Positions 1-64,000 of a DNA stretch of 64,000 bases are shown here, in pieces. The DNA comes from Macrolepiota albuminosa (lineage: Eukaryota; Basidiomycota; Agaricomycetes; Agaricales; Agaricaceae). Where the stretch lies: contig JAMWFC010000117.1 of the NCBI GenBank assembly GCA_027475525.1, positions 1,040,183 through 1,104,182 of the forward strand, given 5' to 3'. A program made the translations under genes and the position numbers. The notes beneath the pieces are model-generated. The model was given only the letters and a program-made list of their open reading frames with translations. It had not been told where the DNA came from and searched no databases. Positions within the stretch are counted from its first letter, which is position 1. Each line of letters opens with the position of its first letter.

Positions 1-8
1 ATAATGAT

Positions 9-1661
9 CTAAGATGCTCTATCCTTCTCAGCCTCTGCAGTTTCGGCACTGGCTTGGAGTTTTGCAGCACGAGAGAGCTCAGCGGCTTGGCGAATAGCCC
101 AGGTTAACTCGTAAGTTCTGACCGCATCTGCATCAAAATTAGAACATTGGTACAACGGACATGTTTTGCTTGATCGATGACTGACCATCGTAAGTACTCA
201 AGATCTGAGCGCTCTCGGGATCCTCTTCAATATCTTCAATAATGTCGATCAGATTTGACACCTCTGAGAAGAAAGGATCGTCGTCTGGGAAGCGAAAAGC
301 CTGTTCCAGCTCATGACCGGGTCGACGCACTAATAACACAGGCTGAACATATGGGTTTACCAACCTGAGAGTTTGGTTGGATTGAGCAAAGCAGACTACA
401 TCAGAGTGCTTGATTTCCGTACTTGAATTGATAACCGTCAGCATACACCTCGAATTCACAACTGTAGTTGGTATCGTGTAGAGCAACGGTGTGGACAAAG
501 CTGCCAACAGCCCCACTATCATATTTCCTGTTACGTCCTCATCAAATAAATGTTTGTGGAGTGTGTTTAATCACTTTACCAAGTTGCGGCCGTGACACGG
601 GAAATCCTGTTTTCAGCGGCAATTTTGCTCTCGTCAATAGGTATCTTTGAGAGATTACCGGCATTCTCGTCCCACTCGAGCGAGTGTGCACTGACAGTGG
701 AGATGTCCACCTCTCCACCGAAATAGCGGGAAAGATCACAGAAGTGAGTACCTTGTTCGATAACGGGGCCAGCACTGATTTCGTGAGCGTCACCCAGGAA
801 TGCAGCGAGCAGTAGACTGACCTCTTTGATTTGTCCCACCAGTCGGGTTTAGCAATAGCTTCATATGCACAGGCGTATCGTGCGATGGTCGCCATGACGG
901 TGAGATTGTTTTCTTCTATGATTTGTTTCATCATCTGGACGGCTTTCAGGTACCGAAGCATATATCTGAAATCTCATGAGTCCTCGAGAACTCCGCCTAC
1001 CACCGCTAGCTTACCCGACGGAGCATATGGTCTTGGACTCGCTGATTGCTTTGGCAATTTTGAAAGCATCCTCGATCTCATCATACGTACCCGTAGCGAT
1101 TGGCTTTTCGATGAACATTGCAACATCAGGGAAATGCTTGAGAATTTGCATCTCAATATCACGTCCATGCTGGAGAGACCCACGAAACATTGGAGGACTA
1201 CCAACAATAACCGCGCGAGGCATATCCTTGGGAGACATGCTCTTTACAAAGTCTTCCAAAGTCTTGAAGACACGAGTGTCTTGATAAGCAGACACGACGA
1301 AGGAGTCGCATTTCTTCTGAAGGACAGCCGTGGCGCGTTCAATCGCGGGGTCAATGAGGGCGACGACCTTAAGACGGCGACCGAGTTTGCTGCAGCTGGT
1401 TGGTACCACTGACGCGGATGATCAATCAACTGATCAAACTTACTGTTCAAATCGAAAAGAATGGTTCCACGGGCCTTCGTCGGATCCTTGGGAAAGATCA
1501 GGCATCTCGAGATTGGAAGTCAATGATGTAGATACCGAACATGATGTTGCCTGCACCAATGAAGACGACATTGAAATCATCGGACCCGCCGACGTGGCTC
1601 GCCCTATTATAGTTGGTGAGTATAATTAGACGTCCACGAAGGACGAGACAGACTTGTCCAT
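9..1661 (-). CDS. Gfo/Idh/MocA-family NAD(P)-dependent oxidoreductase, 9 exons
   Basis: A complete gene was assembled by hand from nine exons: 1661-1654, 1603-1536, 1486-1444, 1395-1015, 965-822, 774-580, 527-423, 364-186 and 127-9. Their sum is 1242 nt, giving 413 aa, and every junction is GT-AG with introns of 47-58 nt. The N-terminus holds a Rossmann glycine motif (VVFIGAGN) for the dinucleotide. An EKP motif (FIEKPIAT) follows, as is usual in this family. The C-terminal half has the EQGTHFCDLSRYFGG stretch and a sheet-rich substrate domain. The family oxidises or reduces sugars, inositols and related compounds in the cytosol; the substrate cannot be told from sequence. The start is the ATG at 1661, whose three-residue first exon joins in frame. 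The last exon is Ala/Glu-rich. Identity as a family member is firm, the exact reaction is not. Confidence 0.88.
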
Positions 1662-1888
1662 AGGAATAAGCCTCCATGGATCAATAGATGAGCGGCGAGA
1701 GGAGACGCCAGAGGATCTACGGTCTGAGAGGCGACGTTCAGAGGGTTTGCGACTGGACACCATGGGGGGTCAATGTAATGCTTTGAAGATGGTGATAGAA
1801 TGAATAACGATTTATAAAGTCGATAATGATCTACTCCACTCTCCTGTCAGATAAATCCGCTCTAACATCTACATAGTACTCCTATACA

Positions 1889-2392
1889 TTACGACAGCGG
1901 TGCCTCCATTACCATTTGCTGCCGTCTTGAGAGCTCATCTCGTCTTCTTTCCGCGCGTTCGAGCCGGTCACTCATTGCCTTGAGCTCCGCCTGTAGTTTC
2001 TCGTTTTCCCGAGAGAGCTTCATCACATTGGATGCTCGCTTCTTAACCTTTTCTGCACTGCAGAGCGAACATGGGTTTACTATCATCCGATGTGGCGACT
2101 CATGTCGAGTAACAAGACACTTACTCGGCATTCGAAGATGCGCCGAGAATTGTGGTTATGTCCAACTCAAGATCGAGGTTCGCACCAGGAATCTCTGGAA
2201 GAGACATGATTTGCAATATTGCCTCGTGAGGCGTCTCGTCATCAGCATGCTCTGAGGGCCCCAAGTTTGAGCTTGTGTCTGGCTGTGGTGTGCTGAGCAA
2301 TGCGATCCATATCAGCTGGAACTCGCCGTATTCTTCAGGGAACGAGCAGACTCAGCCTCTTTATGCTTGAGTTTAACAGACAGAGAGCTCAT
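1889..2392 (-). CDS. Small coiled-coil protein, function unknown
   Basis: The last exon (about 2064-1889) encodes a charged heptad-like helix rich in Lys, Arg, Glu and Leu. It starts after a good GTAAGT...GCAG intron at about 2065-2119. The preceding exon reads an acidic segment with LPEIPGANLDLELDITTIL. A plausible first exon is the ATG at 2392 plus three codons, joined by an intron of about 91 nt; this first junction is uncertain. The predicted product is about 113 aa. The helix resembles a leucine zipper, but no basic DNA-contact motif is obvious, so I do not call a bZIP. The gene is divergent from the PIG-Y-like gene and shares a 143-bp spacer with it. Confidence 0.5.
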
Positions 2393-2535
2393 GGTGGTGG
2401 TCGAAAAGCAAGATATCAACAAGGAGTTCTTATCACCCAGACAACCAAATTTGGCACAGCTTTTAATCGGCCACCATGTTAAGGTACTTTTATAGGGCCA
2501 CGCTTCACTTCTGATCTACATCCAGCCTTTCATAG
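2393..2535. promoter_or_regulatory. Divergent promoter spacer
   Basis: These 143 bp lie between the start codons of the minus-strand coiled-coil gene and the plus-strand PIG-Y-like gene. They must hold both promoters and 5' leaders unless the leaders are spliced. No clear TATA box is visible. Confidence 0.35.
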
Positions 2536-2812
2536 ATGATCATAAACTTCGGACACCTCATAGTCAGCTTCTCCGTTGGTTTCTTTGTTCTGGCAAGTTA
2601 CGCTGTTCTATTCAGCGCTTTCCTCCCACCTACCGGCCTTTCGGTGCGTAACTCGACCTTTGGCTCTTGGGAGCCGCACTAATTCCATCCAGCTATTCGA
2701 CACACTAGCCTACGACACGCACTACAAGTACTTCGTCCTCCTCATTATCCCGACAAGTGCCTACTTTGTCATCGCGAACTGGGTGGGGTGGCAATTTTAC
2801 CGCAATTCATGA
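2536..2812 (+). CDS. PIG-Y-like subunit of the GPI-GlcNAc transferase
   Basis: Two exons (2536-2643 and 2693-2812) are joined across a 49-nt GTGCGT...CCAG intron and give a 75-aa protein, close to the roughly 71 aa of animal PIG-Y. Two hydrophobic helices are visible: residues about 5-30, and about 48-66 ending in an Asn-Trp-x-Gly-Trp-x-Phe-x-Arg-Asn tail. In the known family this small membrane protein binds PIG-A in the complex that transfers GlcNAc to phosphatidylinositol on the cytosolic face of the ER, the first step of GPI-anchor synthesis. The call rests on size, topology and the C-terminal motif; another small ER membrane protein is the alternative. Confidence 0.6.
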
Positions 2813-2893
2813 TTGGGAGGGTATATAGTTGGAATCATTACAGAAATAAGTTAACAATAAATAGTGTCGGCCAGACTCAAAACGGATGAAACT

Positions 2894-5800
2894 CTATTCT
2901 CTTGACAGAGACTTGAGTGAAGAGGGTCTGGACTTTCGTTGCATCTCACGTAGTTCCTGCCAAAGTCTGCTTCTCGTGCTGTCGTTTGCAGGCTCAGTTC
3001 GCGTTGGGCTACTGGCTTTCTCGCTGGGAGTCGCATGAGACCCTGTATTCAATTCGTGTTTGCTTGGCGAACGCTTCAGTCTTGGGCTCCTTTGTGAAAA
3101 TGGCCGCGGTTTGAGAAGGCTAACGGCGGTTGGAAGTTGGTTTGAGTGTGCGGATGGTGATGCTTGCTCCTTTGATGTGCGTGGGAACACGTCATGACTA
3201 AGTCCATAATTACTCGGGCGAGTCTGTCGGGGAGCAGCAGTTGGAAGCCGGAGATATCTCGCTCGCCTGCGCAAGACATATCACTAGTGTGCGAATTGAT
3301 ACAACGAAAGCAGACTTACGCCACCGCTTTGAGCGCCATCTTGGTACGGTGAATCTGGATCCACTTGTCTAAATATCTCTCTCCAGTAAGGAGTCAGGCT
3401 GTGAATGTCTCGCGATATTTTGGGTCTTACTGAGAGTGGTATTTCTATCCCTTTCGCGTGCCTTCGTAGCTTGAAGAGCTCGCGGCATAGCTTGTCGCCA
3501 CGTTTTAAAATACTTCGCCTTGGTGTTGTTGGCGTGAAGGCGTATAGCAGGCAGCGACTGATTGTCGATGAACACAGCAGATAGATGTCACCAATACGAC
3601 ACGCACCTTCGTCTTGGAATGCCATAGACCGAAGGCTCTGAATAGTGCGTTCCTTCCGGTCTGAATTGTCACAACGCGCTCCTGTTATGATAAGAATCAA
3701 TTTCCGAAGGTCAATGAGTGATAGGATATGCTACGATGGGGCGCAATTTTTCAGCATTAAAATGATCCCTCCATTTGTCCCAGAAGCATGCGATAACAGA
3801 GATTTTGATTTCATTCTCTTTTTCTTTCAGTGTAGTTCTTCGGTGTCGATTGATGCGTGCTAATCCAAGCCAGCGAGTAAAGACGCGGCGCATGTTATCT
3901 TAAATTGGATAGAATAGGTGCATCGAGCTCAAGATTCTGATTAGTACTCACCTTCTCTTTTCACTAGCAAATAACTCTGCAGAAGGCTCAATACTTCTAA
4001 ACTATGAGCGTATACTTTCTGCCATTTCTTGAACGTGATACTAGACAAAAATGTCAATTTACGGAAAAGAGACTACATTGTGACTCACATTAGGAGGGTA
4101 ACATTGTAGCTCTGTGCTATATCCAGTTCTCTCAACCTGGTTGCAATGACGCGATTTGTCCAAGTCGTTAAAGCGCATCGTTGAATTCGCTAAATTTAGG
4201 CAAGTTTTGATGATAATCTAAGGCATAGTCATGAATCTCTGACCTTCTCTATTCTATCTTGGATCAGGTTCTCAGCTAGCCTTCGCTGCTTCACTTGGCG
4301 GCCTCGGAGGAGCCATGCTACGATGATATTTTAAGTAGACCGATGCTGTCAGCGTGTTATGAAGCTTACTACAGAAGACCCTTCTAATGCGTTGCTTGTC
4401 GAACTCTGCAAGCCGCCTTTCAGTCGCCTTTTGATTCATAGCCTCATGCCAGGTTTTCCAAGCACGACGAGTGGCAAAGAAATTGACAGCCATCTTCGCC
4501 AACCGGACCATCTTTAGCTTCTCGCGAAGCTTCATCCGCCAAACTAAGATCGCCTTGTAGCAAATCTGTTCTGAGTCGCATTGTATGGCGACTAAGTATG
4601 CATCTCGATGGGTAGAATATACTTGACGCCATCTGTGAAACAAGGACACCATACTACTTGAATCGGAGCGCATGGCGAATGCCAAAGCAAGGCCTACACG
4701 GTATGAGATTAACATTGAGTAATTTAGGGAGGGAACCGTACCATTGTTGTGGCTTTGCTGTTGTAACCGCTGTTTCCAGACCGACCACGCAGCATAAACC
4801 AGGTTCGAGGCCTTTAGGCGTTCTACCGTCTTGCCCTGTCTTCGAGCTTTCCAAACTCGAAAAACAGCTCGAACAAGCAGATCATCCTGACGAGAGATGT
4901 GTTTGAGAGCTCGGTTTTCCATGGTCTGCTAGTGCATTAATGGACATTGCAGAGGGGTTGATAATAGAAAGAACACACATATAACCGATCTTGGGCAGCT
5001 TTCCAGGACCTGATAGACCATTCCACAAGTACGCGCTGGTAAAACTCCATGGCCAACCTGTGATCAGACCTTTACGACAATCAAGTTGATATGTTTCAAC
5101 GAGCAAAGAGCTTACATGTTTTTTTGCCAAATCGACAGTGCACCCCTCATCAATCTCCAATCGATCCTCTCGGAGATTATTCGTTCGTAGGAATGCAATT
5201 GTCTCGCACTTCGCCACATATCCCAAAATCGCAACACAGTCCCTTCATTAGAAGCTCGTAATGCATCATCTGCAACGACCTCAAGTTGGTTGATTGCAGA
5301 GAGTCGTTGTTTCCAGAGACCATAGAATCGATGCACCAATCGTTCGGTGCAGTACCGGCCAAATGTATGACAGCGATACAACTGTCGCCATTTCCCCCAA
5401 GCATCCTTGCATAACTTCAGCGTTCGTTTTTCCCGAATTGTTTTCATTTTTTGGCGCATGTTCTGGCGCCACTTGTCCTGTTCCCTTCCTCTCAGCCGAC
5501 GCCTCCAGATAGCAAGAAATTTCTTGCGGAAACGGTTATCAGAAAATATAGATATGCGCTGATAGAGGTCCTGACGAGATAAAGTGACTTTTCTCCACTG
5601 TTGTAGATGAATGCGCATGATCAAGTTGGCACGGGCTTCGGCAATTTGGACGTTGGTTGTCTATGACAGTTTCAAGATGTATAGAATAGAAGTAAAATAC
5701 ATGATAGTAAACGCACCACTATCCACTGATATAATTGAGTCCATACTTTCCAGCAACGCTCTATTAATCTGGTTTTCCTAAAGATTTCCGCTTCTGCTTC

Positions 5801-6661
5801 ATCTCTTTCCCTTTTAATTCTGCTCCAAGCATCATCTTCATTGATAACACTCCCTTTTCTTTCTCTTGCGCTTGTGATGACCTGTCTAGCGGTCGCAGGT
5901 GTAATGTCTGCAGGGTCAAGGGGTTTGAGGTTGTGGGTGATAAGTTGTGGACGGCGGGTAGCGGCAAGATGTCTTGTGGATGGCGCATTGATGTCCTGAC
6001 TCTCTGAAGGTAAAGAGGGTCTGAAACTCCATGGTCTGTGCTGATGCTTGGCTGGTGGCATGTCAGGCGATAAAAGCAATGAATTGCGTCTCAGATCGTC
6101 CGACGAATCGGACGCCGTAGTTTGACCTCTATATTGTCGCTTTGACTGAGTAGAAATAGAAGATGAGGATGGTACGTCGAGGTCGGCGGCATGGGATGGT
6201 ATACTAAGTGTATCCTCAGTAGATACGGGAACCCTGAACTGTGTACCACGTCCTATAACATGATTTGTTAGATGCGACTGACCAGAAGGTCGATTATGAT
6301 TTTCCAGTTCATTTGCACGGATATGTTGCGCCTTGACTGCGTTCCATTTGTCACCCCAATTCTTCCCCTTCATCGTCCCGAGTTTTAGTAGCTTTCCATA
6401 GTAGACCACTTCCTGAGGATCAAGGCTGCGGTCTCTAAGGACATCATTGTACGCCTTGAAGACGCTCAAGAAAGTAGTCGCGGAGGGGCCAGCACGATCA
6501 ATGACTGCATCCAAAAGGTCAATATCCTCAGGCAACAGGCCAGTGAGTTCGGGGACAGACGCATTGGTCGAGGACCTAGAAACGTCAGCAGACAAAGCAT
6601 GCTCTAGATGGCGCGTAGCCTTGAATGGGGGGGAAGCGCGAGTCGGTCGAAACTTGGACAT
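2894..6661 (-). CDS. sfi1: Sfi1-family spindle pole body protein
   Basis: A large multi-exon gene reads leftward from the ATG at 6661 (MSKFRPTR) to the stop at 2894. The first exon (about 6661-5760) encodes a conserved helical N-terminus and a Ser-rich linker. Later exons (about 5624-5112, 4922-4272, 3893-3711, 3575-3369 and 3274-2894) encode many units of about 30-35 residues with the Sfi1 pattern of Phe/Trp, two residues, then Trp-Lys/Arg, such as RRFW..WR, FLAIWRRRL and AWGKWRQLY. The C-terminus is Ser/Pro-rich with a final short helix. In yeast, Sfi1 repeats bind centrin along a long helix and form the half-bridge needed for spindle pole body duplication. Intron ends were not all fixed, so exon limits are approximate. 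Family identity is strong because of the repeat density. Confidence 0.8.
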
Positions 6662-6781
6662 AACAATATGATCGGGACACGCTTGGACGATCGAGACGCG
6701 TTCAACAAACTGTGTTTGTGCATGTTGGTCTCGACACGAAAATCCGATTCATTTATAGCTTGTACATATTTTCATACATAG

Positions 6782-9615
6782 CTACGTCCTCCACAAATCT
6801 GCAAACGGCATCGCTGCATAGGAACCTTGGATGTCCCAATTCAACTCCTGCGTGTTCCTGGAGATATCAACATATGGAGCCGGATCTGGAGGCGTAGGGT
6901 ACCCTTGAGTTACGGTCCTCACGAAGTGAGAAAGACTGAGATCCATGTCGACCTCGCCAGATTGATAGAATCCCCCGATTGAGGTACCATTCTGTGGCTG
7001 GTCATATTGATCAACGCCATACATGATGTCTGGCCAGGAGCAGGTAAAGGACGTATCGGGAGTCTGTCCGTCACGAGGATATGGATCGGCATAATCGCTG
7101 ACAGGAAATTCAGGAATGACTTGAGAAGGTACAGAGTGATGTTTTGCCAGCAGTGATGACAAAAACCGGCAATACAGAGCTGGTGCATGCCGTGCGTCTA
7201 TTGCCACATCTTTGGAACCTAATATCTCGATAAGACCTCGCACATCCTGAATGATCTCAGATTGTGTCTTTTGGTCCAAAAGATGGAGTAACGTAGGACG
7301 TAGAAGCTGTGAAGAAGTGTGAGGGCGGGAATTATACAATACAGACCACATACGTTGATCAGAAACGCAGCCGCAAATGAAACGTAAAGAAAATTCGCGC
7401 CCATTGCAAATCGCAAGTGTCCTGTTGGATAGAGACGTTCCGCCATGATCTGAATGACCTCGCGAGCCGCTTTAATCGACCCCTGAAGGATTTCAGAATC
7501 TTTTGACAACCCTGACTTGACGGCGTGCTGAAAGCCCACAGCAAGAACAACTAAGCGTAGGTATGCAGTGATCCTAACAAAGATAAAGATAAACCATATG
7601 AATCTTCTGATGTTTAGCGATTTCGACATACATTTGTGTTGTATTGCCTCGATAAGCACAAATCGGGATCGCTGGTGGAATCGACTCAGCAGAGCAATGC
7701 GTGTCAATCACCTTCACCTACGATGATTTGAGAACTCCTGGGCATAGATCTCTACCCATCCTGACAACTCGTGCGAAAGTTCTGCTTCTGTTCTCAAAGC
7801 CAAAGAAACTACCTCAAATTCCTGGCTTGACGGTCAACGATGATATTAGACAAGTACGCTTCGTTATATACAACTCACTTGTGGATGCGGTACAATTGCT
7901 GGTTGCACCGGAAATGACCTATGCGAATCTGGGTTAGCATCGGTCTCAGTCTTTTTCGCCATGATCGCTCTGAATCGAGCGACGATGATAATTATGTGCA
8001 CATATGCACAAAGATGAACGTCGTAAGGCAACGTCCCTGGCAGACGGTACCATTCTCGAGAGTGCCTAGCAAGATAGTCATCGAGGCAAAGCATGGGCAT
8101 TTTGCCAAATTGGATCGCATGTGATCCGTCGACACAATAACAGTTGAGCCACGTTCGTGTCCTGTTCAACTTCTCTCTCTCACTACAAGTAATCGGCGGA
8201 GGCTGATTGAGTTCTAGTTCTATTGCCATTCTTGAAATGTGGCTGTAAACTGTCAACGTCGTACTAAATATACGATTCACATACCGAATAGCTACTCCCA
8301 TGAGTAACCAGCTGCGGTCTTCTGCCCATTTCTTCTTTGGAATGGGGTAGACGGCCATTACAAGGTAAGCTTGACAGACATCAACACTTTTCGACCCATC
8401 AATCAGTGCCCGTCCGGCTGCATCGCGAGCAAATTCCATAGCCATCAGATACAAGGTCGGTTTCTCTTCATAGTAGCGAGAGGCAACAGCACAGACTACG
8501 ACAGCAGATTATTCAACGCTCATACACATCAACGAAACAAACAGCACTTACTGACGGTGAATAAAAACGGACAGGTCCAGATCAGATTTTGAGGTGTATG
8601 CAGCTCGGGATCCAGTATTGAAAAGAATGGCTAGAATCGCACATAAGTTTATGAGTGCAAGAATTGTAGAATTGTACATTAATCGAATCGAAAAATCTGC
8701 GGCAAGGGATCGTCACTCAAATTCAAAGCAATGAATAGATATAGGTGCCATACATTTTGAAAAGATACATGATTTCCTCCGCATACAGATCACAGTACGT
8801 CACAATATCTGGTGGTGACAAGTTTTCCGGTCCTTAAACTAAAATTAATATTCGGTTCGCATTGTAAAAACTCAAAACGCTAATGTATACCTGGTGGAAA
8901 CTTGATTCGAATTGATTCTTCGGCCGTTCTGGCTGTTGATGACCATCTCAGGAGCATGAGACTCTTCTCTATCGCAGAAGGCGATCGTTAGCCATCGTGA
9001 CAAGAGAGTAAAAAACTCACTAATGTCAGGCGGACGTATAGACTGAGCACGCGTCATTGACTCCTGTATCCTTCTGTCTGCCCTCAATTTGTCAAATCGA
9101 AGAAGCAGCTGCTGAATCTCAAGGTCTTGGTGGTGGGCCCTCGCTTGCAAGTCCTCATGGGTACTATAGGATATGAGGCAACTGCACATTACGTGCAATG
9201 TTGACGTACGGTGCTGGTTTGCGTTTCTTTCGACTTCGAGCAAGGCAATTATGACCTCCTGCTTGGCATCTACGACAAACACTTTCACCAGGGTCGAATT
9301 GGCACTTCACCTTTTGGAATGTCAGGCAATGGGCTATATTGCACAGTTATTGGGACATACTTTTAACGACTTGCAATGGACACAGGCGCCAGAACTTCAG
9401 GGTTTGAGGTCTCAAGGCTTAAACGTACCTCAAAGGACTCACGATCGCGAAACAACCGGTCTATGCATCTGCGAGAACTTTGCGTCATTTCCCTCCTCAT
9501 CACTTTCACTGACATCTGCTGGACTCGAGAAACGAAAATTCAGGGATGGTGGATACGGCATTATGACTGGACAGGATGAATCTAACTTGACAAGATTACG
9601 TTTTCTATTGGACAT
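6782..9615 (-). CDS. Zn2Cys6 transcription factor with Fungal_trans domain
   Basis: The gene reads leftward from about 9615. The first exon is Ser/acidic. Across two short introns the zinc cluster follows at about 9400-9245 with exact C-x2-C-x6-C-x8-C-x2-C-x6-C spacing, then a basic stretch (RSRKKRKP). A coiled-coil linker follows (about 9160-9050), and then the fungal-specific transcription factor domain, best seen at 8454-7864 and 7550-7359. The last exon (7351-6782) is a polar tail ending in DLWRT. The cluster binds DNA as a dimer in known relatives and the middle domain is regulatory. The stretch around NRTRTWLNCYCVDGS recalls Leu3/Aro80-like activators of amino-acid metabolism, but the target genes are not inferable. 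The start could also be the in-frame Met at 9633. Not every intron was fixed. Confidence 0.83.
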
Positions 9616-9720
9616 AATTGAACATATTCTCACGAAATACTTACTGGCCAGACAGAAGGATTAGAACTAGACTGGCAGTTACTAAACAAGTTCTTTAGGT
9701 TAACACGAGGCTGAGCCTAG

Positions 9721-10092
9721 TCTGAGGTCGGCGTCAAAACAAATGCCTGGATCGATACTAAATGTCAAGGGAAATTCGCGTCGACAGGTGAGACGGTGGA
9801 GATTGAAGTATTTGGAAGCTCCAGGACGTCGGACGCATATATATACCGTGATGCCGAAAAGATGATGAACTTCGGCCACCATCCGAAGTCAAATTCTTGC
9901 TTATCAATCTTGTTAGAAACCACAAGGCCTGCAGCTGAACAAATGGCAAACTTTAGGTTCTCTTTCGAATAGTTCGAACAGAAGAATCTTACCTTCCAGA
10001 CGCTTCGGGATCCATACATGCGACAGGTGAAAATAGTAGATATACCATATCTTCGTGGTGTGGGGAGCCATTATGGTCCAGAACTTTCCTGA
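9721..10092 (+). pseudogene. Decayed reading frame, unknown family
   Basis: One frame stays open for about 123 codons apart from a single TAG at 9970-9972. The translation looks protein-like on both sides of the stop (for example YRDAEKMMNFG before it and DPYMRQVKIVDIPYLRG after it). I recognise no family. It may be the remnant of a gene or an exon pair whose intron I cannot place. No start codon or upstream exon is evident, since stops sit just before 9721. Confidence 0.3.
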
Positions 10093-10599
10093 CAAACATC
10101 CCGCTATCCTCGGCTAATAACAGTAGGCCGAGGTCCAGTCGGGCCGTATATTGCGTAGGTATCCGGAAACGAGAATCTTTCGGGGAGAGACCGACTCATG
10201 CATGTGAGGTATTGGGGTCCGTCAAATTTTGACCCTTTTCATGAGATTTTGCAATGCCAGCCTTGTAATTATGAAAGATAACCACACACCAAAGCCTTCC
10301 ACTTGAATTCTGTGTCGAGGCTGAAATTTCGAACGTGTATGAACGTGCACGTCCTCTCCTCGAAAATGAGTCCAAGATGTGCATCTGAATGATATTACTG
10401 ACTGGTGTCCAGACGTAGCGAATACTAAATTCTCTAGCTATGTTCGGTGCTGCAAGCCTGATGCACAGCCATCAATCTAAGCTCCTGCCAGTATGAGCTT
10501 AAACTATAAGACCTTGAAAGAGGGGTATCGCAACACACGTGCAACTGTGTCTTTCTGCAAGGTCTGACTATATGATGATGACATAATCACAATGCATAT
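10093..10599. other. Intergenic stretch, no feature seen
   Basis: No plausible exon, RNA gene or repeat is visible. From about 10550 to the right the sequence loses CpG and becomes AT-rich, which marks the approach to the decayed DNA transposon. Confidence 0.5.
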
Positions 10600-10738
10600 C
10601 AATGTATCAACCCCCCCTCTCTAGTGTAGTACATATTTTCATAATGCATATCACCATAGTACATAAATTTCATAACACAAAAGATTTTTTGGGACTCACT
10701 CAAAAACCTAAAAATTGCATGTTGGTGACCTTGGATAG
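10600..10738 (+). mobile_element. Left remnant of the pogo-like element, up to the element A insertion
   Basis: This AT-rich stretch contains no CpG, like the matching stretch at 57832-60005. Its last four bases, ATAG (10735-10738), are repeated at 57832-57835, so it was continuous with that region before element A arrived. An ATG at about 10715 leads into the transposase frame that resumes after 57835. The outer end and terminal inverted repeat were not identified; the start given is approximate. Confidence 0.5.
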
Positions 10739-11246
10739 TGATAGGACCCCATACAGGATCAGCGCATCAATGGCAGGCTACAGCAACACGGCACAGGCTC
10801 AGAATACCTTAGCGCACGCTAATTATCCAATTTTGGCGATATTTGACGGCCGCGCACGGCAAGAAGCAGCACGGCAAGAAGCAGATCCGATCAATGATAG
10901 CGCCGACGGCAGCAAGAATGACAACTGACAGATGGCATCAGTCACTGACGACAGCGCTTAGGGAGAAGCCTGATGATCTATCAAAAACTGACGGACAGCT
11001 TGGCGTTTGACCTTGGCGTCTGACACCGCTTAGCGTCTCGATTTGACGCCTAACAACGCTTAGGTGTTCTGACAGGCAGAAGGATGATGGATTGATGGTT
11101 TAGCACCGCGATCTGCCGCCTGGTGGCGCCAAGGGTCTTGAAAGGACGGTAGGGATCTGAAACCGTTGGAGCTACCCCTATGAAATTTTCCAGTTTACCA
11201 CACTTTGGCGATGGTTGGTCACTGGCGATGGTGAACTCCTTGTAGT

Positions 11247-11379
11247 TGTCATGACCCACAGCATCATGACACTGGATACTGCTTAAATAGTGCCTGCAAC
11301 ATGTCAAGCCAGGCTTGACATTGTGGCCTTTTAGCCCAGTTGGTAGATCACTTCTATTGCAGGAGTTGTGGTCATCACA
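11247..11379 (+). repeat. Left 133-bp terminal repeat of the TRIM
   Basis: It appears identical to 11715-11847 by eye. It contains an A-box-like sequence, TAGCCCAGTTGG, at 11332-11343. Confidence 0.82.
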
Positions 11380-11414
11380 GAATGTCAAGCCTAAAAGGTC
11401 AAGCGTTCAACTCC
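11332..11414 (+). promoter_or_regulatory. Possible internal Pol III promoter (A and B boxes) in the TRIM
   Basis: TAGCCCAGTTGG (11332-11343) fits the tRNA A-box consensus TRGYNNARNNGG. GTTCAACTC (11405-11413) fits the B-box GWTCRANNC. The spacing of about 70 bp is longer than in a plain tRNA but within the range of intron-containing tRNA genes and SINEs. No cloverleaf is evident, so this is a promoter-like signal only. Confidence 0.35.
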
Positions 11415-11552
11415 CTGAGTTGGCAGATTCTGGGTGGTCCAGAATTGTTGCATTGGGGTCTCTCTGAACAATTGGCTTACTGGCAGGGGTCAGGGGGCCT
11501 ACTATTTAACAAGGCAGAATGCCAGGAGCTTGGACTAGAGACTGAGAGTCCT

Positions 11553-11688
11553 TGTGTTTCCCAGTTGGGCAGCTGACAGGCAGTCAGAAGGGGCCGACGG
11601 TACTTTCACAAGTCAGACCCTGTGTTTCCCAGTTGGGCAGCTGACAGGCAGTCAGAAGGGGCCGACAGTACTTTCACAGGCATCTTGA
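11553..11688 (+). repeat. Two diverged 68-bp tandem units inside the TRIM
   Basis: Units begin at 11553 and 11621 (TGTGTTTCCCAG) and differ at a few bases. The period is 68 bp and the copies have diverged, so this is a true internal repeat, unlike the 77-bp duplications elsewhere in the window. Confidence 0.7.
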
Positions 11689-11714
11689 GGGCTCGATGCT
11701 TAAAGAGAGGGCAC

Positions 11715-11847
11715 TGTCATGACCCACAGCATCATGACACTGGATACTGCTTAAATAGTGCCTGCAACATGTCAAGCCAGGCTTGACATTGTGGCCTTTT
11801 AGCCCAGTTGGTAGATCACTTCTATTGCAGGAGTTGTGGTCATCACA
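11715..11847 (+). repeat. Right 133-bp terminal repeat of the TRIM
   Basis: Direct copy of 11247-11379. It ends next to the target duplication GTAGT, a few bases before the TATA-like sequence of the host LTR. Confidence 0.82.
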
Positions 11848-11851
11848 GTAG

Positions 11852-11860
11852 TATATATAG
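11852..11860 (+). promoter_or_regulatory. TATA-like box of the LTR of element A
   Basis: TATATATAG follows immediately after the TRIM insertion site. The same position in other LTRs reads TATATATAG or TATAAAAG, with transcription presumably starting shortly downstream. Confidence 0.45.
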
Positions 11861-12297
11861 TACTTACCGACTTGTACATACACATCGAACAATAGACCAG
11901 AGTTTACCACTCCCCTTTCTGCAGTCTCCCTTATGCCCAAAATCTCATTTACGGTCGGCAACGTCAAACTCATCGGCAGTTGCAGACACTCGCTAACACT
12001 CGACACACTCGCGCCTTGCAACTACGGCAGGCATTATCGACGCCTAGACTTTGCTAAGCTTATCGTGCTCTTGCCGCTTACCTTTGCCGTGTTCGCTTAC
12101 CGCTCTTTCATAGGCGCTTTATCTTAGCGCTTGACACTTGCCGACCTCGTTACCGACTTTTCCCCTTTTTCACAGGCGCATTCTCTGGGACCTGCCCGGG
12201 ACTCCCCACATCACTTATAGCGCGCCCAACGCAAACTCTTGGTACGGTAACACTATTGTTACATTTGTTACTGACCAAACTTTGGGCGTCATCAAAT

Positions 12298-12314
12298 TGG
12301 AGCCCACCGCGAGG
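12298..12314 (+). other. Primer binding site of element A
   Basis: TGGAGCCCACCGCGAGG begins 3 bp after the LTR. It would pair with a tRNA 3' end whose discriminator base is U, which in eukaryotes suggests tRNA-Cys (inference). The same site occurs in B (43335-43351) and D. Confidence 0.65.
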
Positions 12315-12317
12315 GAT

Positions 12318-14600
12318 CTCTAGGGCAGAATTCCGCCAGAAACCCGTCTCCAACGTAGGCGCCGCCTGCTAGAACAGTCGGCAGAAGGCATAGCTCCTTC
12401 CCATCCATCAACTCCACAACCACCTGGTGCCTTACCAGGTCTCTCTCTTGTACAGGAACTACAGAACGCCACTGTAGACGCATTTCCTGATCTCTTCCCG
12501 CATTCCCTTGATTATAGCGCCGACGACCCCTTAGCGTCGCCCTTTACCGTACCGCAACCAATCACCCCCATTACTCCGCTAACGCCTCTTTCACAACTCA
12601 TTTCTCCACGTATTACCGCGAATTCCAAAAGATCGCTAGGTGGTTAGTACAGAATGGCAAGCTATACATTAACGAGGAACGTTGCCTATTCCAACAAGGC
12701 ATCCCGACTTCGCTTTGGACTCGCATTGCTCGTCGCCTAGAAATAGTTCACCAGGCTCATCACCCAGACGAGCCCTATAACGTTGCTCGCTTTGGACTCG
12801 CATTGCTCGTCGCCTAGAAATAGTTCACCAGGCTCATCACCCAGACGAGCCCTATAACGTTGCTGACGTCTTTGAAGCCGGTAAATGGGTTCTCAAGGGA
12901 ATGGACACTGGCGTTGGACTGCAACGCGCTAGGATGAGCCCACCACCTGAGCGAACTAACGGTATCATTCCCATCCTGCCCCCTCCTGCCGACTTCGTTA
13001 AGAAGGAGGATCTCAACGCTGCCGTTACCGCTGCTGTCGCTTCCGCCATGACTCGTATCGAAACTATGATTACCACCAATCTCGCTAACTGACCCGCTAA
13101 TGTACCCGCTAATGGCCCTTGCCATTTCTGTGGGGAAATTGGCCACACTATGACTAGAGGACGCTGCGTGACTTTAGAAAACTATATTCGGCAAGGAAGG
13201 ATTCGACGGGCTATCGACGGCAAGATAGTTCTCACTACTGGCGCCATCATTCCCAACTACCCAGACAAGAAGTCTTTCCAGGAACGAGTTGATGAATGGC
13301 ATAGGCGCAACCCAGGACAAATCGTTACCGGCACGCTTTCTGGCAACGCCAACCCCGACCCTGAACAGGCGACCCAACAGCAAATGGTTCACAAGGTCTT
13401 ACACTTTGACAGCGTTGGCGACCACCCTACTTTCTTGTGAGAAGAGCAAATCGCTAAGCTACAGCAGGAATTAGATTCGCTCAAGAATCAGGTCTTTGAT
13501 GGGGTTGAAGTTAAGCAGCCTAAACAACTTCTTAAAGGATACAAGCCAATGCCTCCCGCTAGCAAGTTACTGACTCCTGCTCCTGCCGCACCGCCTGCCA
13601 CTACTCCTGCTACTACTCCAGACCCATCGTCGACCGCTGCCACTCCTGAACCGTCCTTGCTGCCTCTCCATCCCTACTCAGGGATTCCTGACCGTTATCA
13701 CGCACCAGCACAACAAAACTTTGCCGCTCCCAAGAAACGTCCTAAGGGTGGCTACCGACCTACCGCACCAATATTTGATATCGAGAAATCCAACCACGTC
13801 TTCAGCCACATTATGAAAACCGCTGTTACCTTATCAGTTGAAGAACTTTGTAGTATTGCTCCCGACGTCCGCAACCAAGTCAAGACTGCAGTTACCCCTC
13901 GACGACCCTTGGCGACCACCGTTGCCAAGGTCAAGGACCTCGACGACGTGCTTCCTGGTTTTTCCGTTACCGTCGACTCTTTGGACACTGTAGACTCTCC
14001 TGCCGACACCATCGCTAACGCTACCTCTGTGGACCCAGTGGAGACCTATTTTAGGTCAGTAGACCATGGAGAAGACCCAGCAATCCTTACCGTTGCTCAA
14101 GAGTCACACGCTATTCGCTCAGTAGCGCTAACGGTAGACAACAAGCACGAGGTAGAGGCAATTGTGGATAGCGGGTCTCAAATTATTTCTATGGCAGCCA
14201 AAGTCGCTAACAATCTGGGCCTCATTTACGACCCTACCGTTATACTAAACATTCAGAGCGCTAACGGCACAGTAGACCGATCCCTAGGCCTCGCCAAGAA
14301 TGTGCCGTGCACCCTTGGCGACATTACGTTTTATCTTCAGATACACATCTTACGTTCCCCAGCATACGATTTACTTCTTGGCAGACCCTTCGACGTCTTG
14401 GTGCGATCAGTCATCAAGACAGTTACCGACGACGAAACGACACTAACAATTAGCGACCCCAATTCCGGAATCCAATGAACGGTGCCAACGTTCCCTAGGG
14501 GACAACGAAAAGGTGCCCGCGCTAAGCCCCCGGAGTTTACTGACCAACACGCCAACGAGCCTCCCCACAGGTGTTTTCACAGACCATTGAGGAGGTGATT
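12318..14600 (+). pseudogene. Gag-protease of element A, degenerate
   Basis: This is homologous to the intact 770-codon frame in element D. Visible parts are the late capsid-like helices, a zinc knuckle (CHFCGEIGH...C, about 13118-13165), a Pro/Ala-rich linker and an aspartic protease with D-S-G (IVDSGSQ, about 14161). It is broken by an N-terminal deletion of about 460 bp near 12610, by a 77-bp duplication at 12711-12864, and by TGA stops at 13090, 13438 and 14476. Confidence 0.8.
12711..12864. repeat. 77-bp tandem duplication in gag of element A
   Basis: Two copies (12711-12787 and 12788-12864) with a period of exactly 77 bp. The copies look the same by eye, and the duplication shifts the gag frame. 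It belongs to a set of fourteen such duplications, all inside repeats. Confidence 0.9.
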
Positions 14601-17600
14601 GGCGACGATCACGGAGATGTAGCGCTAACGCTGGAATATGACCATTCAACTGGTCTTGTAAATGTTATGTCTACTGCTTTTCTTGACAAAGATGTTTTAA
14701 CTATTTTACCCGCTACTGACGCAGAGCTTTCCTAGAAAAATCAAAACATTACCGACTCCTCTCTTGCCTACTTGTACCTTACCGCTTCTGAATCCTTTCA
14801 AAATATTGCGTCTACCGATACTTATCTAACCACCCTTCCCGGAGCCTCGTCTCCTGCCGTTCTTGGACTTGCCGCTCCACAGGCTACAATTCCCCTTTCC
14901 ACCTCTGCATATAACCAAGCTAATGCTCCCAAAAGGAAAGGGGTTCAAGTCAAAAAGAAATATAAGCCAGTTGCGCTTAAAACAAAACCTGTCGCTACGC
15001 ACTCTCCCGAGACGTTTAGGATCGAGCGCCAGATCATTGGTGACCCGCTTGCCGACATGCCAATCTTATCACCAAACCCGCCACCCTTTCAGCCCACGGG
15101 ACGTTTTACCGCAGAACGCCAACAACAATTCGCCAAGGAGCATGACACAGGATTTTTGACCAAAGAGGAGTTGAAAGTCCTTACCGATCTCGTCGCTAAG
15201 CAAGATAAAGCCTTCGCCTGGGAAGACTCGGAACGCGGCAGTCTACGTACAGATTTCTTCCCGCCTGTTGTCATCCCGACTATCCCTCATGTGCCATGGA
15301 CTGAGCACAACCGGCCGTTACCGCCTGGAATCGAAGCCGAGGTCTGCCAAATCATTAGAACCAAGATACAGGCTGGCATATACGAGCCCTCCAATAGTTC
15401 TTACCCCTCCCGTTGGTTTTGCGTCCTCAAAAAGAACGGCAACCTACGCATAGTCCACAGTCTCGAGCCGCTGAATAGAGTCACTATACGACACTCTGGC
15501 GTACCGCCTTTCCCTGACCACGTTGCCGAGTCCTTTGCCGGGCGCATTTGTGGTGCCACTCTTGATCTCTACGTTGGCTACGATGAACGTCTAATACACC
15601 CTTCTTCCCGGGATCTTACCACTTTTCAAACTCCATTTGGCGCCTTGCGCCTAGTCACTTTACCGATGGGATGGACAAACTCAGTCTCTATATTCCATGA
15701 CGACATCACTTTCATCCTCCAACCTGAGATACCGCATAACGTCCTAAGCTTCATTGATGACGTTGGCGTCAAAGGCTCCAAAGACTGGCGACTCGTAAAC
15801 GGCTTACCGACAACCCATCCCGACAACTCCAACATTTGCTTAGTGCTATGGGAATTTTTCCAGTTGCTCAATCGAGTTCTCCAACGTATGAAGTATAGCG
15901 GTGGAACCTTTAGAGGCCACAAACTCCTCCTATGCGCGCCAAGGTTCAAAATACTTGGTCACATTTGCACTCCCAACGGTCGCGTTCCCGACGAGTCTCG
16001 CCTAGCACTCTTAGAGTGATGGGGTCCTTGCCGCGACTTATCTGAAGTTCGCGCCTTTTTTGGTACGTTTGGCGTTCTCAGGATATTCGTCAAGAACTTT
16101 GCCCATCGCGCACATGCCCTTAACCAACTCACCCACGCTAACGAGCCCTTTGAATTTGGGCCAGACCAGGTCACTGCACAACGAGACTTAGTAAAAGCCC
16201 TACAAGCCGCCAAACCCCTAGTTCCTATCGACTATAGCTCTGCCGACCCAGTTATCTTGGCGGTGGATACCTCGTACATTGCTGTTGGCTACTTCTTGTG
16301 TCAGTGCCTTAGCAACAATCGGAAACAGCAACGCTACAACCGCTTTGGATCCATCACGCTAAACGACAGAGAGTCTCGCTACAGTCAACCTAAGCTAGAA
16401 CTCTATGGGCTCTTCAAAGCCTTCCGGTCGCTAAAGATGTATTTGATTGGCGTACGGAACCTTATCGTTGAAGTCGACGCTAGGTACATCAAAGGCATGC
16501 TGCAGAATCCCGACATCCAGCCATCCGCTAGCATGAACCGTTGGGTAGTCGCTATCCTCATGTTTCACTTTGAGTTGGTACACGTCAAGAGCTCTTTCCA
16601 TGGACCAGATGGACTCTCTAGGCGACCACGGCAGCCTGGCGACCCGGCAGTGGATCCACAGGCTGATAGCGATTTCGAGGACTGGATCGACCGACTACAT
16701 GGTTTCGTGCACCTCATACAACAGCCAATTCCCTTACTACGACGGCAACAGCCTACCAGTATCCTTTTACATCCCATTGTCCCTTACCGCCCAGAGATCT
16801 TTAGCGCACCCCACACATTCTACACGGCAAGCATTTTTGGTCAAAACTTGCCACCAGTAAAAGTCGTACAGGAACCCCATCCGCTAAGAGAAGACAGCAA
16901 AAACCTGACCTACCATGCCGTCCCCCGATCCGCCAAGGCAAAGGCAGAAGACAGTCGTCTGTTAATAGTTGAACAATGGATACAAGACCTTAAGCGACCC
17001 GCAGGCCTTACCGACGAGCAGTTCGTGACCTTTATCCGATACGCTACCCGTTTCTTCTTTACCGACAACCGACTTTGGCGATGAAATCGAGATGGCGCTC
17101 ACAAGCTGATCATCAAGCCAGAAGGTCGCTTACGAGTCCTGCGCGCCATGCATGACGAGCCAGGACATAGAGGTCTGTATGCTACCCGAGCCTCTCTGTT
17201 AGAACGATTCTGGTGGCCACACGCTAGTGCCGATATCGCCTGGTACATTAGGACTTGCCACCTTTGCCAAATCCAACAGACACGCCAAGTGCTCATCCCG
17301 CCAACCGTTGCAACGCCAGCTCCCCTCTTCAGCAAAATCTACGTCGATACCATGCACATGCCCAAGTCTGGTCGCTACAAGTACATCATTCAAGGTCGTT
17401 GCTCGCTAATCCACTGGCCTGAATTTCGAATGCTTCAGAGAGAAAATACCGACGTGGTCGCCAAGTGGCTATTTGAGGACGTCATTTGCCGTTGGGGAGC
17501 GCTAAGAGAAATCGTCACGGATAATGGTGCGCCAATTATCAAAGCGCTAACATATCTCGCCAAGAAATACAACATTCACCACATTCGAGTATCTGGCTAC

Positions 17601-18320
17601 AATAAGTGCGCCAATGGCCTGGTAGAGAGACCACACTTTGACGTTTGGCAAGCGCTCTTCAAGGCAGTCGATGGCGACGAGTCTCGTTGGAGTGAAGCGA
17701 CTTATTCAGTATTTTGGTCGGAAAGAGTTACCATTCGTAAGCGCATGGGTTGTTCTCCCTATTACGCGGCTACTGGCACCCATCCGTTACTCCCTGCCGA
17801 CATTATAGAAGCGACCTACCTTCAGCCAGCCCCCAACAGTATCTTAACGACTACCGATCTGATTGCCAGACGAGCTATTGATCTCCAGCGAAGGAAAGAA
17901 GATTTAGAGCGACTTCATGAGGTAGTCTTTAGTGCCTGTCGCCAAGCAGCCCTACAATTCGAAACCGAGCATAGCGCGACTATCAAAAATTACAACTTCC
18001 CGAGAGGAGCGCTAGTGCTTATGCGCAACTCTAAAATTGAAACCTTGTACAATAAGAAAATGCGCCTGCACTATCTTGGACCTTTGGTAGTTATTTCTCG
18101 TAACCGTGGAGGCGCTTATGTGCTCTGTGAATTAGATGGTTCAGTATTACATCGACCAGTTGCCGCCTTTCGCCTATTACCGTATCTCGCCAGAAAACAC
18201 ATTGACTTGCCGCTTGGAGCGCTAGATATCGACACCGCCAAGCTGAGAGAACTTGAAGAAACCGAATTATTGGACGATGATGACTTGCCGACTTTAGTTG
18301 AAGAAGAAGAAAATGATTAG
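14580..18320 (+). pseudogene. Pol of element A (RT, RNase H, integrase), degenerate
   Basis: A long frame parallels the pol of B and D: reverse transcriptase with catalytic FIDD (about 15745), RNase H (about 16215-16640), integrase zinc finger (H...H...C-x2-C, about 17150-17275) and D,D,E core (YVDTM, VTDNGAP and LVERPH, about 17340-17635). Stops break it: TAG near 14732, TGA at 16017 (where D has an Arg codon) and TGA near 17082 (again at an Arg codon). It ends with an acidic EEEEND tail at 18320 and converges on the antisense gene. Confidence 0.85.
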
Positions 18321-18742
18321 AAAAGACTATACTGATAAGCTTTCATTTTCTATTACTTACTGTACTTATCTTTCTTGCCGATACTTACTATACTATATTC
18401 AACAGACAATTTCTTACATAGTCAAGCCGCAGCGCTAGCGTGTCGGCAACGCTTAGCGCATTGCGCAACTCTCGCCAAGGGTTTTTTGCCATGATGATTT
18501 ACTGAGCGTTTCCCTTTTCTCAAAAATTTGTCTAAGTCCCACACCTACTTCTCTTGCTAAAACCTACTTTAGAATTCTTACCGCTTGCTTTCTCTTTGCT
18601 TTAATTTTCTTGCTCTCTGCTGTTGCGCTAACTCAGATTATAAGACTTATCCGTTCACTCGGCAAGGAGTCGGCAAAAACATTTTTATATCGCGACGGCA
18701 AAGAAAATATATATACAGCGGCCACTCTACGCTAAGGTCCGC
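18321..18742. other. Convergent spacer between pol and the antisense gene (element A)
   Basis: These 420 bp separate two stop codons that face each other. The stretch is T-rich on the sense side and holds GCGCTAGCG-type palindromes. It should contain the 3' ends of both transcripts; no coding potential is seen. Confidence 0.45.
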
Positions 18743-20060
18743 TTAGTCACTCTCATCTTTCAGTGGCAAAGAGTCGTCGGAAATTGGCAAGGAGGAGTTG
18801 TGAAGGGGGAGAAGATCGCCAGGCAAGACATTGTTGGAAGTTTGCCAGTCTATGGCGGCTTGGCAATCTGCCTGGTAGTCGTGGAGAACGCTAAGGCTAC
18901 GACCCAAATTGGAGTAACGCAACCTCAGCGCCATCAATTGACCGTGGACTCGTTCCTGCTCCCAACTCATTGTCGCTTCCATCGTAGACGCCCTCCTCAA
19001 ATACTGCTCCAACATCTCGCGAGAGTTGAGCGCTATGACAGGGTAGACGAGGTCTTGTCCCAGCCACTGGAAAGCGTCGCCAGTGACCGACGGTTCAGGC
19101 TGGGGGGTCCAGGTGGGGTTGACCCTGGCGACTACTGGGCGCCTCAGCTCCAATCCGGCAACGTCCTCGGGGTCCGATACCTCCCAGGGGGCAACGTTAC
19201 CGTAGGGAGGCAGCCAGCGCCACTCTGGCTCCTCCCTGGCAACTCCTGCCGCTGCCTCCCCTCCTGCCGCTACCTCCTTTGCCGAGGTCTCCTCCCCGCC
19301 ACCTTCACGCTGCGTCGCCAAGGTTTCTTCGTCCTCCCTCTCAGCGTCCTCATCCCCTCCCGTTGCCGCCCCCTCTGCCTTCTCATCCCCCATCTCGACG
19401 TCGGTGGGGGCTTCTTCCCGCTCTCCCTCCTCCCGCTCCTCGCCAAGGGACCTCGCTGCCAAATGGATGGGCGACAGGAGGCCACTTGGGCCCGCCTCAG
19501 GATTGCGAGGAGGCAGGCGACTCGCCGCCAAGGCCTTCTCCAAATCGGCCATTTCGGTATCTTGAGGCACTGGCGAGGGGGAAGGCAACGACGAGACCAC
19601 GCGAGGACGTTTTGCTTTGCCCTTCCCCTTGCTTGGAGAAGGGGCTTGTCGTTTTTCTGGGACCGAAGTCCCTTGGCGCTCTCCAGCGCCTCGATTGCCG
19701 ACTGTCTCTGACCCATCTCCTTGGCGCGTTGGCAACGCCAAGGAGGCACGTCCAATGGCTGCCATTCCACTGGCAGCGACCTTCTGCTTCTGACCCTCCA
19801 CAAACTCCCTAGCCCTCCTGACCAAAACAGCGTGTGAAAACGTTTTCTCGACCAGAGCGTCTGGCATGCCGCCATGCTCGCGACTCTTTGCCCCGTCAAT
19901 AGTACAAGCGCGTTTGAGGGCGCCACAACGATAGCACGGCTGGGCCCCAGTCGGGAACCAACAGCCTTCTGGGTCGTTATCCGCCCAGCACTTGTCACAC
20001 TAGCGCTATAAGTCAGCGAGAGCTCAAAAAGACAGAAGAATTACTTACCGCTCCACGCGC
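18743..20060 (-). pseudogene. Antisense zinc-cluster gene of element A: exon 6 and end of exon 5
   Basis: Exon 6 (about 19988-18743) is fully open and begins at the six-cysteine cluster. Positively charged, Ser/Pro-rich and strongly acidic stretches follow, then a conserved C-terminal domain (YPVIALN, LRLRYSNLGRSL). An intron (about 19989-20045) with GTAAGT and a TAG acceptor separates it from the last few codons of exon 5, which are cut by the solo LTR at 20061. The rest of exon 5 lies at 21086-21101 and 44228 onward, and exons 4 to 1 lie at 55864-56727. The gene is dead here because of three insertions and a stop in exon 1. Confidence 0.75.
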
Positions 20061-21085
20061 TGATAGGACCCTATACAGGTTAGGCACATCAACAGCAGGC
20101 TCGGCACCGGCTCCGGAAACCTTGCCGCACTCATTCCGAACTTAGCGCATGCGTTCTACCTATTTTAAGCCATTTCCGACGGCCGGACACGGCAAGAAGC
20201 AGATCCGATCAGTGATAGCGCCGACGGCAGCAAGAATGACAACTGACAGATGGCATCAGTCACTGATGACAGCGCTTAGCGAGAAGCCTGATGATCTATC
20301 AAAAACTGACGGACAGCTTGGCGTTTGACCTTGGCATCTGACACCGCTTAGTGTCTCGATTTGGCGCCTGACATCGCTTAGGTGCTCTGACAGACAGAAG
20401 GGTGATGGAGTGATGGTTTAGCTTCACGATCTGTCGCCTGGCGTCGCTAAGGCTCTTGAATGGACGGTAGGGATCTGAAACCGTTGGAGCTACCCCTATG
20501 AAATTTTCCAGTTTACCGCACTTTGGCGATGGTTGGTCACTGGCGACGGTGAACTCCTTGTAGTATATATAGTACTTACATTTTCCAGTTTACCGCACTT
20601 TGGCGATGGTTGGTCACTGGCGACGGTGAACTCCTTGTAGTATATATAGTACTTACCAACTGGTACATGAATCAGAGAACAATAGACCAGAATTTCCTGC
20701 TCCCACTTCTTCAGTCTCCCTTACGCTCAAGAGCTCATTTACGGTCGGCAACGTCGAACTTGTCAGCAGTTGCAGACTCTCGCTAGTACTCAACACCCTT
20801 GCGCCTTGCAACTACGGCAGGCATCATCAACGCTTAGACTTCGCTAAGCTTATCGTGCTCTTGCCGCTTACCTTTGCCGTGTTCACTTACCGCTTCTTCC
20901 TTAGGTGCTTTACCTTAGCGCTTGACACTTGCCGACCCCGTTACCGACTTTTACCCATTTTCATAGACATGTTCTCTGGGACCTGCCCGGGACTCCTCAA
21001 ATCACTTATAGCGCGCCCAACGCAAACTCTTGGTGCGGTAACACTATAGTTACATTTGTTACTGACCAAACTTTGGGCGTCATCA
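20061..21085 (+). repeat. Solo LTR of the A/B/D family inside the antisense gene of A
   Basis: The LTR runs TGATAGG...CATCA and is flanked on both sides by GCGC (20057-20060 and 21086-21089). The flanking bases, once joined, restore exon 5 of the antisense gene. This shows a full element inserted and was then reduced to one LTR by recombination. It contains a 77-bp duplication at about 20504. Confidence 0.85.
20504..20657. repeat. 77-bp tandem duplication in the solo LTR
   Basis: Copies start near 20504 and 20581, period 77. The unit covers the region up to and including the TATA-like box, so the LTR appears to have two. Confidence 0.88.
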
Positions 21086-21101
21086 GCGCCTCCTTAAACG
21101 C
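21086..21101 (-). pseudogene. 16-bp island of exon 5 of the antisense gene of A
   Basis: Read on the minus strand these bases encode A-F-K-E-A, which matches the corresponding residues in element D. They are stranded between the solo LTR and the LTR of element B and include both target duplications (GCGC and ACGC). Confidence 0.75.
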
Positions 21102-21974
21102 TGATGACGCCCAAAGTTTGGTCAGTAACAAATATAGGTATAGTGTTACCGTACCAATTGGTTGCGTTGGGCGCGCTAAAAGTGTTGGGGGAGTCCCGGG
21201 CAGGTCCCAGAGAACGCGTCTGTGAAAAAAAAGGGGAAAAGTCGGTAACGGGTGTCGGCAAGTGTAAAGCGCTAAGGTAAAGCGCCTATGAAAGATGCGG
21301 TAAGTGAACACGGTAAGGATAGCGGCAAGAACACGGTAAGCTTAGCGAGGTCTAAGCGTCGTAGATGCCTGCCGTAGCTGCAAGGCGCGAAGAGGTCGAA
21401 GGTTGGCGAGAGTGAGAGAGGAGTAGGAAACTCTGGTCTATTCTGCTTGTTATTGTACAAGTTGGTAAGTACTTTTATACTACAAAGGGTTCGCCGTCGC
21501 CAGTGGCCAAAGAGCGGTAAACTAGAAAATTTTACAAGGGGTAGCTCCAACTGTTTCCGATCCCTGCCGTCCATTCAAGACTCTTAGCGGCGCCAGGCGG
21601 CAGATCGCGACGCTAAACCATCAATCCATCCTTCTTTTGTCTATCAACATACCTAAGCAGTGTCAGACGCCAAATTGGTGGCGCTAAGCGATGTCAGCTG
21701 CCAAGGTCAAACGCCAAGCTGTCTGTCGGTGTTTGACAGATCATCAATCTTCTCGCTAAGCGCTGTCGTCAGTGACTGATGCCATCTGTCAGTTGTCATT
21801 CCTGCTGCCGTCGGCGCTATCATTGATCAGATCTGCTTCTTGCCGTGTCCGGCCGTCGGGAATGGCTTAAAATAGGTAGAACGCGTGCGCTAAGTTCGGA
21901 ACAAGTGCGGCAAGATTTCCGGAGCCGGTGCCGAGCCTGCCGTTGATGCGCCTAACCTGTATGGGGTCCTATCA
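21102..21974 (-). repeat. 3' LTR of element B
   Basis: Reads TGATGACG...CCTATCA on the plus strand and equals 43355-44227 in length. The polypurine tract (plus strand TCTCCCCCCAAC, 21975-21986) sits directly beside it. Confidence 0.9.
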
Positions 21975-22143
21975 TCTCCCCCCAACTGAAAAATTGACTG
22001 TCCTCAGTCACCAAATAAGGCTACCGTTACCGTTTTTGTGACAAGTGGCCCGTGCGTTCTTGAGATTTGGTTTATAGTCCTGGCGCATGAGTTTGGACTT
22101 CGTCTCTCCTCCACATCTTTACCTGGCGCTCTATTAAAAAAAT

Positions 22144-24546
22144 ATGTCTTTCCGAATTCCAACTCCGCCTCCAGTACCGTCCCGCGAGGCTCAAGACGCT
22201 GCCTCCGCCTACATTGACAAGGTGAACCGCTTTATCCGGCGGATCGAGAGTGTTGGCGCAGAAGCGCCTGCAAATCTGGTCGTTGGCGTGATGAAATTAT
22301 TGGAGCGGTGGTATGAGGTGCAAGTACTTGGCGTTGGGTGGGATCGGGAGATTGAGGTGCGGGAGTGGTGCCGGGCGCGGTACGTCGACAATCGTGGCGC
22401 GGAGTGGTTAGCGCCCTTTCCTCGTTTCGTAAGTTGCTTTTGTTGCCTGCCGGGTCGCTAGCTGATTGAGTTCCCTAGGCGCCTCCTCTCGTCCCAACTA
22501 TTGAGGACGAGTTAGAAGACATCCTTTCTGGCGCCTTGCCAATGACGGTAAGCGCGCCTGCGCCTGAGTAAGTATTCCTAACCCATTCTTTTGGCTTAGC
22601 TTTGGTCTGAGTTATCCCCCCACAGTAAACAAGAGGTGTTGGCGCCTCTCACCAATTTGCAGGTGGATGCCGAGATGGTGGCAATTCGCGAGACCGTGCT
22701 GGCAGAGGCTTCTCAAGACGCCAAAGAGAGGACCAAGGCATTGGAGGAGCGAGAGGCCGCTGGCGAAGACCCGGTCGCCAGCGAGAAGTCGCCAATTGGT
22801 AGGAAGCAGGGGTCAAGTGAGAAGGACTCCCGCGCCGGCAGTGCCCTAAGCCCAGCACTGCCGGCAGGCAAATCGGGCTCTCCGGTCAAGCCTGGGAAGA
22901 CATTGAAGAAGAAGGTAAGTTTAGGCTTTCTTACCGCTGCCGACTTTTGTTTATCTCGTTCTAAGTCTCGTAAGGCTGCCGCCCCTCGTTACACGGTGAG
23001 TTTATCGCGCCAAGGTACTTTCTCTGCTAACCGCCTAGTTGGCAGGCGCCAACGCAAACCTCATTTAGCGACGCAGAGCTGAAGGGCTTGCTGGTGGCGC
23101 GACGCGATGAGGCGGTTTTGGATGAGGGAATGGAAGCGGGAGTGGTCTTGCCGGAGATGAAGGATAAGAAGACGGCAAGCCCAGCGGCAAGACGGGAGTT
23201 CAAGGACTCCCAAGGAGCGGTAAGTAGTTTGACTTTCCTTACCGCTCATGCTAACATTCTTATAGTGCGACAAGTGCTGGGCTGACAACGACCCAGAGGG
23301 GTGTTGGTACCCCACTGGTGGCCAGCCTTGCTACCGGTGCGGTACGCTGAAGAGGGCTTGCACTCTGGACGGCGCTAAGAGTCGCGAGCGCGGTGGAGCT
23401 CCCGACGCGGTAGTGGAGCGCACCTTCAAGCGTGCCGTTCTCGTCAAGAGGGCTCGGGAGTTCGTTGAGGGGGAGAAGAAGAGGCAGGCTGCTGGCAATG
23501 CGGCTTCAATCAGCAAGAGTTTCCTGGCGCTGCCGACGCGTCAAGGGGACGAAAACGAAACGGTCGGCACTCGTGGCGCCGGGGAGCGCCAAGGGACTGC
23601 GGTCCCTTCAAAACGACAAGTCCCTTCACCTGCAAAGGGGAAGGGCAAGGCTAAGCGCACACGGGTAGTGGAATCTCCTCCCCCCACCCCCGAGGACGTG
23701 GAGCTGGAGGATCTCGAAAAGGCGCTTGCCGCTAGCCGCCTCCCGCCAAGGGATACCGAAGCCGGGCCTAGCAAATTGCTCTCCCCCATCCACCTGCGAG
23801 TGGCTTCTCTGCCGCTTCCCAACGAGGACGACGCGGTAATGGATCCGCCGCCAAGGGAAGAGCCTGAGGCCACGGCTGGTGACAAAGACGCGGACGGGGA
23901 GGACGACATGGGTGCAGAAGAGGCGGTAGCGGTAGCGGGAGGCGATGAGGATCTGGCGGCCGACGAAACGTTGGCGACTCAGCGGGAAGGGGGCGAAGAA
24001 GAGGCATCGGTAAGGGAGGTAGTGGAAGGAGAGGAGGGGGCAGAAGTTACCTGGGAAGAGCCTGAGTGGCGGTGGCTGCCTCCCTACGGCAACGCCGCCC
24101 CTTGAGAGGTTTCAGACCCCGAGGACGTTGCCGGGCTGGAGCCTAGGCGCCCCGTGATCGCCAGGGTCAATCCCGCGTGGACCCCCCAGCCGCAGCCAAC
24201 GGTCGCTGGCGACGCTTTCAACTGGCTGGGGCAAGACCTCGTATACCCGGTGGTGGCGCTCAACCCGCGGGACATGTTGGAGAGGTTCTCGAGGAGGGCG
24301 GCAACGATGGAGGCGGTAATGGAGTGAGAACGGGAACAAGTCCGGGGGCAGCTTATGGCGCTACGACTGCGCTACTCCAACCTGGGCCGCAGCCTCCACG
24401 TTCTTCGCGACTACCAGAACGATTGCCAAGCCGCCATGGATTGGCAAACCGCCAACCACATTTTGCCGGGCGACCTCCTTCCCTTGCACGACTCCTCTTT
24501 ACCAGTGTCGGATAGCTCCTTGCCGATGGACGATGAAAGTGACTAA
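22144..24546 (+). pseudogene. Antisense zinc-cluster gene of element B
   Basis: It has the same six-exon plan as the intact copy in D: exon 1 is 22144-22428 (285 bp, MSFRIPTPPP start) with a GTAAGT donor, and exon 6 starts at about 23267 with the six-cysteine cluster. Exon 6 has two stops: TGA near 24103 (Trp in D) and TGA near 24325 (Arg in D). It otherwise remains open to the same C-terminal domain at 24546. The start lies about 170 bp from the 3' LTR, so an LTR-driven antisense promoter is likely. Confidence 0.8.
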
Positions 24547-25078
24547 GCGGACCTTAGCGTAGATAGGCCGCTTTGTTCGTACATATTTTTGTCGCCGTGT
24601 TTGATATATCCTTGTCTTTGCCGCCTCCTTGCAGAGTGGACGGGTAAGTCTAGTAATCTAAGTTAGCGCAACAGCATGGAGCCAAGAGAGTAATTTGCCG
24701 CCTCCTTGCAGAGTGGACGGGTAAGTCTAGTAATCTAAGTTAGCGCAACAGCATGGAGCCAAGAGAGTAAAGTAAAGAGAAAGCAAGCAGCAAGCATTCT
24801 AAGATAGGGTTTTTAGCGATAGGAGTAGTATGAGAGGGACTTAGACAAATTTTGGGGAAAAAGGGAAACGCTCAGTAAATCATCATAGCGAAAAACCCTT
24901 TGGCGAGAGTTGCGCAGGGCGCTAAGCGTTGGCGACGCGCTAGCGCTGCGACTTGATTACATAAGGAATTGTCTGTGGAATATAGTACAGTAAGTATCGG
25001 CAAGAAAGATAAGTAAGGTAAGTAATAGAAACAAAGAGAGCTTATCAATATCATCTTTTCTAATTGTTTTCTTCTTCT
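24547..25078. other. Convergent spacer of element B
   Basis: Equivalent to 18321-18742 in A. No coding potential is seen. It includes one 77-bp duplication. Confidence 0.45.
24617..24770. repeat. 77-bp tandem duplication in element B, non-coding
   Basis: Copies start at 24617 and 24694, period 77, downstream of the antisense stop. Confidence 0.88.
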
Positions 25079-28000
25079 TCAAATCAGAGTCGGCAAGTCA
25101 TCATCATCCAATAATTCGGTTTCTTCAAGTTCTCTTAACTTGGCGGTGTCGATATCTAGCACTTCTAGCGGCAAGTCGATTTGTTCCCTGGCGAGATATG
25201 GTAATAGGCGAAAGGCGGCAACAGGTCGGTGTAGGACTGAACCATCTAATTCACAGAGCACGTAAGCGCCTCCACGGTTACGAGAGATAACTACCAAAGG
25301 TCCTAGATAGCGAGGGCGCATTTTCTTGTTGTATGAAGTTTTGATTTTGGAGTTGCGCATAAGTACTAGCGCGCCCCTCGGGAAGTTGTAATCTTTGATA
25401 GTGGCGCTATGCTCGGTCTCGAATCGTAATGCTGCTTGGCGACGTGCGCTAAAGACTACCTCGTGGAGTCGCTCCAAATCTTCTTTCCTTCGCTGGAGAT
25501 CAATTGCTCGTCTGGCGATAAGGTCGGTAGTCGCTAAGATACTGTTGGGCGCTGGCTGAAGGTAGGTCGCTTCTATAATGTCGGCAGGAAGTAACGGATG
25601 GGTGCCAGTAGCCGCGTAATAGGGAGAACAACCCATGCGCTTACGAATGGTAACTCTTTCCGACCAAAATACTGAGTAAGTCGCTTCACTCCAACGAGAC
25701 TCGTCGCCATCGACTGCCTTGAAGAGCGCTTGCCGAACATCAAAGTGTGGTCTCTCTACCAGGCCATTGGCGCGCTTGTTGTAGCCAGATACTCGAATGT
25801 GATGGATATTGTATTTCTTGGCGAGGTAAGTTAGCGCTTTGATAATGGGCGCACCGTTATCCGTGACGATTTCTCTTAGCGCTCCCCACCGGCAAATGAC
25901 ATCTTCAAATAGCCACTTGGCGACCGCCTCGGTATTCTCTCGTTGAAGCGTTTGAAATTCAGGCCAGTGGATTAGCAAGCAACGACCTTGAATGATGTAC
26001 TTGTAGCGACCAGACTTGGGCATATGCATGGTGTCGACGTAAATTTTGCTGAAGAGGGGAGCTGGCGTTGCAACGGTTGGCGGTATGAGCACTTGGCGCG
26101 TTTGTTGAATTTGGCAGAGGTGGCAAGTCCTGATGTACCAGGCGATGTCGGCGCTAGCGTGTGGCCACCAGAATCGCTCCAAAAGAGAGGCTCGGGTAGC
26201 ATACAGACCTCTGTGTCCTAGCTCGTCATGCATGGCGCGCAGGACTCGTAAGTGACTTTCTGGCTTGATGACCAGCTTGTGGGTGCCATCTCGATTTCGT
26301 CGCCAAAGTTGGTTGTCGGTAAAGAAGAAGCGGGTAGCGTATCGGATAAAAGTCGCGAACTGTTCGTCGGCAAGGCCTGCTGGGCGCTTGAGGTCTTGTA
26401 TCCATTTTTCAACTAGTAGCAAGCGGCTGTCTTCTGCTTTTGCCTTGGCGGATCGGGGAACAGCATCGTAGGTCAGGTTTTTGCTGTCCTCTCTTAGCGG
26501 ATGAGGTTCTTGTATGATTTTTACTGGTGGCGAGTCTTGACTGAAAATGCTTGCTGTATAGAAGGTAAGGGGTGCGCTAAAGGTCTCGGGGCGGTAAGGG
26601 ACAATGGGATGTAAAAATATGCTAGTAGGCTGTTGCCGTCGTAGTAGGGGGATGGGCTGTTGTATGAGGTGTACGAATCCATGTAAGCGGTCGATCCAGT
26701 CCTCGAAATCGCTATCAGCCTGTGGGTCCACTGCCGGGTCGCCAGGCTGCCGTGGTCGCCTAGAAAGTCCATCTGGTCCGTGGAAAGAGCTCTTGACGTG
26801 TACCAACTCAAAGTGAAACATGAGGATAGCGACTACCCACCGGTTCATACTAGCGGATGGCTGGATGTCGGGATTCTGCAGCATGCCTTTGATGTACCTA
26901 GCGTCGACCTCAACAATCAGGTTCTGCACGCCAATTAGATACATCTTTAGCGCTCGGAAGGCTTTGAACAATCCATAGAGCTCTAGCTTAGGCTGACTGT
27001 AGCGAGACTCTCTGTCGTTTAGCGTGATCGACCCAAAGCGGTTGTAGCATCGCTGTTTCCGATTGTCGCTAAGGCACTGGCACAAGAAGTAGCCAACAGC
27101 AATGTACGAGGTATCCACCGCCAAGATGACAGGATCGGCAGAGCTATAGTCGATGGGAACTAGGGGCTTGGCGTCCTGCAGAGCTTTTACCAAGTCTCGT
27201 TGAGCGGTAACCTGGTCTGGCCCAAATTCGAAGGGCTCGTTGGCGCGGGTGAGTCGGTTAAGGGCGTGTGCGCGATGGGCAAAGTTTTTGACGAATATCC
27301 TGAGAACGCCAACGGTGCCAAGAAATGCGCGAACTTCTGATAAGTCGCAGCAAGGACCCCAGCGCTCCAAGAGTGCCAGGCGAGATTCGTCGGGAACGCG
27401 ACCATCGGGAGTGCATATGTGACCAAGTATTTTGAACCTTGGTGCGCAAAGGAGGAGTTTGTGACCGCTAAAAGTCCCACTGCTATACTTCATATGCTGA
27501 AGCACTCGGTTGAGCAACTGGAAAAAGTCCCATAGCGCTAAGCGAATGTTGGAGTTGTCGGGATGGGTCGCCGGTAAGCCGTTTACGAGTCGCCAGTCTT
27601 TGGGACCTTTGACGCCAACGTCATCAATGAAGCTTAAGACGTTATGCGGTATCTCGGGTTGGAGGATGAAGGTGATGTCGTCATGGAATATGGGGACTGA
27701 GTTTGTCCAGCCCATCGGTAAGGTGACTAGGCGCAAGGCGCCAAACGGAGTTTGAAAGGTGGTGAGGTCACGGGAAGAGGGGTGTATCAAGCGTTCATCG
27801 TAGCCAACGTAGAGATCAAGAGTGGCGCCACGGATACGCCCGGCAAAGGACTCGGCAAAGTGGTCAGGAAAAGGCGGTACGCCAGAGTGTCGTATTGTAA
27901 CTCTATTCAGCGGCTCAAGGCTGTAGACTATACGTAGGTTGCCGTTCTTTTTGAGGACACAAAACCAACGAGAGCGGTAAGAACTATTTGAGGGCTCGTA

Positions 28001-28495
28001 GACGCCAGCCTGTATCTTGGTCCTAATAATCTGGCAGACCTCGGCTTTGATACCAGGCGGTAACGGTCGGTTGTGTTCAGTCCATGGCACATGAAGAATG
28101 GTCGGGATGACGACTGGCGGGAAGAAGTCCGTACGTAGGCTGCCGCGTTCTGAGTCCTCCCAAGCAAAGGCTTTATCCTGCTTAGCGACGAGATCGGTAA
28201 GGACATTCAACTCATCTTTGGTCAAAAATCCTGTGTCGTGCTCCTTGGCGAACTGCTGCTGGCGTTCTGCGGTAAAACGTCCTGTCGGCTGAAAGGGTGG
28301 CGGATTTGGTGATAAAGTCGGCATGTTGGCAAGAGGGTCGCCAATAATCTGGCGCTCGATTCTAAACGTCTCGGGAGAGTGCGTAGCAATGGGTTTTGTT
28401 TTAAGCGCAACTGGCTTATATTTCTTTTTAACTTGAACCCCTTTCCTTTTAGGAGCGTTAGCTTGGTTATAAACAGAGGTGGAAAGGGGAACTGT
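25079..28495 (-). CDS. Pol of element B (RT, RNase H, integrase), 5' end displaced by C
   Basis: About 1138 codons without a stop. Order: basic linker, RT (catalytic FIDD about 305 residues into the open frame), RNase H (AVDTSY...SRRP), integrase zinc finger and D,D,E core (YVDTM, VTDNG and LVERPH), then a C-terminal GPLVVISRNRGGAY domain. The beginning of pol lies beyond element C at 40221-40535. The open frame continues upstream into the LTR of C for about 16 codons, which is a chance fusion. The C-terminus ends six residues earlier than in A and D. The RT uses F-I-D-D in place of the common Y-x-D-D. Confidence 0.87.
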   Translation of the reverse strand, partial: TVPLSTSVYNQANAPKRKGVQVKKKYKPVALKTKPIATHSPETFRIERQIIGDPLANMPTLSPNPPPFQPTGRFTAERQQQFAKEHDTGFLTKDELNVLTDLVAKQDKAFAWEDSERGSLRTDFFPPVVIPTILHVPWTEHNRPLPPGIKAEVCQIIRTKIQAGVYEPSNSSYRSRWFCVLKKNGNLRIVYSLEPLNRVTIRHSGVPPFPDHFAESFAGRIRGATLDLYVGYDERLIHPSSRDLTTFQTPFGALRLVTLPMGWTNSVPIFHDDITFILQPEIPHNVLSFIDDVGVKGPKDWRLVNGLPATHPDNSNIRLALWDFFQLLNRVLQHMKYSSGTFSGHKLLLCAPRFKILGHICTPDGRVPDESRLALLERWGPCCDLSEVRAFLGTVGVLRIFVKNFAHRAHALNRLTRANEPFEFGPDQVTAQRDLVKALQDAKPLVPIDYSSADPVILAVDTSYIAVGYFLCQCLSDNRKQRCYNRFGSITLNDRESRYSQPKLELYGLFKAFRALKMYLIGVQNLIVEVDARYIKGMLQNPDIQPSASMNRWVVAILMFHFELVHVKSSFHGPDGLSRRPRQPGDPAVDPQADSDFEDWIDRLHGFVHLIQQPIPLLRRQQPTSIFLHPIVPYRPETFSAPLTFYTASIFSQDSPPVKIIQEPHPLREDSKNLTYDAVPRSAKAKAEDSRLLLVEKWIQDLKRPAGLADEQFATFIRYATRFFFTDNQLWRRNRDGTHKLVIKPESHLRVLRAMHDELGHRGLYATRASLLERFWWPHASADIAWYIRTCHLCQIQQTRQVLIPPTVATPAPLFSKIYVDTMHMPKSGRYKYIIQGRCLLIHWPEFQTLQRENTEAVAKWLFEDVICRWGALREIVTDNGAPIIKALTYLAKKYNIHHIRVSGYNKRANGLVERPHFDVRQALFKAVDGDESRWSEATYSVFWSERVTIRKRMGCSPYYAATGTHPLLPADIIEATYLQPAPNSILATTDLIARRAIDLQRRKEDLERLHEVVFSARRQAALRFETEHSATIKDYNFPRGALVLMRNSKIKTSYNKKMRPRYLGPLVVISRNRGGAYVLCELDGSVLHRPVAAFRLLPYLAREQIDLPLEVLDIDTAKLRELEETELLDDDDLPTLI

Positions 28496-28730
28496 TGTAA
28501 CGAAGTTACGAAGTTTAGAGAGCTTAGTGTGCACACACGACACTGAATCAGACCAGACCGGTCTATTGACAATGTAGTATACACGAAAAATAAGCTGCTT
28601 TGTAAGCAGCTGGGTAACTAATTATATACGAATGTAAATAATATTATATTATAATAAATATAATATAATATTTACTACTATACAGTAAGTAAAGCTATGT
28701 GGCCAACGCCACATAGCGGACTACGCTACA
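28496..28730 (-). repeat. 3' LTR of element C
   Basis: 235 bp, TGTAACG...CGCTACA. Its outer end folds as a small hairpin (GTAAC-GAA-GTTAC) and the middle is very AT-rich. A C-rich tract beside it (28731-28741, G-rich in the sense strand) is the probable polypurine tract. Confidence 0.9.
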
Positions 28731-28775
28731 CACCCCCCAATCAGACCGAGCTACGGTCTCGAGATAATACAACGG

Positions 28776-31700
28776 TCATGCCGTCGGTAAGTCTGGGACG
28801 GGGGCAATGGGAGAGTCCCCAGGCTCCCGGAATGGATCGGCAGTCGCGTCGTCCATGTCGTAGTCGAGGAGTTCATCCTCGGGTGCGGGCGCGTAAGAAG
28901 TGCCCGAAGGCCCTGCTACTGGCAGGGAATCGTCGTAGTCCCGGAGGGGGGACAGTGTAAGATTGGGGTCGATGGTCGACCCCGAGACGGTTGGTTGGGG
29001 ATCAGGCAGATCCCCGGTGTCGGACGGGTACTGGCGCGTCCAGATTTCGCGGGCATGAATGTCTTGCCCGATAGAGAGGTACATCCCCTTGGCAAGCGCG
29101 TCGTCGTATGCACGACGACTGTCCTGCTGCTGGAGCATCAGGCGTTGACGATCGCCGATGGTGGCCTCGCGCCACCCATCCCACTGAGGGATGGACTGGG
29201 GTGTACCGTAGTGATCGAGGCGTTGTAGCCTCTCGTCGTCGATAGCAGCCGCCTCGTTGTAGAGCCGGCTGTCGCTGAAGAATAGTAGTGATCGAGGCGT
29301 TGTAGCCTCTCGTCGTCGATAGCAGCTGCCTCGTTGTAGAGCCGGCTGTCGCTGAAGAATAGATGGGCCAAGTAGGTGACCCCATAAGTGTACGCATGGT
29401 CAGCCCAGCTGACCGGGATTTGATTGTGAAGAAGGACGCGTAACGCGTCCGAAGTGGAGAACACGGAAGCTGACGCTTCCGGAATGTCTACAGCCCGAAC
29501 CTCGAAGGTAGGGTCGTCGGCGTGGATGGGCTCAAAGACTCGCCCCGTGGCCGCCTCGTACTCGGCCACGGCCTCTTTATAGAGGCCTGGCCTGGCAAAG
29601 ACGTAGGCCAGGTACTTGTGTACCGTGGCCTTAGAGGGGCGGCTGGCGCTGAGGGCGCGTACAAGCGCAAACCCAAAGAGGCTGCGCCAATGAATGCGCA
29701 TGGCTCGGTCCATGGCCAGACCGGTCCACACATTGGACGTCCCAGGACGTCCATAGAGGAGGGCGTATGAGCCCAGGTAGTCCAAAGCAAATGGTTGCTT
29801 TGGATCAGGGGGGGTAAGGCCGACGAAGGCAATCTTCCCTTCCTCTTTGCGGCGATAGAGCCGCAACGGCACAATCATTCGCGGGAAACTCTCCCGCTCC
29901 TCTGGACTCGCGAAGGGTACCGCAATAGTCCTATACTCGACCTCGTCGAGTAAATGAGACATAGCTCTGTCTCGGGCCGTAGGGTGGCAGTTGAGCGCCA
30001 CCCGCTTGAATTCGTTGAGCAAGAGGTAGCCCAACTGACGCTGACGAAGCGGCGTAAACTGGTTGTTGACCAGTGCGTGAAGTCTGCGGACTTCTCGAGG
30101 ACTGCGGGGAAACCCGCGAGGTGCAACTTGGTACACCTTACTGTTGTGGGGCGTCGCGGCGGCGTTGCCCGGTTTGTCGTCCTCGAAGGACCTGGCTGCG
30201 CGGGCTTCTTGCCCGACGAAGATGGTATTGGTCATTGGCGACCAATAGAATTGGGGAGCCAACCCCGCACCAAAGAATGAGTTCTGGCGCTCAATAGTGT
30301 GATCACGGTAGATCACCACACTGAGCGCATCAGGGATGCGCCCGGTTTCGTCCTCAAGGAGGGCGGCCCCTCGTTTGGCGCTGTTCTGCGCCCGACGCTC
30401 CATCTTGGCTCGTCGATTGCTGTTGCGCCGTTCGCGCGCCATACGTTGTGCCGCCGTCTCGTGCGGCACTGGGGATTCCATACGAGCCTCTTCAGGCTCC
30501 TCATACCAATCGTCGTCGGAGGGAGGGGAAGGCAGCCCCTCCGGCTCCGACTTCTCAGATCGTGGGTCCATTGCCCACACACACCGCGGGAGTCGGGCTG
30601 GCAGGCCCTCTACCAGTATAGCGGGTAAAAAGGGGATGTTAGCCCCTGGGGCCCCTTTCGGGGCATCCTCGGGGAAGTGCACGTTGACGTAGGCGCGCAC
30701 TTCCGGTTGCTTACCCCGACGATCCTTTCGGGGTTGTGAGGCCTTGGCCTCAGTGGGGCGTGTGCTCACGCCCCTGGAACTCTGCTCCCCAGAGTACGTG
30801 GTGGATACCACAGATACTGGTCGCGAAGACGTGACTTTAGACGCGCCGCTGGCGAGGCGCTGGATAAGCCGGGGGGCGGCTGGAGCAGGAACATCTTCAT
30901 AAGGGAGGATGTCCCGTCCTAGACCGGCCTCCCGGCCGGGGGCAGCAACGCTCGACTTAATCGAGCGGGAGGGCGCGTCCTCCACTCCTTGCCGACGCGC
31001 CCTTTTGCTGGAGTCGGTGTCCCGACTCGGGGGTGTAGACTGCCGCTTACGAGCGGCCGAGAGGGCAAGGAGATCAGTTTTGCGCTGAGCGCGCATGTGA
31101 TCCATGTCGTCCATCATCCAGCAGATGAGGACGACTGCCTCCGCATCGCGGAGGAATGATGACTCTGCGGGTACATCGTACCCGTTATCTCCCAGTCGTT
31201 GGAGAAGGGTAGCCAGGACTAAGTCCTGGCTGTGAGTGGGCTTAACAGCCCGTGCTTTTCCTTTGTCGCGTCGAGGACGCGACTCTTCTTCCGAGCTGGG
31301 CTCGGATTGGTGCGGCATTTCCAGCCGCTGTAGCAAGGAGAGCTTGGCCAGGCTCTCTGTCGGCGCATCGGACGATGAACCGACGCTTCGTTCTGTATTG
31401 AGAGTTTCTGCTCTCTCAATGGCCGCGGTGGCCTGCACGAGGGATGCTTGGCGTCCCTCTAGATTATCGGTTGGTACTGTGGTCGACAGGGAAATTGACC
31501 GGCCTCCCTTGGCTTGCGACTCATGCGAGTCGCTGTACTGGGGCATTGCGCCCCAAGCCCCCATCCAAGCCGGGGGGTACGGCATCATTACGGGCACACC
31601 ACCCATCCCAGGGTAGTGCGCCGGGGCGGTAAACTGGGGAAAAGGATGTGTCCCCAGTTGCCCTGTTGCCGGTACAGGGGCAAGCTGCCTCCATGCCGAC

Positions 31701-32150
31701 GCTGCTTGGGGGCTGACTAGCCCTGTGTCCCCAGTTGCCCTGTTGCCGGTACAGGGGCAAGCTGCCTCCATGCCGACGCTGCTTGGGGGCTGACTAGCCC
31801 CCGTAGGCCTGTTGCTGGAATTGGCCCTCGGTGTGATGTGGCGCATAAGCGCCCGGTGCTGGTTGTTGGGGCTGATAGCCACCCGCAGGTGCGTTCTGGG
31901 GCATGAAGTTGCCCTGCATGGTTTGAAGTGGCGAATAGCCACTGATCACTGGCTGCTGCGGTGGGTAGCCCGCCGCTGGTTGTTGCTGCTGCTGTGGGAA
32001 GCCCACCGCCTGTTGCGATTGTCCCCACTGGGGCGCATTTTGGGTCAGCGGGGGAGCCATCTGCCCCCCCCCTTCAGCCGACGGTAAGACCGACGGCGTA
32101 CTCTCAAATTGCTGCTGCTGGTCACTCACGTCCACGGGCATGCTGTCCAT
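28776..32150 (-). CDS. Extra reading frame of element C downstream of integrase, unknown function
   Basis: The frame starts with a Gln/Pro-rich segment (MDSMPVDVSDQQQQ at 32150, TAG at 31794). It continues as a long open stretch (about 31740-29285), then after the 77-bp duplication to a stop at 28776, for about 1000 residues in all. Features in order: low-complexity Q/P/G region, Ser- and Arg-rich disordered region, an acidic segment, then a folded-looking region rich in Trp, Tyr and Leu (about 30300-29300). I recognise no known domain. It lies on the sense strand between integrase and 3' LTR, where some retroelements keep envelope-like or accessory genes, but no signal peptide or membrane segment is evident. 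Breaks fall at the 77-bp duplications and at one frame slip near 31790. Confidence 0.55.
29208..29361. repeat. 77-bp tandem duplication in the extra frame of C
   Basis: Copies 29208-29284 and 29285-29361, period 77, one mismatch. It breaks the extra reading frame. Confidence 0.9.
31647..31800. repeat. 77-bp tandem duplication near the 5' part of the extra frame of C
   Basis: Copies 31647-31723 and 31724-31800, period 77, no mismatch noted. Confidence 0.9.
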
Positions 32151-32253
32151 GGTTGGGGAAAAAAGGCGAAAAAGAAATTTCGCCTTTTAAGACGTGTTTC
32201 AGCCACAGCTGCTGACCAACTCAGCCAAGCCGCAATCGGCACTGCCGATCAAA

Positions 32254-34119
32254 TTAAGCGCCGGCACGCTTACTTAATTGATGTGGGCGCTTAACGCCCT
32301 TCAACTCCAAATAACGGTCAAGTGCCGCTAGCTTGGAGCAATGGGAGTGTGGCTCCCATGTTGTGTCCCCCAGGGACCATCGTACCTCAAACTCGAGCGT
32401 GTTATGCTCAGTCCACCGGTGCCCAATTATGCACTCGACGAACCATTCATCATCGTCTCGAGCCCCAAAATCATAGGGGCCCAGGGTCGCCCTGTTAGAG
32501 AACAGCGCATCGTCAGACGCGCTATAAGGTCGCAACAGCGATACATGAAACTTAGGAACGATGCGTCGTTCCTGTAATGCCAGAGGCAGCTCCAACACGT
32601 AGTTGGAGGTACTTGGCTCCGCGTCTAGGACGCGGTACGGGCCTACCCATTTCGGGCAGAGTTTACTCGCCTGTCCCTTCGGGAGCCTCAGATTACGCGT
32701 TGATAAGTATACCAACGCTCCTACAGCTATTGGCGGGTCTGTTCGCCTACGGTGATTGGCGTTCTTCGCCTGAAAGACTCGCGCCTCTATGATGGCGTCA
32801 TGCGCCGCCGCGATGTTCTCCAGGGCCTGCCTGGCGAACTCGACAACTCCACGGTGAGCTACCGTATCAGCACGAACTTCGTGCAGCATGGAGGGCAAGT
32901 ACCCTCCGTTGAGTTCAAAGGGCGCATACCCTGTGGTCTCCGAGATACTCGCGTTAATCGCGAACTCAGTGAGTGGACACCAGTCCACCCAGTCCCGTTG
33001 GTCAGGGCGAACAACTGCCCTCAAAATCTGACCTATACTGCGGTTAACCCGCTCTGTCTGCCCATCCGTCTGCGGATGGAAGGACGTCGACATGAGGAGT
33101 CGCGCTCCTAGCAGTTTGTGGAGTTCTCTCCACCATTGAGACGTGAACTTTGAGTCACGATTGCTCACAATGGTGCTAGGCAGCCCATGCAGCCTAACGA
33201 TCTCCCTCAGGTAGATCCACGACAGCTCCTTAGCCGTCAGCGTAGTTCGCACCGGTATGAGGTGCACCATGCTTGTCATACGACATATGACTACCCAGAG
33301 GTAATCGAACCCTCTGGACTCGGGAAAGGGACCTACGAAGTCCATTCCAATTGAGTCCCAGGGTTTCACCGGCACGGGTAGCTGGTGTAGCTTCCCGAGA
33401 GGGGATCCAGGGGGCAACTTTGCCCTCTGACACGCTGCGCAGGACGCGCAAAACTTAGTCACTTCTTGGGCCATACGTGGCCACCAATACCATCGCCGGA
33501 TGTAGCCCAATGTCCGGGCGGCACCAAAGTGCCCCACCAGGGCATGGGCCTGGTCCAAGACCCGCGTAACAATGGTACGCGTACGGGGGAGGCATACCAC
33601 TGCCACCCCTTGACGGTTCTCTGTCGTGATGAGTCCACCAGGCTCATGCCTGAACCGAGGATGGTCGTCAGGATTGGCAATTATCTCGGTGAAGAGAGGA
33701 TCATCGCCATAGTCCTGCACCACCTCCTGCCGGAAGTCGTCATTGACCAGGCTAGGATTATCTCGGTGAAGAGAGGATCATCGCCATAGTCCTGCACCAC
33801 CTCCTGCCGGAAGTCGTCATCGACCAGGCTAGGAGGCTGGATGAAGGCAATTCGCCTTCAAGCATCTCCGCAAGCGTAACGGGTACATCGTGGCGCTCGT
33901 GCTCCCTAGTGGATGCTGGGTCCACGGTTTCATGCTCCTTGAGCAACTGGGCGGCTACGTCCCGTTCTTCACGCTGCTCTCTGAGGCGAGTGCTTCGCCT
34001 CTGTTCATCGTCACGCATAGCGCGTACTTCCAGGACATGCTCTCTTCACGCTGCTCTCTGAGGCGAGTGCTTCGCCTCTGTTCATCGTCACGCATAGCGC
34101 GTACTTCCAGGACATGCTC
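32254..34119 (-). CDS. Integrase with chromodomain of element C
   Basis: The main open stretch is 33723-32254; the charged RNase H-integrase linker lies upstream to 34119. Visible are the zinc-binding region (H...H...C-x2-C, about 33600-33430), the core with D (GMDFVGP, about 33345), D (VSNRDSKF, about 33160) and E (DGQTERVNR, about 33060), and a C-terminal chromodomain (EVRW...TWEP, about 32440-32340). Chromodomains of this kind direct integration to methylated-histone chromatin in known chromoviruses. Two 77-bp duplications and a one-base slip near 33860 break the frame upstream. Confidence 0.85.
33680..33833. repeat. 77-bp tandem duplication before the integrase of C
   Basis: Copies 33680-33756 and 33757-33833, period 77, one mismatch (T/C). 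Confidence 0.9.
33966..34119. repeat. 77-bp tandem duplication at the end of RNase H of C
   Basis: Copies 33966-34042 and 34043-34119, period 77. Confidence 0.9.
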
Positions 34120-36384
34120 CTGAGCTCCTGGTATCGGTGGAGAGGTAAATCCTCTCCATCAGGGTCTATGCGGCAGTCTGCCTGCACATACTCATGAGGC
34201 TCGTGAGCCTCCCCGACTACATCACTCTCAAAGTAGCGTGACAAGCAGTCTGCCACTTTGTTGAGTTCACCTTTAACATAGGTGATGTCGAACTGGTATC
34301 TCGACATGTAGTCTATCCACCGTCGCTGACACGGCGACAAGTTCACCTGAGTTTTAAAGAACTCAAGGGCCTTGTGGTCCGTTATGATGTGGATGGGGTA
34401 TCCCATCAGCTTATCCTCCCACTTGAGGAGAGCCTCGAGTATGGCAAGAGTCTCCAACTCGTGCACCACATAGTTTTGCTGGGCCGTCGTGAACTTCTTC
34501 GACATGAACCCTGCTGGGCGGCACGTCTGCCAGCTGCTTCCCTGGCCGTACATGGCCCCGACGCCTGTCTTGGACGCGTCGCAAATGAGCCATATAGGCT
34601 CGTCCCGTCTAGGGTCGATTGGTCGAATCACCGGAGTCTTCGTACAGATCCGTTTGACCATCTCGAAGCACCGCTGGTGCAACGGCCTCCAATTGAACGG
34701 TGACCCGTTCTGCGTCATGGCCATAAGTGGCCCAGTATAGGCTGTGACATTGGGCAAGAAGCTCGATATGTAGTTGACAAGGCCAACGAATCGTTGGATG
34801 TCATTGTAGTTTCGGGGCGTGCGCCACTCCCAAATACGATCGAGCTTGTCCTGATCAGGGTGGATACCCCGCTCGTCTATGACATGCCCTAGGCAGTCTA
34901 TACTCTGAGCGTAGAGCTCACATTTTTTCCACTTCAAGTACAACTTGTACTTGCGCAGTCGTTCGAATACGACTCTGAGGTGCTGCTCATGCTCCTCCAT
35001 GGTATCCGAGTAGATGAATATGTCATCTAAGTAGACGTGCATGAAACGTCCTATTACGTCTCGGAAGATAGAGGTCATTAGCCTCTGGAAAGTTGCTGGA
35101 GCATTGCAGTCTCCAATCTGCATTATATTGCTCGTGAATGTACCCATGATCGACGCAAATACGGTCTTGGGTACGTCCTCGGTGCGAATGCGCACCTGCT
35201 TGTAAGCGTCAGTAAGGTCAATCTTCGAGCGATACTTCGCCCGAGCCACGTCTTCCCAGATCACCTCTTGATCTGGTAAAGGAGTTACATCCTTTATGGT
35301 ATTGTCATTGCGCTGACGCGCATCAAGAGCTGTTTGAAGGGTTCCATCCTTCTTCGGGATGCACAATAACGGTGCAGCTTGAGCGGTGGTGCATGGGGAC
35401 CACCATTGAGCATTCAAATAGCGATTAGTCTTATCGCGTAGTTGCTCCTGGAGGGCGCACGGACAGCGCGGCAAGTGGTACTTATACTGCTTGCTCTCGT
35501 CTATGAGATTAATCTCATGGTTCACCTCCCGCCATGGCGGCAGCTCCTCCTTGGTCCCGTTGACCATGTCGGCAAATTCTTCTTGCCATTGCTGACGCAA
35601 CCGAGGAATATCTTCGGCAGCTCCTCCTTGGTCCCGTTGACCATGTCGGCAAATTCTTCTTGCCATTGCTGACGCAACCGAGGAATATCTCCTCACGAAG
35701 GCTTGTCGCCTTCTGCTTCCCCTTCATGCGTACCGGGGGAAGTACTTCCACCGTCTCTGAGGGTGGCCGAGGCGGCGGTGCATACTGCTCGTGCATTGCG
35801 AGCACCCAATTGACACTGTCATCAGGTATATGTAGTCTCAGCGGAGCACCCGCTACCGCTGCCTTACAAGCCACAAGGCTTCTTTCCTCACGTACAAGCG
35901 AGTACGCTACGGATACCTCGTCCAGGGCTGGCTGGCGATACACTGGTTTGACGGTCATCCGTCTCTGGTGCGCATTTTGCGCACACGTGGCTGCCACCAG
36001 CTCGTTCCACTCTTGCGGCATTCGGGGGTCGTATGCCCAGTCGTACTCCGGTAGGGGAGCTGGTCGCTCCCATAGGGACCGTGTGTCCCCCTCTACTGAG
36101 GCTTCCGCCTCTCGGATGCTGTCTTTCAAGTCTTCCAACTTGACTCGTGAGGACGTAGGTGGGCATACATCCACTGAGTCCTCCCGTCGTCTCGCCTTTC
36201 GATGGTGTTTGTCCGGAGGCCTTGCGCCTCGAATCTCAGGAGCGATTATTTGCTCGTTGCTCCTCTTGGAGGTTTGATACTCCTCCTCGCTCATCATTAC
36301 CACGTTGTGGTCTGCTCTCAGTCCAGGCATAGCCTGCACTTCCTCCTTCACATCCTCCACGGCCGGCACTCTGCGCCGGCCAAG
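34120..36384 (-). CDS. Reverse transcriptase and RNase H of element C
   Basis: The RT-RNase H frame runs about 35690-34011 and contains LTDAYKQVRI, the catalytic VYLDDIFIYS (about 35030) and an RNase H with DASKTGVGA and THDKALEF-like motifs ending in VADCLSRY (about 34230). Upstream (36369-35515) is a charged linker region in another frame. The junction carries a 77-bp duplication and one further single-base slip near 35690, and a TGA at about 36385 separates the linker from protease. All are probably post-insertion damage or assembly error. Confidence 0.85.
35538..35690. repeat. 77-bp period duplication before the RT of C
   Basis: Copies start at 35538 and 35615, period 77, with 76 matching bases and a mismatch at the junction. 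Confidence 0.88.
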
Positions 36385-37235
36385 TCATGGAGAGTCCTTG
36401 CGTTTCTCCGTAGTGCGATGACGTCGCAGACGATTATCAGTGTCGTCTGCTGTTGCTCGTTTGGCTGGGATCACTTTCCCATTCACTAGTACCTGACATT
36501 GGTCAAAGTCTAGTATGACTTTGTTACGCCGCATGAATGGCGTTCCCAGTATCATGTCGTAGCGATCGAAGTTCGCTACATCCATGTATTCACAGCTACG
36601 TGAGCCCGGCGTTTGGACATTCACATTTGTCCCGTACTGCACCATGGCTCGGCTCCCTACGGTGCCCAGCTGTAACGCCAATGGCGTATCCAACTCCTGC
36701 ACGGATATTCCGTACACATGGGCAAACTGGGGCATTATGCCCGATGTGGTACTCCCAGAGTCCCATAGGGTCCATGCCTTGATATTCCGTACACATGGGC
36801 AAACTGGGGCATTATGCCCGATGTGGTACTCCCAGAGTCCCATAGGGTCCATGCCTTGTGGCCATCTACGTCCACATACAAGACCAGGCACTCCTTGTCT
36901 GCTCGCTTCAATGTAGGGCGCTGCAAAGTGCCCTCTGCACGACGAAGGGTCACCTTCTTCATCCGAACCACGTTATTCCGTTTGGGGTCATTTGCGGACG
37001 GCCAATCCGTCATCGCCGCTAGGCACTCAGAGTCGCTGTCGCGACTGTAATACTCATTGTCGTAGACGTCGTCATATACGTCGACTGTGACGTACTCCTC
37101 CCCCTCCACGACCACACTCTTGGGCTCGGCGCCCGATGCCTCCTCTGGGGGCTCCTGGTCGTTTGTGGGGTTCTCTGCCTCAGACTCGGCAGATACGTCT
37201 CCGTCACTCCCACTCGCGGCTGCAGTATGTGCAGC
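36385..37235 (-). CDS. Aspartic protease region of element C
   Basis: The frame encodes an acidic linker followed by a retropepsin-type active site, LWDSGSTTSG (about 36775), and the later LGTPFM flap-side motif (about 36540). It is separated from the zinc knuckle by a single TGA at 37236-37238 in the same frame and is interrupted by a 77-bp duplication at 36704. Confidence 0.8.
36704..36857. repeat. 77-bp tandem duplication in the protease of C
   Basis: Copies 36704-36780 and 36781-36857, period 77. It duplicates the active-site coding region, so two D-S-G codon sets appear. Confidence 0.9.
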
Positions 37236-38590
37236 TCAAAGGTGGGCGCGGGGTGTATACCCCTTCCTCGGGGGTCCTGGCTTCGCAGGGCAGTTGGTAG
37301 CGTAGTGGCCTGGTTGGCCACACGCGAAACAAGTCCCCGTCTGACCTGGTGGGTTGGCCGGTTTGAAGTCCGGCCTTGATTTAGGGCGTTCTCCGTCCGG
37401 CGCCCGCTCTGGGCGTGGGCGGCTCCGCCCTTGGTTCGCAACAGGGGTCTTGCGTACAACAAACCGCGTGTTGCGGTCACGATCCAAATCGGTCTTCCTG
37501 GCCAGGAAGGTCCCCACATGCTGACCCCGTGAGGGCGTCCCACCAGGCGGTAGTCGCCTGGATCCCCCTTTGTGTCCACTCCGATGTTCGTAGTGGTTAG
37601 CAGTCTTCAGAGACTGCTCATACCGGATGGCATATGCCACAAATTCTTCCACATCGTTGACTTCTGGGGACAAGCCGTCCTCACGTATCAAATAGCGGCG
37701 CATATCCGCTGGAATGCCATCCAAGAACGTTTCGAGCATTGTATACCCGTCCGGGTATACTGCCATGTTCTGGGCATGGTCATTAAGGGTATCATAGAAC
37801 CCTTGTACTCCCAACTTCTCGGTGTACTTGGCGGACTGGAAGTCCCGCCTTGCATCCTGGAGCGTTGAGGGGTGTACGAATCGATCGTACAGTCCTGTAA
37901 GGACTCCTTTAAACGTCCAGTCATATTGGACACGATTGACGTGCAGTACTGCCCGTCAAAACCAACCCATGGCCTCTCCGGCCAAGAACTCAGGCAGAAC
38001 GAAAATTCGTTCTCGTTCCATACGGTCACCTCCGTATAAGCACATGGCAAGATGGGTGCATACATCCATCGCCCAATCTTCCAGGTCGCTGAACTTGGAC
38101 GCGCCTGTATAGGCGCAAATGTGCCTACTGTCTGCTTTACGCAGCTTCACTCCGTCTGGTAACCGTAAGGTTACGCCCAGGGCATCATCGACTACTCGAT
38201 GCAGGCAATCGTGCATGGCTTCACGATGCATTCGGATGGCTTCCCGCTGACCCGGGGATCTAGTCGCCAAATCAGCGGCATGGGGAAGTGACTTTCCCCG
38301 TCCACCTTGCGGGGGACGTCCCGAGCCTCCTCGACTGTGGGCATAATTGCCCTCGTCTCGAGGAATCGACCTAGGGCCGTCATCCCGGCCGTTACCAGGG
38401 ACATCACGTCTCGTGGCGCCATCTCGATCGAGGAAGTCTCCTCGATCATGATCGTTGCGCCGCCCTGGTTACCAGGGACATCACGTCTCGTGGCGCCATC
38501 TCGATCGAGGAAGTCTCCTCGATCATGATCGTTGCGCCGCCCTGACCTGGAGAAGCTTGATTCTCCTGACCCTGCGTGACGAATTGACAA
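37236..38590 (-). CDS. Gag capsid and zinc knuckle of element C
   Basis: The frame begins in an Arg/Gly/Asp-rich stretch (about 38570), then capsid-like helices (KFSDLEDWAMDV, FLDGIPADMRRYLI). It ends with a canonical C-x2-C-x4-H-x4-C knuckle (CFACGQPGHYATNC, about 37330-37290). One in-frame TGA at about 37956 interrupts it, in a context fitting CGA to TGA. A 77-bp duplication at 38391 shifts the printed frame. Confidence 0.8.
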
Positions 38591-39888
38591 CGCATCTCGT
38601 CAATGGGCTTAGTGCCCTCAAATACGATGCCCTGATCGTCTATAAGGGACTGTCCCTTAGTCCTGAGGTCGCCATTGCGCATACGTTGGTACGCGACTCT
38701 GTCGCTCAACGTTTTGGCCATGGGCACATGCGGCATCACAGATGCCTCGCTTTCCACTTTGAGCACAGTGCTATCGTGCCCATCCGGACCTGACATATCT
38801 GTCCTACGGTCACGGTTACGCATGTGCGGGGGCTCCTCACGCCACCCTTGTCCTGCTGGAGTATAAAAAGTACTCACCGGTCTTACTTCGGGCACTTCTT
38901 GCGCCCGTGCTAGTGCCTCCACTAGTTCGATTCCGACGTCTTGATTGCGTCGTGCCGAGCATTCCTCGGACATGTGGCTCCAGGGGGTCGAGACCCCCGA
39001 TTGCCGTGTGGCCTTACGCTGCACATACATTTGCAGCTCCATAGTGAGCACTCTCACCATCAAATCAGTATATTTCGTACTGAATACATTGGGCACTTCG
39101 TGCCCTTGTCGCCTAAGTGCTACTATATGGGCGGACGCGTAGCGCTCGAGTCGCGCTTGGGTGGTGTATTTCATCACCTCTGGGTGCAAGTCCCAGAACA
39201 CCTGCAAGCGCACGGTGTATGCGGTTTTCAGCCGCTGTTCCTCTGCTCCGACGTCGTTGTCACTTGACGACTCCATCACCTTCTCTGGAAGCTCTACAAC
39301 CTCCGGAGCTTCCTCCACTGCTGGTGTGCGCGGAAATCGATCTTCCACGCTGTATCCTTCAGGCCTTGCAGCCTCCTCCGGTACCTCTTCTAAGCGGGCT
39401 TCCGCTACTTTAGAAGGCATTGGGCCCGCTGTGGACCGCCTGGTCCCACTGCTCCGGCTCGCAGGGAGGGTTCTCCCAGTCCGTACTGACGACTCGGCGT
39501 CTCCTGGGGCGCCATAGGCGCCGGTTGACTGTCGGCCGTCCTGCGGGGGTCCTTTGGAAGCCAATCGGCTAGACCGTTGCGGTCCTCCTGGCAACTGCGT
39601 AACTGGGGGCGTTAATCCCCCGGGCATCTTGTCTTGGAGGCGTTGCGGACCGTCCTGCTGTGAGCTTTCAGCTCTCCGGGCCTCGCTCTCATTCCCGGCT
39701 AGGTCGGTACTCTGACCTCGGTCTCGAGCCTTGGGTCTTACCTGACCCGCATTGGACGCTGACGCGTCCTGGGTGTCTGCTGGGTCTCCCCGTAGGTCGT
39801 GGGCATTTCGCCCGCCGTCAGTGGGCGCTGCAGGTATGGGATTACTCATCGATCCCCTGTTTGAAATTTGCATGGTGTGGCTGTGCAA
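38192..39888 (-). CDS. ORF1 of element C, N-terminal gag-related protein
   Basis: About 540 codons once the duplication at 38391 is collapsed. It starts near 39888 or at an internal Met (MSNPIPAAPTDGG). It is Pro/Ser/Arg-rich with a central helical region (about 39250-38950) and overlaps the capsid frame by up to about 400 bp in a -1 relationship. It may be a separate first protein or the N-terminus of Gag joined by frameshifting. Confidence 0.6.
38391..38544. repeat. 77-bp tandem duplication in gag of C
   Basis: Copies 38391-38467 and 38468-38544, period 77, no mismatch noted. Confidence 0.9.
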
Positions 39889-39980
39889 GAAGCTCGAGAA
39901 GCTGATAGAGTTCTGTCAACGAACTCAACGACTGACGTCGGATGCTAGGCAATAGATCCTAGCTGGCGGATTCAAAAAAA

Positions 39981-40215
39981 TGTAACGAAGTTACGAAGTT
40001 TAGAGAGCTTAGTGTGCACACACGACACTGAATCAGACCAGACCGGTCTATTGACAATGTAGTATACACAAAAAATAAGCTGCTTTGTAAGCAGCTGGGT
40101 AACTAATTATATACGAATGTAAATAATATTATATTATAATAAATATAATATAATATTTACTACTATACAGTAAGTAAAGCTATGTGGCCAACGCCACATA
40201 GCGGACTACGCTACA
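39981..40215 (-). repeat. 5' LTR of element C
   Basis: 235 bp, same as 28496-28730 except for one base (A here, G there) in an otherwise matching sequence. The leader just inside (39980 leftward) starts with a run of seven T on the sense strand. It has no TGG-type tRNA primer site, so the priming mode is unresolved. Confidence 0.9.
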
Positions 40216-40535
40216 ACTGTAGCCTGAGGAGCGGCAAGTCCAAGAACGGCAGGAGCCGAGGCTCCGGGAAGAGTAGTAAGATAAGTATCGGTAGACGCAA
40301 TATTTTGAAAGGACTCAGAAGCGGTAAGGTACAAGTAGGCAAGAGAGGAGTCGGTAATGTTTTGATTTTTCTGGGGAGGCTCTGCGTTGGTAGCGGGTAA
40401 AGTAGTTAAAACATCTTTGTCAAGAAAAGCGGTAGACATAACATTTACAAGACCAGTTGAATGGTCATATTCCAGCGTTAGCGCCACATCTCCGTGATCG
40501 TCGCCAATCACCTCCTCAATGGTCTGTGAAAACAC
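40216..40535 (-). CDS. Start of pol of element B, cut off by element C
   Basis: The frame begins in the overlap with gag (GTG-TTT-TCA, about 40535) and runs to the ACTGT target site of C. It matches the pol start of D (IEEVIGDDHG...LGLAAPQAT) and joins, after the insertion, to the open frame at 28495. Confidence 0.78.
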
Positions 40536-42895
40536 CTGTGGGGTTGTTCGTTGGCGTGTTGGTCGGTAAACTCCGGTGGCTTAGCGAGGGCGCCTTTTCG
40601 TTGTCCCCTAGGGAACGTTGGCACTGTTCGTCGGATTCCGGAATTAGGGTCGCTGATTGTGAGGGTCGTTTCTTCGTCGGTAACTGTCTTGACGACTGAT
40701 CGCGCCAAGACGTCGAAGGGTCTGCCGAGTAGTAAGTCGTATGCTGGGGAGCGTAATATGTGGATCTGAAGATAAAACGTAATGTCGCCAAGAGTGCAGG
40801 GCACGTTCTTGGCGAGGCCTAGGGATCTGTCTACCGTACCGTTAGCGCTCTGCATGTTTAGTATAACGGTAGGGTCATAAATGAGACCCAAATCATTAGC
40901 GACTTCTGCTGCCATAGAAATGATTTGAGACCCGCTATCCACGATTGCCTCTACCTCGTGCTTGTTGTCGACGGTTAGCGCGACGGAGCGAATAGCGTGT
41001 GATTCTTGAGCGACGGTAAGAATGGCCGGGTCTTCTCCATGGTCTACTGACCTAAGATAGGTCTCCACAGGATCTACAGAGGTGGCGTTAGCGATGGGGT
41101 CGGCAGGAGAGTCTTCAGTATCCAGCGAGTCGACGGTAACGGAAAACCTGGGAAGCGCGTCGTCGAGGTCCTCGATCTCGGCAACGGTTGTCGCCAAGGG
41201 GCGTCGAGGAGTAACAGCGGTCTTGACCTGATTGCGAACATCGGGAGCAATACTACAAAGTTCTTCTACAGATAAGGTGATGGCGGTTTTCATAATGCGG
41301 TTGAAGACGTGATTTGATTTTTCGATGTCGAAAATTGGCGCGGTAGGTCGGTAGCCACCCTCAGGACGTTTCTCGGGAGCGGCAAAATTTCGTTGTGTGA
41401 GTGCGTGATAACGGTCGGGAATCCCTGAGTAGGGATGGAGAGGCGGCAAAGGCGGTTCGGGAGTGGTAGCGGACGACGATGGTTCTGGAGCAGTAGCAGG
41501 GGTAGTGGCAGGCGGTGCGGGAGGAGCAGGTGTCGGTAACTTGCTAGCAGGAGGCATTGGCTTATATCCTTTGAGAGGTTGTTTGGGCTGCTTAACTTCA
41601 ACCCCATCAAAGACCTGATTCTTAAGCGAATCCAACTCCTGCTGTAGCTTGGCGATACGCTCTTCCCGCGAGAAAGTAGGGCGGTCGCCAACGCTGTCGA
41701 AGTGTAAGACCTCGTGGATCATTTGCTGTTGGGTCGCCTGTTCGGGGTCGGGGTTGGCGTTGCCAGATAGCGTGCCGGTAACGATTTGTCCTGGATTGCG
41801 CCTATGCCATTCATCAACTCGCTCCTGGAAGGACTTCTTGTCCGGGTAGTTGGGGATGGTGGCGCCACTGGTAAGAACTATCTTGCCGTCGATAGCCCTT
41901 CTAATTCTCCCTTGCCGAATATAATTCTCGAGAGTAGCGCAGCGTCCTCTAGTCATAGTATGGCCAATTTCCCCACAGAAGTGGCAAGGGCCAGGTGCGG
42001 GTGCGTTAGCGGGTCGGTTAGCAGTCAGGTTGGTGGTAATCATAGTTTCGATGCGAGTCATGGCGGACGCGACAGCAGCGGTAATGGCAGCATTGAGCTC
42101 CTCTTTCTTAACGAAGTCGGTAGTGGGAGGCGGGATGGGAATAATACCGATGGTTTGCTCAGGTGGTGGGCTTGTCCTAGCGCGCTGCAGTCCAACGCCA
42201 GTGTCCGTTCCCTTGAGAACCCATTTACCGGCTTCAAAGACGTCGGCAACGTTATAGGGCTCGTCAGGGTGATGGGCCTGATGAACTATCTCTAGGCGAC
42301 AAGCAATACGAGTCCACAGTGATGTCGGGATGCCTTGCTGAAATAGGCGACGTTCCTCGTTGATATAGAGCTTGCCGTTTTGTACTAACCACCTAGCGAT
42401 CTTCTGGAACTTGCGGTAATACGTGGAGAATGCGCCAAGCGACGATGTGCCACTGTCGAAAGATTCCTGAACTAGTTTCTGGAGCTCGTTTACCGTGTAT
42501 CAGGTAGCCTCTTCTGCGCCAGGGTACAACTGGATCACTGCCGTCTTCCAGTCCTTATACGAAGCGCCGTGGGCTGGAACGGGTGGGGCGGCAGGGACAA
42601 AGGCGGCAAACTCGGTTAAACCTGTCCATGTCTCTGCCATGTCATATGATACGTATCTTGCCGCGTACTCCTTCATCTGTGTGTGGTCGGTAATGTTACA
42701 ATCCCTGAATAGATACTCTAATTCCTTGAAATATTGGGAGAGCTCCCGTGGCTTAGACTCGTCCCATTTCGGTGCCGAGAAGTGGTTGCGTGGCGGCATG
42801 CGCTGGACTTGTGGGAGAGCTCCCGTGGCTTAGACTCGTCCCATTTCGGTGCCGAGAAGTGGTTGCGTGGCGGCATGCGCTGGACTTGTTGTTCC
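40508..42895 (-). pseudogene. Gag-protease of element B, nearly intact
   Basis: Homologous to the 770-aa frame of D. It is open from the TGA near 42500 down to the stop at 40508, and open again upstream to the MEQQ start region near 42895. The TGA replaces a CGA codon of D, a CpG transition. Two 77-bp duplications at 42735 and 42981 disturb the upstream part. Zinc knuckle (about 41975) and protease DSG (about 40937) are present. Confidence 0.82.
42735..42888. repeat. 77-bp tandem duplication in gag of B
   Basis: Copies 42735-42811 and 42812-42888, period 77. It spans the presumed gag start region. Confidence 0.9.
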
Positions 42896-42980
42896 ATGGC
42901 GACGGTGGTAACGAGTTCGGTTAGCGGTAGCGGGGAAGGAGTTCTAGAAATTGGCGACGGGGTAAGGGAAATGAGTTGAG

Positions 42981-43134
42981 AAAGAGGCGTTAGCGGAGTA
43001 ATGGGAGTGACTGGTTGCGGTACGGTAAATGGCGACGCTAAGGGGTCGTCGGCGCTAAAAGAGGCGTTAGCGGAGTAATGGGAGTGACTGGTTGCGGTAC
43101 GGTAAATGGCGACGCTAAGGGGTCGTCGGCGCTA
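42981..43134. repeat. 77-bp tandem duplication in the gag leader of B
   Basis: Copies 42981-43057 and 43058-43134, period 77. Confidence 0.9.
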
Positions 43135-43334
43135 AAGTCGAGAGAATGCGAGAAGAGATCAGGAAATTTGTCTACAGTGGCGTTCTGTAGTTCCTGGGCA
43201 AGAGAGAGACCCGGTAAGGCACCAGGTGGTTGTGGAGTTGATGGGTGGGAAGGAGCAATGCCTTCTGCCGACTGCTCTAGCAGACGGCGCCTACGCTGGA
43301 GACGGGTTTCTGGCGGAATTCTGCCCTAGAGATC

Positions 43335-43351
43335 CCTCGCGGTGGGCTCCA
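43335..43351 (-). other. Primer binding site of element B
   Basis: Same 17 bases as in A, on the minus strand, 3 bp from the 5' LTR. Confidence 0.65.
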
Positions 43352-43354
43352 ATT

Positions 43355-44227
43355 TGATGACGTCCAAAGTTTGGTCAGTAACAAATATAGGTATAGTGTT
43401 ACCATACCAATTGGTTGCGTTGGGCGCGCTAAAAGTGTTGGGGGAGTCCCGGGCAGGTCCCAGAGAACGCGTCTGTGAAAAAAAAGGGGAAAAGTCGGTA
43501 ACGGGTGTCGGCAAGTGTAAAGCGCTAAGGTAAAGCGCCTATGAAAGATGCGGTAAGTGAACACGGTAAGGATAGCGGCAAGAACACGGTAAGCTTAGCG
43601 AGGTCTAAGCGTCGTAGATGCCTGCCGTAGCTGCAAGGCGCGAAGAGGTCGAAGGTTGGCGAGAGTGAGAGAGGAGTAGGAAACTCTGGTCTATTCTGCT
43701 TGTTATTGTACAAGTTGGTAAGTACTTTTATACTACAAAGGGTTCGCCGTCGCCAGTGGCCAAAGAGCGGTAAACTAGAAAATTTTACAAGGGGTAGCTC
43801 CAACTGTTTCCGATCCCTGCCATCCATTCAAGACCCTTAGCGGCGCCAGGCGGCAGATCGCGACGCTAAACCATCAATCCATCCTTCTTTTGTCTATCAA
43901 CATACCTAAGCAGTGTCAGACGCCAAATTGGTGGCGCTAAGCGATGTCAGCTGCCAAGGTCAAACGCCAAGCTGTCTGTCGGTGTTTGACAGATCATCAA
44001 TCTTCTCGCTAAGCGCTGTCGTCAGTGACTGATGCCATCTGTCAGTTGTCATTCCTGCTGCCATCGGCGCTATCATTGATCGGATCTGCTTCTTGCCGTG
44101 TCCGGCCGTCGGGAATGGCTTAAAATAGGTAAAACGTGTGCGCCAAGTTCAGAACGAGTGCGGCAAGGTTTCCGGAACCGGTGCCGAGCCTGCCGTTGAT
44201 GCACCTAACCTGTATAGGGTCCTATCA
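43355..44227 (-). repeat. 5' LTR of element B
   Basis: 873 bp. It differs from the 3' LTR at several sites, for example CGCCC against CGTCC near the start. Many differences are CG to CA or TG changes. Confidence 0.9.
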
Positions 44228-44430
44228 ACGCTTGCCGGGTCGCCAGGGAAACGGTCTTCTTTCCCTTCATCTCCTCCATCACGACCCTGGCCTCTTGCCC
44301 CTCGTCAAGAACAGCCTCCTCCCGACGTGGCAAAAGCAAACCTTTCAGCTCCTTGTCGTCAAAGGAGCTTTGGGTTGGCGCCTACAGAAACTTAGTAATT
44401 CAAGTTCAAAAAGAAAGTACCACTCACCGC
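44228..44430 (-). pseudogene. Exon 5 (main part) and intron 4 of the antisense gene of A
   Basis: The minus-strand translation gives DDKELKGLL through EEMKGKKTVSLATRQA, matching exon 5 in D. It is followed by an intron with CTAAG-like branch bases and a TAG acceptor near 44388 and a GTGAGT donor at the D insertion. It lies between B and D and proves that both hit the same gene. Confidence 0.8.
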
Positions 44431-45383
44431 TGATGACGCCCAAAGTTTTGGTCAGTAACAAATGTAACAATTGTGTTACCGTACCAAGAGTGTGCGTTGG
44501 GCGCGCTAAAAGTGATTTGAGGAGTCCCGGGCAGGTCCCAGAGAACGCGTCTGTGAAAAAGGTGTAAAGTCGGTAACGGGTGCCGGCAAGTGTAAGCGCT
44601 AAGGTAAAGCGCCTAGGAAGAAGCGGTAAGTGAAGACGGCAAAGGTGAGCGGCAAGAGCACGATAAGCTTAGCGAAGTTCTAAGCGTCGATAATGCCTGC
44701 CGTAGTTGCAAGGCGCGAGTATGTCGAGTGTTGGCGAACGTCTGCAACTGCCGATGAGTTTTGACGTTGCCGACCGTAGCGTAAATGAGCTCTTGAGCGT
44801 AAGGGAGACTGAAGTAAGTGGGGGAAACTCTGGTCTATTCGTCTGCTGGTCCATTGTACAAGTCGGTAAGTACTTTTATACTACAAAGAGTTCGCCGTCG
44901 CCAGTGACCAACCATCGCCAAAGTGCGGTAAACTGGAAAATTTCATAGGGGTAGCTCCAACGGTTTCCGATCCCTACCGTCCTTGGAGGACCCTTGGCGC
45001 CACCAGGCGGCAGATCGCGGTACTAAACCATCAATCCATCACCCTTCTGCCTGTCAGAACACCTAAGCGACGTTGGGCGCCAAATCGAGACGGTAAGCGG
45101 TGTCAGACGCCAAGGTCAAACGCCAAGCTGTCCGTCAGTTTTTGATAGATCATCAAGCTTCTCGCTAAGCGCTGTCATCAGTGACTGATGCCATCTGTCA
45201 GTTGTCATTCCTGCTGCCGTCGGCGCTATCATTGATTGGATCTGCTTCTTGCCGTGCGCGGCCGTCGGGAATGGCTTAAAATGGGTAGAACGCATGCGCC
45301 AAGTTCGGAACGAGTGCGGCAAGGTTTCCGGAGCCGGTGCCGCGCCTGCCGTTGATGCGCCTAACCTGTATAGGGTCCTATCA
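44431..45383 (-). repeat. 3' LTR of element D
   Basis: 953 bp, TGATGACG...CCTATCA on the plus strand, followed by the polypurine tract (plus-strand TCTCCCCCCAAC, 45384-45395). Confidence 0.92.
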
Positions 45384-45552
45384 TCTCCCCCCAACTGAAA
45401 AATTGACTGTCCTCAGTCACCAAATAAGGCTACCGTTACCGCTTTTGTGACAAGTGGTCCGTGCGTTCTTGAGATTTGGTTTATAGTCCTGGCGCATGAG
45501 TGTGGACTTCGTTTCTCCTCCCCATCTTTTCCTGGCGCTCCATTAAAAAAAT
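45384..45552 (+). promoter_or_regulatory. Leader between the 3' LTR and antisense gene start (element D)
   Basis: These 169 bp are well conserved in B (21975-22143) and A (56728-56896). They hold the polypurine tract for sense-strand replication. They also form the 5' leader, and possibly part of the promoter, of the antisense gene, whose ATG follows an A-run (AAAAAAATATG). Confidence 0.5.
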
Positions 45553-47976
45553 ATGTCTTTTCGAATTCCAACTCCGCCTCCAGTACCGTCCCGTGAGGCT
45601 CAAGACGCCGCCTCTGCCTACATCGTTAAGGCCAACAATTTCCTTAAGCGCATCGATGGTGTGGGCGCGGAGGCGCCTACAAACCTTGTTATTGCCGTAA
45701 TGAAGTTATTGGAACGTTGGTACGAAGTCCGTGTCCTTGGCGTAGGCTGGGACAGGGAGATAGAGGTGCGGGAGTGGTGCCGATCGCGGTACTTGGATCA
45801 TCGTGGCGCGGAGTGGCTAGCGCCCTTTGCTCGCTTTGTAAGTACCTCCAGTTCTTGCCGTGTCGCTAGCTGATCTAGTTGCCAGGCGCCTCCTCCCGTC
45901 CCAACGATCGAGGACGAGTTGGAGGACATTCTGTCCGGTGCCTTGCCGATGACGGTAAGCGCGCCTGCGGCAGAGTGAGTACTCCTAACCCATTCTTTTA
46001 ACTTAGCTTTGGTCTGATCTGTCCCCCCACAGCAAACAAGAGGTGCTGGCGCCCTTGGCGCGCATGCAGGTGGAGGAGGAGATCGCGGCAAGGCAGGAGG
46101 CGACTTCTCAAGACGCCCGCGAGATCACCAGGGCGTTAGAGGAGCGAGAGCGGGTTGCCGCGTTGGCCGCAGAGATGGAGGAGGTTGCCGCAGGGAGGGT
46201 GCCTGCCGCCGAGAGGCAGGCGGTAGCAGAGGGATCCGGCAAGGGTGGTCGCGCCGGCAGTGCACAGAGCCCAGCACTGCCGGCTAGCAGGAAGGGCTCC
46301 CCACTAAAGCCGGGAAAGGCTTTAAAGAAGGTGAGTTTTGGCCTATTCTTGCCGCTGCCGTGCCACGCTAACCACTGTTTCCAAGTCTCGCAAGGGCAAG
46401 GCCCCCCAGTACGCGGTAAGTGTTCTTTTTGGACCTAGGCGGTGTTTACTAACTTGTGTCTGGAGGCGCCAACGCAAAGTTCCTTCGACGACAAGGAACT
46501 GAAAGGTTTACTTTTGGCGCGTCGGGAGGAGGCGGTCCTTGACGAGGGGCAGGAGGCCGGGGTTGTCATGGAAGAGATGAAGGGGAAGAAGACTGTTTCC
46601 CTAGCGACCCGGCAGGCGTTCAAGGAGGCAAGGGGAGCGGTAAGTGACTTTTCTGTCTTTATTCTTTTTCTGACTCTTTGCGCTAGTGCGACAAGTGCTG
46701 GGCCGATAACGACCCGGAAGGCTGTTGGTTCCCGACTGGGGCCCAGCCGTGTTATCGTTGCGGCGCCTTGAAACGCGCTTGCACTATCGACGGGGCGAAG
46801 AGTCGCGAGCGTGGCGGCGCGCCAGACGCTCTCGTCGAGAAGACGTTTTCCCGCGCGGTGTTGGTAAGGAGGGCGAGGGAGTTTGTGGAGGGGCAGAGGA
46901 AGAAGGTGGCTGCCGGTGGCATGGCAGCAATTGGACGAGCCTCCTTGGCGTTACCGACGCGCCAAGGGGATGGGACGGAATCTGTCGGCAATCGAGGCGC
47001 CGGCGAGCGCCAAGGGACTTCGGTCCCAGAGAAACGACAAGCCCCTTCCCCAAGCAAGGGGAAGGGCAAAGCAAAGCGCCCCCGCGTTGTATCGTCGTCG
47101 CCTTCCCCCTCGCCAACGCCTCGCGATACCGAGATGGCCGACCTGGAGAAGGCGTTGGCGGCTAGTCGCCTCCCGCCTCGTGACACAGAGGCTGGCCCCA
47201 GCGGTCTCTTGTCGCCTATTCACTTGGCGGCAAGATCTCTTGGCGGGGAACAGGAGGAGGGAGAACGGGAAGCGGTTGGCGATGCGGCGCCTCGGGACGA
47301 GCTGGAAAAAGCCCCTGCCGACATCGAGATGGGGGAAGAGAAGGCAGAGGGAGCGGCAACGGGAGGAGATGAGGACGCTGAAGGGGAGGAGGACGAAACC
47401 TTGGCGACGCAGCGCCAAGGTGACGAGGAGATGGTAGCGGGAGAGGGCAAGGGAGAAGGGGAGGCAGCGGCAGAAGTCGCCCGGGAGGGGCCTCAGTGGC
47501 GTTGGCTGCCGCCTTACGGCAACGTCGCCCCTTGGGAGGTGTCAGATCCTGAGGACGTTGTAGGGCTGGAGCCAAGGCGTCCCGTGATCGCCAGGGTTAA
47601 TCCTGCCTGGACCCCGCAGCCGCAGCCGACAGTGACTGGCGACGCTTTCCAGTGGCTGGGCCAGGACCTCGTTTACCCGGTTATAGCGCTCAATCCTCGC
47701 GACATGTTGGAGCGCTATTCCCGGAGAGCGGCAACGATGGAGGCGACTATGAGTCGGGAACGGGAGCGAGTGCGCGGTCAACTGATGGCGCTGCGACTGC
47801 GCTATTCCAACCTGGGTCGTAGCCTTCGCGTGCTTCGCGATTACCAGGGGGATTGCCAAGCAGCCATGGATTGGCAAGCTGCCAATAACATTCTTCCTGG
47901 CGACCTTCTCCCCCTTCGCGACTCTTCCTTGCCGGTATCTGACGATTCCCTGTCATTAGAGGACGATAGCGAGTAA
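45553..47976 (+). CDS. Antisense six-exon zinc-cluster gene of element D, intact
   Basis: Exons 45553-45837, 45886-45974, 46033-46330, 46386-46415, 46466-46639 and 46687-47976 join in frame to 721 aa. All five introns are GT-AG and 47-58 nt long, like host introns. Exon 1 encodes a conserved helical domain (RWYEVRVLGVGWDREIEV). Exon 3 encodes a coiled-coil segment rich in Arg, Glu and Ala. Exon 6 opens with six cysteines spaced C-x2-C-x8-C-x8-C-x2-C-x6-C, a variant of the fungal Zn2Cys6 cluster. Basic nuclear-signal-like stretches, a long Glu-rich acidic region and a C-terminal helical domain follow. The strand is opposite to gag-pol. A nuclear DNA- or chromatin-binding role is inferred, not shown. 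The acidic region could activate transcription. Confidence 0.78.
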
Positions 47977-48342
47977 ACGGACCTTAGCGTAGATAGGCCG
48001 TTTTTGTATATTTTTCCTTTTGTTACCGTCTCATATATATTTGTCTTGCCCCGAGAGCCAAGAAAGTAAGGCAAAGAGAAAGCAAGCGGTAAGTATTCGA
48101 AAGTAAGAGGAGTAGTAGATGTGGGACTTAGACAAATTTTTGAGAAAAGGGAAACGCTCAGTAAATCATCATGGCGAAAAACCCTTGGCGAGATTTGCGC
48201 AATGCGCTAAGCGTTGGCGACACGCTAGCGCTGCGACTTGACTATGTAAAGAATTGTCTGTTGGATATAGTACAGTAAGTATCGGCAAGAGAGATAAGTA
48301 AGATAGGTAATAGAAAAAGAGAGCTCATCAATATATTCTTTT
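47977..48342. other. Convergent spacer of element D
   Basis: About 366 bp between the antisense stop and the pol stop. It is similar to the spacers in A and B and non-coding. Confidence 0.45.
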
Positions 48343-51300
48343 CTAATCATTTTCTTCTTCTTCAACTAAAGTCGGCAAGTCATCATCGTCCAATAATTCG
48401 GTTTCTTCAAGTTCTCTAAGCTTGGCGGTGTCGATGTCTAGCGCTTCAAGCGGCAAGTCGATTTGTTCCCTGGCGAGATACGGTAATAGGCGAAAAGCGG
48501 CAACAGGTCGATGCAGTACTGAACCATCTAATTCACAGAGCACGTAAGCGCCTCCACGGTTACGGGAGATAACTACCAAAGGTCCAAGATAGCGCGGGCG
48601 CATTTTCTTGTTGTAAGAGGTCTCGATTTTGGAGTTGCGCATGATCACTAGCGCTCCTCTCGGGAAGTTGTAATCTTTGATAGTGGCGCTATGCTCGGTT
48701 TCGAATCGCAGGGCTGCTTGGCGACGAGCGCTAAAGACTACCTCGTGGAGTCGCTCCAAATCTTCTTTCCTTCGCTGGAGATCAATTGCTCGTCTGGCGA
48801 TAAGGTCGGTAGTCGCTAAGATACTGTTGGGCGCTGGCTGAAGGTAGGTCGCTTCTATAATGTCGGCAGGGAGTAGCGGATGGGTGCCAGTAGCCGCGTA
48901 GTAAGGAGAACAACCCATGCGCTTACGAATAGTAACTCTTTCCGACCAAAATACTGAGTATGTCGCTTCACTCCAACGAGACTCGTCGCCATCGACTGCC
49001 TTGAAGAGCGCTTGCCGAACGTCAAAGTGTGGTCTCTCTACCAGGCCATTGGCGCGCTTGTTGTAGCCAGATACTCGAATATGATGGCTTGCCGAACGTC
49101 AAAGTGTGGTCTCTCTACCAGGCCATTGGCGCGCTTGTTGTAGCCAGATACTCGAATATGGTGTATATTGTATTTCTTGGCGAGGTAAGTTAGCGCTTTG
49201 ATAATGGGCGCACCGTTATCCGTGACGATTTCTCTTAGCGCTCCCCAACGGCAAATGACGTCCTCAAATAGCCACTTGGCGACCGCGTCGGTATTTTCTC
49301 TCTGAAGCATTCGAAATTCAGGCCAGTGGATTAGCGAGCAACGACCTTGAATGATGTACTTGTAGCGACCAGACTTGGGCATATGCATGGTATCGACGTA
49401 GATTTTGCTGAAGAGGGGAGCTGGCGTTGCAACGGTTGGCGGTATGAGCACTTGGCGTGTCTGTTGGATTTGGCAGAGGTGGCAAGTCCTAATGTACCAG
49501 GCGATGTCGGCACTAGCGTGTGGCCACCAGAAGCGTTCTAACAGGGAAGCTCGCGTAGCGTACAGACCTCTATGTCCTAGCTCGTCATGCATGGCGCGTA
49601 AGACTCGTAAGCGACTTTCTGGCTTGATGATCAGCTTGTGAGCGCCATCTCGATTGCGTCGCCAAAGGCGGTTGTCGGTAAAGAAGAAGTGGGTGGCATA
49701 TCGGATAAAGGTCGCGTACTGTTCGTCGGTAAGGTCGGCGGGTCGCTTAAGGTCTTGTAGCCATTGTTCAACGAGTAACAAGCGACTGTCTTCCGCCTTT
49801 GCCTTGGCGGATCGGGGAACGGCGTCGTAGGTCAGGTTTTTGCTGTCTTCTCTTAGCGACTGGGGTTCCTGTACGACTTTTACTGGAGGCAAGTCTTGTT
49901 TAAGGATGCTTGCCGTGTAGAATGTGAGGGGTGCGCTAAAGGTCTCGGGGCGGTAAGGGACTATGGGATGTAAAAAGATACTGGTAGGCTGTTGCCGTCG
50001 TAGTAGGGGGATTGGCTGTTGTATAAGGTGCACGAAACCATGGAGTCGGTCGATCCAGTCCTCGAAATCGCTATCAGCCTGTGGATCCACTGCCGGGTCG
50101 CCAGGCTGTCGTGGTCGCCTAGAGAGTCCATCTGGGCCGTGGAAAGAGCTCTTGACGTGTACCAGCTCAAAGTGAAACATGAGGATGGCGACTACCCACC
50201 GGTTCATGCTAGCGGATGGCTGGATATCGGGATTCTGCAGCATGCCTTTGATGTACCTAGCGTCGACCTCAACAATAAGGTTCCGCACGCCAATCAAATA
50301 CATCTTTAGCGACCGGAAGGCTTTGAAGAGTCCATAGAGCTCTAGCTTAGGCTGACTGTAGCGAGACTCTCTGTCGTTTAGCGTGATGGACCCAAAGCGG
50401 TTGTAACGTCGCTGTTTCCGATTGTCGCTAAGGCACTGGCACAAGAAGTAACCAACGGCAATGTACGAGGTATCCACCGCCAAGATAACAGGGTCGGCAG
50501 ATGTATAATCGATGGGGACTAGGGGCTTGGCGTCTTGTAAGGCTTTTACTAAGTCGCGTTGGGCAGTGACCTGGTCTGGCCCAAATTCGAAGGGCTCGTT
50601 AGCGCGGGTGAGTCGGTTAAGGGCATGTGCGCAATGGGCAAAGTTCTTGACGAATATTCTAAGAACGCCAACGGTACCAAGAAAGGCGCGAACTTCAGAT
50701 AAGTCGCGGCAAGGACCCCAGCGCTCCAAGAGTGCTAAGCGAGACTCGTCGGGAATGCGACCGCCGGGAGTGCAGATGTGACCAAGTATTTTGAACCTTG
50801 GCGCACAAAGAAGGAGCTTGTGACCGCTAAAGGTGCCACCGCTATACTTCATACGTTGGAGAACTCGATTGAGCAGCAAGAAAAACTCCCATAGCGCTAA
50901 GCGAATGTTGGGGTTCTCCGGATGGGTCGTCGGTAAGCCGTTAACGAGTCGCCAGTCTTTGGGACCTTTGACGCCAACGTCATCAATGAAGCTAAGGACA
51001 TGGTGCGGTATCTCGGGTTGGAGGATGAATGTGATGTCGTCATGGAATATAGGGACTGAGTTTGTCCAGCCCATCGGCAAGGTGACTAGGCGCAGTGCGC
51101 CAAACGGAGTCTGAAATGTGGTGAGATCTCGGGAAGAAGGGTGTATCAGACGTTCGTCGTAGCCAACGTAAAGGTCAAGGGTGGCGCCACAAATGCGCCC
51201 GGCAAAGGACTCGGCAACGTGGTCAGGGAAAGGCGGTACGCCAGAGTGTCGTATTGTAACTCTATTTAGCGGCTCGAGACTGTGAACTATGCGTAGATTG

Positions 51301-52245
51301 CCGTTCTTTTTGAGGACACAAAACCAACGAGAGCGGTAAGAACTATTGGAGGGTTCGTAAACGCCAGCCTGTATTTTGGTCCTAATGATCTGGCAGACCT
51401 CGGCTTCGATCCCAGGCGGTAACGGTCGGTTGTGCTCAGTCCACGGTACGTGAGGAATGGTCGGGATGACGACAGGCGGGAAGAAATCTGTACGTAGACT
51501 GCCGCGTTCTGAGTCCTCCCAAGCGAAGGCTTTGTCTTGCTTAGCGACGAGATCGGTAAGGACGTTCAACTCATCTTTGGTCAAAAATCCTGTGTCGTGC
51601 TCCTTGGCGAACTGCTGCTGGCGTTCTGCGGTAAAACGTCCTGTGGGCTGAAAGGGTGGCGGATTCGGTGATAAGGCCGGCATGTCGGCAAGAGGGTCGC
51701 CAATGATCTGGCGCTCGATTCTGAAAGTCTCGGGAGAGTGCGTAGCGATGGGTTTTGTTTTAAGCGCAACTGGCTTATATTTCTTTTTAACTTGAACCCC
51801 TTTCCTTTTGGGAGCGTTAGCTTGGTTATACACAGATGTGGAAAGGGGAACTGTAGCCTGAGGAGCGGCAAGTCCAAGAACGGCAGGAGAGCGTTAGCTT
51901 GGTTATACACAGATGTGGAAAGGGGAACTGTAGCCTGAGGAGCGGCAAGTCCAAGAACGGCAGGAGGCGAGGCTCCGGGAGAGTGGTGAGATAAGTATCG
52001 GTAGACGCTATATTTTGAAACGATTCAGAGGCGGTAAGATATAAGTACGCTAGAGCTGAGTCGGTAATATCTGGGTTTTTCTGAGAAAGCTCAGCGTCGG
52101 TAACGGTCGAGGAAAGTAAAACTTCTTTGTCAAGATATGCGGTAGACAAAATATTTACAAGACCAGTTGAATGGTCATATTCCAGCGTTAGCGCTACATC
52201 TCCGTGATCGTCGCCAATCACCTCCTCGATGGTCTGTGAAAACAC
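48343..52245 (-). CDS. Pol of element D (RT, RNase H, integrase)
   Basis: The pieces 52245-51826, 51833-49038 and 48918-48343 form one pol frame apart from two 77-bp duplications (51812 and 49010) and one missing base near 51980. RT has FIDD, RNase H starts AVDTSYIAVGY, the integrase has its zinc finger and D,D,E core, and the tail is acidic (EEEEND). The pol frame lies -1 relative to gag-protease and overlaps its end by 28 nt. The overlap has a TGT-TTT-CAC context where a Phe tRNA could slip back on TTTT. Confidence 0.87.
49010..49163. repeat. 77-bp tandem duplication in the integrase of D
   Basis: Copies 49010-49086 and 49087-49163, period 77, one mismatch near the end. It cuts pol into two printed frames. 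Confidence 0.9.
51812..51965. repeat. 77-bp tandem duplication at the pol start of D
   Basis: Copies 51812-51888 and 51889-51965, period 77. Confidence 0.9.
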
Positions 52246-54530
52246 CGGTGTGGAGGCTCGTTGGCGTGTTGGTCGGTAAACTCTGGGGGCTTAGCGCGGG
52301 CGCCTTTTCGTTGTCCCCTAGGGAACGTTGGCACCGTTCGTCGGATTCCGGAGTTGGGGTCGCTAATTGTGAGGGTCGTTTCCTCGTCGGTAACTGTCTT
52401 GACGACTGATCGCGCCAAGACGTCGAAGGGTCTGCCCAGTAGTAGGTCGTAAGCTGGTGAACGTAAGATGTGGATCTGAAGATAAAACGTAATGTCGCCA
52501 AGGGTGCACGGCACATTCTTGGCGAGGCCTAGGGATCTGTCCACCGTACCGTTAGCGCTCTGCATGTTTAGTATAACGGTAGGGTCGTAAATGAGGCCTA
52601 GATCGTTAGCGACTTCTGCTGCCATAGAAATAATCTGAGACCCGCTATCCACGATTGCCTCTACTTCGTGCTTGTTGTCTACGGTTAGCGCTACTGAGCG
52701 GATAGCGTGCGATTCTTGAGCGACGGTAAGGATGGCGGGGTCCTCTCCATGGTCTACAGATCTAAGGTAGGTCTCCACTGGGTCCACCGAGGTGGCGTTA
52801 GCGATGGGGTCGGCAAGAGGTTCATTGGTGTCGGGAGCGTCGATGGTAACAGAGAAACCAGGAAGCGCGTCGTCGAGTTCATCAACTTCGGCAACGGCTG
52901 TCGCCAAGGGTCGTCGAGGAGTGACTGCCGTCTTGACTTGGTTGCGGACGTCGGGAGCAATACTACAAAGCTCTTCTACTGATAAGGTAACATTGGTTTT
53001 CATGATGCGGTTAAAGACGTGGTTGGATTTCTCGATATCGAATATTGGCGCAGTAGGTCGGTAGCCACCCTCAGGACGTTTCTCGGGAGCGGCAAAGTTT
53101 CGTTGTGCGGGAGCGTGATAACGGTCGGGAATCCCGGAGTAGGGATGGAGAGGCGGCAAAGGCGGGTCGGGAGCGGTAGCGGACGACGGTGGTTCTGAGG
53201 CAGGAGCAGGGGCAGTGGCAGGAGGTGCGGCAGGAGCAGGTGTCGGTAACTTGCTAGCGGGAGGCATTGGCTTGTATCCTTTAAGAGGTTGTTTAGGCTG
53301 CTTAACTTCAACCCCATCAAAGACCTGGTTCTTTAGCGAATCTAATTCCTGCTGCAGCTTGGCGATACGCTCTTCCCGCGAGAAAGTAGGGTGGTCGCCA
53401 ACGCTGTCGAAATGTAGGACCTCGTGAATCATCTGCTGTTGGGTCGCCTGTTCGGGGTCGGGGTTAGCGTTGCCAGATAGCGTGCCGGTAACGATTTGTC
53501 CTGGGTTGCGCCTATGCCATTCATCAACTCGCTCCTGGAAGGACTTCTTGTCTGGGTAGTTGGGGATGGTGGCGCCAGTGGTGAGGACTATCTTGCCGTC
53601 GATAGCTCGTCGAATTCTACCTTGGCGAACGTAATTCTCGAGGGTAGCGCAGCGTCCTCTAGTCATGGTGTGGCCAATTTCCCCACAGAAGTGGCAAGGG
53701 CCAGGTGCGGGTACGTTAGCGGGTCGGTTAGCAGTCAGGTTGGTGGTAATCATAGTTTCGATACGTGTCATCGCGGAGGCGACAGCGGCGGTAATAGCAG
53801 CATTGAGCTCTTCTTTCTTAACGAAGTCGGCAACAGGAGGCGGGATGGGAATGATACCGTTAGTTCGCTCAGGGGGTGGGCTCGTCCTAGCGCGCTGCAG
53901 TCCAACGCCAGTGTCCGTTCCCTTGAGAACCCATTTACCGGCTTCAAAGACGTCGGCAACGTTATAGGGCTCGTCTGGGTGATGAGCCTGATGAACTATC
54001 TCTAGGCGACGAGCAATACGCGTCCACAGTGAAGTCGGGATGCCCTGCTGAAATAGGCGACGCTCCTCGTTAATATAGAGCTTGCCGTTCTGCAGAAGCC
54101 ACCTAGCGACTTTCTGGAATTTGCGGTAATATGTAGAGAATGCGCCAAGCGACGATGTGCCACTGTCGAAAGATTCCTGTACTAGTTTCTGTAACTCGTT
54201 TACCGTGTATCGGGTAGCCTCCTCGGCGCCAGGGTACAGCTGGATAACTGCCGTCTTCCAGTCCTCATACGAAGCGCCTTGAGCTGGAGCTGGCGGTGCG
54301 GCAGGGACAAAGGCGGCAAACTCAGTAAGACCTGTCCACGTCTCTGCCGTGTCATACGATACGTATCTTGCCGCGTACTCCTTCATCTGCGTGTGGTCGG
54401 TAATGTTACAATCTCTGAATAAATACTCCAATTCCTTGAAATACTGGGAGAGCTCCCGTGGCTTGGTCTCGTCCCATTTCGGTGCCGAGAAGTGGTTGCG
54501 TGGCGGCATGCGCTGGACTTGTTGTTCCAT
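52218..54530 (-). CDS. Gag-protease of element D, intact
   Basis: 770 aa from MEQQVQRMPP to the stop at 52218. The N-terminal two-thirds is a capsid-like helical region (ELEYLFRDCNI, WKTAVIQLYPGA). The zinc knuckle is CHFCGEIGH with the last Cys seven residues on (C-x2-C-x4-H-x6-C, an unusual final spacing). A Pro/Ala-rich linker and a retropepsin with IVDSGS and LLGRPF motifs follow. The frame is open for roughly 340 nt upstream of the first ATG, back to just past the primer site, with no AUG in it. Translation may start at a non-AUG codon, or simply at this ATG. Confidence 0.88.
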   Translation of the reverse strand: MEQQVQRMPPRNHFSAPKWDETKPRELSQYFKELEYLFRDCNITDHTQMKEYAARYVSYDTAETWTGLTEFAAFVPAAPPAPAQGASYEDWKTAVIQLYPGAEEATRYTVNELQKLVQESFDSGTSSLGAFSTYYRKFQKVARWLLQNGKLYINEERRLFQQGIPTSLWTRIARRLEIVHQAHHPDEPYNVADVFEAGKWVLKGTDTGVGLQRARTSPPPERTNGIIPIPPPVADFVKKEELNAAITAAVASAMTRIETMITTNLTANRPANVPAPGPCHFCGEIGHTMTRGRCATLENYVRQGRIRRAIDGKIVLTTGATIPNYPDKKSFQERVDEWHRRNPGQIVTGTLSGNANPDPEQATQQQMIHEVLHFDSVGDHPTFSREERIAKLQQELDSLKNQVFDGVEVKQPKQPLKGYKPMPPASKLPTPAPAAPPATAPAPASEPPSSATAPDPPLPPLHPYSGIPDRYHAPAQRNFAAPEKRPEGGYRPTAPIFDIEKSNHVFNRIMKTNVTLSVEELCSIAPDVRNQVKTAVTPRRPLATAVAEVDELDDALPGFSVTIDAPDTNEPLADPIANATSVDPVETYLRSVDHGEDPAILTVAQESHAIRSVALTVDNKHEVEAIVDSGSQIISMAAEVANDLGLIYDPTVILNMQSANGTVDRSLGLAKNVPCTLGDITFYLQIHILRSPAYDLLLGRPFDVLARSVVKTVTDEETTLTISDPNSGIRRTVPTFPRGQRKGARAKPPEFTDQHANEPPHRCFHRPSRR

Positions 54531-54891
54531 AGCGACTGTGTTGGCGAGTTCGGTTAGCGGTAATGGGGAAGGAGTTCTAGAGACTGGCGACGGGGTAAGA
54601 GAAATGAGTTGAGAAAGAGGCGTTAGCGGAGTAATGGGGGTGATTGATTGCGGTAAGGTAAAGGGCGACGCTAAGGGGTCGTCGGTACTATAATCGAGGG
54701 AATGCGGGAAGAGATCAGGAAAAGCGTCTACAGTGGCGTTCTGTAGTTCCTGGGCGAGAGAGAGACCCGGTAAGGCACCAGGTGGTTGTGGAGTTGATGG
54801 GTGGGAAGGAGCTATGCCTTCTGCCGACTGATCTAGCAGGCGGCGCCTACGCTGGAGACGGGTTTCTGGCGGAATTCTGCCCTAGAGATTC

Positions 54892-54908
54892 CTCGCGGTG
54901 GGCTCCAA
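54892..54908 (-). other. Primer binding site of element D
   Basis: Same 17-base site as in A and B, on the minus strand, close to the 5' LTR. Confidence 0.6.
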
Positions 54909-54910
54909 TT

Positions 54911-55863
54911 TGATGACGCCCAAAGTTTTGGTCAGTAACAAATGTAACAATTGTGTTACCGTACCAAGAGTGTGCGTTGGGCGCGCTAAAAGTGATTTGA
55001 GGAGTCCCGGGCAGGTCCCAGAGAACGCGTCTGTGAAAAAGGTGTAAAGTCGGTAACGGGTGCCGGCAAGTGTAAGCGCTAAGGTAAAGCGCCTAGGAAG
55101 AAGCGGTAAGTGAAGACGGCAAAGGTGAGCGGCAAGAGCACGATAAGCTTAGCGAAGTTCTAAGCGTCGATAATGCCTGCCGTAGTTGCAAGGCGCGAGT
55201 ATGTCGAGTGTTGGCGAACGTCTGCAACTGCCGATGAGTTTTGACGTTGCCGACCGTAGCGTAAATGAGCTCTTGAGCGTAAGGGAGACTGAAGTAAGTG
55301 GGGGAAACTCTGGTCTATTCGTCTGCTGGTCCATTGTACAAGTCGGTAAGTACTTTTATACTACAAAGAGTTCGCCGTCGCCAGTGACCAACCATCGCCA
55401 AAGTGCGGTAAACTGGAAAATTTCATAGGGGTAGCTCCAACGGTTTCCGATCCCTACCGTCCTTGGAGGACCCTTGGCGCCACCAGGCGGCAGATCGCGG
55501 TACTAAACCATCAATCCATCACCCTTCTGCCTGTCAGAACACCTAAGCGACGTTGGGCGCCAAATCGAGACGGTAAGCGGTGTCAGACGCCAAGGTCAAA
55601 CGCCAAGCTGTCCGTCAGTTTTTGATAGATCATCAAGCTTCTCGCTAAGCGCTGTCATCAGTGACTGATGCCATCTGTCAGTTGTCATTCCTGCTGCCGT
55701 CGGCGCTATCATTGATTGGATCTGCTTCTTGCCGTGCGCGGCCGTCGGGAATGGCTTAAAATGGGTAGAACGCATGCGCCAAGTTCGGAACGAGTGCGGC
55801 AAGGTTTCCGGAGCCGGTGCCGCGCCTGCCGTTGATGCGCCTAACCTGTATAGGGTCCTATCA
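54911..55863 (-). repeat. 5' LTR of element D
   Basis: 953 bp with no difference from 44431-45383 seen by eye. It contains a TATAAAAG box in the sense (minus) orientation at about 55355-55362. Confidence 0.92.
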
Positions 55864-56727
55864 CCGCGTATTGAGGAGCCGCCTTGCGACTCTGCAGATG
55901 TTGTTAGCGACAGTCGGCAACGGCAAGCGAAATTCAGCACTTACCTTGCGTTTGGAAGCGCCTACCAGCTTCCTCGGCGAGCCCAACTTGCTAGCTGGCA
56001 GCACTGGGCTCGAAGTGCTACCGGCACAACCTACCTTGCCGGATCCCTCTGCTACCGCCTGCCTCTCAACGGCAGGCGCCTTCCCAGCGGCAACGTCCTC
56101 CATCTCTGCCGCCAATGCTGCCACTCTCTCCCGCTCCTCTAGCGCCCTGGTAATCTCGCGGGCGTCTTGAGAAACCTCCTCCTGCCTTGCCGCAATCTCC
56201 TCCTCCACCTGCATACGCGCCAACGGCGCCAACACCTCTTGTTTGCTGTGTGGGGATAAATCAGACCAGAGCTAAGTTAGGATGAAGCGGTTAGAAATAC
56301 TCACTCTGCCGCAGGCGCGCTTACCGTCATTGGCAATGCCCCGGACAGAATGTCCTCCAACTCGTCCTCAATAGTGGGGACAGGGGGAGGCGCCTAGGGA
56401 GCAATCAGCTAAGCGACACGGCAGGCAGCAGAGACAACTTACGAAACGAGAGAAGGGCACTAACTACTCGGCGCCAAGATTGTCAACGTACCGTGCACGG
56501 CACCACTCCCGCACTTCAATCTCTCTGTCCCAGCCTACGCCAAGGACACGAATCTCGTACCATCGCTCCAGAAGTTTCATCACGCCAACCACTAATTTTT
56601 GAGATGCCTCGGCGCCAACGCCCTCGATATGGCGAATGAAGTTGTTGGCCTTGGCAATATAAGCATAGGCCGCTTCCTGGGCAGCTAGAGATGGGACAGG
56701 GGGCGGAGTTGGAATGCGGAAAGACAT
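55864..56727 (-). pseudogene. Antisense zinc-cluster gene of element A: exons 1 to 4
   Basis: Read leftward from MSFRIPTPPP at 56727. Exon 1 ends in the same GTAAG donor but has a TAG near 56468 where D has Trp (WLAPF). Exons 2, 3 (MLAPLARMQVEEEI, about 56235) and 4 follow with the same splice sites. The gene continues after D at 44430. Confidence 0.8.
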
Positions 56728-56884
56728 TTTATTTTAATTGAGCGCCAGGAAAAGATGGGGAGAAGAAACGAAGTCCACACTCATGCGCCAGGACTATAAA
56801 CAAAATCTCAAGAACGCACGGACCACTTGTCACAAAAGCGGTAACGGTAGCCTTATTGGGTGACTGAGGACAGTCAATTTTTCA

Positions 56885-56896
56885 GTTGGGGGGAGA
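56885..56896 (+). other. Polypurine tract of element A
   Basis: GTTGGGGGGAGA directly before the 3' LTR. It would prime plus-strand DNA synthesis. Confidence 0.7.
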
Positions 56897-57831
56897 TGAT
56901 AGGACCCCATACAGGATTAGCGCATCAACGGCAGGCTACGGCAACACGGCACAGGCTCAGAATACCTTAGCGCGCGCTAATTATCCAATTTTGGCGATAT
57001 TTGATGGCCGCGCATGGCAAGAAGCAGATCCGATCAATGATAGCGCCAACGGCAGCAAGAATGACAACTGACAGATGGCATCAGTCACTGACGACAGCGC
57101 TTAGGGAGAAGCCTGATGATCTATCAAAAACTGACGGACAGCTTGGCGTTTGACCTTGGCGTCTGACACCGCTTAGCGTCTCGATTTGGCGCCTAACGTC
57201 GCTTAGGTGTTCTGACAGACAGAAGGGTGATGGATTGATGGTTTAGCACCGCGATCTGCCGCCTGGTGGCGCCAAGGGTCTTGAAAGGACGGTAGGGATC
57301 TGAAACCGTTGGAGCTACCCCTATGAAATTTTCCAGTTTACCGCACTTTGGCGATGGTTGGTCACTGGCGACGGTGAACTCCTTGTAGTATATATAGTAC
57401 TTACTGACTTGTACATACACATCAAACAATAGACCAGAGTTTACCACTCCCCTTTCTGCAGTCTCCCTTACGCCCAAGATCTCATTTATGGTCGGCAACA
57501 TCAAACTCATCGGCAGTTGCAGACGCTCGCTAACACTCGACACACTCGCGCCTTGCAACTACGGCAGGCATTATCGACGCCTAGACTTCGCTAAGCTTAT
57601 CGTGCTCTTGCTGCTTACCTTTGCCATGTTCGCTTACCACTCTTTCATAGGCGCTTTACCTTAGCGCTTGACACTTGCCGACCTCGTTACCGACTTTTCC
57701 CCTTTTTCACAGGCGCATTCTCTGGGACCTGCCCGGGACTCCCCACATCACTTATAGCGCGCCCAACGCAAACTCTTGGTACGGTAACACTATTGTTACA
57801 TTTGTTACTGACCAAACTTTGGGCGTCATCA
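56897..57831 (+). repeat. 3' LTR of element A
   Basis: 935 bp, TGATAGG...CGTCATCA. The next four bases, ATAG, match those before the 5' LTR at 10739, which pairs these two LTRs across 47 kb. Confidence 0.88.
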
Positions 57832-60005
57832 ATAGAACCTCTGCAAATTCTGTCCAAAGCACACTTAACTCTTGATGACTAGGTGGCAGTTTTTGTCTTT
57901 GTGAATAAACACCCTGAAATGTCTAAAAAACAGATCTGTAAACACTTTTGATTAAAGAAGGAGGGTGCTTTGATGTTCTTGCAGTCTGCTCTGTCCAGAA
58001 ACTTAGAGAATAGAAAAAATATGAAGCTTATGCCCAGGATAATTCAAATGCACTGTTTTTAAACATCTTCACATTGTAACACAATCAGATGTAAAATATG
58101 CTTTGTTCTTGTGGGTTAAACAGATAGAGGCAAAGAGAGAGACAGTTAATGAATCAATGCTGAGGATCAAGGTTTGAGGAAGAGCTTGGCATTCCAAGGA
58201 GAATCTGATGGTGGATGGATCTAGTCATTCTGCAGGGCTTGTCACATAAAGGAGCACTATAGATATGGAGAAGCTGGTTCAGTTGATCTATAGGCAGCAG
58301 AGAGAAAGCAAAAACAGATTCAAAATATTTTGGCAGCATATGTACCATGTAGATCAATAGAACCTGGATGAGACCACAGTATTCCTCTGTGTGTCTCATT
58401 CTTGATTCAATACTGATTTAATCTTGATTTTTCAACATGCACCACCTGATCAAGGCCTTGCTATAAGACAAATGCACAGCAAGAAGAATAAATTTAGGAT
58501 CATAATTGCATTTACTTGCTATGTCAATGAAAGTGAGAAAATGCTAGCCATGTACATTGGAAAGGCTGTGAAGCTCAAATGTTTCAAGAAGCAGACTCCA
58601 GTTCAATGAGGCTTTCATCAAGATAATAAAAAAGCTTGCATAACTGCTGAATAAGAGTGAGTTGAGTTATTTGAAAAGAACTGAAGTTGATAAATTGTGA
58701 CTTGAATGGACAGAGAAGTTGAACCTCAAAATGTGTAACAAAACTTATTTTATATGTCTTTTTGTTGACAATTTCTCAAGTCATTTCATTGATTATGAAC
58801 CAAAAAATCTTTATTATCATCATTCAGGGGACACATGGTGTAACAGCAACACCACACAAGTCCAGCCCCTTGAGTGGCCCTCTGCTGACATAATGCAGCA
58901 GGAGGCTCTGGATTCAAACTGCATCCCCTACCACCTATGCACCTTTTCAATACATCTACAAGGTGTCTGGAGGTCAGCTATGCAGGGGAGGTTTAGTGAG
59001 TATTATAGGCCAAAAAGTCTATTGAGTCCCAGACTGTCTCTCAGACAAAAATCTAGAATTCCTATATAAAGGCATTTCTACCCCAATTACATGGAGGCCA
59101 ATCCCTTCATGGAGTGCAAAGAATTCTGCCATATCCTGGCCCATAAAGGCTGACTATTTAAGCACTGTCTATGGTGTCCACAGTGATACTACCAAAAAAA
59201 AATCTTTATAATCAAATATTCAACCCCAATTTACCATCTTTTATTCAGCTGCTGAATGCAAAAATCATCTGATGTGTTGAAGCACACTACCAATGTGCAT
59301 TCTATGCATATATTCTTGACTAGAATGAACCAGGTGAAAGGAAAATTTATAAATAAAATCTACTCAAAGCAATGCTCATAGTGACAAAAGCATGGAATAC
59401 AGTCAACAGTAAAACCATATGTAGGTGAGAACTAACTTTGCAAGCATTTAGAGGACCAGTACAACAACAACTAGAAACCTGCTCTCAAGGCTGTGATAGG
59501 TAGTAGTAATGACACAGAATGCTGTTCAATCACTTTCTGAGGTGAGCAACCTCTCAAAACTGATCACTAAGCTTTTTTCTTGATGTACTGTTCCTGCTAG
59601 CCAGATCAAAGCTGCTGAAGAAGTTTTGATAAAGTCTGTCAATGATCTAGTCAAGAAAAAATGGATTTTAAAGAATGATGTTTGAGACATAGATGTGGCC
59701 CTAGGTCAGAAGACCATCTTAGAAGACTCATCAGTGCATATAGACTTCCTGTCAGGATTCTGTCCAGATCATAAGGCTATAGCTGTCTTGGCAACAATAT
59801 CTTCCTGCACAGTATCCTAGTTACCCTGCCCATTTCAAGGAAGATTACTTCACTGTATCTGCCAGGTCACAAGAATTACTCTAATCTTTTGGCTCCCACC
59901 CAACCCACTCCTAAGAATTGTTTTATCCTCTTTGAACATTACTACATCTATCCTCTTACCATTACAATGTACCTTACCTGGATTTTTCTTTCATAGCATA
60001 TTACC
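57832..60005 (+). mobile_element. Decayed pogo-like (DDE_1/CENP-B type) DNA transposon with no CpG
   Basis: Translation in shifting frames on the plus strand gives recognisable transposase pieces. In order: HPEMSKKQICKHF (helix-turn-helix region, about 57910), QSFCRACHIKEHYRYGEAGS (about 58225), PPDQGLAIRQMHSKKNKFRI (about 58445), the catalytic-type LFVDNFSSHFIDYEP (about 58758) and GERKIYK...NLLKAM (about 59340). Stops and shifts are frequent. I found no CG dinucleotide anywhere in this stretch, as expected after long methylation and deamination. It continues to the left of element A at 10600-10738. The terminal inverted repeats were not identified. Confidence 0.75.
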
Positions 60006-60368
60006 ACGTATTCTGTCTGGTCTTCACCTTTTTGCTGGGGGTTTCGGCATTACAACTTCAGCGCAAGGATGTACCCCAGCTTGTTCCCGCTGATTTGGCA
60101 GGATCGTGCCCTCCTCTGATACATAGTCCGTAGTCAGCTGTGCCTATAGACAATCTTTCCTTAATGTGAAGACACGCCCGAAATGGATTTTTGTGTATTC
60201 TTGTGCCTTCGCGGAGTCAAATCTTACCTGACAAATCTCCGAAGGTCACGAGGTGTCATAGCCTTCGTCTTGAAACCAACAATTTCAACAAAGGGTGCAC
60301 GAGGGTGCACTGTGCTGCCAAATATCGACTGCAAACTTTCTCCGACTGTCCGTCGTGACTGAAGCGCA
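60006..60368. other. Upstream region of the Src1-like gene
   Basis: About 360 bp with CpG restored. No exon or clear TATA box is seen; it presumably contains the promoter and 5' leader of the gene starting at 60369. Confidence 0.4.
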
Positions 60369-63039
60369 ATGTCACGCCTTACCTCTGCGCAAGTCATCGC
60401 TCTTGGCGAATATCTTGAGCCAACCTTCGACCCGGCTTCACTCACAGTATCCCAACTTCTTGGAATCCTTGGATATCACAACGTCAATTATCCTACTCCG
60501 TACTCCAAGCCCAAGCTCGCCATGATATTCAATCAAGAAATAAAGGCTAAGGCTGCTCAGTTGAAAAGGGAACGCGTCAAGAAGGAGAACAGTATCGCTA
60601 GTGACGATGGTATATTGGATGGGGCTACTGGCCAACCTTTGCGCAAGGCATGATCATCAAAATTTTGCAATGAAATCCTTGTTACCTGACCTTATATCAG
60701 GAGGCCGTTAAACGAAGGGCTTCTCGACGAGTTCTGCATGCTCCCATTACAGACGAGGCTGAGGTCGGTCTCCCCAATCAAGTGAGGGGCGCATAGTTCC
60801 TGCCACTAATTAACGCTCAAGTCTTTCATAGCCTAAACGGCGCCGATCATCCACTCGGCCCATACTTGACGAGCCTTCACACAAGAGCGTCACTGTTCAG
60901 ATTGCCCAGCCGACGCTTGTGGAAGAGAGTGAAGCCGAAGAAGATCTACCCGTAAAGAAGGTTTCAAGGAGCAAAAAAACGGCAAGGCTCCTTCCATCAA
61001 GTGTGATACGATGATTTCTGATCCCATCAACTCAGGCAAAAACTGCAGGAGCGCAAAGTAGACGTGTCTCGAATACGGTATGTACGATTGGATGGCTCTA
61101 TTTGTCTAGTCCCTAATGTTTTTTGTTAGCCTGCGGAAGACAGTGGTTGGGAGGATAATAATATCTTTCAATCTGGAGCGGAATCTTCGTCGCCCGTTCG
61201 ACCGTCGCCAAAAGTAACACGCAAAAGCATCCATGGCTCACGCAAATCTCGCAAATCCTCTGCGCCTTCACAAGTGCTAATGTCGCCTCCATCTCAAGCA
61301 CCTGGTCTCCCTGACGAGAGTATGTCTTCATCATCGCCCCCTCAATTCAAGTTTGAGCCGAGTCTGCCTTCCATCTCTCCGATAGACCAGCTACGGGCGA
61401 GACAGCTCCAACATACAAACTCCACTCCATTGAAACCTCACATCCATGTTTTTGACACAGGACATGAAGATGACAGGGATGAGGTTGACGCAATTAGTAG
61501 GGACTCTCCTATGCCTAACCAAGCAGAGCCTCTTAAAGAAAACGCACACGCTGTTTGGGAAGAACAGAACGTAACAAATGAGGAAGCTATTGAAGATGGA
61601 GCAGTTACCCACGATGAAATTTATCTACCTAATTACGAAGGTGAAACTTGGGGAAGGACTGCTTTTCGCGGATTTCTTTGCGTTTTAATGTTGATCGCTT
61701 TATCTGCGACGATTTGTTTCAAGATGGATTCTGCGTCCATTGGCTACTGTGATGCTGGAAGCTCCACCAACAGTGTACTGGAGCAACGGCGAGCTGACCG
61801 TGCCGCTGTGGAGGCGTGTAACAGAGAGAACAGCACTCTTTATCCCAACAACAATTCGGCTGCACCTAATACAACATCTTGTCCTATTCCTGCTCTGACT
61901 CTCTGGGGAGCTCCAGATGAATGCACTCAGTGTCCAGATCACGCCAGTTGTACTTCAACCATTGTTCTTTGTGACCACGGTTACGTTTTGCGATCGCATC
62001 CCCTGCTGTTCTTCGTTCCGCCCCCCTCCCCGCGCAATACAGCATCTGTTTCATCCCATTTAGTGGACTTGTTCTGGTCAATGTTGTCCATTCTGGATGG
62101 TTTCCCGGGATTAGGCAGTGTTGCCTTTCCTCCCATGTGTATTGAGGACCCCGAACGAAAGCGGAAAATAGGCTCTCTTGGGAAGGCTATTGAATCCTTT
62201 CTCGGAAGGGAAAGAGGACGTCGCCTGTGTGCTGGTGGCAAAGCGCTGGTGGCACCCGTTTATGAGTCTGATGGAGGAGACGCCAAGAAATGGGGTCTTG
62301 AAATAGAGAATCTTCGGGAGATGATGCAGAAAAAGACCCACGTGAGGACGGAATGAATATATTGTTAGATCTTGCTGAATTGTTTCTTAGCCCCATCTTT
62401 GGCCAAGTTTTGATGATATGTTTAATGAAGCCATTCAGCAGCTGACCCAATGGGGAGGTGTCATCATAGGAAAGGATCGTGGGTAGGTTACTCTGTCATC
62501 CTGCAAATTGTCGTTTATGGTCTTTGCAGGAATCTCCGTTTCGTGGCCCACAAGACACCTTCTCTAACATGGGATTGTATCATCACTGTCAAGTTCAGAG
62601 AATTTTGGTTTGAATGGCGTCCTGTATTCGTTGGTATGAGCTCGGCTGTTATACCTTTGCCCTGAATACCTATATGATTATCCTAGGGCTAATGTTTGCG
62701 AGCCTCAGCCTTGTTTATTGGCGCACTCGCAGTTCTCGCAGACGTGCTGAGAACAAACGCGTCGCAGATTTGGTGCAGATTGCGCTTGATGCCTTGCGGA
62801 ACCAAGAATTTTCCCATCACACAGATCCCGTCACTACTCCACAACCCTATTTATCTTCGCTTCAGCTCCGGGATTTAATTCTTCAAGACGAACACTCGGT
62901 CACGTTGCGGAGTCGTTTGTGGGATCAGGTAGAGTGTATAGTCGAAGGAAACGCGAACGTTAGAGCAAATTTCCAGGAAATACATGGTGGTGATGAAATG
63001 CGAGTATGGAGGTGGGTAGGAAGTTCTCGCGCAGGATAA
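60369..63039 (+). CDS. src1: Src1/Heh/Man1-type inner nuclear membrane protein
   Basis: Exon 1 starts at the ATG at 60369 and encodes a HeH/LEM-like helix-extension-helix (LGILGYHNVNYPTPYSKPKL, residues about 28-47). A basic, Ser-rich nucleoplasmic region follows over several exons (60701-61620). A first membrane segment (FRGFLCVLMLIALSATICF) lies at about 61670-61726, then a Cys-rich lumenal part (CTQCPDHASC, about 61930). A second membrane segment (LMFASLSLVYW) lies at about 62690, followed by a Man1-Src1 C-terminal winged-helix-like tail ending at 63039. Relatives anchor chromatin and rDNA at the inner nuclear membrane. Intron 1 (60648-60700) appears to use a GC donor. The other introns are short GT-AG. 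Confidence 0.85.
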
Positions 63040-63041
63040 GT

Positions 63042-63342
63042 CCGCCAAGACAGGTAGAAGTGAAACATGTCAACATGTCCGATCTATTTTGTCCTTCCAC
63101 GCATGGCCCCTGGACGTGCCCTGGCCCTGAAGAAGAACCAAGCTTACTGGCGCTATCGTATGTACAGATTATGTATACTTTCTTTGTTGTCATGTTTTCG
63201 GTCATGTGCTCTGTAACTAAGTACTCGGGTGTTCGGAGCGTTCTGAGCGATACGATGAAATGGGGGAAATGGTCATTATGATTCAGGTACCTATATACAA
63301 CGGCCTCGTCGGTCCATCTCGTTCCTGTTGATTTATAAATTT
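63042..63342. other. Convergent intergenic region
   Basis: About 300 bp between the stops of the Src1-like gene and vps23. Only short spurious frames are present. Confidence 0.5.
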
Positions 63343-64000
63343 TCAAGACCAATCGGAAGGCATTGACATGCCCATTGGTATTCCCTCCTGAATCCTTTCT
63401 ATCAAAGCTCGTTTCATAAACTGTTCTTCGGCCAAAAGACGCGTGCTCTGGTGTGCGCTCATTAGAAACAAGCAACGAACGTTGATAAGATGACACCTGC
63501 TCTTAAAAACTTCTCGGAGTCAATGCGTCCGGAGTTGAGTGCCCGGTGTAAATGATAGATGGTATCCTCAATGGCATTGTCTTCCGCAACGAGTGTGATG
63601 AGTCTATTAGGAGAATTTAGCGTGAGAATGGGGCGTTGAATACTTGATTGAATACACGACACAAAAAATGCTCACTGATTATGGACAATAGTGGTGGAAC
63701 AAATCAATTCATCCACTTCGGGATCACCCTTACGGCGAAGTTCCATTATATTTGTCTCAGCCTGTTGAATGCTATTCTTTAGTCTGAGGGCCACGTTACG
63801 GCTTACGTCCCGTACGGCCTCTAAGCGCGCCATCTCATCATGGATGGCAGGTTCACCAGCAAGGAGATCTTTCTGGTGCGCACGGAGGCGTTCGGCGTCG
63901 AGATCCAATGCTTGAGACAGGGAACTCAGCTCTGATGTCAGTTTTTGATGGACTTGATCATGGAGACGGATTAGTTCCGGGTTTGGTGGACGCGGCGGGG
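63343..64000 (-). CDS. vps23: ESCRT-I subunit Vps23/Tsg101, C-terminal part (5' end off the window)
   Basis: The minus strand reads a Pro-rich segment at the window edge. A long coiled coil follows (LDLDAERLRAHQKDLL to IMELRRKG, about 63915-63735), then the steadiness box (EVDELICSTTIVHNQ, an intron at about 63612-63672, LVAEDNAIEDTIYHLHRAL). A last exon encodes RLLAEEQFMKRALIERIQEG, ending at 63343. In yeast and animals this protein binds ubiquitinated cargo through an N-terminal UEV domain (outside this window) and assembles ESCRT-I through the coiled coil and steadiness box at endosomes. Introns are short and GT-AG. Only the C-terminal part is present, with no damage seen. Confidence 0.87.

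Follow-up and report, generated by a model that had tools for sequence, protein, structure and literature searches.

HBZ of HTLV-1 is a spliced antisense retroviral gene encoding a bZIP factor, and the Boty-like Gypsy elements of Botrytis cinerea are reported, in work attributed to Zhao et al. from 2011, to carry an antisense gene, brtn. The locus described here resembles brtn, by description only, as a fungal Gypsy element with an added antisense gene, and it shares with HBZ a spliced organisation, an antisense orientation and a position at the 3' end of the retroelement, seen here as gene structure rather than as RNA. Antisense genes situated between pol and the 3' LTR occur in plants and in one fungus (PMC7264820, PMC11963269, PMC8365987). 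Among the plant genes found in this place, GENE23 of Grande is nuclear and TRP28 of Retand is predicted to bind DNA (PMC7264820, PMC11963269). The plant antisense reading frames (Grande gene23, RIRE2 and Retand TRP28) share with the present gene their position, their orientation, their presence in most copies and their conservation, together with a long region between pol and the 3' LTR, an upstream promoter of their own (Grande; a candidate here) and a suspected nuclear or DNA-binding role (PMC7264820, PMC11963269). In HTLV the antisense promoter lies in the 3' LTR, and the authors of the same review urge a search for spliced antisense transcripts (PMC7264820). The gene described here has five conserved introns, which distinguishes it both from HBZ and from the plant frames; the word 'intron' occurs 0 times in the main text of the Retand paper (PMC11963269). 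It is set apart from the known antisense genes by these introns, by a protein family that has no domain assignment and by its structure of distinct types.

The window is the whole stretch of 64,000 nucleotides of Macrolepiota albuminosa DNA that was analysed, and all coordinates refer to it. The whole copy of the element, designated D, has the following parts:

44431..55863, − strand (the gag-pol strand): element D, whole, Ty3/Gypsy-type, assigned from its LTRs and its protease, RNase H and integrase zinc-binding domains
44431..45383, − strand: 3' LTR of D, relative to gag-pol
45384..45394, − strand: polypurine tract TTGGGGGGAGA, adjoining the 3' LTR, assigned from position and composition
45384..45552, + strand: leader, from the 3' LTR to the antisense ATG, with a TATA-like box, TTTATA, followed by a C/T-rich tract
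48343..48918, − strand: C-terminal part of integrase (end of pol), adjoining the 3' end of the antisense gene, with a weak SH3_Tf2-1 match below the curated cut-off
49038..51833, − strand: pol ORF with RNase H and integrase H2C2 domains
52218..54530, − strand: ORF of gag and aspartic protease

The two LTRs of D (44431-45383 and 54911-55863) are 953 nt each, equal letter for letter, and have TG...CA ends. The assignment to Ty3/Gypsy follows from these LTRs on either side of gag-pol, from the polypurine tract at the 3' LTR and from the order of the pol domains, with the protease in the gag ORF and RNase H before the integrase H2C2 domain; for the reverse transcriptase core, no Pfam match was obtained in D. 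The relatives of gag that were found are Termitomyces sequences in 31 of 34 cases, the source of the other three giving no organism. Next to the 5' LTR, the primer-binding region (54860-54910, − strand) contains TTGGAGCCCACCGCG. According to the alignments, D is inserted in the antisense gene of another broken copy, C (44220-44391 and 55976-57831).

On the + strand of D, opposite gag-pol, the antisense gene could be rebuilt from the sequence as the original prediction had described it: six exons joining in frame to encode 721 aa, separated by five GT-AG introns of 47-58 nt (in order 48, 58, 55, 50 and 47 nt). Its ATG, at 45553, is situated 170 nt from the end of the 3' LTR at 45383.

45553..45837, + strand: exon 1, encoding a helical N-terminal domain (helices modelled in the relative P0001)
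45886..45974, + strand: exon 2
46033..46330, + strand: exon 3
46386..46415, + strand: exon 4, of 30 nt (27 nt in another subfamily)
46466..46639, + strand: exon 5
46687..47976, + strand: exon 6, encoding the cysteine cluster, basic stretches, an acidic region and a long C-terminal helix
46687..46782, + strand: six-cysteine cluster C-x2-C-x8-C-x8-C-x2-C-x6-C, at the start of exon 6

This model was picked by eye on its splice sites, automatic searches for open splice chains having also given near-equal variants with other acceptors, and it is backed by the comparison of copies.

Two further copies in the window carry parts of the same gene:

21102..44227, − strand: element A, broken by a nested element at 28496-40215
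18743..20054, − strand: remnant of the antisense gene in element B, limited to the last part of exon 5 and to exon 6

The six-exon gene had been attributed to A, B and D alike. It is intact in D; in A (+ strand, about 22.1-24.6 kb) the six exons and five GT-AG introns are in frame, but exon 6 holds two in-frame stops, and B lacks exons 1-4. The remnant in B runs straight into the LTR of that element at 20054/20055, and its exon 6 is open (row C110:1058928-1060100). The nested element inside A is a Gypsy element in its own right, with 235-nt end repeats, reverse transcriptase, RNase H, integrase and a weak chromodomain match.

The conservation of the gene was evaluated across the genome (100 Mb in 129 contigs). 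In a translated search with the exon 6 ORF, 103 of 1190 candidates were scored, and 71 among the 104 exon 6 matches listed are free of stops. The 30 loci best matching D exon 6 (L009-L038, D itself being L010) were fetched and aligned. Of these 30, 22 (D included) retain the complete frame with its five introns; as the loci were selected by exon 6 similarity to D, this share should not be taken as an average for the genome. In 26 of the 30 every GT-AG pair is kept, and eight loci are broken (L023, L024, L026, L030 and L034-L037), of which L023 is partly masked with N. In intact copies the exons differ in length by multiples of three and the introns vary by up to 6 nt, and one subfamily has an exon 4 of 27 nt rather than 30, with a shifted acceptor. 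In all of these loci, chosen by exon 6 similarity, the end of integrase lies antisense downstream of the gene (30/30), and in 28/30 an LTR end lies just upstream; many copies have the coding region in this place, opposite in orientation to gag-pol and flanked by pol and the 3' LTR. An intact six-exon model was also recovered in all seven of the loci L043, L056, L064 and L067-L070, which have 66-92% amino acid identity to D at aligned positions and whose introns fall at D residue/phase 95/0, 124/2, 224/0, 234/0 and 292/0. Beyond the best 30, the same five introns were found in 7 of the 11 mostly more divergent loci that were modelled, the models of L045, L049, L059 and L062 having failed or fitted imperfectly.

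The pattern of substitution is that of a protein-coding frame. Among the 21 distinct coding sequences from the best 30 loci, the median dN/dS is 0.10 at a median dS of 0.59 (210 pairs), and variable sites at codon positions 1, 2 and 3 number 136, 99 and 453. In a six-frame control on the same 21 sequences, +1 is the only frame free of stops; the -2 frame, which mirrors the third positions of +1, has a ratio of 0.20 but at least eight stops per copy. The constraint is strongest in the windows around the cysteine cluster, with dN/dS of 0.02 for residues 241-300 and 0.04 for residues 301-360, and weakest in a linker, residues 181-240, with 0.59. The original prediction had named a dN/dS near 1 and absence of the frame from related elements as the outcomes that would speak against it; the ratio observed is about 0.10, and the frame is found in related copies. 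We hold it to be nearly certain that this is a genuine antisense gene, that it bears introns and that it is under selection. As read from the sequences, this is a Gypsy element that carries an antisense protein gene with five conserved introns under strong purifying selection. In the same pairs, the introns (45553-47976 and its copies) diverge less than the synonymous sites, with p of 0.25 against dS of 0.59.

The persistence of the introns in a retroelement had been explained by their being antisense to the genomic RNA, and pattern searches across the genome bear this explanation out. The end of intron 5 followed by the cysteine motif occurs 376 times, the reversed control of this border pattern 0 times, and the spliced junction of exons 5 and 6, the one junction searched, 0 times. 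The introns would persist in the copies because replication uses RNA of the gag-pol strand, in which they read backwards. The 0 spliced junctions fit multiplication through this strand, where the introns are reversed and would hence not be removed.

The leader that precedes the gene is very alike among copies, and TTTATA followed by a C/T-rich tract is present in 18 of 18 aligned leaders. Nine of ten copies are 92-97% identical to D in the leader and the remaining one 89%, even where exon segments drop to 48-80%. The conserved TATA-like box thus sits in the leader and outside the LTR, a further difference from HBZ. We propose that the antisense gene probably has its core promoter and 5' UTR in this leader; as the polypurine tract lies there too, reverse transcription may account for part of the conservation. 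A more divergent group within the protein family, whose cysteine region is about 40% identical, comprises L039-L042, L046-L048, L050, L054, L057, L058 and L063; most of these loci retain the leader only in its first 36 nt, which are the polypurine-tract end.

The gene and its surroundings have different histories of divergence. In ten copies compared with D at the DNA level, the leader (89-97%) and the integrase end (90-97%) are uniform, as is the LTR piece (90-97%, but 72% in L064), whereas exon segments go down to 48% and introns to 36% identity. The median dS is 1.19 for the antisense gene against 0.25 for the integrase end (66 pairs of 12 sequences), and the gene has the higher value in 64 of the 66 pairs. 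The first part of L056 is D-like while its end resembles L043, and at four places (L013-L016) one block of 527 nt (47490-48016) is identical to D between flanks that both differ, a sharing to be read with the caveat that the assembly may have drawn in reads of other copies. A uniform leader and integrase end, a diverged gene, the L056 chimera and the shared block together indicate that the gene exists in old, recombining types. It could be surmised that the antisense gene serves as a control module which defines the type of an element and can be exchanged. Several ancient protein types, with a synonymous divergence of up to about 2, would then be maintained and reshuffled by recombination in an otherwise uniform element with a single promoter leader, in the way that phages with a shared backbone differ in their immunity regions; we regard this as a rather improbable extension.

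The repeat-rich part of the window also contains two-copy tandem duplications of 77 nt, unrelated in sequence, at 14 positions (12710, 20503, 24617, 29208, 31647, 33680, 33966, 35538, 36704, 38391, 42735, 42981, 49010 and 51812), and others occur at L065 and further loci. Among near-perfect tandem pairs in 71 sequences (358 kb, some overlapping), 86 have a period of 77, six a period of 25, and none any other period between 25 and 250. The fixed length, the lack of a motif by eye and the near absence of common end bases point to 77-mer overlaps that the assembly left uncollapsed, and not to a biological origin. These duplications interrupt gag-pol of D on paper.

The predicted protein belongs to a family that was otherwise found only as predicted proteins of Termitomyces: the 25 relatives all come from this genus, at least 13 of them from one strain. 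Among these hypothetical proteins (for example C0993_009416, P0001), P0001 has 39% identity over 97% of the length; most members share the cysteine pattern, and some members are partial. Judged by these relatives and those of gag, the host is probably Termitomyces or a close relative, and the Agaricomycete setting assumed in the original prediction fits. There is no Pfam or NCBIfam assignment for the antisense protein and no convincing PDB sequence match; at E values up to 0.1 no Pfam-A family matched D exon 1 or the greater part of D exon 6, and at E values up to 10 no Pfam family matched the complete exon 6, P0001 or P0010. The same searches separate the protein from those of the known antisense genes, since TRP28 (PF04195) had no Pfam-A match in D exon 1, D exon 6 or 12 Termitomyces relatives, and bZIP had none in D exon 1 and most of exon 6 (to E 0.1) or in exon 6, P0001 and P0010 (to E 10).

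The protein had been described as having a zinc cluster. Fungal Zn2Cys6 factors have the spacing C-x2-C-x6-C-x5-12-C-x2-C-x6-8-C, and the likeness to them consists in six cysteines with C-x2-C pairs, basic residues, an acidic region and a long helix. The spacing here is C-x2-C-x8-C-x8-C-x2-C-x6-C, with a first loop that is acidic rather than basic. The six-cysteine pattern stands, but it departs from the Zn2Cys6 spacing, the first loop being x8 and not x6, and neither PF00172 nor any other Pfam model matched up to E 10; binding of zinc is a supposition drawn from the cysteines. AlphaFold2 models predict N-terminal helices at residues 6-104 of P0001 (block pLDDT 62-91) and, in D exon 6, a helix after the cluster and a C-terminal helix of 63 residues; the cysteine cluster has a pLDDT under 50, and the acidic part is likewise not resolved. 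Fold searches gave no convincing match.

We hypothesise that the protein is a nuclear, nucleic-acid-binding regulator of the element, which we put forward tentatively as its most likely role. A promoter belonging to the antisense gene itself, in the 170-nt leader, would drive its transcription, and the transcript would be spliced like that of a host gene and translated into a nuclear protein, the basic stretches being the one pointer to this location. The N-terminal helical domain and the long C-terminal helix could mediate binding to itself or to a partner, the nearly invariant six-cysteine cluster would bind metal as well as nucleic acid, and a role like that in a transcription regulator would fall to the acidic and basic stretches. 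The likely site of action would be the conserved leader or the LTR, where the protein would tune transcription of the genomic RNA; no observation made here favours action at these sites over integration or host defence.

With respect to integration, the protein might serve as a nuclear tether that brings the integrase complex to chosen chromatin, like the chromodomain of other fungal Gypsy elements. A cysteine cluster combined with partner-binding helices would suit such a function, and a chromodomain was not found in the pol pieces of D, while a weak Chromo match, short of the curated cut-off, was obtained in the nested element at 28.5-40.2 kb. However, the integrase end of D matches known families weakly, which makes the absence of a chromodomain uncertain, and we consider a tethering role unlikely. 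Slightly more doubtful still is a role in countering host silencing by RNA interference, methylation or heterochromatin, in which the divergent types would be the outcome of an arms race. The divergence of the gene in old types beside a uniform leader and integrase end would be in keeping with this, as would the linker that is nearly free to evolve (0.59), and an antisense transcript would itself provoke double-stranded RNA, so that a suppressor would be useful. It is very improbable that the antisense RNA, and not the protein, is the working product, acting by transcriptional interference or double-stranded RNA control of the genomic RNA: the transcript would overlap the genomic RNA over about 2.4 kb in its 3' part, and non-coding antisense RNAs of retroelements are known (PMC7264820), yet an RNA role would need neither the codon-level constraint, nor the frame-keeping indels, nor the intron phases that are held. 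Scarcely credible, too, is a host gene that the element captured recently and merely carries along, since, for all its resemblance to an ordinary fungal gene with short introns, its cysteine-cluster border is repeated across the genome in a single architecture at the loci examined, selection persists between copies, the relatives found are the Termitomyces proteins, largely of one strain, and no single-copy host orthologue with the same introns was seen in protein searches, which reach close relatives only.

Additional antisense genes were already known in plant Gypsy elements and in Botrytis, and here a comparison of many copies shows selection on a spliced antisense protein frame. The five introns would be protected by the life cycle of the element, and the case illustrates how an ordinary gene with introns can belong to a retroelement. 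If the gene were indeed a type-defining module, a cell would harbour types of the element that use a spliced nuclear protein to control their own kind or one another. The diverged, recombining types constitute a natural series for testing what such proteins do.
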